Positions 1 to 64,000 of a stretch of DNA of 64,000 nucleotides are shown piece after piece; the stretch's first letter is position 1; each line of letters begins with the position of its first letter. The stretch is from assembly GCA_963281255.1 (NCBI GenBank), contig OY725506.1, positions 663,001 to 727,000 on the forward strand, given 5' to 3'. Below the pieces are notes generated by a model, which saw only the letters and a list, made by a program, of their open reading frames with translations, searched no databases and was not told the origin of the DNA. Source of the stretch: Aphrocallistes beatrix. Taxonomy: Eukaryota > Porifera > Hexactinellida > Sceptrulophora > Aphrocallistidae. The position numbers and the translations under genes are program-made.

Positions 1-740
1 TAACGGTTAATAGGTGTTTCAAATCAGCGCAAGCAAGCGAAGCGCGCTTGTTTTAATTATTGTATAATTATATAATAATTATATAATAATTGTTAGCTGG
101 ATATAAACAGAAGGAAGCCTAACGATCTTAGAAATAACTATTTTAAACTTTGGTAGCCAAATTATGGGGAAATTATAGGAAATAATTATGCTTAATTCAC
201 ACCTTAAATCTTGGAAATATTCCTCTTAAAATATCCGGATTAAATTTAGATCGCTTGGAATTGGTTTCTCTCCTGTGAACTTGAATTATGGAATTATTTG
301 TATTAATTGCTGACCAAATGTTATTGACTTCAAAAATAAAATATAAATAATTATTTAAATAGTAAATGTTGGGGCGTAGAATACCTTTTGTAAATATTAG
401 TGTATACAGTACACCCTTGCTAATCCGAACACTTCATTATTCAATCCGAACACCCAGAATATAATATTATTCGCCTCTATGTTTTAAATCAACGTTTATA
501 ATATTATATATTTCAATGATTGAGAAACCTCGTTAAAAACTGCAATCATAACAAAATATTATTCTTAACATTCAAACAATACAGATTTTTTACAGTTAAT
601 TCCCTATTGAATTAATGTTATTTCACTAATCGGAACAAATTCACTAATCCGAACGATTTTTCGATCATTGGCACAGAGCTGTTCGGACTGCTGTAATAGA
701 AAACGTTCGCATATTTCAATTTAGGTACATAGCAACTCAC
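1..740. other. ACC intron, 5' part only (AT-rich)
   Basis: This follows the GTGAGT donor of the last visible ACC exon. I searched both strands for the expected next CT exon and found none, so the intron continues past base 1. It holds a TA-flanked repeat (407-693) and, near base 31, one copy of the dispersed palindromic motif GCAAGCGAAGCGCGCTTG. Confidence 0.7.
407..693. repeat. TA-flanked MITE-like element, family E
   Basis: Begins TA-CAGTACACCC and ends GGACTGCTG-TA. A motif close to CTAATCCGAAC recurs about four times inside, on both arms. CAG/CTG ends with TA duplications are typical of Tc1/mariner/pogo non-autonomous elements. The terminal repeats are degenerate. Confidence 0.45.
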
Positions 741-3700
741 AGATATCACTCCTTTCTCGATCATTCGTCCGGCGGTATCATGGAGATCTGCAAACTGCAC
801 AGCGACTTGGTGGTACATGGGCAGCAGCAGTGTCTGTCTGTCCAACAGCTTCCCTTCTAGCTCTTTCGTCTCAGCAGCAGACAAGTTTGTAGAACTGAGC
901 TTAGAGAGAAGATCAATGCAAACGCTATCCAGTCTATTTATAGTAGACAGTACATCTCTCTGTCTAAACTTTATCTCCACTGTTCCTTCTGCTTCTAGCA
1001 CTCCACCTCTATAGATATTTATTATAATGAATTATACGTCTCTACCCTAGACAATTAATAAAATGATAATCGAAAATATCAATTTTCATAACAACAATGT
1101 TACACACAGTTCATATTAGGTTGGATTACAAACATACAATTGATTAGAATCAAATTGTAAATGCATTATCTCTTAATTACACAACGAGTGGTGTATGAGA
1201 TTGTTAATATTCCTAAACTTTCGTCTCTATCTTTATGCGAAGGAAACAAATAATTTATCCAGACTCGAAAATACGATATTCGAAATCTAGCACCTCTCAG
1301 TTCTTCAATCAACTTACACAAACAAATATAAAAACAACAACCATTGAGTTTTAATATATAAGATGCCTGCTTGTATACAGGCATATATGAATACATGATA
1401 AGTGCAAAAAATAAACCGACTTGTAAATCAATTTAAATGACAACAATATTAACTATATTTACTACGAACCATTTATAACAAATTCTTCAGTAAAATTCAA
1501 AACATAAATTAAAATCTGTTTTGTAGTATAATGAGTGAGTGGGTCTGAAATCAAGAGATTTAACCCTAATTTGACGTGGGGTCAAAAGTATAAATAGAAA
1601 TGACCCCACTTTCATTTTCAATTTCAATTCACTTTCAATTAACTTTCACTTTCAATTCAACATTCCTCGGCAAGTTGGGGTTAAGGCTCTAAACAGTTCA
1701 AATGTAAACAAACTAAAGTAAACCGTCTTTGTAGGCGACCATGAGTCTTAGTTGTATAAATGGAGCGTAATACTATAATGCTTGCAGGTCTTACACACTA
1801 AAATCCCTCTTTTTAAATAAATATTTCATCTTACAAACAAACAATTTAAATTATAATCAATTTCATAAGAAAAAGTACAGTAATCTGATCTAATCATAAA
1901 ATCTGAGGTTTTTATAATAAGGAAATATCCTTGCAGTATATAGGTATGTTCTTATAAGATTTAGATTGTCTACTGGCACATTCTGGTCAACTCAAACAAT
2001 TAACTACGTATATGCGGACGTACTCCTCAGAGTTTCAAGTTTCATTCAAAACTCATTGACTTTATATGGTAAAATCATTATATACTAAAGTGACCTGGAG
2101 AAATTGCAAGACGATCAAAATTCAAAATATGATTAATACGTAGAGGACACATTGTCCATAACTATAGCAGGAGTTCGTATTCCAACGCCACATGGTTTGT
2201 CCATTGCCTGGTCCTATACAGATAATACCCAACCTCAATGCTTGGAGTTATAAAGTTCTTATTACAACATGTTACCTGCTAGCAGGGTCAGCGAACATCT
2301 CCATGTGTGTGATGTTTATAGTGGGATCAACGACCACCCACGCACCACCTCTCAACTCCCCGTTGGGGGGGAGGTAGATGAAGACGGGATGGGAGTAGCT
2401 GCGGAGAGCGTCTACGATGAGAGACCCGTACTTGAGAACTTCCTCGTACATGTCTAGGAGTATTGAATTCCTTAAATTCAAAATTTCGGATGTTCACACG
2501 ACACCTTGAATATATGTGACTCTGCTTAATCGGGACACTTTGGTCCCAGATATTTTGTCCCGATTAAGCGGAGTTCCCAATTAACCGAATGAAATTTAGT
2601 GTTAGCTTCTATGTATGGGAACCATTCCGTTCCTGGAGACTTGTCCCGATTATGCGGAGTTGACTGTACTATAATAATTGAGAAATTAACTAGATGCAAT
2701 TCAATAGTTCTCTCACCTCTCATTCCACCAGAAAATCCTCTCCAGTTCGCGAATATGAAGAGAGGGAGGTCTTCACGATTGAAATCCTGTATCGCTTGCG
2801 CTGTCTTAAACGCTGAGTCTGGAAACCAAACCATTCCAGCCTGCTGAACTATCTACATTGATCAGGAAGTGAATAAAAGTGAATAAAAACAAACTGGTTT
2901 GGTTTCATTAAAATCTGCATAGTTGTCTGTTCTATTGATTTGGATAGTTAGTGGTATCTGATTTAGGCGAATTAGTAAATCAGTGTTTGAAGAAAAGGAA
3001 ATTGGTAAACACAGTCCGTCTAAAACATTCAAACATGCGCACTCATCGATAAACCAAGAAAACAAGCATTCGGATAATTCGTCAAAAGAAATATTAGAGC
3101 AAATATCAATTTCAACCATACTAAACTACTGTAAGATCACGCTCTGAATTGTAGTTCACTGGCAAGATTAAAATCTTTTGAGTTAAAATCGCTTTACGGA
3201 ATGAGAAAATGAAGTCTATTATTAGAATATCTAATGGATGTCTGGGAATTTTATTCTTTCAATCTTACCCTCGATTCAGAATCCAGGTTGGCTGGGTCAG
3301 CTGGAATGTGGCACTCCACCGTCCGTGTCTCCACCGCGATTATTCCCACCGGAACCCCGCCCAATCTAGCCCTCCCGCAGATTACGGTCTGAGCCCAGGC
3401 GCTGAGGGTCTCGATCCAAGAGTCCCTGTCAAAGAACCCTCCTTCCCAGACTTCTCCCTCCGTCATGCGGCCAGCGAGCATCCATCTCGGGTCGTACGGA
3501 CTCTTGGAAGGAAGGAATCCGATCTCTCTCTCCACCGGGTCGATAGAAGGAGTGATGGGGATTGGTCCATGGCGAATCGATGGGACGAAAGCGAGCCATT
3601 TCACAATAGCGGCGATCCCATGGAAATCATCCGGCACTGTCAGGTGACTCACACCTAAATGCCAATTGAGATTCGTAAACCTTATAAGCAATATATTGAA

Positions 3701-5753
3701 CCTATCAGATTCAATCGAATGCATCAGCTGGATATTCTATAATTAGATCCACTCACCGTTATTGTGCATGATCTGGGTACCTCCCAGCTGGTAGTTGGAC
3801 AGGTACACTTCTCTCCCCAGCACTTTATTCAGCGCGCCAGCACCAGTCAGGATAATGTGTGAGTCGTCCACTTGGATCACCCGCTGTCCCAAGCGCACCA
3901 GGTACGCTCCTATCCCGATAGCTCTGCACGTCACGAGACTGATAGTGACCACCTCTTCGTATGCGAGACTCGTTTCTCCGGCGATTGCACCGGATCCCCT
4001 CAGGTTCTCAACCCCAAGTCCGTCCTGCTCCCCGATTATGTCCGTTATCTTGTATTGAGTCTGACCCTCCTCTTCTATCAGAACTGCCTTCACAGATCCC
4101 TTCTGTGACAGCTACAGAGACACCGTAACAAGCTTAGCTGAGTATATCTCTCTTACATGTAAATATTTGTTTATTAATAGCACTTTATTATGTTTAAATT
4201 CTATTTATAGCAGGGACACCATATTTCTAAGGTTTCCCCGCCCAAAATGATTTAATCGGAAATGAGTTTAAATCCAATCCATAGTACATTGATGGTTAAT
4301 TAAGCCGTAAATCTGAATCAAATTGTCACTTTTTGTAACGAAATTGCCAAAAGAAAAATGAAGGATTTGACCAATTCGGTTCGCGTTTCCCTTTTTACCT
4401 CAGCGAAGTCTGGAGATGTGAGGTAGAGGTGCTTGTAGCCTTTGTCCGGAGAGTTCGGGTCGATCCAAGCCACTTTGAACCGTTTCTTCACCTCATCTGC
4501 TAGCCCAATCCTAGCGCCACTGTTCACTGAAATGTAAATCCGAGGCAGTCCTAGCTCTCGACTCAACTTAGAAGCAAACTGGAAGACCAGATCTTCCTTA
4601 GGACCGAACGACCCGATGAGGAATGTGATGTCGTTAGATATCAAGACGATGTCTCTGCCCGTCGGGTACTCTGGGGTGTGTAGACGAAGCTTCCAAGCTA
4701 CCATCCCGATCTAAGGAATGCGGATTTACTCATAAGACCCAAATAATGTGGGTCAAGGTTTTGCAAATGAATTTAAAATGCTGCTCCTAACTTTTGTGAT
4801 AAACAAATTGATTTATATAAAAACAATTCAATTCAATCTTCTTACATTATTCAATCCAGCAACTCTGTTAATTTCTTGCAAGCCAGTCTCATCCTTATTA
4901 AGCACAAGCTCTGTAGCAACCACAAGCTCCTCTGGAATGTTCCTAGTCTCATCATCCGGTTGCTTATACTTCTCGAAGTGGGCTTCCCATTCCAACTTGA
5001 GGGTCTGGTGGAACATCTCCGGGAAATCGTACACGTAGCTGGTACCCATGGACTGGGCGGTGAACCGCTTGGATTGGAGATGGTCCTTTGTGAGGTAGGG
5101 GAAGTGCACCTTCATGCCGTGGTGGGGACCCCGGCGTCCCTCAAGAGAAAGCGAGTCGAATATCAAATCTCCTGAAATGGAAGTTTAATTACAATCATGA
5201 CAGTCATATGGACACTTAGATATTCTTAGTAGTATGTAATTAGGTAAAAGTTGGAAACGCCCTGGAGTTATTAATGTAGATTTTCTAAGTAAGTATGTAG
5301 GAACTATCGCCGATAACTGCCACAAAAATTAAATCTGATATAACTTAAATTGTATTTCTAATCAAGGATCTTCGTTAGCTCCGCTATTCTGCTGAATGAT
5401 AATAACGCTAATGTATTGCCAATGTCCATGACTGGGATTTATATGTATACCAATGAGTGGAATGGATTAGTCTAAAGATGTGTTCTTATTAGCTGCAGTG
5501 TGGATGCTTACATACCGTTAGGTCCCTCTATCTCTCGGTACACGTATATCTTGAGGTAGAAACCAGATTCACAGATGAGGAAAAATCGGATGTTCTCCTC
5601 GGGGGAGAGTTTGTTGGGACGGGGGTGAGTAGAGAGAGGGGAGAGAGGAACTTCTGATAATCGAACGGTGCATTTGATCTCAGCAACTGTCACTCTTAGT
5701 CTTAGGAGGCGAATAGCATGCGCCAAAGCCATCTTTTGGAGCTCCTTTTCAAC
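741..5753 (-). CDS. ACACA: ACC exons 19-26: carboxyltransferase domain (3' end missing)
   Basis: Exons: 5753-5516, 5171-4846, 4710-4399, 4111-3757, 3654-3269, 2843-2717, 2453-2276, 1008-741. The domain transfers CO2 from biotin to acetyl-CoA. Landmarks are [19 protein letters not shown] (start of CT), [38 protein letters not shown] (oxyanion and CoA region), [79 protein letters not shown] (spans an intron), and [14 protein letters not shown] at the last donor. The final helical exon(s) of CT, vertebrate DILDWKTSRTFFYWRLRR onward, are not in the window. Confidence 0.96.
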
Positions 5754-8700
5754 CTAAAATATTTATAAAATCGTCAAGCGTTGAAATCCGAAGGGCTATG
5801 CGGACACAAAGTGTCGACAATCAACCGAAGCTTGCTTGTTATAAGAAACTTTTAAATAATCTTAAAATACAGTCGACTCTGCTTAATCAGAAGACAGTGA
5901 GTTTGGATATATCCCGACTATTAAGCAGAGTTCCCAAATAACCGATGTAGTTAGTACACAGTCAGGTCGCTTATTGTGAACCACCAGGGGACCAAAAAAT
6001 ATGTTCATAATAGAGATACGTACTTCATATTAAGCGAACTTGATTCAATACAAATCTTATCAAAAAATGAAATTGGGACCAGGAGGTTAGTTCATAATAA
6101 GCGACCCTGGCTGTATTAGCTTCTATGTATGGGAACTATTCCACTGAACATTGAGGTAGAAAGAAGCACTCACAGTGTATGGGTTAATAATGATTGTGGG
6201 GATGACGTGCAGGAATATGTGGTTGCAGTCTGAAGGCTGGTATTTGGGGTGTGTGAAGAACAGCTCCAGATGGTCAAGAGCTTCCAAGAACAGCCTCTCT
6301 CCCTCTTCCAGCATATACTCGAACGAAGCTGAACGATCCACTAGATCGAAGTGTCCCAAAATAGACCGTATGAAGAATCTCTTATCAGTCACTGTCCTCC
6401 CTTTCTCCACCTGTGATGTCAGTAAATTTAATTGTATTAATTCATCCCTGCATCAACTCAGAATCATCAACTGTGTAGAATGGAATACCTTGGCAGATCC
6501 AAAGTAGAAATACATAGTCGGGTTGTTGACTGGAATTCGGACGATTTCAAAGTTACTCATCTTGGACAATTCGAGCTGGAAGGCAAGAGCTGGTTCCAAG
6601 TCTCTGTAAATGGAGTCTTCTGCCCACTAAACAGACACAAATATCACACGTATCACCCTCCATTCTAGTTCTACTCAATTATTCAGTCGTATATCCATTG
6701 ATTAACGTAATTAAAATGGTTGAATAAAGTTGAATTTGTTCTTAAGAATCCTTAGATCTGTACTAAAGCTTATTTCCCATTAAAATCTGGACATTTACGT
6801 TTTTCCTGCTCCGGAACGTGTGGAAGACTGGGTAGGTCCGATTCCTCATCAAGAGGAAGGTGACTCTCCTAATCTGATTATGAGTGAGCGTCTCGCTGTG
6901 TGTGTCAATGAACCCCTGCAACTCTTCCAGACCACTTCCCTCTCCACTCTCAGGGGAAGGAATGACCAGGTAGATTATGTTGGGCAGGTCTCCCAATTCA
7001 CTCAACTACAAACGTAGATAAGTTAAGCATTGTACAATAGATTGCGACACTATTCTCACGAATAAAAGTGTGAGTATAATAATTACCCTTTTCTCGAAGG
7101 AATCGCTAGGACTATTCAAACTGGGAGATAAGATGGGAGACAGAGGTCCATTCTGATCCAAAGCCCCATTCAGATTGGTGGGTGTGTTCTGACGAGAATG
7201 GTACTGTAGGATATCCAAGAACTCCTGGAAATGCCTGTACAATTGAGTGAGTAAAAGTATTATAGCAAATCGGGCAGTTAGTTAGTGCAAGAATTAGTTA
7301 ATTTATAACACAGGTCACCCCGGTAACTTAAAGTCAGCTAGGTGCTACGTAGCTATTAAAACACTTGCTTTTCAACATGGACGAGCGATTTGAAGGCAGC
7401 CATGAGTCCCACTCTCTGCACGTTGTTATGAGTTCGGGAGAAGACATCGATCAGATTGGAGTAGCTCTCTTCTCGCGTGATGAGGGAGGCTCTCCTCTTC
7501 ACTTCTTGTCTGTGGGGGTGTGAAGAGGGGAGAGTGAACTGGGACATGATCACACACGTGTCATCCGACAGCCTGTCGTGACTCAGACATGAGATGTCGT
7601 AAGCTGTGTAAGCCCGTCGAACGTACACCTAACCATTGGAGGGAAGAATTAATGGAAATATTTTGCAAAAAAAGGTCGCTTAATAAAATAAATCTCAATT
7701 ATAGAATCAAGTTACCTCCAATGCTGCTCTACACACAGATACGTTGTTGTGGTAGAAGAACTGAGGTAGGATGTCGAATAGATTCGAGTCTGATGCGATC
7801 AGCTGATGCAACTGCTCCGAGTCGATCTCTCCTTCTGCCACGGAAGAGAGAAAGATGGACTCTACCTGGTTGAATCGGACCTCGTACGGCGGCTGTAGAC
7901 TCTGGATGAGAACCTAGCGGTTAGGAATTTAATCGTAGAGACAGATACATATTGGTGCTGTGAGTCTGTTGCGTGATATCTTGAGATCCTAGTATTAAGT
8001 AACCATGGATGATTTAATACCGTGATATCTTGAGATCGTAGCATTCTTAGATTTTGTGTACTCAAACGATCTTGTGGTTCAATCGGTTTCATCTCTATAC
8101 CCCAAACTCCAAACCCCATGTCAACCGTCGGGAGCTAGTTCCTAGCCTATTTTTGAGATTCGTTTACCTTTTGTAATGTAAAGAAAAGAAAAAATACTTT
8201 ATCACATCGATTCGAAAATATGATTTTCAAATCTGCCAGCCGCGCAGCGAAAGCAAGCGAAGCGCGCTTGTCAAATTATTAATTGATAACGCTAGTTCGC
8301 ATACAGCCAAGCTCACCAAAAATTTCTTGGAAGCAGAGGGGTTATATTTACTTCCTCACTCCCACATACTCACCAGACCTAGCTCCCTGTGATTTTGGCT
8401 GTTCCCCAAGCTCCAAATCTACCTTCAAGGCAAGGAATTTGACTCGAGACAAACCCTCTGGATGGCCCTGTACCAGTACTTCAAAACCATCCCCGAAGAA
8501 GAGTACAGGAGTGTGTTTGTAAAGTGGTGGATCGATTAAAAAAGATTTGAGGCATTTTCTCTTCCCTGTGGGGGGTCCAGTGACATTTTCAGAAAGGAAT
8601 GTGGCCAAATGAGAGCGAAAGCGGGCATTTTGTGTCGGAAACGTTATAAGAGCAAAGTGAAAGTAAGGCTTTTGAGTTAGGAAGCAGGAGGAGGAGATTA

Positions 8701-11700
8701 CTTCGAGTAAATAATAGGTTAAATCGGATTCTATAGCGTTTGTTTATTATTTTATGGCAAGACCCTTTGAACGCCCTAGTATTAACTAACTCCACTTCTA
8801 TAAATAGAATCTAACTTGTCTGGCTGCTAGCGTGACTTTAGAATTCTTGTGATTGGTCAGTGTGGTGAGTTCGTGAAGGATGGACTTCACTTCAGAGTTC
8901 AGAGGTGCAGACATCTGTCCGAGGTTCGCAATCAGCTTGATGGCAATGGCGTTCTTACACACCACATAGAAGTGTGAAAATATGTCGTCTGTCACTTTCC
9001 TGATGTCGCTTTCATGCGAATCTTTGAGTACCTGAGCTGACTGTTCGTAGGTATGCAGATTGAAAACCTTTTCAACTCTAACAATTCAATATATGAAAGC
9101 GTTTACATTGCATACATTCCAACCTGGGCTAAGATGAAAGAGGGACGAAGCGTTGAATGCGGCGGGACATGACGGGACGCATTAGAAAAGTACTATACAT
9201 ACATATAATACAAAAAAAGCGGGATATAATGTGAATTTCATATAAAAGCAGGATATTCGAGGAGATAGTTCAATAGACGAATGAAAAAAGCGGGATGTCC
9301 CGCCAAAAACGGGACTGTTGGCAGTATGCATTGCATTATCCGACTTACCTGAAATACTCTTTGAGCAGATTGATGATCACTGCTCTCATGTGCCCAGTTA
9401 TTCCGTTAGCAAACTTCCTCACTACGTCCTGTATGGCAATGGTAGAGAGGTAGAACGCGTTCTGTTCTGACTGGTGCTTCAGTGTAGCAGCGTATGCGTC
9501 CAGAATGTTAGTTATCTGAGCACACAGTAATAATCCAACATAGAATAGTCAAGGTAGGTATGTCGTGAGTCTTAACCTGTATGCTAGGGAATGGGAATAG
9601 TAGAGAAGTGGAATTCTTCTCGTAAAGTCTCAATTCATCGTTAACTCCTTTCTCCACTCCAGGGGGCAACCGACCGGCCAAGCTAGACATGACTTGCTGT
9701 AGCTCCTGTAGAGGTAGCAGAGGGCTCTTCAGACAGGAGATGAATTTGCTGTGAGCTGACTCTACTCGCTGTTTCGAGATGGCATCGGGCAGAGAGAAAC
9801 CTGACATGAGGTAGCGGAGTCTGTCGTGAGCGTCTTGGAAGGTTTGGTTGACTTTCTCCTTCGCGGGGCTCTGTCTTGTCAGATGTTCTGGGAATCTCTC
9901 TGTGAACACTTGGGCCTGTAGGAATGTGATCAAACATAGCGATACGGGATTCTGGTTGTTAGCCAAGAGCGCACGTGAATGTTAAATATAGATACAAGTA
10001 TTTCATAAGTTATGTGTGTAGAAGGAATGAGCCATACCCGTAATACAAATCCTGTGAAAAAGGAAATGTGCTTAGGATATAATCCGTTCGCATGATCTTG
10101 AGAAATCTAACAGTCTGATTTCTATCAAATTTAGCATTGTGATGTCTGAGTACTATGGAGGATCAGAGGATTGTAATTCCAGATCCTTATTTCTAGCTCA
10201 TGATCAGAACTTGAACTGACTAAGCATGAGAGAAGGGAGGAGCTCTAACCTGCACAATCTGAGACTCATCCTCCAGCTCTAGCATCGCCACGACGTCTCC
10301 ATTCTGTAGCACAGCGCCTGCTCGCTTCAGGAACGAGATAACCCCGGTGGCAGGAGAACAGAGAGAAGTGACCATCTTCATCACTTCGATCTCTGCGATC
10401 ATCTCCCCCTCGCTGACACGAGATTCCTCCTCAGGGAAGAACTGGAGGAGCTTCCCGGGACTGCTCGCCCTGATCATGCGAGGGTCGTTCTCCTTCATGA
10501 ACACAATCGTCTTTCCGTCTATCACGAATCTATGCGGAGCTTACGTCTTTATTGAGGAACAGCTTTGTTTGTTTGTTTGTTCGTTCATTTGTTTGTTTGT
10601 TTGTTTGTTTGTTTGTTTGTTTGTTTGTTTGTTTGTTTGTTTGTTTGTTTGTTTGTTTGTTTGTTTGTTTGTTTGTTTGTTTGTTTGTTGTTGCATGTTT
10701 GCTTATACCTGAATCTATCCAAGTCCTCTCGCATGTAAGCAGTATAGCTGCTATTCTCCGTAGAGATAAGCAGGCCCCCGTCACTCAGTTTGTGAACCCT
10801 GGCCTCCACGTAGGAGCCGTTCATCTCCAGCAGATAGAGGGTGGGGCCCACCCGTGAGGACGTGAGAGCGTACTTCACACCTTCGTAGATGAGTTCTATG
10901 TCCACGGAGTTGTTCAAGAAACCGGCGTTTAGCACCAGGCCTCTACTCAGACAAGCTCGGTAATCCGCGAATCGCTTCTCAAGGGTGGACTCATATATGC
11001 TGATAGACCCACAGATAACACCTACCGCAGTGGTGCAGTGGTGAGTAATGGCTCAGGATTCATACGAAACTATTGGCTACAACTTCAACTCAACATTTCG
11101 AAGAGTTAGAAATAGTTAGACCATAGCGTACCACATACTCGTATAAGGCCTCACAGTAACTTGCGAATTTTGGACTAGGGATGCGGTAGAAGATGATGGG
11201 TAATACATGAGATGCCTTAAATCATTAACAAAGCACAATAGAGCTTAGGAATGTATTAGCAGCATATATAAATATGGTACCAAAGCACCTATATCCGTTA
11301 TTAAATTTTGATTACTCATCATATGCTTGCGCAATATGTTATATTTATGACAAATTTAGTGATTTTGAGAGGTCGTTTAAGGGCACTTCTAAGTGTTTTA
11401 TCATGAAGTCTTTCGTATAGAATTGAGCTATGAATGGGTTGATGTGAAAATTTAGGAATTTATTCATGGAAAGTTGCTACATTGCAGTGTTGCTATGGAA
11501 GCGTATTTTGGTCAGTTGGGGTCTTCTTGGAAATCGCAAGAAATAGACATCAAATTTAATTCCATTTGACACCCAATATACTACTTCCTATTAAGCGATA
11601 ATATAATATCTATATCTAAATTCAATCAGCATTATTAAGCTCTAGTGTGCGTGGTTAACGATTTAAGGCATCTCATGTATGAGTTCAACCATCTTCTACC

Positions 11701-14700
11701 GCATCCCTAGTCCAAAATCCGCAAGTTACTGTGAGGCCTTATATGTAGTCTGCTATGGTTAGACTTAATTTGATTATGATGGGAAATTACTACAGACCTA
11801 TAACAGTATCAGGAGCCTCTGCCTTGACTCTCTCACTGATCAGCTGATCCAACCATCCGGTGTGAATGCTGTTCTGCTGGAAGGCTTCTGTCTCGAGGAG
11901 CTTAATCAGATACTCCACCGTCGTTCTGAAGTCCCCTCTGATGCTCAGCTCCTTCAACGCCAGAACCATGTTACTACACACAGTGCATTGTGATACAAGT
12001 CTAAATTTAGAACAGTTCTATACATAGGACTTGGAAGGGTATTTCTAGCGATGGCAAAATAAAGTTTTCGATGTGTCGTTATGTTTCATTTTAGAAAATC
12101 ATGGGAAAGTTAAGCACAGGAAAGAGTGAATACCTTCTGGCTTGATCTCTAGTCTCTCCCCACGAGAAACAGTGTCCGAACTGAGAGTCGGCGAACTCGT
12201 GGAGACCTCCAGACACCCCCACGCTGAAGTATCCCCAGACGTTCCTGCTAGAGCGGAAGTTCAGCTCCTGAATCTGTCCAGAGCTGGGCTTGAATCCTTC
12301 GTCCGGATTCTCAGCCGTAATCCGGCAAGCAATCACGGCGCCGTTGGGCTCTGGCTGCTGCTCGGGACTGTCGAAGTCGATGAGGGAGTCTCCCGTCGGA
12401 TCTGCGCCGTACAGCAGGCGGATGTCTCTGATTCTGTGCAGCGGGATTCCCATGGCGATCTGGAGCTGCGCGGCTGGCAGGTTTATCTCCGTCACCATCT
12501 CTGTGCACGGATGTTCCACCTGCACACACAGTAGAAACTGATACGGCACATTGGAATGTGAAGCTAGAGATTATCAAATACCAGTGTGTGTGTACTATGA
12601 TTGGTTGTATAAACGAATATTTTGGAGGAATAGAACAAATCAATTGATTTGGAGTAATACTTGGTGCGGGATAGTTCAAACCAGTTCTTTGTATTTAAAT
12701 GCTCAGCATTTATTTATAGCTTCAGTGCCATAGAAAATGGCTGGGACAAATCTGCGAAATCGAGGACACTGTGTCCCTACTGGGCATTTTACGGTTAAAG
12801 GAAAAATTGGAACTGCCAATCCTTCCAAACACTCTTAACATCTTAGCCTAAGCAGTGGTTCCCAACCTGGGGTCCATGGAAAATATCAGGGAGTCATATA
12901 ATTCGAAATTGTGCTACGGTTAATAAGGGTCCACATAATATATAGGAAAATGTCTATAAGGAGTCCACACTCAAAAAGGTTGAAAACCGCTGGGCTAAGC
13001 CATGAGAAGAGAGAGTTCTCACCTGGAGACGCGGATTGAGTTCGAGGAAGAAGAACCCTTCTTCCGTGTAGAGGTACTCCACCGTCCCTGCACTCACGTA
13101 CCCCACCATCCGAGCTAGCCGAACAGCTGCTCGCTCCATCTCCTGGAACACGGAAGGGGGAGCGATGGAGACCGGCGCCTCCTCTATGATCTTCTGGTGT
13201 CTCCTCTGCACGCTGCAGTCACGTCCCATCAGAGAGATCGCCTGTCCCGACTCGTCCGCCAGGATCTGCACTTCCAAGTGCCTAGCGTTGCTGGCTAGCT
13301 TCATGATGAAGATGGGGGAGCCCTGCACTTCCGTCTGCACCTGAGTAAGCGGAGGTAACGCTCTGGCACTGAGAATGGACTGAGAGATTGGCTGACAAAC
13401 TCCAATTATAAAGTCGGAGTCGCTTTCTTAGTAGCAACTCCATTAAAAAAGTCTGGATTTTTGTGGTATGGAGGAATTAGTTCGCAAAAAAACAAATAGT
13501 TCGACTTTTGAAAAAAGGAAATAATAGTCCACATAAAAACCACCATTAATCCTAATGATAAAAAGTTGAACTATTTCCTTTTTCGAAAAGTCGAATCATT
13601 TCTGAATTACACTTTTTTGACCATCGTTTTTTGTATCAAATCGATTCGAAAAAAAAACTTTTCAACAGTATGTTTCACTCGGTAGTCTCAGTAGCATTGA
13701 GAAGTGTCAATAGACCTCTCTGGTAGACAGATAACGCTAACTCATAGAGCTATGACTCATCGTCGTGGTGCTGGTGCTAGGATGGAGCTACCTGTCTGAA
13801 GAGGGTGACGAACTCCTCCTCGCTGCAAGCCTTCCGGATCCCCTTGCCCCCTCCCCCCTCCGAGGCCTTGATCATGACAGGAAACCCGATCTGCTTCGCC
13901 ACCTCCAATCCTCTCTCCGGTCCTTCCACACATCCGGTCTGGTACAGGGAGTGAGGGACTGTGAAGCCTGAGCCTGCGTCCGTCACTTCTTCCAACTTCA
14001 GACCTGTGGGATGAGCTGAATGAACAGAGCAGAGCGGAGCTGACCAATCCATTGGAATGGAGAAGGATTATTCATTAGTTAATCTATGAATTATTCAAAT
14101 CTCAGATATTAGCGCAGAGGTGCTTTGCCCAAAAGTGTTAAAATGTGGCTTACGTTAAACACCTCTAACACTGCTCAGTCCATAAACTAAATATAGAACC
14201 CTTTCAATATTTTAGTTTCAAATTTGAATAATTCATTGCTATTTCATGGTTACTCAGTCTAGGTGCAGACGGCATTGAGTAGTGCTGCTAGTTCGAGGAT
14301 ACTTCAACACTGATTCACGGAGATTATGACGGTAGCTCAATATAGGAGTACAGATAAGCAAAATGTGCTTCAATAGAACTCTCCTTTCTAGCTTAAAACT
14401 GTCGTTATTAGTATTGATTGAAAGGAGAGTCGTGCATACCAGAGCCACTCCACGGTAGCGTAGGGACGTTGGCCGTCTGAGCCACGATGCTGGAGGCGAT
14501 CTTGTCTCCGAGGGCCCACATGGCGTGCTCGGGCGGGCCTAGGAATGCGATCCGGTGCTTCCTCAGCTGCTCGGGAAGCCGGGGGTACTCCGACGCGTGT
14601 CCCCAGCCGGCCCACACAGCCTGCACCTGCTCCCTCCTCGCCACGTCCACGATCAAGTCCACGTTAGCGTAGTTGTTGTTGTTGGAGCCTCCTACACAGC

Positions 14701-16586
14701 AGAAGCAGAAGATTGGTTAGAGCTAGGAACATGTCGCATGCAGTTAGGAATGAGTCTTAGGATTCGGCCTCCACTCTCCTACCTTCTCTCACTCAAACGC
14801 GTCACTGAACTTTGACAATCAATCCGTTCTGAAGATGACATCATGCCAACTGTTCCGTTTTTGGCGGAACGTCCCGCTTTTTTAACTCTTTTATTGAGAT
14901 AATTTTCAAGAGTTTCACGTTTTTATATGAAATTTCTCCATTATGTCCCGTTTTTTATTTTATATACAGTCAGGGTCGCTTATTATGAACATTCGTTGAT
15001 TATGAACTAACCTTCTAAGGTCCCAATTTCATTTCTTAGATAGGATTTGTATTGAACCAAGTTTGCTTAATATGAAGTATCTCTATTATGAACAGATTTT
15101 TTGGTCCCCTGTTGGTTCACAATAAGCGATCCTGACAGAATTTTACTTTTGTATTGCGTCCCGCTTTTATCATGGCTCAAGTTTGCATGTATGAAACTGT
15201 GTATATTTGTATTTCTGGATTAGTTTGTTTACTTTTGTTTGAATAACTTCATTCGTAAACAAGGAAAGAACTCACCTGGCACACAAACACAGTGATCAGC
15301 CATCCGTACGAACTCAGCATTGGCCGCCATATCTTCTGGAGTAACCATGACAACGAACTTGATCGCTCTCTCATTCCGAAACACTTCGTATGCCCATCTG
15401 CGGATAGACCGCATGGCTTTCACAGCGGCGATGCCGTTGTTCGAAATCAGCAATTTATCGATCGGTCTCAGACCGCCATATCGTCGCACAAACTCCAGAG
15501 GCGTCGCGACCTATGCAAATTCAGTAATTTTACGTATTCTAAATATAGAATATTCAACAAAATACTTCAATCGAGTCAATTCAAAGCTAATACTTCAATC
15601 GAGTCAATTCAAAACTAATTCAAAGCTTAGCGTATGCGCTAAAACACTGTAGTGTTTCATATATTTAAAATATTTTAAATATATGAAACACTACAGTGTT
15701 TTAGCGCATGCACTAAAATGAAAACAGCGCATGCGCTAAAGTAAAACAGCGCATGCGCTAAAATATTTTAAATATATGACAAGTATGTATATTTCATATT
15801 GCATTTATTTCATATTGCAAAGGAAAGTGTTGTGTCGTGTTGTGTTGTGTTGTCGTGTTGTGTTGTGTCGTGTCGTGTTGTGTCGTGTCGTGTCGTGTCG
15901 TGTCGTGTCGTGTTGTGTCGTGTCGTGTCGTGTCGTGTCGTGTCGTGTCGTGTCGTGTCGTGTCGTGTCGTGTCGTGTCGTGTCGTGTCGTGTCGTGTCG
16001 TGTCGTGTCGTGTCGTGTCGTGTCGTGTCGAATATTTTAGCGCATGCGCTAAAGTAAAACAGCGCATGCGCTAAAATATTTTAAATATATGACAAGTATG
16101 TATATTTCATATTGCATTTTGTAAAATGTCATGGAAAGTGTTGTGTTGTGTTGTGTTGTGTTGTGTCGTGTTGTGTCGTGTCGTGTCGTGTCGTGTTGTG
16201 AGCGCTAAAGTAAAACAGCGCATGCGCTAAAATATTTTAAATATATGCAGACTATGGATATTCAATTTTTTATAACGCATATCTTCGAATATATTGGTTA
16301 TTGTCTTAAAGTTGAGGGAAATATTGAATTAACAATGTAGAATATCTGTTAAATACGGAGAATATCTGTTAAATACGGAGAAAATAGGTCAAATCGGGAT
16401 TATAAGCTCCCGGCGGGACTTGCGTCGAGAGTCGGGATAGAGAAACGAGATCGGGAGGGTTGGACAGAATGGATTATGTATAACTATCCTAACACTAAAT
16501 AAAAGTATTACTTCTCCAAAGGCTTGTCTCGTTCTGTCTCCAGATAGAGAGCGTGTGTGTTTCTTTGAACTTTTAGATTCACTCAT
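741..16586 (-). CDS. ACACA: Acetyl-CoA carboxylase, multi-domain cytosolic type (26 exons, C-terminus off the window)
   Basis: Biotin enzyme that makes malonyl-CoA from acetyl-CoA and bicarbonate with ATP, the committed step of fatty-acid synthesis. I placed 26 exons by similarity to animal ACC and by splice sites; joined they give 2,131 codons without a stop. Domain order is BC, BT/BCCP, central region, CT. The start is the ATG at 16586: exon 1 (16512-16586) encodes 25 residues and joins in phase 0 to exon 2. There is no long mitochondrial-type leader, so a cytosolic enzyme is likely. Introns run from 61 bp to 1.3 kb. The most C-terminal exon here ends at 741 with a GTGAGT donor after residues EKGVIS. 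Vertebrate ACC1 continues about 130 residues, which must lie left of the window. The four entries below list the exons by domain. Identification is very secure; single boundaries are by eye. Confidence 0.97.
1009..2275. other. ACC intron, 1.27 kb, no gene seen
   Basis: AT-rich intron between CT exons. A purine-poor stretch at 1610-1665 repeats variants of TTTCAATT. I see no coding similarity or clear transposon ends. Confidence 0.6.
2515..2666. repeat. MITE family D, copy 1 (ACC intron)
   Basis: About 150 bp ending GGAGTTGACTG-TA. The arms carry ACTCTGCTTAATCGGGAC and its complement GTCCCGATTATGCGGAGT, so the ends are inverted repeats. It shares internal sequence with the copies at 5870-6148 and 45626-45793. 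CAGT-type ends and TA targets point to a pogo/Tc1-derived non-autonomous element. Confidence 0.65.
5870..6148. repeat. MITE family D, copy 2, split by a nested element
   Basis: Starts TA-CAGTCGACTCTGC in an ACC intron and matches copy 1 up to about 5956. Element B (5957-6113) intervenes. Family D then resumes with GCTTCTATGTATGGGAAC, which in copy 1 follows directly. The right end is lost. Confidence 0.65.
5957..6113. repeat. MITE family B, copy 1, nested in family D
   Basis: A 157-bp element with inverted ends CAGTCAGGTCGCTTATT and AATAAGCGACCCTGGCTG, next to TA. The interior also pairs around TTCATAATA/TATTATGAA-like runs. A second copy is at 14967-15138. It is younger than the D copy it interrupts. 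Confidence 0.75.
6174..9915 (-). CDS. ACACA: ACC exons 10-18: central (non-catalytic) region
   Basis: Exons: 9915-9577, 9515-9349, 9077-8816, 7913-7716, 7628-7369, 7234-7087, 7005-6799, 6626-6489, 6410-6174. This is the eukaryote-specific scaffold between carrier and CT domains. It is the least conserved part, but matches are clear: [67 protein letters not shown] and [19 protein letters not shown]. The exon at 7369-7628 is followed by GCAAGT, not GT. Only this GC donor keeps the frame into the next exon (…HVEK then HFQEFLDIL), so I call a GC-AG intron (7235-7368). The insertion-rich intron at 7914-8815 holds a mariner fragment. Confidence 0.94.
8238..8277. repeat. Dispersed palindromic motif, family G, copy
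   Basis: Contains GCAAGCGAAGCGCGCTTG, also found near 31-52 and, inverted, at 43187-43205. It lies just before a mariner transposase fragment. The origin of the motif is unknown. Confidence 0.5.
8283..8545 (+). pseudogene. mariner transposase C-terminal fragment (ACC intron, antisense to ACC)
   Basis: Translation gives [19 protein letters not shown], then after a frame change [11 protein letters not shown] and, after another, [15 protein letters not shown] with a trailing [17 protein letters not shown]. These match the second catalytic-Asp region and the SPDLAPCD motif of the mariner family (DD34D type) of cut-and-paste transposases. At least two frame changes and loss of the N-terminal half make it a dead remnant. 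It sits in the 902-bp ACC intron at 7914-8815. Confidence 0.8.
9117..9323 (-). repeat. TIR element family A, copy 1 (ACC intron)
   Basis: Reverse orientation. About 200 bp rich in GTCCCG/CGGGAC, bounded by TTCCAAC and GTTGGCA. Further copies are at 14844, 18645, 27495, 34557, 37804 and 62566. The best copies share ends close to CATACTTGCCAAC. No coding capacity; a non-autonomous DNA transposon family. Confidence 0.7.
10250..11021 (-). CDS. ACACA: ACC exons 8-9: BT linker and biotin carboxyl carrier domain
   Basis: Exon 8 (11021-10709) carries the BT/linker region with [18 protein letters not shown] and [11 protein letters not shown]. Exon 9 (10529-10250) is the carrier domain with the biotinylation motif EVMKM; the biotin-bearing Lys is about residue 707 of the joined protein (residue 786 in human ACC1). 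The Val before the lysine is typical of eukaryotic multi-domain ACC, where bacterial carriers have AMKM. The swinging biotin shuttles CO2 between the BC and CT sites. The 179-bp intron between the two exons is almost filled by a (TTTG)n array. Confidence 0.96.
10565..10692. repeat. (TTTG)n microsatellite in an ACC intron
   Basis: Near-perfect tandem TTTG units for about 125 bp, uninterrupted from about 10588. The array fills most of the 179-bp intron and ends 16 bases from the donor of exon 8 (on the ACC strand it reads CAAA). Long open frames over it on both strands are repeat artefacts. Confidence 0.95.
11144..11742. mobile_element. Long-TIR non-autonomous element (ACC intron)
   Basis: About 600 bp bounded by inverted repeats of roughly 80 bp. 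The left arm starts ATAAGGCCTCACAGTAACTT and the right arm ends AAGTTACTGTGAGGCCTTAT. Both arms also share GGACTAGGGATGCGGTAGAA (or its complement) and AGATGCCTTAAATC. The centre is AT-rich and non-coding. A TA adjoins each end. This is a foldback-type MITE with no other copy in the window. Confidence 0.8.
11798..16586 (-). CDS. ACACA: ACC exons 1-7: N-terminus and biotin carboxylase domain
   Basis: Exons (high to low): 16586-16512, 15510-15276, 14691-14440, 14003-13792, 13340-13023, 12519-12134, 11973-11798. This is the ATP-grasp biotin carboxylase half-reaction, which carboxylates biotin with ATP and bicarbonate. Visible landmarks are [20 protein letters not shown] at the domain start, the glycine-rich ATP loop [13 protein letters not shown] (exon 4), [17 protein letters not shown] (exon 5), [14 protein letters not shown] across the exon 5/6 junction, and [11 protein letters not shown] (exon 6). 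All junction phases agree. The N-terminus ([20 protein letters not shown]) is far shorter than the vertebrate one but has an RSLSG run resembling the RSSMSG around the AMPK-regulated serine. That is an inference, since the Arg is at -3, not -4. Confidence 0.96.
12853..12992 (+). repeat. hAT-like MITE family J, copy 1 (ACC intron)
   Basis: Begins CAGTGGTTCCCAACCTGGGG and ends AAAAAGGTTGAAAACCGCTG; the ends are imperfect inverted repeats of a kind common in hAT elements. Flanks GCCTAAG and GGCTAAG look like a decayed target duplication. Other copies are at 25084 and 39699. Confidence 0.75.
13465..13611 (+). repeat. Palindromic MITE family I, copy 1 (ACC intron)
   Basis: Begins GGTATGGAGGAATTAGTTCG and shares the centre CACCATTAATCCTAATGATA and the right arm CTATTTCCTTTTTCGAAAAG with the copies at 31825 and 38666. 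It is the most diverged and shortest of the three. Confidence 0.7.
14844..15187 (+). repeat. TIR element family A, copy 2, split by element B
   Basis: Left part runs from TGCCAACTGTTCCG. It is interrupted at about 14966 by a family-B element and resumes at about 15139 with TTGCGTCCCGCTTTTATCAT, ending GTTTGCA. It lies in the ACC intron at 14692-15275. Confidence 0.7.
14967..15138 (+). repeat. MITE family B, copy 2, nested in family A
   Basis: Starts TA-CAGTCAGGGTCGCTTATT and ends AATAAGCGATCCTGACAG. About 170 bp, alignable to 5957-6113 throughout but in the opposite orientation. Family B is younger than family A here. Confidence 0.75.
15627..15716. repeat. Long near-perfect hairpin in ACC intron 1
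   Basis: Two arms of about 45 bp meet without a loop between 15671 and 15672. The left arm contains GCGCTAAAACACTGTAGTGT and the right arm its exact complement; only about two mismatches occur near the outer ends. It abuts the satellite block that follows. Confidence 0.9.
15722..16250. repeat. Composite satellite: palindrome unit plus (GTGTC)n arrays
   Basis: A unit built of AGCGCATGCGCTAAAGTAAA, a second AGCGCATGCGCT, then ATATTTTAAATATATG and an AT-rich run occurs at about 15724, 16035 and 16205. The first two units end in pentanucleotide arrays, (GTGTC/GTGTT)n at 15828-16030 and 16139-16200. Long Cys/Val/Arg-rich open frames over the arrays are artefacts. The whole block lies in ACC intron 1 (15511-16511). 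Confidence 0.9.
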
Positions 16587-16837
16587 TGTTCAGACAACTC
16601 ATTACCTGTCAAACATATATTTATATCCGAGCTTGTAAGCTGGCGTCAAATCAAAGGAATTGTAAATCTGAGTTCAATTACCTGATTGAAAATAGAAATA
16701 GAATTTTAACTCGAAGAAATGAATAGTTGCAGAGTTAGAAATATTATCCTTGTGATGGTGAGGATCATACGATCATGTGTTAATCATGATCAGTAGACTT
16801 TGTACAATCTACTTCAAACCTATAATCTCAGTTCATA

Positions 16838-17464
16838 CAGTGCCGGTCAAAAAGAATTGCTCAAAATCAATGTATATAGTATAGTAGACGTCAAATAGTT
16901 TCGACTCACTAGATAGTTTCTTTCTTGCGAATTCATATACAGCTTTGTTTATTTTGATAAGTAGCACTCTGATACAGATATTCCATTCATTATACCTGGA
17001 TAATTTTCCTTTTTCACTTTTCTACCTTTTATTACAATTTCTCAGTATTTATCGAATTTTCAATGCCTTCGAAACCCCGAATTTCCTTTGAAAATCTGGC
17101 AAACCTGATATTGTTATCGATAAACGACCATAATCAGAGGGAAGTAGCTAAAATGGTTAGGTATAGCCAAAAAAGCGTAGGTGAGATCCTAAGGAAACAT
17201 ATACTGACTTGCTCGGTAAGAGACCTCACTATTCCGGGTAGGCCTCGTGTCACAATCAAAAGGTAGGACAGCTTATTAGTCAGAAAAAGCAAAAAGGATT
17301 GATTTAAGATTGCTACTCAGATAAGAACCGAAGTATTATCAGAATAATCGCTAAAAATTTCCAATTCAACAGTCCAGAGAAGGTACAAGGGGCGAGCTAT
17401 CATTGTGAAAATCAATCGAACTTTGGGTAAACCCATTTTGAGCAATTCTTTTTGACCGGCAGTG
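16838..17464 (+). mobile_element. Internally deleted Tc1-like transposon
   Basis: A 627-bp element between TA dinucleotides. Its terminal repeats of about 30 bp start CAGTGCCGGTCAAAAAGAAT and end ATTCTTTTTGACCGGCAGTG. Inside, 17063-17266 encodes a 67-residue N-terminal fragment with a helix-turn-helix of transposase type (NQREVAKMVRYSQKSVGEIL). The DDE catalytic part is deleted, and downstream frames contain stops. It cannot transpose alone but could be mobilised in trans. Confidence 0.85.
17063..17266 (+). pseudogene. N-terminal fragment of Tc1-like transposase (helix-turn-helix)
   Basis: 67 codons. The central HTH region (EVAKMVRYSQKSVGEILRK) matches the DNA-binding domain of Tc1/mariner transposases, followed by a GRP-type hook (PGRPRVTIKR). 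The frame then stops. Further downstream, out of frame or after stops, weaker matches such as STVQRR are seen, but no catalytic DDE motifs. Confidence 0.7.
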
Positions 17465-18399
17465 TATTTTATTGACTGACAGAATGTACTTTCACAGTCA
17501 CGGATCTAAATTGTTTCTTTTTGTTTACAAAATTCTATATTTACTTATCTACATACATATTATTGAAAACCATCTGGCACTCTAAACTGAATCTTGGGAT
17601 TTGGGGTCTGACTCAAGCTCATTGCAATACAACTTTTGGGATTCGAGATAGAAATATCAAACTTTTACAATAATTTGACTTTATAATTCGTTTAATTAAA
17701 AGGGAAATAATTGAATGGAATATTACAGTCAAGATAACCATACGCTTAATGGTCAAATACCAAAATATGGAGACACAATGCACCACAAAATCAATTCAGA
17801 ATATTTATAATTCAAAGCATGAACCACCCGGACACCTTGCACAAGTGGTTGAACTAATTTATACGAAGAACATCAGAGTTAAATCTGACTATTAAAGTCC
17901 ACCTAGTGCCACTTTACTAAGGGAGAACGATTAGAGGGACACCTCACACTCACTAAATGAGTCTATGCTCTTGAAGACAGTCACCTTGTCTAAGTAAGCA
18001 GAGACAATGATTTATCCAACAAATTTCTTAACAACATTTTTGGATAAATTAATCTGACCAAAAACTCAACTCTGATTCAAATTATCAAATCAAAATGTAG
18101 ACAAATTAGTAAATTGCAAAGAAAACATGTTTTCGAAAAACAATGATTCGTCATTGAAATGTGAAATAGCCTGGCACAAGTGGTTTAAGAATTTTCTAGA
18201 AAGTAATCTGGGTTGAATTATTATTGAAAGTATGCAGTAGCTCTGATGTAATTAGTAGGAATTGCTTAGGGACTTTTCTCTCAGTTTAAAGTACAATCCA
18301 TTACACCACAAGACAATAAGATTAATCTTAAATCTACCCAGCACAGAGCTCTGTGAATAGATAAATAGAGGAACTTTCTAGAATATCATCTTCAAACTC

Positions 18400-18546
18400 G
18401 CAACAAATCAACAACAACAAAACAATAACAACGAAAAACTCGAAACAATTCGAACTTCAACTCGATAAAACGCAATTAAACAAACTTTCAAATTGACGAA
18501 AAACGAAACGATTTACACAGAAATAACAGTCTCAAACCAGTGACAA
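18400..18546 (+). other. Probable 5'UTR exon of the NLR gene
   Basis: A CAA/AAC-rich stretch ends in a strong splice donor, CAA|GTGAGT, at 18547. The acceptor would be the TTCATTACTCTAG ending at 20613, seven bases before the NLR start codon. The start of transcription is not defined. This is an inference from splice signals and composition only. Confidence 0.45.
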
Positions 18547-18644
18547 GTGAGTCAATGTTTATTTAACTTTTAAATCTTATTATTTGAATCTCATACATTA
18601 CACAATCCCATCTTTCCACTCTTCTACTGAGCTAATTTGGGAGA

Positions 18645-18785
18645 GTGTACCGTTTTTACATGAAATTTCTCCATTATGTCCCGCTTTTTTTTAAATTCCA
18701 TGCATATAATACCTTTCTATTGCGTCTAGTCTTGTCCCGCAAATTAACGCTGCATCCCGCTTTTATCTTGGCTCAAGTTGGTTTG
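18645..18785 (+). repeat. TIR element family A, copy 3 (partial)
   Basis: Shares the GTCCCGCTTTT blocks and TTTTATCTTGGCTCAAGTTGG with family A, but the left terminus is lost. It lies in the presumed NLR 5'UTR intron. Confidence 0.6.
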
Positions 18786-18917
18786 TATTGAATCAAAATA
18801 AGGTTCTTTGGCAAGCAATGAATTTCCGTAGATACATTTCTTCATCGAAAAGAATGTATTTCTTTTAATGTTTCAGAGAGATGAGATTTTAATGGATACA
18901 ATTTTTGTCTAAAATGG

Positions 18918-19024
18918 GCATGCCTAATTTCCGGGACGGGACGAGCCAAGATGCCTAATCCCCGGGACGGGACAGAAAAGGTACCTAATCTCCGAGACGG
19001 TCCCGTCCCGGAAATTAGGCATGC
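18918..19024. repeat. Small palindromic element with four CGGGACGGGAC-type modules
   Basis: The ends GCATGCCTAATTTCCGGGAC and GTCCCGGAAATTAGGCATGC are perfect inverted repeats. Between them two more direct modules of the form CCTAATYYCCGRGACGG occur, giving a 107-bp structure. No coding potential. Confidence 0.8.
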
Positions 19025-19307
19025 TTTCTAAAATACCTACGAAGTTTCTCTGTTAATCAACATCAATTTGACGAAACTTTGACACTTAAACTTTCGCTTA
19101 TGAGACAATAACCTGAATAATTTATCAACCTTCTTGCTTTCAAATTATATATTCATATGGGAAAAAAAATTTTAAAATGATAATTGAATTGAAAGGAGAT
19201 CAGAACACAAGATTCGCCACAAAATTGCATTATAGATATAATCGTATTTAAAATAGGTTCAAAATATGCTAAAATTGACTTAACACCCCCCTGAAGTTGT
19301 CTTAGCA

Positions 19308-19586
19308 TACCGTATTTCCCTGAATAAGCGCCGGGGCTCGAATAAGCGTCGGACGCCGGGGAATTTTAGTTCTCTGAACATCATACAAGTGCTTTTTGAA
19401 ACATTACATTATCCTTTTATAATAGAACTAACATTCTCAGTTGTGGCAAAAATAAAAGTGCCAGTCAATGTAGTAAACAAAAAAAAGAGCGCCGGGTCAA
19501 AATAGCGAATGATAAAAATAAGCGCCGGGTCTAAAGGGTGCACGAAATAAATAAGCGCCCGGGCGCTTATTCGAAGCAATACGGTA
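19308..19586. repeat. TIR element family K, copy 1
   Basis: Begins ACCGTATTTCCCTGAATAAG and ends CTTATTCGAAGCAATACGGT: imperfect inverted ends carrying AATAAGCGCC. The interior repeats AAGCGCCGGG several times. A much shorter relative is at 24010-24092. A GC-rich island within the NLR 5'UTR intron. Confidence 0.7.
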
Positions 19587-19602
19587 TATATTATATATAT
19601 AT

Positions 19603-20086
19603 AATAGAACTCTGATAAGGCGTACCCCTTCGGGAAGGAATTATTAGTACGTACTATCCGTAAGTAAGTACTAGCCGAGTTTGTACTACATAGAAATCTG
19701 TATTATGGATGGATTTCAGGGTTGCCGTGGGAATGGGAATCTGTGGATTTTCCCATGGGTATTCCCATATGGGATGGGAATGGGAATGACTTTAAGCCTA
19801 TGGGTATTCCCAAATGTGGGTTCTGTGGGGTTTCCTGTGGGTTTCTGTGACTTTTCCTGTGGTTTTCTGTGGGTTTCCCGTGGATTTTTGTGGGTTTTCC
19901 TGTGAGTTTCTCTGGGTTTTTCTGTGGGTTTTTGTGGGTATTCTCACAGAAGTCCTGTGGGAATGGGATGGGGATGGGTATTGAAATCCCATCCCCACGG
20001 CAACTCTGATGGATTTTGGTTCAGAGAAATGTGTACATACTAAACCGAAGAACGTATTATCTGAGTACTAACCGAGTTCTACTATA
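19603..20086 (+). repeat. MITE family C, copy 1, split by a hAT-like element
   Basis: The arms read TAGAACTCTGATAAGGCGTA and ACCGAGTTCTACTATAATTA, inverted to each other. The copy is interrupted by the hAT-like insertion 19717-20008. The intact version of the family is at 37590-37772 and an inverted copy at 33710-33866. Confidence 0.75.
19717..20008. mobile_element. hAT-like non-autonomous element with perfect 8-bp target duplication
   Basis: A 292-bp insert bounded by CAGGGTTGCCGTGGG and CCCCACGGCAACTCTG (inverted) and flanked on both sides by ATGGATTT, the 8-bp duplication typical of hAT. The interior is a degenerate run of GTGGGTTTYCTGT units. An open frame over it is an artefact of the repeat. 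The duplicated octamer is the family-C sequence seen once in the uninterrupted copy at 37590, which proves the order of insertion. Confidence 0.85.
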
Positions 20087-20619
20087 ATTACGTGACAGAC
20101 TGTAGTATGAAATTCGTTATAGATATACAGTCTGTTGCATAATATAAACAATTGTTATACTGTTACTGTTAATGCATAAATAGTTTCGAACTAGGAATAA
20201 ATATGAAGTTAGAGTCATTCAAAGTCTAAATCCTATACAATATCCATGGTTGGGCCGTTCGGCATGACTACACTATTGACGAAGCTATTTTGTACAATTT
20301 TAACCCTTAATATTTTGAAAAATATTTTGCCAAGCCATTTACTAATTAGGACTTTTTGAGGCAAAATAATATTCAGTTTTTAATCTTTCCTTTTATTTGA
20401 AAATCGGCTTCGCTAATTAAATGTTGAAAATATTAATCCAAAATTCTAAGCCAGACCCTTTTTCAAGAATTTGCATTGGTAAGTTCTTAGAATTGTATTC
20501 TCAGTGAAGCCAGTATGCTCATTTCACAATTTATTACTGAAAAATCGTATTTCATTATTTATTAAGAGGTACGCTTGTTTAAAAAATATTTAATATTTTT
20601 TTCATTACTCTAGATCAAA

Positions 20620-22824
20620 ATGTCTGACGAAAGAAGACACGAAATGAAAGTGGTCATGGAACTTGAGCCATTATTGACACCTCAAACCATCGTTAAACTT
20701 CAAAACGCAATCGAAGTACCTGCACGAATCGCACAAGAAACTGGAAACGATCCCATTAAGTTCCTCTATGCGCTGAAAGAATGGGACCAATTCGATCCTT
20801 CCACGTTCGATTTAGCGTTACAAGGTGTCGGTGGGAGTATCCTTCACACAGCCAGGAAGCTAGAATGGCTGTCCGACCCGAGTCACAGGCAAAGAGTGCA
20901 CAAAGAAGAACCGAAATCCATGAAAACACTTGTCCAGCTGTTAACACAGGGAATGACCTCACATGAATGGATGGTGCTAGCTCGTACTAGCTCCGATACA
21001 GGACCAAAGTCCATGTTAAAACAATGCATTGAGAACAGAGTCATCACCTCTAACATGGTGGATCTCTGCGAAGACCTCGAAATCGTGAAACGGAACGATT
21101 TAGCAAACCAGGTCCGCGGTTATATAGCAACATTCCAAAATTTGAGTAGCAATAAATTTCGCCAGCAAATCCTGGAAGAAATAGACCGTGATGACAAGGC
21201 AGAGCTAGTAGTGTGGCAGTTGAGCTTGAGAGAGTTCATCCGAACTCAGAATAAGGACGTGAGTGTTATCCTCAATCAAGATCCCGTCCCCATTGAATCC
21301 GTCTACATTCCCCTGACCGTGATCAAGGTGGAGAGTCCCGAGAAGAGAGTAGGGGCAGAGAGCGGCTGTGAAGAGATTGAATTCCTCCGAAATATCCACA
21401 GTAAGGTAGCCCAGGAATCGGTCGAGGTAGTGGACTTTGATTCGATAGTGACCAGTTTTGACTCCTCCCGTCATGAACTCTGGTGTCTGATTGGCAGTCC
21501 AGGAAGCGGCAAGAGTTTTCTCTGTAAGCATTTCGCGTACATGTACGGCACCAGCACACTGACTAACTTCCGGTACGTTATCTCCATCCCGTGCCGGAGT
21601 CCTGAATGGCACAAACTCGAGGATGCAAGACACGAAGCGGGGAACATCGTTGATAGCGACTTCATCGTGTGTTGGCTCTCACTGAGCATGTTTTCAGGTG
21701 CGAAGTGGAGCGAATCCCTCTCTGAGCAGCTGGTGAAATCGGACGGAGAGGGACTTCTGATTATCCTCGACGGAGCCGACGAATTTATAAGGGATGTGCC
21801 ATTCGACGAGACCCTATTGAACTGTTTGCTAAAGCGACGCATCCTCCCGCTGAGCACTGTCCTCGTAACCAGCCGACCTTACGCGTGGTCCGAACCTCAG
21901 GAGAAGTCCCAATTCCGTGTGGACGCACATTTCCAGGTTCTCGGTTTCTCTCCACAAAACCGAGACCTGTATTTCGAAAAGCGCATTGAAACCATTCCCA
22001 AGTTGAACGACGTTAACGAAATGTTGTATCGGCATGAAGAAATCGAACAGCTTTCTCTGATCCCAGTGAATGCGAGCTTGTTCACCGCTCTATTCAACGA
22101 GTCCGAATCGATCCTGACTTTCACGCTTTCCCACATTGTGTACATGATTAGGCGCCAGTTATCCCGTATGGGCCTAAAGGAGCACAGCAAAGTCTGCGAT
22201 TTATCCAAATTCCACCCAGGAATCAAGAAATGTATTCGTTCCATCGGGAAGGAAGCAAACAAGGGCATTTTTGATCGAGATCTCAGCTCCGATAAAAGAA
22301 TTCTATTAAAGATCGGAGACACGAAAGTGAACAGCGAGCGTCTCGGTCTGATGCAGGCACATATGAAAGTGGGTCGTTACGGTAATCGTGTGAAGGTGTG
22401 GACTTTCCAACACCTCACAATACAAGAATTCATGGCCGCCTATTCAATTTGCGCCAACTCCTGGACGAACCAATGTTTAATTTTCCGCTACATAACTTCC
22501 TCTGTCCAATACCTGTCCATGTACAAGATGGTGATTAGGTTTGTGAGTGGCATCTTGAGACATAACGCAGGTCGCTTGACGCCTATTCTCTGCAGACACA
22601 CACTCCCTAAACCGATGTCATTCTCTGAGGTGCCGATGTTTCATAAGCTGAGTTTTACTGCAGAACTAATTGACATTTCAGGTTGGAAAGAATTTGCTCA
22701 ATCATTCCTCCTATTATGCACCGTAATTAGCGAAATAAACTGTTCTGATTCCACTCCCAAACATTTCGCAGAAGTTCCCTTTCCCTCTCTACCTATATTT
22801 CTGGTCCACTGTCTCTCCGAATGA
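20620..22824 (+). CDS. NLR-type receptor: two DED-like domains and NACHT ATPase (5' coding part)
   Basis: 734 codons in one exon. Residues about 10-85 and 95-175 each look like a death-effector-type six-helix fold: FLYALKEWDQFDPSTFDLAL in the first, LVQLLTQGMTSHEWMVLART plus LCEDLEIVKRNDLANQVRGY in the second. A NACHT domain follows, with Walker A GSPGSGKS (292-299), Walker B LLIILDGADEF (Asp384) and the sensor-like TSRPYAW (about 417). The NLR winged-helix signature FQHLTIQEFMAAY is near 595. The family acts as cytosolic sensors that oligomerise on ATP binding; DEDs would recruit DED adaptors or caspases. The start is the first ATG after a good splice acceptor (20613). The frame ends at a TGA, but LRR sequence continues one frame over (next entry). 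The NLR call is secure; DED assignment is by eye. Confidence 0.88.
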   Translation: MSDERRHEMKVVMELEPLLTPQTIVKLQNAIEVPARIAQETGNDPIKFLYALKEWDQFDPSTFDLALQGVGGSILHTARKLEWLSDPSHRQRVHKEEPKSMKTLVQLLTQGMTSHEWMVLARTSSDTGPKSMLKQCIENRVITSNMVDLCEDLEIVKRNDLANQVRGYIATFQNLSSNKFRQQILEEIDRDDKAELVVWQLSLREFIRTQNKDVSVILNQDPVPIESVYIPLTVIKVESPEKRVGAESGCEEIEFLRNIHSKVAQESVEVVDFDSIVTSFDSSRHELWCLIGSPGSGKSFLCKHFAYMYGTSTLTNFRYVISIPCRSPEWHKLEDARHEAGNIVDSDFIVCWLSLSMFSGAKWSESLSEQLVKSDGEGLLIILDGADEFIRDVPFDETLLNCLLKRRILPLSTVLVTSRPYAWSEPQEKSQFRVDAHFQVLGFSPQNRDLYFEKRIETIPKLNDVNEMLYRHEEIEQLSLIPVNASLFTALFNESESILTFTLSHIVYMIRRQLSRMGLKEHSKVCDLSKFHPGIKKCIRSIGKEANKGIFDRDLSSDKRILLKIGDTKVNSERLGLMQAHMKVGRYGNRVKVWTFQHLTIQEFMAAYSICANSWTNQCLIFRYITSSVQYLSMYKMVIRFVSGILRHNAGRLTPILCRHTLPKPMSFSEVPMFHKLSFTAELIDISGWKEFAQSFLLLCTVISEINCSDSTPKHFAEVPFPSLPIFLVHCLSE

Positions 22825-23971
22825 ATGGCATTGTTTCACACAGTCATTGGAATATGTTCATGACTTTCATGTCCTATTTATTCATTCCGGTTTTGTTAAC
22901 GCTAGACAGTTCCATTCTCTCCTAACTCCACTTTCCTCGTGCCATCTCGATTATCTAGCACTAGAGTTTCGTAAGGAAGACTTCGACACCATCCTTTCCT
23001 ACACTGAACCGCTCTCCTCTGCCACTCTACCTACTGACACCAGAATTAGCATTGACTTCTCAAGGTGCGACCTGAAAGCTTGTAACGATTCTCAGCTGCT
23101 GTTCCCTTCAAACAACCAATTCACTGGAAGTTTGTCGTTATATGAATCTCCAATGAACCATTCAATGCTACTGAACTTGACCAATCAATTCACGTCATTG
23201 CACAATTTGTACTATAGTCCCAAGTCAGATGATTCTGATTGGTCAATCATTCATGAATTAATAACAGACAATCCACTCAATGGACTGTACATTGAAGACT
23301 TCTACGGTTTCCTCCCATTTACAGCTGACCTATCAGCGCTCTCCTCGCTGAAAGAGTTTTATTGGTATACGGATCAAGATAGCTACGAAGCATTGCAATA
23401 CTTGCTTAGACTCAGTTCCATCACATACCTCAGTCTACTCTCTCTTTCCTCCCCATCTCCTAATCCATCCTACCCAGACTCTATGACACGAATAATCTCT
23501 GAGAATTCCACTTCACTGAGAGAGATCAGCTTAGATTATTTAAACAGAATTGGGTTCGACAGCTGGAGTAGTTGCTTAGATTTGGTTTCAACCTGTTCCA
23601 ACTTGATATCGTTACAATTGTTCCGGTGCGGTTTCACACCTGATGATATGAGCTGCTGGTACAGAGCTTTAACAGAAATGAAGTCACTCGTTTACTTGGA
23701 ACTCTGGCGCACTCCATTACGAGACTCTGGAATGCTGGTCCTATGTCACAGTCTGAACTACCATCCAGCCATTAGGTATTTATCGATTCAAAATTGCGAA
23801 CTCAGTTCTGACTCGTGTCTCCCGATCAAGTACCTCATCCTGACACCTCCACACATCAGAACACTCCAACTTTCCAAATCCGAACTTTCTGATCCTGATC
23901 CGAAACAGCTGGAACTCCTCGAACAGTCAGCTGAACAATGTTCTATCCAGATTGAATGGCAATACTACTAA
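22805..23971 (+). CDS. NLR-type receptor: leucine-rich-repeat part (3' coding part, +1 frame)
   Basis: Open from 22739 in the frame one base ahead of the NACHT part, so the two frames overlap by about 80 bases. It encodes NLR-type leucine-rich repeats: LSPNEWHCFTQSLEYVHDF, LDYLALEFRKEDFDTIL, NLISLQLFRCGFTPDDMSCW, SLVYLELWRTPLRDSGMLVL, IRYLSIQNCELSS, IRTLQLSKSEL. It lacks a likely start of its own and clearly belongs to the upstream gene. Joining could come from a 1-base indel, a programmed +1 shift at CTC-TCC-GAA-TGA, or removal of 22804-22843 as a 40-nt intron (weak donor GTCCAC, good acceptor TTTCACACAG), which restores frame exactly and would give 1,103 aa. A GTGAGT donor seven bases after the stop (23978) suggests a 3'UTR intron, acceptor TTATTGTGCAG near 24315. 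Confidence 0.82.
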   Translation, partial: STVSPNEWHCFTQSLEYVHDFHVLFIHSGFVNARQFHSLLTPLSSCHLDYLALEFRKEDFDTILSYTEPLSSATLPTDTRISIDFSRCDLKACNDSQLLFPSNNQFTGSLSLYESPMNHSMLLNLTNQFTSLHNLYYSPKSDDSDWSIIHELITDNPLNGLYIEDFYGFLPFTADLSALSSLKEFYWYTDQDSYEALQYLLRLSSITYLSLLSLSSPSPNPSYPDSMTRIISENSTSLREISLDYLNRIGFDSWSSCLDLVSTCSNLISLQLFRCGFTPDDMSCWYRALTEMKSLVYLELWRTPLRDSGMLVLCHSLNYHPAIRYLSIQNCELSSDSCLPIKYLILTPPHIRTLQLSKSELSDPDPKQLELLEQSAEQCSIQIEWQYY

Positions 23972-24009
23972 TTGAAGGTGAGTATTAGTTCTGAATTTAA
24001 ATACGTAAA

Positions 24010-24092
24010 ACTGTATTTCCCAAATAATCGCCGGGTTTTTAATGCGCACGAAAAGAAGAAGCGCCGGGCAATTATTCAGAGAAATACGATAG
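24010..24092 (+). repeat. TIR element family K, copy 2 (internally deleted)
   Basis: The ends CTGTATTTCCCAAATAATCG and AATTATTCAGAGAAATACGA are inverted, with CGCCGGG on both arms. About 83 bp; a deletion derivative of the family at 19308. It lies just downstream of the NLR stop. Confidence 0.6.
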
Positions 24093-25425
24093 TCAATCAA
24101 ATTAGTATAAAATATTAATATCAAAATGACTTTGTTTGTTTGTGCGAATTGATTGAGGAACTGAGAAGTGCTAGAATCATGAAATTTGACATGCAGGCAA
24201 ACAAGAATCAGTCTAGGAATGAGTTCGAATATCAAAACGGAATTTTCACACCTCGCCGAGAAAGGTGACAAATTGTACTAACCAATGAATATTGATAATT
24301 TTATTATTGTGCAGATACATGACTATGCATTATACAATGCATCCAATCGAAGTGACTATTCGGGATTGAAATTGATTGGTTCATGAGAACCAATCAATCA
24401 TCAGCTTAAGTTTCGTGTGTCATTCATTCATGAATGTACAATGCAATGCATCCTAACCTGTCCTACTTCTCTAGGTGTCAGCAACTGCTCAACTACTCTT
24501 TCTCACTTCTTCCTATCTTCACACCTCTACAACTCACCCCTACTCCTCCTATAAACACACCACTCTACTCTCCACTCTATCTTCTAGAGATAGTGATGCT
24601 AGCTTGAACTTGAATTGTGTATTTTGTCTGAGTTCTGAATAATAACATAAATCTTCAAACTTGGCTAGAATATTTCCTTACTACTGGGGTGGTGGTAGAT
24701 TGTAACAATGTAGCTAATTACTATAAATAGCAGTACCGTACTAATTTAGAATTATTGAATATTGCAGCATAAAATAAGCTATTCTTAGCCTAAATGTCCT
24801 GTAAGTGTTCAAGTAGACATAACCTCTCTTTTTTAATCCCTGGTCCATCCTTGTAGCAAAAGTGATTCCTTATTTTGGTCCTGGAATGCTGATCTATAAT
24901 ACTCAGCACTAGATAATTTTTAAAATTTCGTATTTTCTTGTCCTAATTTAAAGCTACTTTAACCCTTGTATGCAAGGTTATCTTTTCTATAATGACTCAA
25001 GAATATTCAGAATTCAGAAATACTTTTAGCATTTCAATTCAATTGTGTTAGTGGAACTAAATATCGAAAATATTCTTTTAAGCCAGTGGTTCCCAACCTG
25101 GGGTCCATGGACCCCTTAGTGGTTCACAGAAGATATCAGGTTGTTCACAGGATTCGAAATTCTGTGTTGCAGTTAATAAGAAGGGGTCCACAGAATATAG
25201 GAAAATTGATATAGTAGGGTGTCCACAGCCATAAAAAGGTTATTAATCGCTGATATGTCTTCATCGCTCAGACCTTTTTGCATTTAATTGCACTTCGCTG
25301 TCACTTTATACACCACCAGGAGGCACTTTATAATACAAATCTATATTACTCTAATTGACTGAAACTATGTAATTTATAATAATAGATGGTATTGAAATAT
25401 ATTTTTGGTTTCAAAAACGAAAATA
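24093..25425. other. Region between NLR and the Tc1 element
   Basis: Probably includes the NLR 3'UTR. It also holds a hAT-like MITE (25084-25252). No other coding similarity seen. A CT-rich stretch at 24475-24585 is unremarkable. Confidence 0.5.
25084..25252 (+). repeat. hAT-like MITE family J, copy 2
   Basis: CAGTGGTTCCCAACCTGGGG at the left, AAAAAGGTTATTAATCGCTG at the right, and GGGGTCCAC-type blocks inside, colinear with 12853-12992. No clear target duplication remains. Confidence 0.75.
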
Positions 25426-26770
25426 CAGTCTGTCACATAATTATTAAGAATTACTCAATAAATCACAGTACTCACAAGGTATAAGTAATTGACTTCAAAA
25501 TTAATTTTTAGTAAGATAAATAGCTATTAATCAATAATTTATAGGAAAACCTTCGGATGCAATCACCATTTTACATCTTTCAGGCATTGACTGGCAATAT
25601 GGTTGTAAGAATTCGGAACTTATCCCTGACCAAGTATCTTCGAGCATCCTTTTTAGCTCAGAAATTGTTCTAGGCCCTTTTTTAATCAATTCCCTCTTCA
25701 CCCAAGCAAATAAATTTTCAATAGGGTTTAGATCTGGGCTTTGAGAAGGCCAAGGAAGTTGCATAGGCACGTTTTTGTCGATGAAGGCCCTCACGATTTT
25801 CGAGGTGTGCTTGGGGTCGTTATCCATCACTAACCGCCAGTCATCTTGATGGAAAACCTTTGCCTGCTCCAGTAAATGACCTTCCAAAATCTCAATAAAC
25901 TTCAGGCTATCCATATTTGTAGTGAAAACACAAAGGGGAAATGTTCCCATAGAGCTAAAACCAGCCCAAACATTAATTTTAGGGGCGTGCTTAGTGGTTG
26001 GAGCGACCCGTTTTTTTCCTGATTTCGTCCACATCTGTATCCGACCCCTAGAGAGCCAGATGGACATCTCATCAATGAAAACGGTTTTAAACCATGATGA
26101 TTTAGGATACTTATGTTTCTTTGCCCATTGTATTCTACTCTGACGATTCTTTTCGCTCACCATTGGTGAATTAGTCGGGTAGATCTTGGAGTATTTCATC
26201 TCCTTTAGGTTTCGTCGAACCGTCTCATATGAGGGCTTTCCAGGAGCAATTTGTGCTAAGGTACGTAATGAAAGATAAGGTTTGCGTCGAATTTGTTGGG
26301 TTACACACCTCATCGTTGACTTGGTAAATTTTCTGGGTCTTCCGCCACCACTACCATGTCCTAATCCAACGTCGCGTGATTTTCTCGATTTCACTAAATA
26401 GACCGTTGAGACACTGACTCCTTATTTTTCAGCAATTTCCTTTATTGACAGGTCTGTAGTTTCTAGTAACAAATCTATTTGCTCTCGCTTATGTTTTTGA
26501 GCCATTTGTGGTAAAAATAAGTGCTAATTCATGTAGAAATATTAAATCAATGTTATAAAAGTCTAAAATAGGTAAAAACACGAATCATCTCTGAAATTAT
26601 TAGCGTTCACACGAATTAATAACAGAATATACCAATATCATGACATATTTGCAATATAAACACTTCAAATTAAGGTGAAATTGCATTGAATCAACTTGAG
26701 CAATGATATTTTAAAAGATTATGGTCATATAGAAATTGGGTAAGATTCTTAATAATTATGTGACAGACTG
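25426..26770 (-). mobile_element. Nearly intact Tc1-family transposon (1,345 bp)
   Basis: Flanked by TA (25424-25425 and 26771-26772). The terminal inverted repeats match exactly for the outer 26 bp, beginning CAGTCTGTCACATAATTATT, and diverge after that. One transposase frame fills the centre. Full ends, a target duplication and a nearly whole frame point to recent insertion. Confidence 0.93.
25531..26505 (-). pseudogene. Tc1-family DD34E transposase with one premature stop
   Basis: Cut-and-paste transposase. The ATG at 26505 opens MAQKHKREQIDLLLETTDLS with a first helix-turn-helix, then a TAA at codon 28 (26422-26424) interrupts ...EIAEK-GVSVSTVYL. From there the frame runs on to 25531. 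Downstream features are a GRPRK hook (GGGRPRKFTKS), a second HTH (SYETVRRNLKEM), and the catalytic triad: Asp in FIDEMSIW, Asp in VMDNDPKHTSK, Glu in DLNPIENLFAWVKRE, with exactly 34 residues between the second Asp and the Glu. The stop sits where a Leu (TTA) would suit the HTH, so a single point change may have inactivated it. A downstream start would make a protein lacking the first HTH. Confidence 0.92.
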
Positions 26771-26772
26771 TA

Positions 26773-27138
26773 TATTTCAATGTCCACACTCAAATACAAA
26801 AATGATACAAATATTCTTCTGTTATCATTTAACTGTTAAAGCTGGTACTATCAGGAGAGACTAAAGCAAGACAGCTTCTCTGTTTCTCATCAATGCGCTT
26901 ATAATTTTGTGAAAATGTGCTGGTATCTCCCCTGTTCACTATTGCCCCCATCCCGCTGAAAATTACGCTTATGGTTATCTATAAAGTTTTTAATATATTT
27001 AATCTCTTTTCAAATACTATTCTACAAATATAAGATCCAATAATAACAGTCAATGTAAAACATACATCTTACATGCATGGTGTAGCTTATATGCAATTGT
27101 ACAACATATACAAAAGTACGATTAAAAGTGCCTCTTCG
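26773..27138. other. Interval between the Tc1 element and the CDK stop codon
   Basis: AT-rich. It should contain the 3'UTR of the kinase gene (minus strand). No gene or repeat ends recognised. Confidence 0.5.
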
Positions 27139-30100
27139 CTACTTTGCGCCATATTTGACAAGTCCAGAGCTAAATATGGATACTTCCGGTGGTAGGAGGC
27201 TTAACTGGGAAGGGAGGTTGGAGAAGTAAGGGTGCTTGAGAGCTCTGCTCGCACTCAGCCTCTTCTCCGGAGGGTAGTGGAGTAAGCTGTGAGCGAAATC
27301 TTCCGCATGGTCCATTCTCCAGAGCTGCGGGGCTGTCAGTCCCAAACGTAAAGGTGGGTACTGAGGAAATCTAAACCAATGAGATTGTGTGAATGCAAAT
27401 ATGACGTGAGTTGTCTGAAAGAGGGACTCTCAAATAAATTCATTTTATCAACTAGTTTATAGTGATTTATCCATGGTACCTAACCTCAAGTTTTGTATTT
27501 ACAGACTAACTGTCCCGTTTTTCCATGAAATTTCACCTTATGTTCCGATTTATTGAATTCCATATAAATGCTTTCTGTTGTGTTTCGCCATATCCGCGAA
27601 ATTCAACGCCGCATCCCGTCTTTATCACGGCTCAAGCTGCCATGCAAGATAATGCAATCTCAGATCTCAAACAATCTTAAAAATTGAATATTCTCTAAAA
27701 CGCTTCAATTTTGAGAACATTCGTTGAGCTCATTGTAAAGAGAAGAATGATTTAATTCATTGGTCAGATGTTCGTTGGTAAATATGCAAATCTCTAATGA
27801 GGCAAACAAATTTTGCAAGATGGAAGTTAACCAAAATATATGCGAAGATACTGGAGAGATGTACGGTTTAGAACCAGCAATATAATTTATGGGAAACGAC
27901 CCAACTGCTGAAAGCATGGCAGTGTATTAAGTAAGTCGGATAATGTAGAGTATTGGTCAGAGCTGATAGTACACCTCCATCTTATCACTTTGAACTCATG
28001 AATCGTTGTTGTTAATGCAGCATACGTATTTCAGTGAGATGTTATTTGTAACAGTTGTATGGTAGAGAAAAATTATAAATTATGCAAAGGGCTTAATCCA
28101 TCTGAAAATATTAGCGATTAGAAACGTAATTCTATGGTAGGAAAGGAATGTCAACAAGTGTGGAGGATGTGCTAACCTGAACATATTCCATATCTCTGAT
28201 TCTTCTAGCAGAGACCAGTCTGACTCTAGCGGCGTGCCTAGCACTTGGAAAATCTTACATAACTGATTCTCAGGGTTCTTCTGGCCAGGAAACAGCGGCT
28301 GTCCTGTGAGCATCTCCACAAATATGCACCCTACCCCCCACATATCCAGTGAGGTAGAATATTTCTTGTTTCCCAGTAGCACGTCTGGCGGTCTGTACCA
28401 TAGCGTCACTACCTGTGGAGGTACAGAGTTAAACTAACTTCGTGGTAGATAAGTTGATAACGCAAGTGTTCAATGGAATTGAGCTGATATTAATCAGAAG
28501 TAAGGTAGGAGAATAGGACAATTTATCGATGTCGCATCAATATTGCACTTAGGAGACAGACTAAAGATTTCTGTGAAATATTTTTAAAAGAACTCTGTGA
28601 GTTTCCTCATAACCACAGCTGAGTTTTGCTCATTCCTATTTAATAATTACGAAGACAAAGCGAGTTTGAAATGTTAAAAGCTAATCTTAACTAAAACCTT
28701 AAAAAATACACATACCTCATTTGAATAAGTGTTGCTAGGGACTGATTTGGCCCTAGCCAGACCGAAGTCTGCCAGTTTGAGCTCGCCGCCCTTGCTGATC
28801 AGGAGGTTCTGGGGCTTAATGTCCCTGTGGAGAATCTTACGAGCGTGGCAGTACTCCAATCCTCGCAGGAGCTGAAACGCGAATAGTTGCGTCTGCTTGG
28901 AGTTGATACCGTGATCCTATTGGATGGAATTGAATAGAATAACTGAGTTCAAATGCTCCGATGAGCTCACTCAAGTCTAGATGGCGCCAATGGATGAATC
29001 CAGTGATTGGACCAATTTATATTGGAACTTAACTGAATCAGTTCGACTACTGGAATTATTGTGTTAATTTCCATAGAGTTCAGAATGGATTAAAATGCAC
29101 ATACATACATGGTCATTGGATGATTTGAGTGGAAAGACATTAATTATGATGGTTCATGGTAATCGAGATAAATGCACAAAACATGCAATAATGGTAAGTA
29201 CCATTGAGTAAGTGTCAAAACAAGAATCTAAACAAATGGGTAAAACAATAAGGTACGACATTGCATAGACGTGCTAGAATGTAAACAAGTGGTATACAAC
29301 GCTAGTATGATGAAAGCGGATTGTTACACTGAAGGATTACTACAGGATTCAATTGTTATCTGTGTGAACTATAATTATACGCACATAATACTGTCAGATG
29401 TATTTTATATTGTATTTGAGGCATGGAGAGCTTTTCTTCTTTCACAGAACTTCTGATAAGCGAGAGAACTTTTATTTATTTGAGTGGATTTGTAAAATTA
29501 TGAATTCTTGCAAGACACACAAAGCAGGATATTGTTGGAAGATTTCATTCGCAATAATTGCTGGTAGACTGAAGCATAAGTGTTCTGCGGTCATAATGAC
29601 TATAACAGAATTCCAGGTAGCGATCACATACTCTCTGTCTCACACAGATGTAGAAACATTAATATTCAGTTTCCCAAGGGTTACTGGTAGGATAGCATCA
29701 ATACAGCTAGTGGGTTAAAGTGCAGACAAATTGATAGTAATAATTAAGTTTATTAGCTTGTGCGGTATATTAGTGTCTATAAGAATGGATGCATGAAGTC
29801 CAGTTGTTATGTAATGATACAAGGTAGGAGTAAGAATGTAGTTGCTTCATGTCTGGAGTGATAATGCGTCATATTTAAGTGCAAATAATACTCGCGATAT
29901 GGGCTAATAATAAATGGTAAACATTTCTTAACGGTTAGTTGAAGAAAAATTTCCCAAACTTCGACTAATTATTTTCTCATCGAGTTCAAAGTAAATAAGT
30001 TTTGAAAGTATGTTACAGACAATGCTGAGAATATAGTTATCTACCAGTGAACAGTTGTCAGGCGAATTACTGCAGTTGTGTGGTTATAACGGATTTGTAT

Positions 30101-33100
30101 TGGTTAGTTACGAATGAACTGAATTCGGAAGAAATGAGAAAAACAACACTTTTCAAGGATTATCGTTACATCGCTTAATTAATTATAAGCGTTGTACTTA
30201 TAAGTGACAGCAAAAAAGGAAATAAACCAAACAAGAAACTATTCACACAAAACGAAACGGATTTTAAACACTACCGGTATTTGTAGGTAAAAGTATTTCT
30301 CAATGAAATATGCGATTCAGCTACTGAGGATACAATTACACGCAGAAACGAGCAGACGTGAAATGATTAAACGGAGTTTCCATAGACTACATACATACTT
30401 GTGGAATCTTGTTTACTGGCTTGTTTAAACTCATGAACTTCGCACCCAAAATCTGATAATAAATTGTAATAGGAATTAGTCATTGGGAAGTGTAGGCTTG
30501 ATAATTACAGTCAAATCATCCTAATACAATCATAAACATTAAATCGAATTTAATCAAAACAGCTTAATTATCCGTATAACCTACGTAGATTGATATCGTG
30601 TCTTAAGTTTTGCTCCAAGTATTTTCTAAGCGACGATTTCTAATCAAAATATCTTAGGAATGTTACTTTTTACAAATGTTAGCAGTCTAGGCAGAATGGA
30701 ACTGCATTGAATCAACTCCAGGTGCAACGGCAGAATCAGCGACAATCAATTTATGCTGCGATTATTAACCTTAATTGGACGATAGCATCATTGTAAGAAT
30801 TCTCATTCGCATCCTAACAATACCAAATGACTCCGTAGTCAAAAGGTTGTGTGAAAATGCTCATAATTGAACTGGTCGCTGTACTGGCTTAATCTTTCAA
30901 TATAGTTCATACTCTCAGTTTTATCAGAAATTCCATTTGGAATGGCTATCTCCTTTTCGCTGTAAGATAAGTTGAATTCTATTAATAAACCCATACAAAA
31001 CAAGCTATAAAATACTCACTTGTGTATCTAAAATCTTGCTAAGATCTGTGTCGACATATTCGAACACGAAACAGAGTCTGTTAGTCACATGGATGATGTC
31101 ATGGAGGGTTACGATGTTGGAATGCTTGAGTCCTTTGAGTAGAGAAGCTTCTCTGATAGCCGTGAAGGGTGCTCCCTCATTCGGATTGAGTTTAATTTCC
31201 TTAAGAGCTACTTTCTGTCCAGTTCTCACCCATATTCCTTTATAGACCGTAGCATACGAACCTTGTCCCAAGAACTCTAGCTTCCGATACCCTTCCAGCT
31301 TTTCGGTGGAGGAATATTGGCTGGCACATGAATGCCGTCTCCGTCGACGATAGAGAGGGTATGTCCCTCCTGACGGGGGCGTGTTCCCACTGAGCCCTCT
31401 CGGACCCTCGGGCTAAATTAAAAAATAAAAGTAAATTTCTGTTTAAGCATGAAACCCATTTGAAACGTATCTTTACAAATAAAAATGGAATTTTGAAACG
31501 ATATAAATCAGGGCTGGTGCTACTGATATAGTCTTAACCGGACCAATTATCAAAAGTGTTCCGATTGGTTCATTAAAACAGGACCACTTCTAAACCGTGG
31601 AGCCGGTGCTGTAACTTTATAAATAAATTTAGTTAATTCTGTTCTCAAGTCTCACAAAGAATTATCTAGCTCTTCCATACGCATATGCCTTAAGTTAATA
31701 ACTCTTAAGCGCTCTTATGGACAGTCATTTGAAATATCTGTCAGCGTTTCAGATTTATTTGAATTTAATCAGCAAAATATGGGATCATAAATACCAGAAA
31801 ATATATCCGCAGATTCATTCATATGGTATGGTGGAAATAGTTCGAACCAAAACCGGAAATAGTTCGACTTTCCCAAAAAGGAAATAGTTCGAATAAAAAA
31901 CACCATTAATCCTAATGATAAAAAGTCGAACTATTTCCTAAATCCGCAATTCGAACTATTTCCTTTTTCGAAAAGTCGAACCATTTCCGCATTACCATTC
32001 ATAGATGGCCTGCGTCATCTGCGTTGGCAAGAGTTCATAGAGCCTTCACGAGTAGAAATAAATTGATTGGAAAATAATCATTTCAGGTTTAATTAGGAAA
32101 AATCCAGGATTAGATTGAGATACGAGAGAGCGCGTAATAGCATTCAGATGCTTAGATAGACAAACTCAGATGCTCTACAGATTCGGAGTGTGATGATAGA
32201 TGAAAAGTGGACATTTTTTAGTCAATTAGGGTGAAATGCAAACGAAATCAAATATTTTCTAGCCTATTAGAGTCAATAATGTTTTATATTGATCCGCAAA
32301 ATAGGACAGACAAAATATGTTCTCAATTTTTTTCGAATTAAATCATCATAAAAATACACAATTTTATCAGAATTCATAAGAATTCATTTTCAAAACTTGA
32401 TTGATAGATCGTAACACACAAAATGATTGGTTCAATCAAAGCTAATAAGTGCCTACCTGACTGATAGAAGAGGATTTAACTTTCTGCCCCACGGCGAATT
32501 CTAGCGGATCCGTGGTGTCGCACGCGATGGTAGACACACTGACACTCATCTCAGAGGTCCCCTCCAACAGATGCTGCTTCAAGTCGTGCTTCTGCTGACT
32601 GCGAGGAATTCGTCCGTTCGTCTCTAGCCCTGTCACACTCTGAGACTTCGTGAGCCAGCCACTGCTAGCTGAGGAAGGGAGGACCCCACGAGTCAGTCTT
32701 AGCCTGTCGTGAGAAGGAACAGGTGCGGAGCACTTCGACTTTAAAGGAGAATCATTCAGATCTGCGGAATGAAAGTAATTCATATTAGTTCGTGAATTCA
32801 TTCAGAATATACTTATACATTAGACAATATTTTAAATACTCACCAGATATTGTGTCAGATGGGTCGATGGGCTCTCTCGAATCCTCTTTGAGGGCTGGGA
32901 AACCGCTGGAGGTGTAAGGGGACCCCTTGGATGCCAGAAGTCCGGAGGGGGAATGACTTTCGGTTCGAGTAAGTTTTCGAAAAGATCCGGAAAATCTCCG
33001 CTTCAACTTTTTTAGTCTCCCTCCACTATTTTCGTTTCCGTTTCCGTTCGTATTAGAGTTCGAATTGGATTCAACTTGAACTTTGAAACTCTGAGATCTT

Positions 33101-33483
33101 CCTCTAAGGACAGTTCCATCGGGAGGGTTATTCATCTTGCTAATGGAACTCCCCTTCCTCAGCCGAGGAAGCCTGATATGTCCAGACAGTAGTCTCGTTC
33201 TGCTGAAAAGATTCTTGCTTTCCTTCCCTTTATTCATTTCTTCCTCGATTTCGAATATCGGCGCTGAGTGAGGCACAAGTGTAGAATGAGAGCGTCTATG
33301 CAGTGGTCGTAGTACTGACTGGTTTTTATAGTCCAACGCTATAAACTGACTTTGGGGTACTATGGTGTCAAGAGGACTAACGAATCCGTTCTCGTGTGCA
33401 TTTTCAGCAAAGAACGGTGATATTTCTGTGTGCACTGGGAAAGATCTTTTGTTAAAGAAACTAGCACTAACTGCTGTGGCCAT
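27139..33483 (-). CDS. CDK14: PFTAIRE-type cyclin-dependent kinase (CDK14/15 group), six exons, complete
   Basis: Exons: 33483-32844, 32761-32457, 31412-31020, 28916-28716, 28412-28177, 27370-27139 (stop TAG). All phases agree, giving 668 aa. Residues 1-355 are a Ser/Arg-rich, probably disordered N-terminus with basophilic phosphorylation-type motifs (HRRSHST, RRFSGSF). The kinase domain starts near 357: glycine loop GQGSYATV (364-371), VALK Lys386, the diagnostic PFTAIRE helix (397-403), HRD 476-478, DFG 496-498, then [18 protein letters not shown] and [20 protein letters not shown] CDKs pair with cyclin Y at the plasma membrane and act in Wnt signalling and cell cycle; that is family knowledge. 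CDK14 versus CDK15 cannot be decided. The start is the ATG at 33483, first Met of the long exon. Confidence 0.94.
27495..27645 (+). repeat. TIR element family A, copy 4 (CDK intron)
   Basis: Contains CTAACTGTCCCGTTTTTCCA, TTCAACGCCGCATCCCG and CACGGCTCAAGCTGCCATG, colinear with other family A copies. It lies in the kinase intron 27371-28176. Confidence 0.65.
28917..31019 (-). other. 2.1-kb CDK intron
   Basis: The longest intron of the kinase gene, splitting DTQ from DHGINSKQ in the N-lobe to C-lobe hinge region. Two plus-strand open frames around 29271-29718 show no domain or codon signal and are probably chance. No repeat-family copy recognised. Confidence 0.6.
31825..31996. repeat. Palindromic MITE family I, copy 2 (CDK intron)
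   Basis: 172 bp from GGTATGGTGGAAATAGTTCG to AACCATTTCCGCATTACC. The ends are inverted repeats, and internal arms repeat AAAAGTCGAACTATTTCC. It is flanked by ATTCATA on both sides, offset by one base, probably a target duplication. Nearly identical in length to 38666-38837. Confidence 0.8.
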
Positions 33484-33709
33484 CAAATCTCAAATTCAAT
33501 AGATTATCAATTCAGAACTAAATTTCGAGCAGACTGAGTGACTGAGGATTGCAATTACTCTCTACATTACACAGAATCAAATTGTTCTTATAAAAGAAAT
33601 CTTGGACAGAAAGCGTTGATAAGAAAGCTGGAGGACTCGATTATACTGACTAGGGATCTATGCAGTAACCTATTACAGATTCAAATTTAAGTGCTTCTTT
33701 CTGCATATA

Positions 33710-33866
33710 CAATAGAACTCAGTTAGTACTCGGGATTATATTATAAGACGTACTTCGGCTTAGTACGTACCATTTCTCTGAAAATTCATTGTACGTACTT
33801 ACGGATAATACGTACTTTTTTTCCGCTTCCCGGATGGGTACATCTTATCCGAGTTCTCCTGTATTA
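33710..33866 (-). repeat. MITE family C, copy 2 (inverted)
   Basis: Reads ATAGAACTCAGTTAGTACTC at one end and CTTATCCGAGTTCTCCTGTA at the other, with the TACGTACTTACGGATAATAC core of family C. Confidence 0.75.
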
Positions 33867-34556
33867 TGATTATAATTACGTACGTATATCTGCCTATGAA
33901 GAGTGAAGCTAGCTACTCCAGGTGTTCTCTCCTTATTCAAGTTATATCCATGGATGGCCGTCGTAATCAATTCATTCGAAATTTTATGGGCAGTAAGAGG
34001 CATTGATATTCTTTATACATTCAGTAGCGAATTAAACTCCTTGTAAGGATCAAAGGAACATATGGACCCCTCTGAAATAATCGGTCCCCCCCTCGTCCTT
34101 ATACGTATTTCGATTAATGGAAATTTATCAAAACCATAGATAAATGATAAAGTTTGAATCTAAGTATTCGCATATTATTAGCTCTGGTTTTTGTTCACAA
34201 AACGGTTGCTAATAATTATGCGAACTCCACTGCATTTATTAAAAGGTTGAAAATTTTTGCGCTTCTTCCATTTAATTTTTTTAGGCAACTAACCTAATGT
34301 CTGCCGAATAGGACAATTTTGAATATTTTTTATTTGCGATGGTTGGCAAGGAAATTCTCCTTTCCCACCCTCCTGTATAAGACGCTGGAAATGGCCATGT
34401 TCATAAAATCCGTAATAGCACAATATACATCAGATAAGAATTCTGGTTAGTTCCCTCAAGGATCAAACTTAATTTCAGCAGAATTGTAGTTTCCATATTT
34501 GTCAACAATCAATTGTTTGTTGAGTCTACAGGGTTATGAGGGGTAATTAGTATTCA

Positions 34557-34752
34557 TGCATGCCAATCGTCCCATTTTGACGTGACGCCCGTCTTTATTA
34601 CTCTTCTATTGCGCCAATTTTCTCGTGTGTCCGTTTTTACATTAATCTCATTATGTACCAGGGTTTATTCATGTATGATGCTGTTCTATTGCATCCCGCC
34701 ATATCCCGTGAAGTTCAACACTGCGTCCCGCTTCCGTCATGGCTCAAAGACG
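34557..34752 (+). repeat. TIR element family A, copy 5
   Basis: Starts ATGCCAATCGTCCCATTTTG and includes GAAGTTCAACACTGCGTCCC and ATCATGGCTCAA-like sequence; the right terminus is degraded. Confidence 0.6.
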
Positions 34753-34859
34753 TAGGCTCCGGTAGGGTTGGTGGGACCATGGACTTGTATCACAATAATT
34801 TGTTGAAGGAATTATCTTCCATTAGCCATGACACGATTGTCCAAAATGTCCCTAGCAAT

Positions 34860-35201
34860 CAGGGACGGTCACAGGAATTTTCCAAACCTGGGCAATGCGG
34901 GGCCAAAGAAAAAAATCTGGGGCCCTTACTGTGATTATGGCTTAGGTGGTCGAATGAAATTCGGGGCCGCAAAATCAAACTCGGGGCAAATGTCCCGGAT
35001 GCATCCCCCTGGGACCGTCTCTACCATAGCCGCCGAACCAGGGGGGCTCAAGCTCCCCCCCCTGGAATCGAAGATGGCCCATAGACGCAATACAAATTTT
35101 AGGGCTGAGCCCCCCTAGAACGCCAAAATTACCCTTAGATTTCGAAAAGTTCGGCGTCCCTGGCCCCCGCTACCAATCCTCACCCTGAGTCTACGCCCCT
35201 G
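34860..35201. repeat. GC-rich hAT-like non-autonomous element
   Basis: About 340 bp starting CAGGGACGGTCACAGGAATT and ending GAGTCTACGCCCCTG, so the complement starts CAGGGGCGTAGACTC, a style of end common in hAT elements. Inside are runs such as GGGGGGCTCAAGCTCCCCCC. It stands out sharply from the AT-rich surroundings. No target duplication recognised. Confidence 0.5.
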
Positions 35202-35321
35202 TGATAAAGTTGGAATGTATGTATGTTCTACTTCTATGTGGAATACCGAGAAACATGGAGAACCTGCCTACGCCAAGTATGAGGAAAATATGCATTCCTA
35301 CTACCCAGTCTTGTCGTTTAG

Positions 35322-38300
35322 ATGTCTGCTTCTACGAACAGACTTGAGATCGAGTTTCCTGAAGAAATTCAGACATTAGAATTCTGTCCCTTCCTACAAG
35401 GGAAAGATATTTTGAATGTTTGTGGGCAAAAGAAATTTTACATTCAGCAACTGAAATTCAAGGTATAATAGTATTTACTAACTTCTTCATCGAAACATTG
35501 AAATAAGGGGGTTCAAATGATTTTAATTAATGAAGTACCTCCAATATTCAAAAGACTCAGTACCTTGTATTGTTAGATATAATTATCACTACACTACTGC
35601 CTGTATGAGCATATTAATTCAATAGTAATTGTAATCAATTTAATATATTAGTGCACTAGTCATAATTAATAATACAATCAGTTTGAAATATACTAGTAAT
35701 TATATATAAGAATCTGTACAGAGCATTACTACTAGCATCAAGATTGTGTATGTATTTGCTCTCTACCAAATCTCATTTTGTTATAGGAAAATTTGACTGG
35801 AGAAAAAGGCCTGAAAGAAGCGCTGAGTGTCAAGGATCTGCTGGTAGTCTTCCACGGGAGAGATATCAACCATGTTGCTTGGAGTCCGAATACTACCTTG
35901 GCTCACATTCCCAGATGTCTAGAGTAAGATGTTCAACTCTTATTATATATATATTTCAGTTCTAATAGTCTTACCTACCTAATTCAGTTGTTTCACTTAT
36001 GGACGCTCGCTCCATTTAACTATTAATTATTTTATGTACCTTCTGATGCCCCCCCCCACTCCCCATTCAAACCCCCATGTATCAAGAAGTTAAGGGGCCT
36101 GTTCATATTTCTCATAGAAAGCATTACTACACTTGACACTATTTTTAGAATATCACCTGCACAGCTCTTAGCACTTACCATAGCATTCTATACACTGTAT
36201 GGAATGCTATGTACTTACATACATTTTTAGAGAACAACAAAGCTACTGTTATTAAGTCGAATTTGGAGAAATACTTAGTTTATTTAGCATTAATAGCCGT
36301 ATGGAATATATTTAATACAAATCCTTGCATTAGTTCTAGTGCGTATGGATGGCTGATTTTAGTGCAGCTCCTATCATAGGAAATGCATTCTGTCATGATC
36401 GACGTGCGACATCCGTTTTTCCGTCTGCTCGCTCCTGGAAATTCTATTGGACCAAACTGCACGAAATTTGGACCATATATTCCTTATATGGTGGAGATTT
36501 GAATATGGGTCTAATTTTCACACCTTTTCTCAAAAGGTGTCAAAACGTAAGAGTCAATCAGAATCCAAGTTTTAACATTACAGTTGGCTTTGACTGTATT
36601 GACTAAGAGGGATTACACTTAACTCAATGTATATAAACAACTTAGATTATAGCAGTAATTACTGCTGTAGCTATATGTGTTGATAGATAGATAAAGTAAA
36701 CAAATCTCAAAAATAGGCTGAATACTAGTGAGATGCCTTATACCAGTTTATACTTGTATTATATGTGATAAAATTTTGAAATTGAATCACAAATGTATAG
36801 TCTATTCCATATAATATCCCAGGAATGCTGATGCTATCGTTGCTATCATCTTTAATTATTCTGAATTTTCAATATATATCCATGGTTGAGTCAATGTTAG
36901 TTATTGCAAGTTTCCAAGGTCAAATGAATTGCAGTGATTGCAGTTTAGCCTAATTAGTAGAGTTCGGAATGAATTCTGCGGCTGATAAAACAAATCTATT
37001 CGTGTTGCTATTTCTGTACATCCTAAATTATAAAGAGATTGTATCAGTATTTTAATGAGATAAGTGAGGTCTCCTGCTCAGGAATTTAAAATACTCAGAC
37101 TAAGACATCTGATTAGGGCGAACGTAAAACTTTTGAAAGTGTAATGCGGTCTTGTTGCTTAGGACTATATTTGATATTACACATTCGTGTAATCCATAAC
37201 AATACTTGTAATTGCATTGTTACGAATGTAGATTCGCAGTCTCAACTCTCAATTATAAGCTGGTTTATTTCCAACTAGACATGGCAGATAACACCAAGTT
37301 CACAGTGAGTTGGATTCTAGTATTTGCGTGAAACAAGTGTTATAAATTAATTTATTATTTCAAAAGATTGCTCGATGGAATGTTTGCACAATCCTGTTAT
37401 TTGATATCATCACATCGGTGTGATAAGATGCATGACACGAATCTTATTTTGTGGTATAAATATGAATTGTTATATGTTTAAACTAGTTTGTAACTCTTTT
37501 AAGTAAAATATTATACAAAATTATGAAATATTAATATTGTATTAATGCTTCATTATTGGATTTGATCAATTTATTTCAAGATAGAACTACAGTAGAACTC
37601 TGATAAGACGTACCTCTTCGCGAAGGAATTATTAGTATGTACTATCCGTAAGTACGTACTAACCGAGTTTGTACTACATTGAAATCTATATTATAGATGG
37701 ATTTTGGTTCAGAGAAATGAGTACGTACTAAACCGAAGAACGTATTATCCGAGTACTAACCGAGTTCTACTGTAGTTCCAATTATTTCATTGACATACGT
37801 ACTTGCCAACTGTCCCGCTTTTACATGAAATTTCCCCATTATATCCCGCTTTTTTTGATTGTATAATACTTTTCTATTGCGTCCCGCCATGTCCCGTGAA
37901 ATTCAACGCTGCGTCCCGCTTTTATCATAGCTCAGGTTGGCATGTATGCATTGAGGTGATGCTATAAGTATTAACTGCTAACATGCTAGGATGTAGAAGT
38001 AGGTTTCTATTCATTTATGTCCAGACCATTGAGCTCAGAAGTCAACAAGATAGAGTGACCATAAAATAGGCGTAACAGTACAATTATACACATTTCAAAA
38101 TTAGGAAATCGGACAACATGCAGACACTATTAACGAAATAATGTTTTCACCAAACGAAGCACATCTCCTGGCTAGTGTAAGCGGTGAGTGTTTATTGCTA
38201 TTCAGAAGTCTGACATGTTTTGTATGAATAATGAAAATACTATATTATTAAAAATATGTATATAATCTATGTATCTGTAACAAATTGTTTAAAAATATTT

Positions 38301-41300
38301 TGTGAGTGAGTTGAGTAAGTTGAATAAAAATGCTTGTCATTATATCAAAAGTTGAATTTGAATCACAAATGTAAACCAGTAATCTCAATTACTCATTAGT
38401 GACACAAACATACAAAATGCCAGTCCCTGGATTCTGATTGGCGAATACATTTTGACACCTTTTGTGGAAAGGTGTGAAAATATTCATAATTTGGACCCAG
38501 GTTCAAATCTTCACCATATAAGAAATATATGGTCCAAATTTGGTGCAACTTGGTCCAATAGAATTTCCAGGAGCGAGCAGACGTACGTATGTATGGCCGA
38601 TCATGACATAAGGCATCTCCTATACTAGGAACTACACTAAAATTGCCACGAAAATACATCAAAAAGGTATGGTGGAAATAGTTCGAACCAAAACCGGAAA
38701 TAGTTCGACTTTCCAAAAGAGGAAATAGTTCGAAAAAAACCCACCATTAATCCTAATGATAAAAAGTCGAACTATTTCCTAAATCCGCAATTCGAACTAT
38801 TCCCTTTTTCGAAAAGTCGAACCATTTCTGCATTACCCATCAAAAATTCTATTTGTTTTACGGAAAATGCTTCGCAATCATGGGTGGTGATCTTACCTTT
38901 TGTTCAAACAATATTTCTGGGATGTAATCAACAAGAATTCGATCCAATAATCAATTAGAATATAAAAGCAGTGCTAAGCTTACTATGTATGTTGGTGGTC
39001 AATGATGGTAATGCATCTCTCCATTCCAGCTGTCGAGAATAATGTAGAGCTGTGTACTACCGCAGATATCGCAGTACTTCGTGCTCCACGTAGCTTGTAA
39101 TAATTGCCCAACCAATAAAAATACATTTTGGAACATGTGTTTAACAGTTGATAGCCATACAGGCATCCTGTTTCTTAAAAATAATTAAAATTCTAGACGT
39201 GAAGGAGAAGATAATGTGTATTCCCGTGCTTGATGTATCGTACATAAGTCGACATTCATTTTACAAGATTTCAAACAAAATTTTCATTTCTATGAAACTT
39301 GTTTTACGAACTATTTTCTGTAAACTCGAAGTAAACAAAATGGAAAGAATTTAATCAAATTTCTGTTGATCGAGTAATGATATCAATTTTCGGATCATGC
39401 GCAGTGTAAATATGTAAGAATTCTTTGGAGAACACGAAAACTGACCGATGCTCAAATATGTTCAAGAAGGTAGATATATAAAGATGATTGAGTTTATTAT
39501 CGAGAAGTTTTTCACAATGAAGTGTCCGTAATCGCTTTTCTAAATATTGTATTGGATTATTTTAGCGTCAAAGCTACTACTACTATAACACTTCAAATGG
39601 TGAAGAATTTGAATAGCAATATCACGGGTTCCAACTCTGTTTAATTGGGACTTTTCTATTACTGTATTTGTCCCGATGAATTTCAATTGTATTAGTGTAG
39701 TGGTTTTCAAACTTTTTTGGCTGTGGACGCTATAGCAATTTTTATATACTCTGTCACCCTCCTTTTAACCGTAATACAAAATTTCGAACTCTGTGGATCC
39801 CCTGATATCTTTTGTGGACCACTAAGGGGTCCATGGACCCCAGGTTGGGAGCCACTGTATCAGTAAAGTTTAGTAAATTATTTATAGAATGACAATACAT
39901 GAAGGGAAACCGAACATCAGAGATAGATATTGTCTTCATTGAAATCTACTCAACTATTTAGATATATTTGGTAAAAAACTAAAATGAATTATGACACAAT
40001 ACTTATTGTCCAAGTAAACGGGTATTTATTTCAACATTTTAGCACATAATTCTGAATGTTCACACATACATTATGTCAAATTGTAAAAACTAATTAGGGA
40101 TTTAGTCAATACCATTTGAGATAATTGTATAATGTGTGAACTTTCTGAATTAGGTACAAAGGAATTTGTTGGTTGAATATATTAAATTAATCATAAATTA
40201 CTTGTTTAATTAGACAGAATTCGATCAGGGATTCAGCATTACAGTCAGTTTTAAATTATTTAATTAATATGTGGGCACTAGACTTATCTCAATACGTAGA
40301 GATGTTATCATCAGAATCTGAACTTCTGGAGAATTCCCCATTAACCGATTAACCTATGTCCAGTTACAGTAGAACCTTGTTGATAGAAATACCAGGGGAT
40401 CAAAATACTTTTATTTCTCTCAAACGTCTATTAAATTTAAAGAAATTAAATCGCTATACTAAGGTATATGTCGCCCATATTGGTATGAAATCCAACTACA
40501 ATACTTTATCCGGACATTATTTCCAAATAAGGACATACCTATAATCATCGTTCTTCAAACTTTATAGATGATTACACATGCAAAATATGGGATGTCAACA
40601 CAAACCAAGAAATCTCCAAGATTCAGCTTAGATCACCTGGCATATCCGTCAACTTCCATTCAGATTGCCCAACGCAGGTAACATCGTAGTAACCCATAGT
40701 CTTAAACAGGAATACACTCTTTATTAAGTAATGCTTGGGTTTACGACATCTCAACGAGCAATTCTACTGTGTCTCTAATTGTGCATTGTAAACATTTTAA
40801 GTTCAATTCAAGAATGTTTGTAATATTGCAACATTTAGGAAGGTCGGTGTAATATACATTACACACTTCTACTGTCATAATGCAATTCCTTCTAATTTAG
40901 CTCATGATAGCGGAAGAACACGGCAAGATTGGATTCTACGATATTCGATCCCACACAGCTGTCACTTCTCTTGAGGTACCGGGTCCTCTAGGGTGTGCCC
41001 ACTGGGCTCCTAGCGAAGTGAACCTAGTGTCAGCCACTGCGGGCCATGAAGTATTCTTCTGGAACATAGCCATGTCTAGGTAGGCTTCTAACCCGGCGCT
41101 AGCAAATAGCGATTAAATTTCATAACTTTTGTGAAATTTCAAGAAGGTAATCCATATACTCTCAAACGGTTCAATCCATACTGTAACTCCTCAACTATTC
41201 CCAGAATTATTAGTAACTGTAGAAAAGTATGTGTAGTGTTTCTCTCTCCGTGATTATATGTTATCCTCCATCAACCTAAATACTTGTAGCCAGATTATAT

Positions 41301-44300
41301 ATTATCACTTGATTAATTGGCAGGTGCTATCTATCTCACTCAATTCGCAATAATTCATGTAATCTATTTAACATGCAATCAAGAAGTCACAATTTTTGGA
41401 TGTCATTATCACTTTGGTATTGTTAACTGCCACCTAACCTCTCAGACGATACACCCCCTCCTATAAAGTGGTTTTACTAGCAAAAAGTACGTTTATTAAT
41501 AATCTACTGAAGTAGACGTTAAAATGCCCACATAATATGGAAGTGCATCATAACACATGGCATTAGTCCGATTATTCAATTCCACGGCTGCTTACTCTGT
41601 GGGCGATGATTGTCTAAAGCGTTAGTTCGAAATACATGCATCTAGATTCAAAAGAGATTCGGCGCCAATTTAGCTTCAAAGTAATTTATCTAATGAAGTT
41701 GTGTAACAATAGCTCAACAGTTTATCATAGAGTCAGGACGAAATTGCATAACTGAAGAAATTAATGGTAGCGACGTAGAATGATACATTCAGTGTTAATT
41801 CGTCATCTATGAATGTTTAAATTTTGCTCCAACACATCAACACATGGATCAAATAATTACCTTTATTACTTCTATTCCTAGAACCTGAGTTTCTGTAGTA
41901 TTCATGTCATCAATTATGCAAATTTTAGCTGATATATTACTGCAATGAATGCTTACACAGTTTGATACATTAAAGTAATTAAAGTTTCAATAATTTACTA
42001 ACGAAGTGCTATCATGGTAAAACCATTACGAATATGTAACATCGTTATTGAATACAAATAATGGATTATCCAAAGCACTAATGTTGTCATTAGAAGCTGG
42101 TTAGTGGGTGGATTGTGTTCCACCCATTTTCTTTCATTTTGAGGAAGATCAGACTCTGGCCAGGTGGGTATTAGCTTTGAATTAAAATTTGATTGTGGTA
42201 AAGCTGGGTAAAGTTCTAAACGAAGCTTCAATAAAGTTTGTGGTTCAAGTTTAATGTTACAACATATTCAACCCGAGGAGCTTATGTTACTTTTTTATAT
42301 TCTTAACAGTCTTATTATTAAATTATGATGACACGAAAATACATGGATAACATAGCTAAAACGAATGTTCAATGGTTACAGGACACGGTGTGAAATGTTT
42401 ATTCTCTATAGTATCCCGATGGATTCGCGTATGCTTCTCATGCAGCAAGCTCATGGAATACGGTAAGCTGGATAATACTATATAAGGTAGTGCACTCCAG
42501 GTGGTTAGTGTAATGCTAGTTTTCTACTGTCATCACTTTTCATAGATTTATACATATATAGTATAGCTGCAATGACATGCACCTCAATTATAATGTCATG
42601 TCAAACGAGTTAGGTCGAATCTATGCTAATATGAAAACGATGCTTTGTCTAAATCGAGTATTTTAAATCTGCGGAAAAGTTTTTCTTTCAGTGTTGCTTG
42701 TCCTAAGATTCCAAAGATGTATATTTTATTTAAAGTTAATGAAGAGGGCTATATATGATGATACAATTGTTGTGAGGGCATATGAGTAAAAAATATCGCT
42801 CGACAGACCGAGAGTACATTGTACTAACACCACCCAGATGTGTGAAATATGCTCATATGTTCAATATGAATCCACATTTCTAGGTGTGAAAACTAATTAC
42901 ATGGTAAAACGTCTTATAAAATCGTTGAATATTTTGATAATTTAGAATATTAGAAGGTGTGAATACAATATATACTAAGATAGGAACCCACATACGAAAT
43001 GTTAGTTAAATCCTACAAGTGTCAAATGCATACTTCTTCCTCAGCCACCGCTGCGGTTTAAACAGACCACTTTTATCCCAGAAACCACCATTTTGTACTG
43101 TCGAACTGGTTTCAACCTGACCACTAACCTTTTGCATATGCCTTGTTCTTTCTTATCATTAATGCTATAACATATTATATTATACAAGCGCGCTTCGCTT
43201 GCTTTTGCTGAGGGGCTGGCGGACACTTTGTGTCCGCTGGAGGCGCCCTTTGGGCGCCTGTGGTCACCATTATTTAGTTATATGGGAGATAACATCTCTA
43301 AATACGTCTGTCTTACTGTTATAATCGATATCGCTCGAAAAATCACCAAATTTTTAAAATTTTTGATGCGTAATGATGACGTCATAACAGAGTGATGAAT
43401 CATCATTTTTTGATGATAGTTGCATCATATGTGAGATATGTTAATATACACATTCTATTAAAATTTCAGCCTTCTATCACCTAAAATGGCTGAGTTATAG
43501 TCGAAAAACTGAAATTTCTAATTATAAAAAAAGGTGACAATGACGTCATAATTCCATGATGAGTCGACATTTTGGTCTGAGCTCAGAACTTACTGGAACC
43601 ATAGCCAAAAGACTCCCACATGCCAAAAATCAGCTTTCTGCGCCAGGCAGTTTCTTCAATCAATTCGCTACAGATTGTTTACTTTACTTGCTGTTATTCA
43701 ATCTTATCCAATTTGTTTCGCATATTACATCAGTATAACATTTGCTAAAACTACAAATCGATTAACCCTGACATGATGTAAATTTCAGAAAAGTTCCATC
43801 ACACACTGTAGTGCATAAGATTTTCACACTTTCTGAAAAGTATCCAGCCACTATATTATTATATCAAACTGAATCCAAAAAATCGATTAAATTATTTCAT
43901 AGGAAATTACATATCACATGGAATATTTTATTTATGAAAAGTACTTAAGCATGTTGTCATTATAAAACAGTTGGTACATTTTCCATCAAAATATTTCAAG
44001 GGTTGATAAACCGAAAATTAACAAGTACTTACTATTCACTACGGCTTCGAATCAAATGTGAATATTTTCTGCTTCAATGTTTATTTACAATTATTGTGAC
44101 TAAGTATATCTCTAATATATTGGTATATGTTGCGATCATTGCTATAGAATGTACAGGTTGGAGTAATTAAGGAAAGAATGAACTCATTAACATCAAAGCT
44201 TAGAGCTCACCGTAGGCACCTGTTCCCTACTCCACCACTATCTACTACACAGAATTACTCAACAAAGATACAGCTCCCTTTGATCTAGCCGAACACTAGC

Positions 44301-47300
44301 CACCTAGAAATTTCTGAAGCTAATGCGCAAGTCTGAATGTTTCTCTTTCGACCAAAAAATTCTTAATAATAACGACAAGCTACCACATCCAATATGCGTG
44401 TAAAAATATAAAATTTAATCGAGAAAAAATATAAATATTATCGTCTGGTGTGGGTATAGTAATTAGGAGCATGCATAGTTATAACCAAGATACCCCTAAC
44501 TCATTATCTTCAAATAAAGCCAATATAGCGCACAGGTGTGTTCATCATGTCTGCATAGACCTGACTTAACGTGTCTTGCGTTCTGTTGCTAAATCTGGAT
44601 CAAGAGAAAGGCTAACCAACTTCAATTGCTCGGTTTCTTCTATCAATAAACACTCCCAGCGACCAATTTGTATGCGGCTTATAATACATTCTCTCAATTG
44701 CTGACCTATTCTGAGTCATCGCAAAATTCCAGAACCAGTTTCCATAGTTACAGTGATTGGTGTCCATTTCCTTATGATGGTATAAACGAGAACATAGTTG
44801 TGTTTGAATACATTTAATATTATGGATATTCAGGAGTAGATATTATGTACTTCATTGTAGATATCAGATGTTAAGCAAGCAAACTTCCTTAGAAATACTA
44901 AAAAATGATTAGAAATCTCCTTCATAGCTTTTAAAAATATTTCAACACTAACCACCTCTCCCGAGTATCAAAGATAAATCAGGTGTACGGTGAACTTTGG
45001 GAGGAGAATACAATTGTTCATTGATGTGTGCTATTGAACTTCTGCCCACATCTATATTTATTCCCAGACTTTGATTAAAACGCCCGTATATCTCTTTATC
45101 AGATGGGAGCGTAGCAATTCAAACCTTTACGGAGTAGTTGGACGGATGAAAGGAGGAGTGTTCTGTATATACCACAGAGCACATCAAAAGGTGAGGAAAT
45201 ATATCAGAGTATTGTATGTAAACTGATTTATGTTATAACTCTCCAGATTCCTTATGAAGCCAAATATTTACATTGTGTAGTAGATACTGTAAGCTAATAG
45301 GCGGTTCTACAATGATTGGGAGAGGAATCTGATACTTCGGCCTTGTTATATCCTTTATTGTGTTGTCCAGTGGGATGTGATCACTTTGAAAAGTACATTA
45401 AGTTCTTTGATTTTTACAAACTGTAAAGTGGCTGAAATGCTTCACAATGCAATGGGCAGGTGTTGATTTTTAATTGACTTTTAGTAAATTCAGTGATCTA
45501 CTTTTAAGAATCTTTAAAAAATATCAACATTCTATTTTTATCTAATTAAATAAAATATTTCATGAAGAGATAATGCAGAGATATGAAACAGTCATAATTC
45601 CATGAAGATTCTGTCAATATTCATGTACAACTCTGCTCAATAGAGCCACTGATTAACCGATTAATCGGGTCAGTTTTGCAGAACCGGAATAGCTCCTACA
45701 AATAGAAGCCAATACTGAATTACATCAATTGAGAACTCCGCTTATTCGAGACAAAATATCTAGACCTGATGTGACCCGAAGCTGAGTCAACTGTATCTAG
45801 AAATTATTTTCAAACTCTTGAAATTTAATTATCACACGTTTACCTCGCTGAAGCACATTCTTATCAAGTGTTTCAGTGTTGTAATATGCTTCTCGTCCGA
45901 TCTAGTGTTCATGTGTAATAATTAATTTAAATATTGAACCTTCTATTTTCACTTCTTGTTATTAGCGAAGAAACTATGTTTCCATTGTCTGAGATTGTTG
46001 GCAAGGAGGTGCGATATAACTTCTGTGGAGCAATTTACGCGGAATACATTTCTTACTGTCAAAGCTTTGATTAGTTACTTGGATTATAATTAAAATAACG
46101 ACACGTAATCTTTCTGAACACAGCTCAATAGTGATTACTCACCTCTTCAATTAGTTCTCTTTCAAACATGACTAACTTGTTGAAAACCTCACATTTCTCA
46201 AGTTAGTCCAAGCTTTAGATTGAAATATTTGCAACTAGTATCAAAATTTTAGGACTCTTTTGCCAACTAACCCATACAATGTCGTTCAAGACATCACATA
46301 GTAGTATTTCTATGATCTGCGAATTTAAAACAATAAATTTAGAGATCGTTTTGCCCAGTTATGTCATAAAAAAAGTGAATTGTCTTTTGTGTCATCAAAT
46401 GTCTGATGAATCATCTCTTAAGAATTTCTTTGGAATTCATGATATCAACATTAATATTATAGATAAGAATATACTCTTATATAATTTTCAAATTTACGTT
46501 TGAATTTCAAGGTTTCTTCAGCGTACTACAAAAAAATTTTAAATTAAACCTTAATCAGGTCAAATGTTCCCGCAAATTTAAGAATATTGGTTTCCATAAT
46601 ATTTCTGGTGGCCTTTAGGGAACTTTAAGATGGGTTGTAATTAGTATTAGTGAGATCTTTATTCAAATATATTAAGTACGGGTCTACATTTTTGAGGAGT
46701 TGATGTAACAAAATATTTGATTGCCTAGCGTGTAGGTTCTTTAATCGACAATCCAGTGTCACTTTAGAATTTCTCGAGGATTCTATGTCATGACCAGAAC
46801 AGACTTGATGTAACAACACATATAAGCTATCCAACTAAACCAAACAAAGAGCAAAACATCGCGTTTGAAATCTAAGCATATTACATGATATCATTACGAT
46901 TATATTCGAAGTAGGACAAATAACTGTTCCTTAATTTGACACGTGTTATTGCCTTGTGGACAGCTCAACTCTGACACATTATGATAGCATTCTGTAACAC
47001 GATATTCCAACTATATTTACCTTTCTATTCGCTTTGATTCTTTACGTCTAATGCTATCTCTTACCGAAATGCTATCGAGTGCGCTCAGATATTACTTGAT
47101 CCATTCTACACTCATTAAGATAAGGACTAATAAGTTTTCGAGTGTTAAGAACCCAATTCAGATGAAAATCTAAGAAACGAATTCCATTGAGTCTCGGGGA
47201 GATTAGGGTATTCGCACTCTAGCATAGTTTTCTGATTCAGATGAATCGCCTAGATTCGTATTATCGATTCACGACAATAAGCGAGAGGCGTTTATCGAGT

Positions 47301-50300
47301 GTGATTGACGGGGTAAAACACTCAATTCTGACTATAAAGTTCCCTGTTCCTGACATCTCAGGAGCTAGACAGCTCTAGTATTGTATGGTTTATGACTAGT
47401 CAAGATTCCACTTAAAACTAAAGAGCAAATCTCATGGTATGTTGTGAAATAGAGAGATATCATACAAAGTTGCCTAACATATTTAAAATAATTGAATAAC
47501 TCTGTTTGGCTATTTTACTGATAAAACTTTAAGAAAACGGACTAACTTTAAGCAAGTCTGGTTAACTAATGGTCTCGATTAGTTGCGAAAAGTCGAAGGA
47601 TTCTAACAAGTCTCCAACTGAAAACAAGCCCATAGATGGAGACAGAATTAGTGCGTGACTGTTAGAAGTAGAAATCGATGGTGGAATTATCGTATACTCA
47701 TCTTCTCAATGCTAATGTTGATGTGTAATTCTCGTAATTTATTCCTAAGGACTATACGATGCCATAACAGGTCCACTCTCCAGTGTGTTTAGAAAGTCGT
47801 AAGATGATCAAATTAACTCAACTAACCTTATTTGGCCATTGCCGGAGTCAATATGTGAGTACAACAGATGTAGACGCATCGCCTAATCCGATCTGAGATG
47901 TTGTGTCATAACAAACTTTTCGGGGCAATTTATCGAATTTCCAATATAAACGTGTTACTTACATTGATACTTTGGGATATTCCTTGGAAGTATTCCTTTC
48001 ATCTACGTGTATTATGCATATGTCCTAGGCGCCATATGGACTAACTATATATGATTTACTTGAGCTAATTCGTTAGGAATGCTCAGCTTCTTATTGGTTG
48101 AACTTGACTCACTCCCACTGATTAGTCCCACGTCCCACCACTATTCAAGAAACAGACGGATTGAGAATTCCAGGCTTCTTAGTGCGGTAGAATTTTTGAA
48201 TAGAGGCAAAAATTTTAGAGGCATAAATTTTGATTTTATTTTTAGATAAATGTGATATTTTTAGACAATAATAATTTTTAGAAGAAACAATTTTGAAAAA
48301 GTTAGGGCGTAAGAAAGAAAGAAGAGCCTAGAAAAGGCAATAATTTCCTTTCAACTGTTCCATGTTTCGTCTAAAGTAGTTTAATATCTAATTTAAAATC
48401 AGATAGTGAGTGAGTGGGAAATGTTGCATTGCTGTTAGGATGAATGATAACGTGATTACTGCATATAACTTCTATATTTGCATTCTGCATGAATCCATTA
48501 AAAATCTCTCTATTTTCCCAAGTAGATATTAATGTAGTTTTAAGGGGCTTCAAAACAGTATTTTATTCATTTTAATTAATTAAATTAAAACTATTTCTCT
48601 CTGAACTTAAAGCAGAAGTATATCCATTCATTTCCTCCGGTCTGAATATTTACGAGATCTATGAATGTTCTTAACAGGATGAGCAGTGAAAGGAAGAATT
48701 CCACGCACTAACGTTACTAACAGATTAACATACTAATTACGGACTATCAGGATATCACCAAAGAAATCGAATCACAGACAATTTATTCTTTTCACTGTCT
48801 GCTCTTACATTAATACAAATTGGCCATTCTACTCCACATGTGCACGACAATCTCCGAATTAAATAATCCCCAAACTAATTGTTAGGTATAATAGAAATAA
48901 AATACAGAAAAACTGTCTTGGATAAGTTTATTTAGATAAATCCATTAGAAACTTGAGTCGTTATTCTAGCAACATTATAATAATTTATGCAAATCTCATT
49001 AAGCATCTGATGGAGGGTAAATAGTATAGTGTGTGGTCATTAGGAGAGAACGAATATATCAATTTACATTGAGAGCTTAGAATGTGTAATGTATTCTATT
49101 GAATGAATCGAGTCAAGATTTATCACATGTAAAATCATAATTGATTATCCAACGATCGGACAATGACAAATAATTGTTTTGATAATGGTCGGGTTTTAAC
49201 AAACAGATGATCACACAATTATCCGTTAAATTAATGGGAGAGTGAGACGGGTAGAAATTCCAATGGAAACTACGAATAGTAAACTTCGAAAATCGAAGTA
49301 TTAATTCATTCGTTTATTTTTGATTTAATAGCTATACAACCCTTCTTCTTAATTAAACATACGGTAATTTCAGAAATATTCTCAAGTCAATTTTCCGACA
49401 TATCGAATCCCACTGGAACATAATCATGATAGATTCAATTAGCGAGTATTATACTCAATACATGAGAGCAAGATCAGTCCAACTCACTCAAGTAATTATA
49501 ATGATGTTCCACCACTTAAAAGTTAGAATGGGTTAATTATTGATGTCTGGATCGTGGTGGTAGAATCATATGCAAACCGTATATTGATCTGTGTAACTAT
49601 GCTTTCAAGTTGCTTACACAATCGAAGCTGGTTCACCTGTGCAATTACTACCACTACTGTTGTGTGTTAACATCATAAAATTTTGATGAAGTTTAAAATG
49701 ATGACACACCACCATATGTGCTAGAACCTCTGAAATTCATCTTTGTGAAATACAGGTGCATTGAAATGTTAGTCAATTAAGTCGTTCAAAAGGACTATCA
49801 AATCTTAATTAAGAATATCAATTAAAAAGTTTTCTAATTCTGAAAATATGGTAGTCTAGCTAGCATCTGGCTCGTCGGTCCATACATCCATCACTACCGA
49901 ATGGAGTAAAACACAAAATCTGAATAATGGATTCCCTCAAACCATTTCAAAGGAAAAAAGAACATTCCAAAAATGTAAAAATAATTGCGGGGGCTATTAT
50001 ATTGATATTTTTATCAGTTTAAAATTTTTGTGGCATTACATTAATTTACATAGAAATAGTACTAAGGTTATCAGAGAAGTCATCGAAAAAACAAATTAAC
50101 TAGATCGAAAAGGAGTTAATTTCGAAAATATTCCTGGAGGTATTATATACGTAAATTCTATTGAAATAAATAACTTTAGCAGACATTTTCAGAACAATGA
50201 ATGAATATATTCTACAAAAGTATCCTGAAAAGCAAATCCTGAAAAATTGAAACTCATTTGATAACTATTCCTGGAGCACATTTCCTCCTAGAATACTTAC

Positions 50301-51785
50301 TCAGTTCATGTCAGCAGCACATGATGAAATAAATCACGATTCGTTTTCAAACCTTTGAAGAAATCTACTTTGCAAAAGTCAAATTGTTACTACGCACAAT
50401 TGAAACTATCGTATGCATCAAGCAGTTCAAAGGAATTGAAAGAATGACAAATACTGAACACACATTAACACGTGTTATGAGAGTTGAACCTGCAAGATGG
50501 TGAGGTGTATGAGAATACCGCATCAGCTGCACACGTTATATTTCAAAACATAATAATTCTAGTAAGCAGAAAGGTGATTTTGCTAAAAACAACAAATACA
50601 AAATAACAATAATAAACTGTCAATGAAAATACCTGTAATCTTGTCCAACAAAGGGTATTTCATTTTTCCATCCCTCGGGATTCGGATTACTTTCATTATT
50701 TGACATACGGGGGGTGGGGGGGTAAATAACCCCAAAGCTGTACAAACAAGTTTAAACATCACATGAATGTACTTACCAGAGTATATTTCATCTTTTTCAA
50801 ATAATTATTTTAATCAGCAATACAACTAAATACTAAATTTCAATCCTTACACAGAGAATGAAGCGGTTATCACACAATTGTAAATCATTTGAAAATGCTG
50901 AGTTTTATTAGAGGATACTTGATAAAATAATTCGATGTTGCTATATCAGAAATTTAGGTGCTATGAAATATAATCTAAGTGAAAACTCATTAAGCAAATC
51001 GTTTAGCTATTCATAGCGTCAACGTCTACACATTTACTTCACATGCCTATTTAAATTTAAAATAATATGTTTGCTTTAGTTCTTTCTAACATAACACATT
51101 AGTATTCTAATGTAAAAATATGTGAAATTTCACTCCACCAAATTTGGTTACAAGTTCGAACAAAATCCCTCACATCAGAATTTATAACCTGAGTTATAAT
51201 TATATTATAAACTTGTAGAGTTGCAATCAATGAAGGTTATTGTGTTACTGATTGAGTGTCTGTTTCACTGCACTCCCTCCTTCTAGAGTAACAGAATATC
51301 GAATTGGATCTATATAGTAACGGATAGACTGAATAAAAATGTCCTGTCACATGCACTGAGCTGGAGGGTGGATCGTAATACAATCATACTTCTAATTTAG
51401 GTCCATCCATTCGATACCCTGTTATAGACATGTAGTATAGCTCCATAGATCACTTTTACGTTAGTGCTGTACTTTCCTGAGTGCATACACTCAACACTAC
51501 CCATTTTCTACGTAATCCGTATTAACAATCAAGTACCTCTAGATAGATAGGAACACTGTTTAAGCTCTAGCATTGCATATTTCCAATCTAGATTTATTTT
51601 AATGTGCTTCTATGAATTTACCAAATCATATAAGATTAATGCTGCCAGTTGGTTACCGTATAACTCTATAGATTCCCACAAGCATGAAGGAGCCCACACT
51701 GAAAGGCCTCAGTTGGCACTACTCAGCACCACTCTGCGCAACCAGCAGCCAATCCAAAGCCTATCTCTACCTTGCAAGCGCATGA
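35322..51785 (+). CDS. NUP37: Nucleoporin Nup37 orthologue (WD40), nine exons, complete
   Basis: Exons: 35322-35462, 35787-35923, 37232-37304, 38105-38183, 40568-40677, 40901-41079, 42412-42462, 45103-45190, 51672-51785 (stop TGA). All phases join, giving 323 aa (human 326). Nup37 is a seven-bladed WD40 propeller of the Y-shaped Nup107-160 complex of the nuclear pore, also at kinetochores. Alignable landmarks are VFHGRDINHVAWSP, GQHADTINEIMFSPNE, SDDYTCKIWDVNTNQE, SPGISVNFHSD, KIGFYDIRSHTAVTSLE, CAHWAPSEVNL, RWERSNSNLYGVVGRMKGG and the terminal GLSWHYSAPLC. Exon 3 was placed by frame and by its spacing to human Nup37; it is the least certain. Introns reach 6.5 kb and carry repeats of families A, C, D, H, I and J. 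Confidence 0.9.
36340..36575 (+). repeat. Dispersed repeat family H, copy 1 (NUP37 intron)
   Basis: About 235 bp sharing CTCGCTCCTGGAAATTCTAT, TTGGACCATATATTCCTTAT and CACACCTTTTCTCAAAAGG with the inverted copy at 38410. No terminal repeats recognised. Apparent open frames over it are not genes. Confidence 0.7.
37590..37772 (+). mobile_element. MITE family C, copy 3 (intact)
   Basis: 183 bp between TA dinucleotides, CAGTAGAACTCTGATAAGAC to AACCGAGTTCTACTG. The arms are inverted repeats built of CGTACTWA/TTAGTACG-like modules. This uninterrupted copy shows the empty site of the hAT-like element in copy 1 (ATGGATTT occurs once). CAGT ends and TA target indicate a pogo/Tc1-type family. Confidence 0.85.
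37804..37942 (+). repeat. TIR element family A, copy 6 (good ends)
   Basis: TGCCAACTGTCCCGCTTTTA at the left; GCTCAGGTTGGCA at the right. Together with outer bases the ends read CGTACTTGCCAAC and the complement CATACATGCCAAC, so the terminal repeat is about 13 bp. Confidence 0.75.
38410..38880 (-). repeat. Dispersed repeat family H, copy 2, containing a family I insertion
   Basis: The complement matches 36340-36575 over more than 200 bases, including GGAAATTCTATTGGACCAAG. At 38657 the octamer-plus-one CATCAAAAA precedes family I copy 3 and recurs after it, so element I inserted into or beside this copy. Confidence 0.7.
38666..38837. mobile_element. Palindromic MITE family I, copy 3, with perfect 9-bp target duplication
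   Basis: 172 bp, GGTATGGTGGAAATAGTTCG to AACCATTTCTGCATTACC, flanked on both sides by CATCAAAAA. A 9-bp duplication is characteristic of Mutator-like (MULE) transposition. No coding capacity. Confidence 0.85.
39699..39857 (-). repeat. hAT-like MITE family J, copy 3 (inverted)
   Basis: Starts TAGTGGTTTTCAAACTTTTT and ends CCCCAGGTTGGGAGCCACTG, the complement of copies 1 and 2. It lies in the NUP37 intron 38184-40567. Confidence 0.75.
42463..45102 (+). other. NUP37 intron, 2.6 kb
   Basis: AT-rich, except for the hairpin cluster at 43187-43259. No coding exon recognised. Confidence 0.6.
43187..43259. repeat. Cluster of three consecutive perfect hairpins (family G)
   Basis: In order: AAGCGCGCTT with the CAAGCGCGCTTCGCTTG motif; GCGGACACTTTGTGTCCGC; GGCGCCCTTTGGGCGCC. 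Fragments of the same blocks recur near 5798-5836 and 55377-55398, and the first motif near 31 and 8244. Probably part of a dispersed repeat whose ends I cannot define. Within a NUP37 intron. Confidence 0.75.
45191..51671 (+). other. NUP37 last intron, 6.5 kb
   Basis: A large AT-rich intron. One MITE (45626-45793) is recognisable; otherwise I see no exons, transposase fragments or RNA genes on either strand. Short open frames at 46279 and 48371 have no coding character. Confidence 0.6.
45626..45793. repeat. MITE family D, copy 3
   Basis: Starts CAACTCTGCTCAATAGAGCC and ends GCTGAGTCAACTG-TA, with ATTAACCGATTAATCGGG and GAGAACTCCGCTTATTCGAG modules colinear with 2515-2666. More diverged than copies 1 and 2. 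Confidence 0.6.
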
Positions 51786-54613
51786 AGAGCTCCAACCGTA
51801 ACTGCAACCTGGCAATCTCGATCGAATTCATACTAAACATACTCATTACAACTTATTTTCTTGTTTTGGCAATCAATTTGAATTTACATGTAATTAGTTG
51901 ATAAAAAAAGAATTCAGATTATCAAGTAGCGTCTACACGGGAGAGAGAACTTTTGTAATTCCAGTATACATATTTTTATGATCTCGTGTCATGAAAGCCA
52001 AACACTTGGTAATATCTTATCAGATGGCGTTCAATTGTACGGCATCTTCTGATCAAAACAATCTGACAGTTTTTATCACTAACAGTTCAATACATCTGAG
52101 GGTTTATGTTACGATGGCAAAATATATTTAATTCTTAATTAAGTGTAGAAAGGCGAACGACATGCACTTGGTTTATTGTTCGGCTATTATCAAATTATGC
52201 GAATTTTACGAAGAAGACAATTCTCGGGATTAACTTGTTTGTCTTAACCCTGTACTTATTAGTTGATAGTTCATCCTAGCCAATCAGAAATAACAGGTGT
52301 TTGTTCGTTACTATTTAACTTATCTCTGAAAGGAATGCCGAGAGCTTTTTCCCCAAACTTCCATGGAAAGAACGAAAAATGTCTGATTCCAACTTTTCTG
52401 AGTCAAATTATTATTTCAGCCTCCTACTCCATCGAATATTTGAACGTATACGATTGGTGAAAATATTTTAAATATGTTCAACCATGATAATCCAATATAT
52501 CCAAATAAGGAAAATGTGCCTCTGCATTCCAGCTGAAATTCCATTTTATCAAAGTTTAATTGCTAAACTTTCAATATCCTTGCTTATACCTAAGTGACTT
52601 GTAAACATTCATTTAAGGAAATTTATATTGTACAAAAACGCTTTCCTATTATAAATAATGTCAACATAAACCAAAGGCGATCGAAAAGGAGTGAAATTAA
52701 GTAATTTGAGTATTCATATCATGCTAGTGTTGGTCAACACGTGTTTCAATTTGGGTTTTCAGGACCAAAATCGACCAGATGATAATTTAGTTAAAGAATT
52801 TCGAAGTAAAATAATTGATTGAAATTTAAAGTTATTGAGAAAGAGAAATGGCTACTTTACAGACACAAAATGATTGAAATATATTTCTTGAAATTTCAAT
52901 TACTATTTAATTACCACTTTTTTATTTTTCCATTGATGTTGTTAATTATTCTTTACAACCATTAATTCCTTCACATTAATCAGATTTGCGAACTATACAG
53001 TTTTTAGCAAGTTAACAAATTATCAGTTAGTAAACACATCTTTAAGGTCAAAGTTACAACCCGATTGAATAATAGCAGCCTGCAGATTCACTTTTTGACA
53101 CCTACCTCTTATCCAAGGATTATCATCCATTCGTCTAGACGACTATGATGAATAGTAGTGGAATGGGAGGCCATTAACTACTCTTAAGAACTCCAACTTA
53201 ATCTGAACGGTCATGGACTACGTTATAAGGAAAAACTCGCTTACTGCAAATACATCTAAGTCAGATCTCTGTTTTAAACTAACAAAGATTGAAATATATT
53301 TTGTGCGGATTCGAAATATTCCTCAAAGAATTAAACTAGGTGGACATCTGCTTCAATCGATGATTAACTTGCAGTTAGGACATATCAAATAGCAAAAAAC
53401 AGAAGCATTTGAAGTACGAACTAAGTTTATTGACTAGTTAACATTTGGTAATGGGCCTGAAGTATTCATATGAGTATACAGCACTCACTAGAGAAATCTT
53501 AGCGATCAACAGATAACGTTCATGTTTCATTAGAGCTGTATTGTTTTATGACAGGAGTACGCTAGTTTTGATAAACCTTAAGATAAGGGACGATGGCTAT
53601 TCTGGAAATATCATAACAAAGTGTAAACACATGCCGATTTCTGTAACGATCCAGTAATTAGATGCTCATTTCGCTGAAGGTATGCTATTACTGGACTTGA
53701 TGTACTTGCTGTAAGGGCATTTATGAAATGGGTCCACAATAAAGTTGAGGGAATAAACATACATACTTGACATTGTTCAACTGCATGTGTATTAAAAGGC
53801 TTCAAGGTTACAACTTATCAGTTTGTCGTGAATTCATTGAATTCAAGTATTTTAGGCTATTAACAGTTCAGATAATTGTTCCCACTCAGTTGTATGAAAT
53901 TCCTTTCAATGAAGCATACAATTAACATTTGTTAATTCATATTTTCTAAATTAAATCAAAAATAGTTTCTGACCAGTTAATAACGTTTGTACAATCCAAT
54001 CTATTTTAAGTATTTAAAAATTATATTATAGTTTAAGAGTAGCTGACCACTGAATTAAAAGGTTATAATCACTGTCTCGTGATCATGAGTATATCATATT
54101 ATGAGCTTCTATGTATTGAAAAGCTATGTAATAATGACGTGCCATATAAAAATGTTTGAATGTATATATGATAAACAAAATATATATTTATTCAACCATA
54201 AATTGTGTATAGTGTGATTCGCAAAATCAAACTAGTTTGAATTTTCGTCTGATTTAACTTTTCTCTATAAAGTAATCTCAGTTTCAAAACCAAATATCAT
54301 GAATGACTAACTATTTTCCAGTTGAATAAGTCTCTATGACTGATTGAAGTCGAGGGTTTGCTTTGACTTTAAATTCGTAGAGTAAAATCAATGAACATTT
54401 TTCCAGTAATTATATTTCATTGCAATAAAAATTTCACACTTGTTACATAAAAAAACTTGTGAGAACGTTATTAATTCATGAAAACATTGACCACAACACG
54501 TGCCACCATACCACAACCTCAAACTGTAATGTTAAGTAATGAAGCAAGCAATTATGTCATAGAACATTCGGTCGAATAAATTCGAGATGAATAATGTTTC
54601 GGGATACAGAGTA

Positions 54614-54787
54614 CAGTGGAATTTGCTTATTAGCAACTCCCTTATTAGCAATATTGCTCTATTAGCAACCAATCTTCAGGTCCCAGGTGAAGATTTTGTA
54701 TTAATTCTGTTCCCTTATTAGCAACTTCGCGTATTAGCAACCATTTTATGAGCAAAAACTAGAGTTGCTAATAAGGGAATTCCACTG
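54614..54787. mobile_element. Palindromic MITE family F (intact, TA duplication)
   Basis: 174 bp between TA dinucleotides. The outer ends CAGTGGAATT and AATTCCACTG are perfect inverted repeats, followed by CTTATTAGCAAC on one arm and GTTGCTAATAAG on the other; TTATTAGCAA recurs inside several times. Pogo/Tc1-type non-autonomous element. Confidence 0.88.
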
Positions 54788-54842
54788 TATATGAAACGTA
54801 TACATAAAGTATATAGATTAAAAAATAAAATTTGTTTGGATA

Positions 54843-55400
54843 GGTGTTAAAATATGTATATATACATATGTAGTAACTCATAAAACATTACTCAAAGTGC
54901 GAAAATCGGAATCTATATATTAAAATACTCCACATTAGCGGGTGAGACTCGCTTTTAGCTGAAAATAAGATTTTTTTAAAGGTGTGAAAATATGTATATA
55001 TCAATATGTTCATAACTCATAAAATATTCACCTTATAACTTTGAAAGTTCGGAAATCAGATTCTACATAGTGAAATACCCTACATTAGTCGTTGAGATCT
55101 CACTTATATCTTTAAACTGAGTCATGCAGTGTAGGTGTTAAAATATGAATATACGGTTATAAAAACCGGAAGTGATAAGATTTCGCGAAAAAATGTTGAC
55201 AGTGATATCTACACCATAAAGAGATCCTACATACGAAATTTAGTGAAAATCGGACTGTTAGATTTCGCAGTAGCGCGCGTACGGATATACGAACGGAAGT
55301 GATATGCCGTCCACGCCATATAGGCATCTTCTACTGGAGTTGAACTAAAAGCGCTAGAACGGCAACTTAGTAGACGCGAAGTGTCCGCAAGCTTCGTAGC
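54843..55400 (+). repeat. Three tandem family-H-like units
   Basis: Units begin GGTGTTAAAATATG (54843), GGTGTGAAAATATG (54981) and GGTGTTAAAATATG (55134), spaced 138 and 153 bp, with shared CATAAAA, CGGAATC/CGGAAATCAG and ACATTAG blocks. The third continues into a TCGGACTGTTAGATTT block resembling 60270-60300 and ends near GCGAAGTGTCCGCAAGCTTCG-like sequence of family G. Confidence 0.6.
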
Positions 55401-55901
55401 TAACATTTATTGAATTATGTGACAAAACACTTTGATTTATATACACATATACACACAAGATGTAGTGTCAAACTATCATTAATAAATCATCACCTTTACT
55501 ATTTCAATTGAAGATATTTTATTTAGATAGAATTAAGCGTTTAATCCAGAATAGAGTTGAAAACGAATTGAGAAACTAGACCGAAAAAGAATAACTGTGA
55601 ATGGTGGAAAATGTAGGAACGTTTATATGAAATATGATCATAGAAAGTGCTTCAGAATCTACGATAAGATGACTTTGGCAGATGTTGAAATCCCGCGATC
55701 CCTTTTCCTAAAGAATCAAGATTAACTCGCACTTGCAAATAGATTGAGATCAGTCTCGAAGAAAGAAACTTTACCTATCATTTTCTCTTAAGAGCAAAAT
55801 TTAGTTAAATGTGGAACAAACCACTCGAAACAGCATGAAACATTTGCACGAAGCCAATCTTGGCCTCCATATCTACTACTACAAGGAATAGAGCGCTCGA
55901 G

Positions 55902-55909
55902 TATAAAAG
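55902..55909 (+). promoter_or_regulatory. TATA box of the homeobox gene
   Basis: TATAAAAG in the context CTCGAGTATAAAAGGTG, a consensus TATA box. It lies 125 bases before the first ATG (56027), so transcription would start near 55930-55940 with a 5'UTR of about 90 bases. Confidence 0.65.
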
Positions 55910-56026
55910 GTGAATGCAATCCATCTACATATACAAGTGTTACATTATACTTAACTGATTTCATAATAAGTGACAAGTAATCACTCTTACAGCTAATAAT
56001 ATATATATTACTGCAGAGACGCAAAC

Positions 56027-59000
56027 ATGAGTTTCATAATGGTGAGTTTATACTCTATTTTTGCTGCGAAATTTATTGGTAGTTACATATGTTTTAAATT
56101 ATCTTGTAAATTAGATGTGTAATTTCAATTCAAAACAAGTAGGATAGTAATTGCAAAGTCTTGTTGATAATAAAATGCAATTCAAATTAAATAAGAGATA
56201 AAATTTAATTGTATGCGAACGTACTCAATCATATATTGTATAATATTAATTGAATTTTTCAAGGCACAACCACCTCTCATTCAAGCAAACTTTAACCCGG
56301 TTATAAGTTCAGTTAACGACAATCAAAGTCCGGAAGGAACCCCAACCGCATCAGCTGCTCTCACACCTACCTCCCTCAGAGGCTGTCCTCTCCACACAGC
56401 TGACGCATCTCTGTACAGGTACTATGATACTTAATTATACAAAGATAAGATATTAAGCGTAGCAGTCTTACAAGTAATTAGCTATTATCATGTAGTTTCA
56501 CATTCAGCAGCAAAATAATGCAAAAGCTACCTTTCTTATTTAGCAGCCAGTCCTGCTACTGATAAACTATGCATAAATTAAACATTATTTGAATGAGTGT
56601 TTGATTGTCAGAGCTAATTAACGTTAACTCTGTAAATATGAGTTCAACACATTTGGAAGTGGAATTAATTAGAAGTTAGGTTTATACTAAATATAAGCCA
56701 TACGTGGTGCTTTATCCGCAATTGTAAAGTTGTTGAGTTACAAGTTCGATGCGTACGTTGGCTGCACTTCCTTATACAAATGATTGATGTGTAATATATC
56801 TCTAAACAGCTGAATGACCCAACAGCTATCGGAGATAAGTTCGTCAATGAAACGCGATTACATTTTATTCGCCTGAGTGTCTAATTAGCTACACTGAACC
56901 GTGGATATTGTATTAATTGAGTTCTATTTTAGGTATCCGAGTTTCGTTGCAGTTCCAACAGCTACACACCACCAACAAGTTCAACTCACTCCCGGAGGAA
57001 ATCCGTTACAAGTAAGCTCCATTGAATACTAAAATATGCTAATCAGTTTGTAATTGTAAATCAGATAAACCTCATTGGGCGTAAATTAAAAATTCGGAAA
57101 ATGCAAACTCTTGAATTTAATCAAAATAATTAAACGGCAAGTCATTGATACGATAATTCTATCTGGAAATATCGCATTAATCCGCTAAGAATTTGATTAC
57201 TCTCTAGCTACACAAGCACTTGAATAGCTGGGACTAACCCGCACACCATAAATAGTATTGCATTCGTTTGATTATTACATGCAAAAAAACGGAATATTTA
57301 TGATTAAAAATCTACTCAATTAGTGTGGATAGGTTCTGTTATATTGCGGATGGCTTTTGAAATTGTGGGCAATTAACTGCCATTATTTAACCGACAGATG
57401 TTATGCGGAATTTTAAATGAACATTCCTTGCGTCATAGAAATGAAAGAAATCATGTTGGCCAATCTGGTAGTGTTTAAACCGTAGGATTTGAATTTCGTA
57501 CGAAAAATGCATTTAAGGATTGATTAAAGCAATCGTATAGCAGTTAGTTCTTATGTCAGTATGGTTCTAATAAGGGAATGGTATTTGCAGTTTAATATCA
57601 TTTTGTCATTTATAAAACTGCCTATTATTCAAAATGTGATTGCAAACCGATAGATAAACACACGAGACAATAAGAGGCCTTTGTTTGACAAATAATTTAG
57701 ATGGGATTATGTCATACAATAATCGCAAACAAATGAACGAAATAAAGTTCTAAAATTTATGAAATTCTCGATCTCTGGATTTTAACGATTTCTGTAACAA
57801 TAGCCATTGAGTATTTCTATTGAACTAATACATACAAGGAAATAAAATTAGGCAAGACACTACATTCAATAATTCAGCTTAAATAAAACATCTGAAAACG
57901 AGTAGAGGGAGAGCACTTGTATTGATGGGAAAAGGAATTAGTTAGAATTAGTGTGACACATCAAGACTATGTGCATTGCCGGTTATTAGGTTAATAAACA
58001 CTGATTCTCGAAAGATATTAACAAGGACTTAAAAGGCATGGAGATAATGGAGAGTTAAGACTCTTAATAGAATATAATAATGACCCAAACATTCCGAGAA
58101 AAAGTGATTAAGTTGAATGAATTGAATCCTCTCAATCAACTTTCATTGTACATAGAATGGAACTTCGTTATCAGAGTATAACTCATTACATTGAGTAACT
58201 CTTGCTCATTAACTAAGGTTACAGATCGAAATGTTTGTAATTTGAAGTACATCATTCATTGGAAGCCAAGATGATAATCATTTTATAAATTTATTCTTAA
58301 GTTATCGGAAATTATCATACTATTTTCTGAAATGAAATCACTTGAAATGTTTCGACATAGAAAAAAGGAGTTAAGGAGATAGAACAAGGAATACTTAAAT
58401 TCACAAATTATATCATCGAACTTACCTTAAATGATTGCCCTTTTCGAATTTATAAAATACATACTAGTTAACAATACATGTTACAAAATCTGAATTGTGA
58501 TCAAATAATTACAGGAGTCTAGAAAAATTCAATTCAAAATTCTCAAAAAATAAAATAATGTAGCAGTAAAAGTATGAATTATGTGTTTAGAAATTCATTA
58601 AAAAAATTGGTTTTCGAAAACAGATTTGAGTTCAAATTTTAGTTCAATTGTCCATCTAAATCAACAACTAAACACCACCGCAATACAAATGTTCTTTTCC
58701 ATGTGGATAGAGCGAACAGTGCCAAGACAAATTAAAAACAGATGATCCTATGAATCTTCAGACAAAATATGTTTCGGTGATGTTGGGTGGTTTGGTAATT
58801 AGAATGAATCAGGAGGATTTTCTGATTCAATATTTCTTTATCTGACTGATAGCATTTGCATCGCAACCGAGTACAGCTGAATACTAGATCAAAGGGATTT
58901 ATTTTATTTTTATTATACAATCAGGGTGAAGAGTCTTGGCACATTCTTTCACTGAATTCTACGTATACTTTTGAGGTTTATTTCTCCTATAAATATTAAG

Positions 59001-59692
59001 AATTTTCTGTGATTTATGACAAGCTATCTTTAGCCTTATATGAAGCCGAGCACAAGTCCCAACGGCCAGACAATGAATAATCCGACGAATATATTTAATG
59101 CACAAGAGTTCTCCACATCTCCTTTCAATTCTTTACAAAAAACGCTGCAACCGCGAAACCCATTCTCACCACACATGGCCTATCCTGGAGTCAACCCAAC
59201 TCTGATGTTACACGAAAATCAATTCGTTGGGTAAGATTTGTTTTTATTAAATATATTATTTTTAAGAAATAAAATTGATAAATATTTCCAATTATTTAGA
59301 CAACAGAGATTTCAACAGCAACAGTTTCCAGGATTGCTAGCTCACACTCAGAGTTTCGCAGGAACGCCGAGGTACAAACTCACCCCCGAGAGGGCAGCTC
59401 CACTCCTTGAATGGTTTGAGAAGCACAAACATCATCCTTACCCTAGCCGGATGGAAAAAATTAGCCTTTGCGAAATCACACAACTAAATTACACTCAGGT
59501 AAGTATTGGGATTGAAATACCACAATTTGATTGTTAGAAATAGTAAATTAAAATTCCGATTTCATCACATAGGTCTCAAACTGGTTTGCAAATGCAAGGA
59601 GACGCATGAAGCAGCGTCAGAAGGTTAGTGAGTCTGGAACGCCTGGACCTGAAACGAAATCAAATAGAGACACTACATTCACACCTTACTAA
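56027..59692 (+). CDS. TALE-class homeodomain transcription factor (Iroquois/Mohawk-like), six exons
   Basis: Exons: 56027-56041, 56264-56418, 56933-57011, 59034-59230, 59300-59498, 59573-59692 (TAA). All phases join, giving 254 aa. The homeodomain is at about 170-232 and has the TALE three-residue loop (HHPYPSRMEK) and a recognition helix VSNWFANARRRMKQ. Ala at homeodomain position 50 is shared with Iroquois and Mohawk proteins; Meis, PBC and TGIF have other residues. Sequence-specific DNA binding and developmental regulation follow from the family. The N-terminus is rich in Pro, Thr, Asn and Gln (QQQQ near 154) with no known domain. Only about 22 residues follow the homeodomain, and no Iro box is seen, so subclass is open. 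Exon 1 encodes just MSFIM. It is the first ATG behind a TATA box and joins cleanly, but a different start is possible. Confidence 0.88.
57012..59033 (+). other. Homeobox gene intron, 2.0 kb
   Basis: AT-rich intron without recognised exons or repeats. The conserved gene structure suggests any intronic enhancers would be here, but none can be read from one sequence. Confidence 0.55.
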
Positions 59693-62432
59693 CTCAAACG
59701 CGAAGCAATCCAACTTCAAATCAAACAGCTCTCAAATGTTACAGAGCTCGCACACACTCGAGTAAGAAGCTCTCTCTCTCTCTTTCCTTTCAGTGTTTTC
59801 TCCTCTCTCAATAATATTTTAGTTCAACTGCAAATTTTTAGTTAAATTTTTATAATTACATAATAATTAATGTTGAATGTATTGTTGTTATTAATTATTT
59901 GTCTGTGACATCTTGTTGTATTATATTTAATTGTGATACACCTGTACATTAAATAATCACTTATAAGTGAGGACTCAATTCAGAATCATCTGGAATCGGA
60001 GATTGGAAGGGTTTAACGTAAGATTAAAAAATTCCGATCGACAGATCGGTAGTGAAGAGGCATAGGTGGAGCTAAGTTCTGATCGCTGGGTGGGAATATT
60101 GCTTAATTTTTCTTTACAGAATCCCTATTAACCAATTACATTCTATTTTAATACAATAAAACCTGCAATTTCATTGGTCGTCATGTTTTCAGGGAATGTG
60201 TGAAAATATGAATAATCGATACGACAGGCATAAATCTGAATTGTAAAAGGAATGCCAATTACAAGTTTGGTAAAAATCGGTCTGGTAGATTTTTCAGGAA
60301 CGTACGGACGTCGTACGCCGTCCCACCAATAGAACATCTCCTTTCACTGATGATGGAAAAATATTTGTGTTGAATAAAAGTAAATTTTTAATTTTATCGG
60401 TTTTTAATTGCTGACGTAAATGGAACTTGATTAAAAAAATATGGCTGAACAAAAAAAGAGCAAAACGTGAAAATATGGAAGTAATTAGAAATTAATTTTA
60501 GAGACACAAGTACTAATGCTTGCTATTTGTCGTTCGCAGTGTAACCACCAACCTAGCGCCTCTTCTGTAGAGAACCGTCAGTAAAGATGGAGATTTGTTG
60601 GCTTATTTGCCACAGAGCTCAGCGTTTTTGGTTTATCGCTACTTTTGGGGCTATCACTGCCAAATCACTAAATGTGTCGAGCTCTGGAGTAGTCTATGGG
60701 AATGATTTATTCGTACTCATCTATGCCAGAATAACGAATGGAGTGAGTTAGTACATTGAAGTACTGCTGGTAATTACGTAGGTTTAATATCTAATTATTT
60801 TCACGCGAAGATAGGAGTTACAAAGAGTGACTATAAAATAATCTCAGTCTGTTTCCCCACTGAAAAGTTGTAAAATGCTCATAGGTAGACTTTAACTCCC
60901 CAACACCTTTTAGAATGGTTAATCCGTTGGAGAGGATACAGTATATTTCCGGTAGTACGAACAGACAAGACAGAAATACAGATGAGGGCCAAATTAAATT
61001 ACTTGCTTACGAGAATACCATTACTACTTGTAAGTTGTATTTGGAAGTAATAATTATACTCCGAATTAATATTTAACGCAGAAAGGTTTTGATGTAAATC
61101 GATTCAACTTGAAAAATATACCACAGAAGTCTTCGTTGCTCTAGACCCGGTAGACTCGGTAGAGCATGCTGGAAGCCATCTGTTTCCAATAATATAATAT
61201 AATGACTCGGTAGTTTTTGAAGCTCTGAGATATGTGTACGTAATAGGTATTTGTCCAAAGAAGTAAATAACATCTATTCATACGAATTCCGGAAAATGTA
61301 CAAAATTATAAATGTCCTGTAGTTCATGTATCAGGCAAAGCATACCTTGGAACAATATTAAATGTAACATTGCATTTTGAGCAAAATACATTTGCTATTT
61401 TGAGTGAACAGCACTCTATCATACAGAGTTATTTATGGGGAGAGTCCAACAATTCAATATGCGTAAATAAATATGATAATAATCCTTACATTAATACTTA
61501 TAATAGTAAATTCCATTAAAGTATTATAGTTTGATCATACAGTAGACTTGCAGTAAGACATGGATATGAAAAACTGACACCATGGATATGCTAAACTTTC
61601 ATGAAGTACACAGGATCTAATAACTCGAGTTGACAGTATACTGCAAACTGGAACATATGTACATAATTCTAACAATTCAACCTCACATCATGTACGTATT
61701 TGATTAAATTTTAATAAACTTTAAAAATTATTTGAAATCAAGAAATTACCGTACAGCTACCTTGGATAAAACCAAATACATCTTATTATAGAATATTCAA
61801 TATGTTAAATTTATATCAAGACACAAATCACTGGGCGTTAATCTTATAAATATTGATATTCGATATCAACTATCTCTCATAATCTCACACTGGCTTCTTG
61901 TAACGAATGTTAAATTTGAAACAAAAAGAATTTAAATCGCACTACATAGTTTTAAATGAATAATTAATTTTTAAATAAAGATTATGAAAAAATGATGCGT
62001 CATGTAAAAATCTGCAACTACAGAATGAGTTAAAATTGTCTCATGCAGCTTATGAGTAAAAAATGATAGATTTGCATTCCTGGATTCTGTCTGACCATTC
62101 AAGGTGTCTCATTTAGTCCTCTCGTGTCGGATCGTAAAGTGCATATCCCATATTCCCAAAGAAATATTCCCAGAATTTAGTATGGTTTGGCCAGGAGGAA
62201 AATCAGCGAGAAAAACTATAGCTATTCATTTCAGGAGTTGGCCACGATACATAGTATAGTCGGCAAACTAAAAGCAATCTGTATGTGTGTGGTAATTATA
62301 CTCAGAGATTTATATTCACTTGTTAATCCACAGTTCAACTCAGAACATACTCGTACATATATTGTCGCATTCTCTAGCTGGATAAATACATAGCAGTAAT
62401 ACATAGTACGGATTAGTTATTTCATTATGAAT
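59693..62432. other. Downstream of the homeobox gene, mostly non-coding
   Basis: The homeobox 3'UTR begins here, including a short (CT)n tract at 59769-59783. A family-H-like repeat lies at 60155-60380. A less AT-rich patch at about 60535-60720 has short open frames but no recognised protein. I see nothing else codable. Confidence 0.5.
60155..60380 (-). repeat. Family-H-like dispersed repeat
   Basis: Shares GGAATGTGTGAAAATATGAA, AAAATCGGTCTGGTAGATTT and GTACGGACGTCGTACG-like modules with 55134-55360. A short minus-strand open frame over it is repeat-derived. Confidence 0.5.
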
Positions 62433-62790
62433 AGGGTGACCAGAGGAATCTTGGACAAAACATGGACTTTTTACATTTTTTTGGAAAAAAACTGGACTTT
62501 CCTGGACATCGTATAAAAAACATCAAATATAAATTGACTTACATTACCAAGTAGTGTTACATACTTGCCAACTGTCCCGTTTTTGGCGGGACGTCCCTCT
62601 TTTACATGAAATTTCACCATTATATCCCGCATTTGTATTCTATGTATATAACTTTTCTATTGCGTTCCGCCATGTCCCGCGAAATTCAAAGCTGTGTCCC
62701 GCTTTTATCATGGCTCAGGTTGGCATATATATGAACATAAATGTACAAAAAGGTCTGGACTGGCTAGGACAAAAGTGTCATCTGGTCACA
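62433..62790 (+). mobile_element. TIR element with a nested family A copy
   Basis: Outer ends AGGGTGACCAGAGGA and CATCTGGTCAC are inverted, with TTGGACAAAACATGGAC-type and GGACTGGCTAGGACAAAAG blocks just inside. A family A element (62566-62725) occupies the middle. Probably a small non-autonomous DNA transposon. Confidence 0.55.
62566..62725 (+). repeat. TIR element family A, copy 7 (good ends)
   Basis: TGCCAACTGTCCCGTTTTTG to GGCTCAGGTTGGCA. Of all copies, this and copy 6 best define the family termini. Confidence 0.75.
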
Positions 62791-63662
62791 ATAATTATAA
62801 AGTCAAATTTATCAAAGCCTAGTGGTAACTGTTTGAGAGTGTCTGTTCTAGACTAATAACAAGTTGGATATGAACTGGAAGTTCCTCGTGGTGTTGTTGT
62901 GTGGTGATCTGCAGCGTCTCAGATGGGTACGAAGGGCCATGTACACTTTATTAATAATATCCCCCTAAATTTCAATGTATAATTTTAAATGTCAAAGTGA
63001 TTGCAATTTCCTTAGCAACGCAGGAATGTGCAAACATTCCAATGAAAACCACATATTTCTAAACAACGTCCATAGTGAGATATCCTGCGAGAATTGGCAT
63101 TAATAATGTCATTATAAATGATGTAGAACAGAAAAGAAAATGTATTGGTCTGTAATATGGATGATTCTGCTTGTTTCTTAAATTTGAATAATGTAGTTCG
63201 GCGAATTATAACTGATGCGAACAAATCGTTTCCTATGACGACATATATGTCGCAATTGTAATACTGTGGTGAGGATGAGAATTCAAAATATTCAATGTAC
63301 GTAGTATGTGTATCAGAAATTAAATAATAGTTGATAGGTGAAGCAATCAGGAATTCTTCCTTAATTAAATGTGTTTACATGTGTTGGCTATAAGATTTCA
63401 AATTATAGACGTATCACCGAAATTAATATGTAAATGAGCAATCTGCACAATTTTAAGACAAAACAGAAGATAATACGCAATTATAATTCAAGATTAATTA
63501 AATTGCAGAGGAAATGTAACTACATATGTACATACCATATACACGACAATGTTGCTAGGCAATAGCTTTTATTCAAATGAATGAGAATCTTTCTCATTCC
63601 AAGTGCAGTTATAGAGTTGAACATTCAATAGTAACCACTCAAGTGTAGGAGTATGGGATAAT

Positions 63663-63772
63663 ATGCCTGTATCCAGCAGAGCCAGTATATATGGTAGAAA
63701 TGGATTCAGCAGTATGCACATTCATTTGTATGATAAACGTGAATTCAGACAAGAGAAACGTGATTTCAAAAT
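63663..63772 (+). CDS. Possible first coding exon of an unidentified gene
   Basis: An ATG opens 36 codons, beginning MPVSSRASIYGRNGFSSMHI and ending KRDFK, running straight into a strong splice donor (AAAAT|GTAAGT) in phase 2. The composition is less AT-rich than the flanks. No domain recognised. The rest of the gene would lie beyond the right edge. Low certainty: only start, open frame and donor support it. Confidence 0.35.
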
Positions 63773-64000
63773 GTAAGTTTAGAATTATCCACTGTCCACT
63801 AATGGATTAACCAAATAATTGCTTTCATTATTAAGAAATCTATAAATACGTTCGCAAAGTGAGGAATTTAAAACAAATCAAATCTTGTTCCTGAACTTCA
63901 TAATCCTCACGACTTAAAATTATAATAATCAATGGCGAAAAAAGTTCTTTCACCCTCAATCTCAATTTCACACAATCAAAATATAGAAATGGATGATCAA

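Follow-up and report, generated by a model that had tools for sequence, protein, structure and literature searches.

A frameshifted copy of a sponge NLR family with predicted twin N-terminal death-effector domains

NACHT proteins carrying an N-terminal death-effector domain (DED) have been reported in amphioxus, sea urchin and Nematostella (PMC2575513), the DED is found among the NLR effectors of Acropora (PMC4083563), and it appears in sea anemone NLR trees (PMC5094078). In the portions of these reports available to us, no tandem DED is mentioned and the DED is one of several effector types. In sponges, NLRX, NLRC and NLRD genes are described from Dysidea avara and ten other species, with seven DED genes in D. 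avara (PMC12909245); the accessible text of that report presents large NACHT-LRR families and mentions no tandem DED. Amphimedon is reported to encode 357 TRADD-N proteins, most of whose architectures hold one to three death-like domains (PMC8195603), which means that death folds in series were already known from sponges. For the NACHT/NB-ARC genes of the placozoan Trichoplax sp. H2, a lack of LRRs is reported (PMC6321704). The family described here shares with the DED-NACHT proteins an N-terminal DED on a NACHT protein, but a twin module stands at 86 of 94 scored NACHT places in the host genome. It shares two DEDs in series with caspase-8, cFLIP and viral FLIP; in caspase-8 and FLIP, however, a caspase or pseudo-caspase follows the DEDs, where this family has a NACHT and LRRs instead. 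The initial annotation had presented the architecture as possibly little described, which has to be narrowed: DED-NACHT proteins are already known, whereas our full-text literature search, whose coverage is thin for subscription journals, turned up no NLR with tandem DEDs.

The window, that is, the whole stretch of 64,000 nucleotides of Aphrocallistes beatrix analysed here, had been read as containing one DED-DED-NACHT-LRR receptor at 20620..23971. The order of domains is borne out by the family and by structural models, but the single reading frame is not, the LRRs of this copy being out of frame (Table 1). The NACHT hallmarks were recovered as annotated: the frame from ATG 20620 contains GSPGSGKS, ILDGADEF and FQHLTIQEFMAAY, and the Pfam NACHT match is strong. 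Downstream, the window protein gave a weak NLRC4_HD2 match (E 0.048), and its LRR region matched only LRR_6 (E 0.023). The probable splice sites that flank the coding exon recur in the family: 54 of 57 siblings have an AG no more than 10 nt ahead of the ATG, whereas the rate in upstream flank is 0.38, and of the 53 siblings whose frame reaches 1,100 codons, 41 have a donor-like pattern at most 45 nt past the stop.

Table 1. Features of the NLR copy, in window coordinates
Feature	Position	Strand	Basis or detail
Probable 3' splice site AG ahead of the coding exon	20612..20613	+	sequence, ctctAG/atcaaaATG
Open frame, 734 aa, premature stop at its end	20620..22824	+	stop codon 22822-22824
First DED-like domain, ~residues 4-83	20629..20868	+	RxDL motif absent in this copy
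Second DED-like domain, ~residues 98-175	20911..21144	+	
RxDL motif of second DED, residues 158-161	21091..21102	+	RNDL
Conserved connector, DEDs to NACHT	21145..21480	+	alignments; model helices 177-189 and 192-210
NACHT domain, Walker A GSPGSGKS	21481..21987	+	Pfam PF05729, E 3.6e-17, residues 288-456
Post-NACHT helical domains (WHD/HD2-like)	21988..22719	+	sibling model, NLRC4 top Foldseek match
LRR region, different frame from first part	22739..23971	+	open frame; LRR in intact sibling model
Site of 11-bp deletion relative to siblings, frame broken	22770..22771	+	pairwise BLASTN to L002, L003, L004, L005 and L009
Probable 5' splice site GTGAGT, right after LRR-frame stop codon	23978..23983	+	sequence

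We examined the N-terminus, in which two successive DED-like blocks had been proposed, by structure prediction and profile search. Residues 1-175 were predicted to form two helical bundles; the first aligned best with the DEDs of PEA-15 (the top match) and FADD, the best alignment for the other was to the second DED in a caspase-8/cFLIP chain, and CARD-type structures ranked below DEDs for both. In an alignment of 45 N-termini (the window copy and 44 of 58 others, the 14 omitted being for the most part close duplicates, together with the broken L020), DED was the commonest Pfam family, matched by 23 members against 7 for Death; neither CARD nor PYD is among the 25 Pfam families listed, of 40. 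The window protein itself has no Pfam DED match at E <= 1, so that its own assignment rests on the family and on the model. One NLR relative combines two DED stretches and a NACHT in one frame. The best scanned NLR member, L060, stays below the Pfam DED gathering score (33.3 bits against 35.9), which the poly-DED relative L062 exceeds (40.2 bits); the N-terminal profile gave no match to PDB sequences. The RxDL motif is a hallmark of the DED, and its strict form is present in the second DED of 30 of the 45 members, including the window copy, and in the first DED of 20, the window copy not among them. The predicted structures and the family profiles support an N-terminus of two DED folds; for residues 1-180 we found death-fold profile matches in the family and two predicted folds of this kind, rather than the missing profile, missing six-helix bundle or single fold that would have spoken against the annotation.

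The window gene is one of many in a DED-DED-NACHT-LRR family, most members of which occupy one long frame each. When the host genome (100.5 Mb, 28 contigs) was searched, at least 61 places matched the window protein, nearly all along most of its length and three with internal stops, a pattern far from chance in one genome. Only the best candidates were scored in the genome searches, so these counts are lower bounds. We fetched 59 of the 61 places, the window's own included, and aligned 36 full-length proteins. At 84 of the 94 NACHT places scored (176 first-look candidates), the twin-DED module lies no more than 1.5 kb upstream in the same orientation; it was detected, with overlap, at 82 by the L064 query, at 40 by the window query and at 20 by Pfam DED; two more, both on contig C14, gain the module with a tandem-DED query. 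Of the eight scored places that lack it, four have long frames (958-1,140 codons) and the other four shorter ones (259-495). Matches to CARD (10) and Death (5) were obtained at E <= 0.01 genome-wide, and none lies near a scored NACHT place in a by-eye comparison of the lists.

The receptor half was modelled at full length on an intact sibling, L004 (1,116 residues, pLDDT 80.7). Its best Foldseek match is NLRC4 (E 1.3e-19), and the best 50 matches listed are, by title, NLRs or mammalian oocyte complexes, which are known to contain NLRPs. The LRR of the model (residues 725-1115) aligns with LRRs of the ribonuclease-inhibitor type, and L004 is thus predicted to be an NLR with an LRR of this type. 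It has the overall NACHT-LRR fold in common with NLRC4, which has a CARD where the window family has two DEDs. The dN/dS ratio, computed for 27 loci in five groups of relatives, was 0.16-0.56 in the DEDs, 0.10-0.29 in the NACHT and 0.48-0.86 in the LRRs; in group C6 it was 0.56 in the DEDs and 0.48 in the LRRs. In the closest group (L002-L009), dS is about four-fold higher in the DEDs than in the NACHT (0.77 against 0.20), which suggests that DED modules were exchanged between these copies, or underwent gene conversion, or that the NACHT was homogenised.

The module is also found on its own. With the L064 query, 150 module places were scored out of 193 candidates, and 52 of these have no scored NACHT downstream; some are fragments, some contain stops and some may be NLRs whose NACHT went unscored. 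Half of them (26) cluster at C19:425.8-898.7 kb. The DEDs of L064 itself end in a stop with an AATAAA nearby, so nothing seems to come after them, and no ATG precedes the first DED, which makes an upstream exon likely. Another such module, L068, precedes the NLR L037 by 1.7 kb and has the same acceptor-ATG start as the NLRs; a GTGAGT donor follows its second DED, so it may run on into another exon. The module at C7:826436 and L039 form a comparable pair. Separately, L062 (456-1799, minus strand) contains a 447-residue frame in which about five successive DED-like units are seen by eye and three DED stretches by Pfam; it gave no match among PDB sequences and is possibly a scaffold or regulator. 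In L063, a DED match (E 1.4e-5) is followed by a stretch that resembles a Death domain by eye, which raises the suspicion of a FADD-like protein; no Death match was obtained at E <= 1, and PDB sequences gave caspase-8 only (E 8.7).

The initial annotation had proposed looking for DED caspases in the genome. There, 63 caspase-domain matches were found at E <= 1, exon pieces counted separately, together with a candidate bridging gene, but no single frame was found with both tandem-DED and caspase matches. Proximity of modules to caspases was checked computationally for 46 of the 63 matches, and by eye for the other 17 and for the tandem-DED query list. Three tandem-DED frames stand upstream of caspases: C13:4702930, on the same strand as the caspase at 4710422 (L065); C17:428930, on the same strand as that at 434228 (L066); and C17:451078, upstream of 447041 on the minus strand, where the caspase match has internal stops. 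Other large caspase frames inspected in the match lists have no tandem-DED neighbour. By Pfam, L065 is a Roc-caspase (Roc E 6e-12) with a weak CARD (E 0.48), and L066, as far as it was fetched, is a CARD-caspase; L067 is like L065 by eye. Such long open frames that join a caspase to Roc or CARD are an unusual combination, and a literature search for ROCO with caspase in sponges gave nothing on point. On C13, the Roc exon at 4707705 has no ATG ahead of its P-loop and has a probable acceptor in phase 1, while the tandem-DED frame (4702930-4703503) has a GTAAGT donor, also phase 1 (the donor at C17:428930 is weaker, phase 1). These phases would permit an in-frame join of the tandem DED to the Roc-caspase exon, an unproven lead, as equal phase arises by chance one time in three and other exons may intervene; C13 also has two more tandem-DED frames downstream. 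A different candidate, L061 (C1:9114275-9118162), was rejected as a DED-caspase: a same-strand open frame (thiamine pyrophosphokinase by eye) separates the DED and caspase exons, so that no link is claimed.

Two aspects of the window copy admit another reading, its broken frame and the identity of its N-terminal folds. Pairwise BLASTN showed that 11 bp are missing between about 22770 and 22771 relative to L002, L003, L004 and L009 and the more distant L005. In 53 of 57 fetched siblings, one uninterrupted frame, 1,100 codons or longer, crosses this point (the 57 include neither the window copy itself, L001, nor the stop-bearing L020); the exceptions are L010, L019, L048, which contains a masked stretch, and L050. 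The loss and the siblings' long frames together indicate that the family is mostly intact and that the window copy is one of its broken members. Read from its sequence, its product would stop after the helical domains, and the C-terminal LRRs are absent from the same protein, its frame ending at 22824. The copy could be functional if the 49-bp stretch 22723-22771, which starts with GT, ends with AG and has a length that matches the frame change, were spliced out. Such an intron was the initial reading of the frame change, and the sibling DNA opposes it: the stretch is coding there, with the 11 extra bases beside it, and the siblings need no intron to keep their frame. Introns of 49 bp are moreover very short, and we hold this rescue to be very improbable. 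The window copy is most likely a recent pseudogene; its 94-95% identity to the closest siblings across residues 1-719 or 1-728 implies that the lesion is recent, or confined to this haplotype or assembly. As to the N-terminus, it could instead comprise two death folds of another kind, such as Death or CARD, or a single DED beside a different helical bundle, with a resemblance to DEDs in shape only. We judge this unlikely, if less so than the intron, because the best E value is 4.3e-7 for DED against 0.043 for Death, DED matches fall in both blocks among the siblings, DEDs are the best structural alignment for both, and RxDL occurs at both positions in part of the family.

NLR inflammasomes and the filaments of FADD, caspase-8 and FLIP provide established models for how such proteins could act. 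We consider it likely that the window copy is a frameshifted member of a family with the order DED-DED-NACHT-helical domains-LRR, whose intact members, by analogy, would be cytosolic sensors that drive cell death through a DED filament. The LRRs would read a trigger, the NACHT ATPase would then oligomerise, and the oligomer would gather the tandem DEDs and seed a filament that other tandem-DED proteins join, as in the assemblies of FADD, caspase-8 and FLIP; the filament would draw caspase domains together and kill the cell. All of these steps, from trigger binding through oligomerisation and filament formation to the caspase partner and the final outcome, are inferred from these models. The tandem DEDs may instead act as inhibitors, scaffolds or NF-kB-type regulators through other tandem-DED proteins, and recruit no caspase, in the manner of viral FLIPs and PEA-15. 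The modules with no scored NACHT, the apparent end of L064 after its DEDs and the match of the first block to PEA-15 are in keeping with this; the number of caspase-domain matches in the genome and the three caspase genes preceded by a tandem-DED frame argue against it, and we regard it as possible but not the favoured explanation. If the DED filament does lead to caspases, a tandem-DED code can be imagined that would link receptors, free tandem-DED proteins and executioners with twin DEDs before Roc, CARD and caspase. We put this forward only tentatively; if true, a sensor could activate a caspase through a twin-DED filament, with no ASC-like adaptor.

Lists of early-animal NLRs often give no N-terminal signalling domain, and hence no hint of what these receptors trigger. 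In the genome studied here, almost every scored NACHT gene has twin DEDs, which escape standard cut-offs and offer a concrete and testable route from sensor to cell death. Some sponge NLRX proteins possibly carry DEDs that, like those of the window copy, are too diverged for Pfam cut-offs, and other 'domain-less' NLRs merit re-examination by family alignments and structure prediction.

The window contains several further features. A Tc1/mariner-type transposase (25531-26421, minus strand; 296 open codons, Pfam DDE_3 E 3.5e-21) lies at a distance of 1.6 kb from the NLR copy. An acetyl-CoA carboxylase-like gene has exons at about 2529-13427 on the minus strand (Carboxyl_trans, Biotin_carb_C and CPSase_L_D2), with more exons on both sides by eye, and a protein kinase gene, CDK-like by eye, has exons at about 28083-31412 on the minus strand, with Pkinase matches in three frames. 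Simple tandem repeats at about 10600-10700 and 15800-16050 give long repetitive frames, and an exon with a partial homeobox (Homeobox_KN, E 2.3e-9) is located at 59235-59537 on the plus strand.
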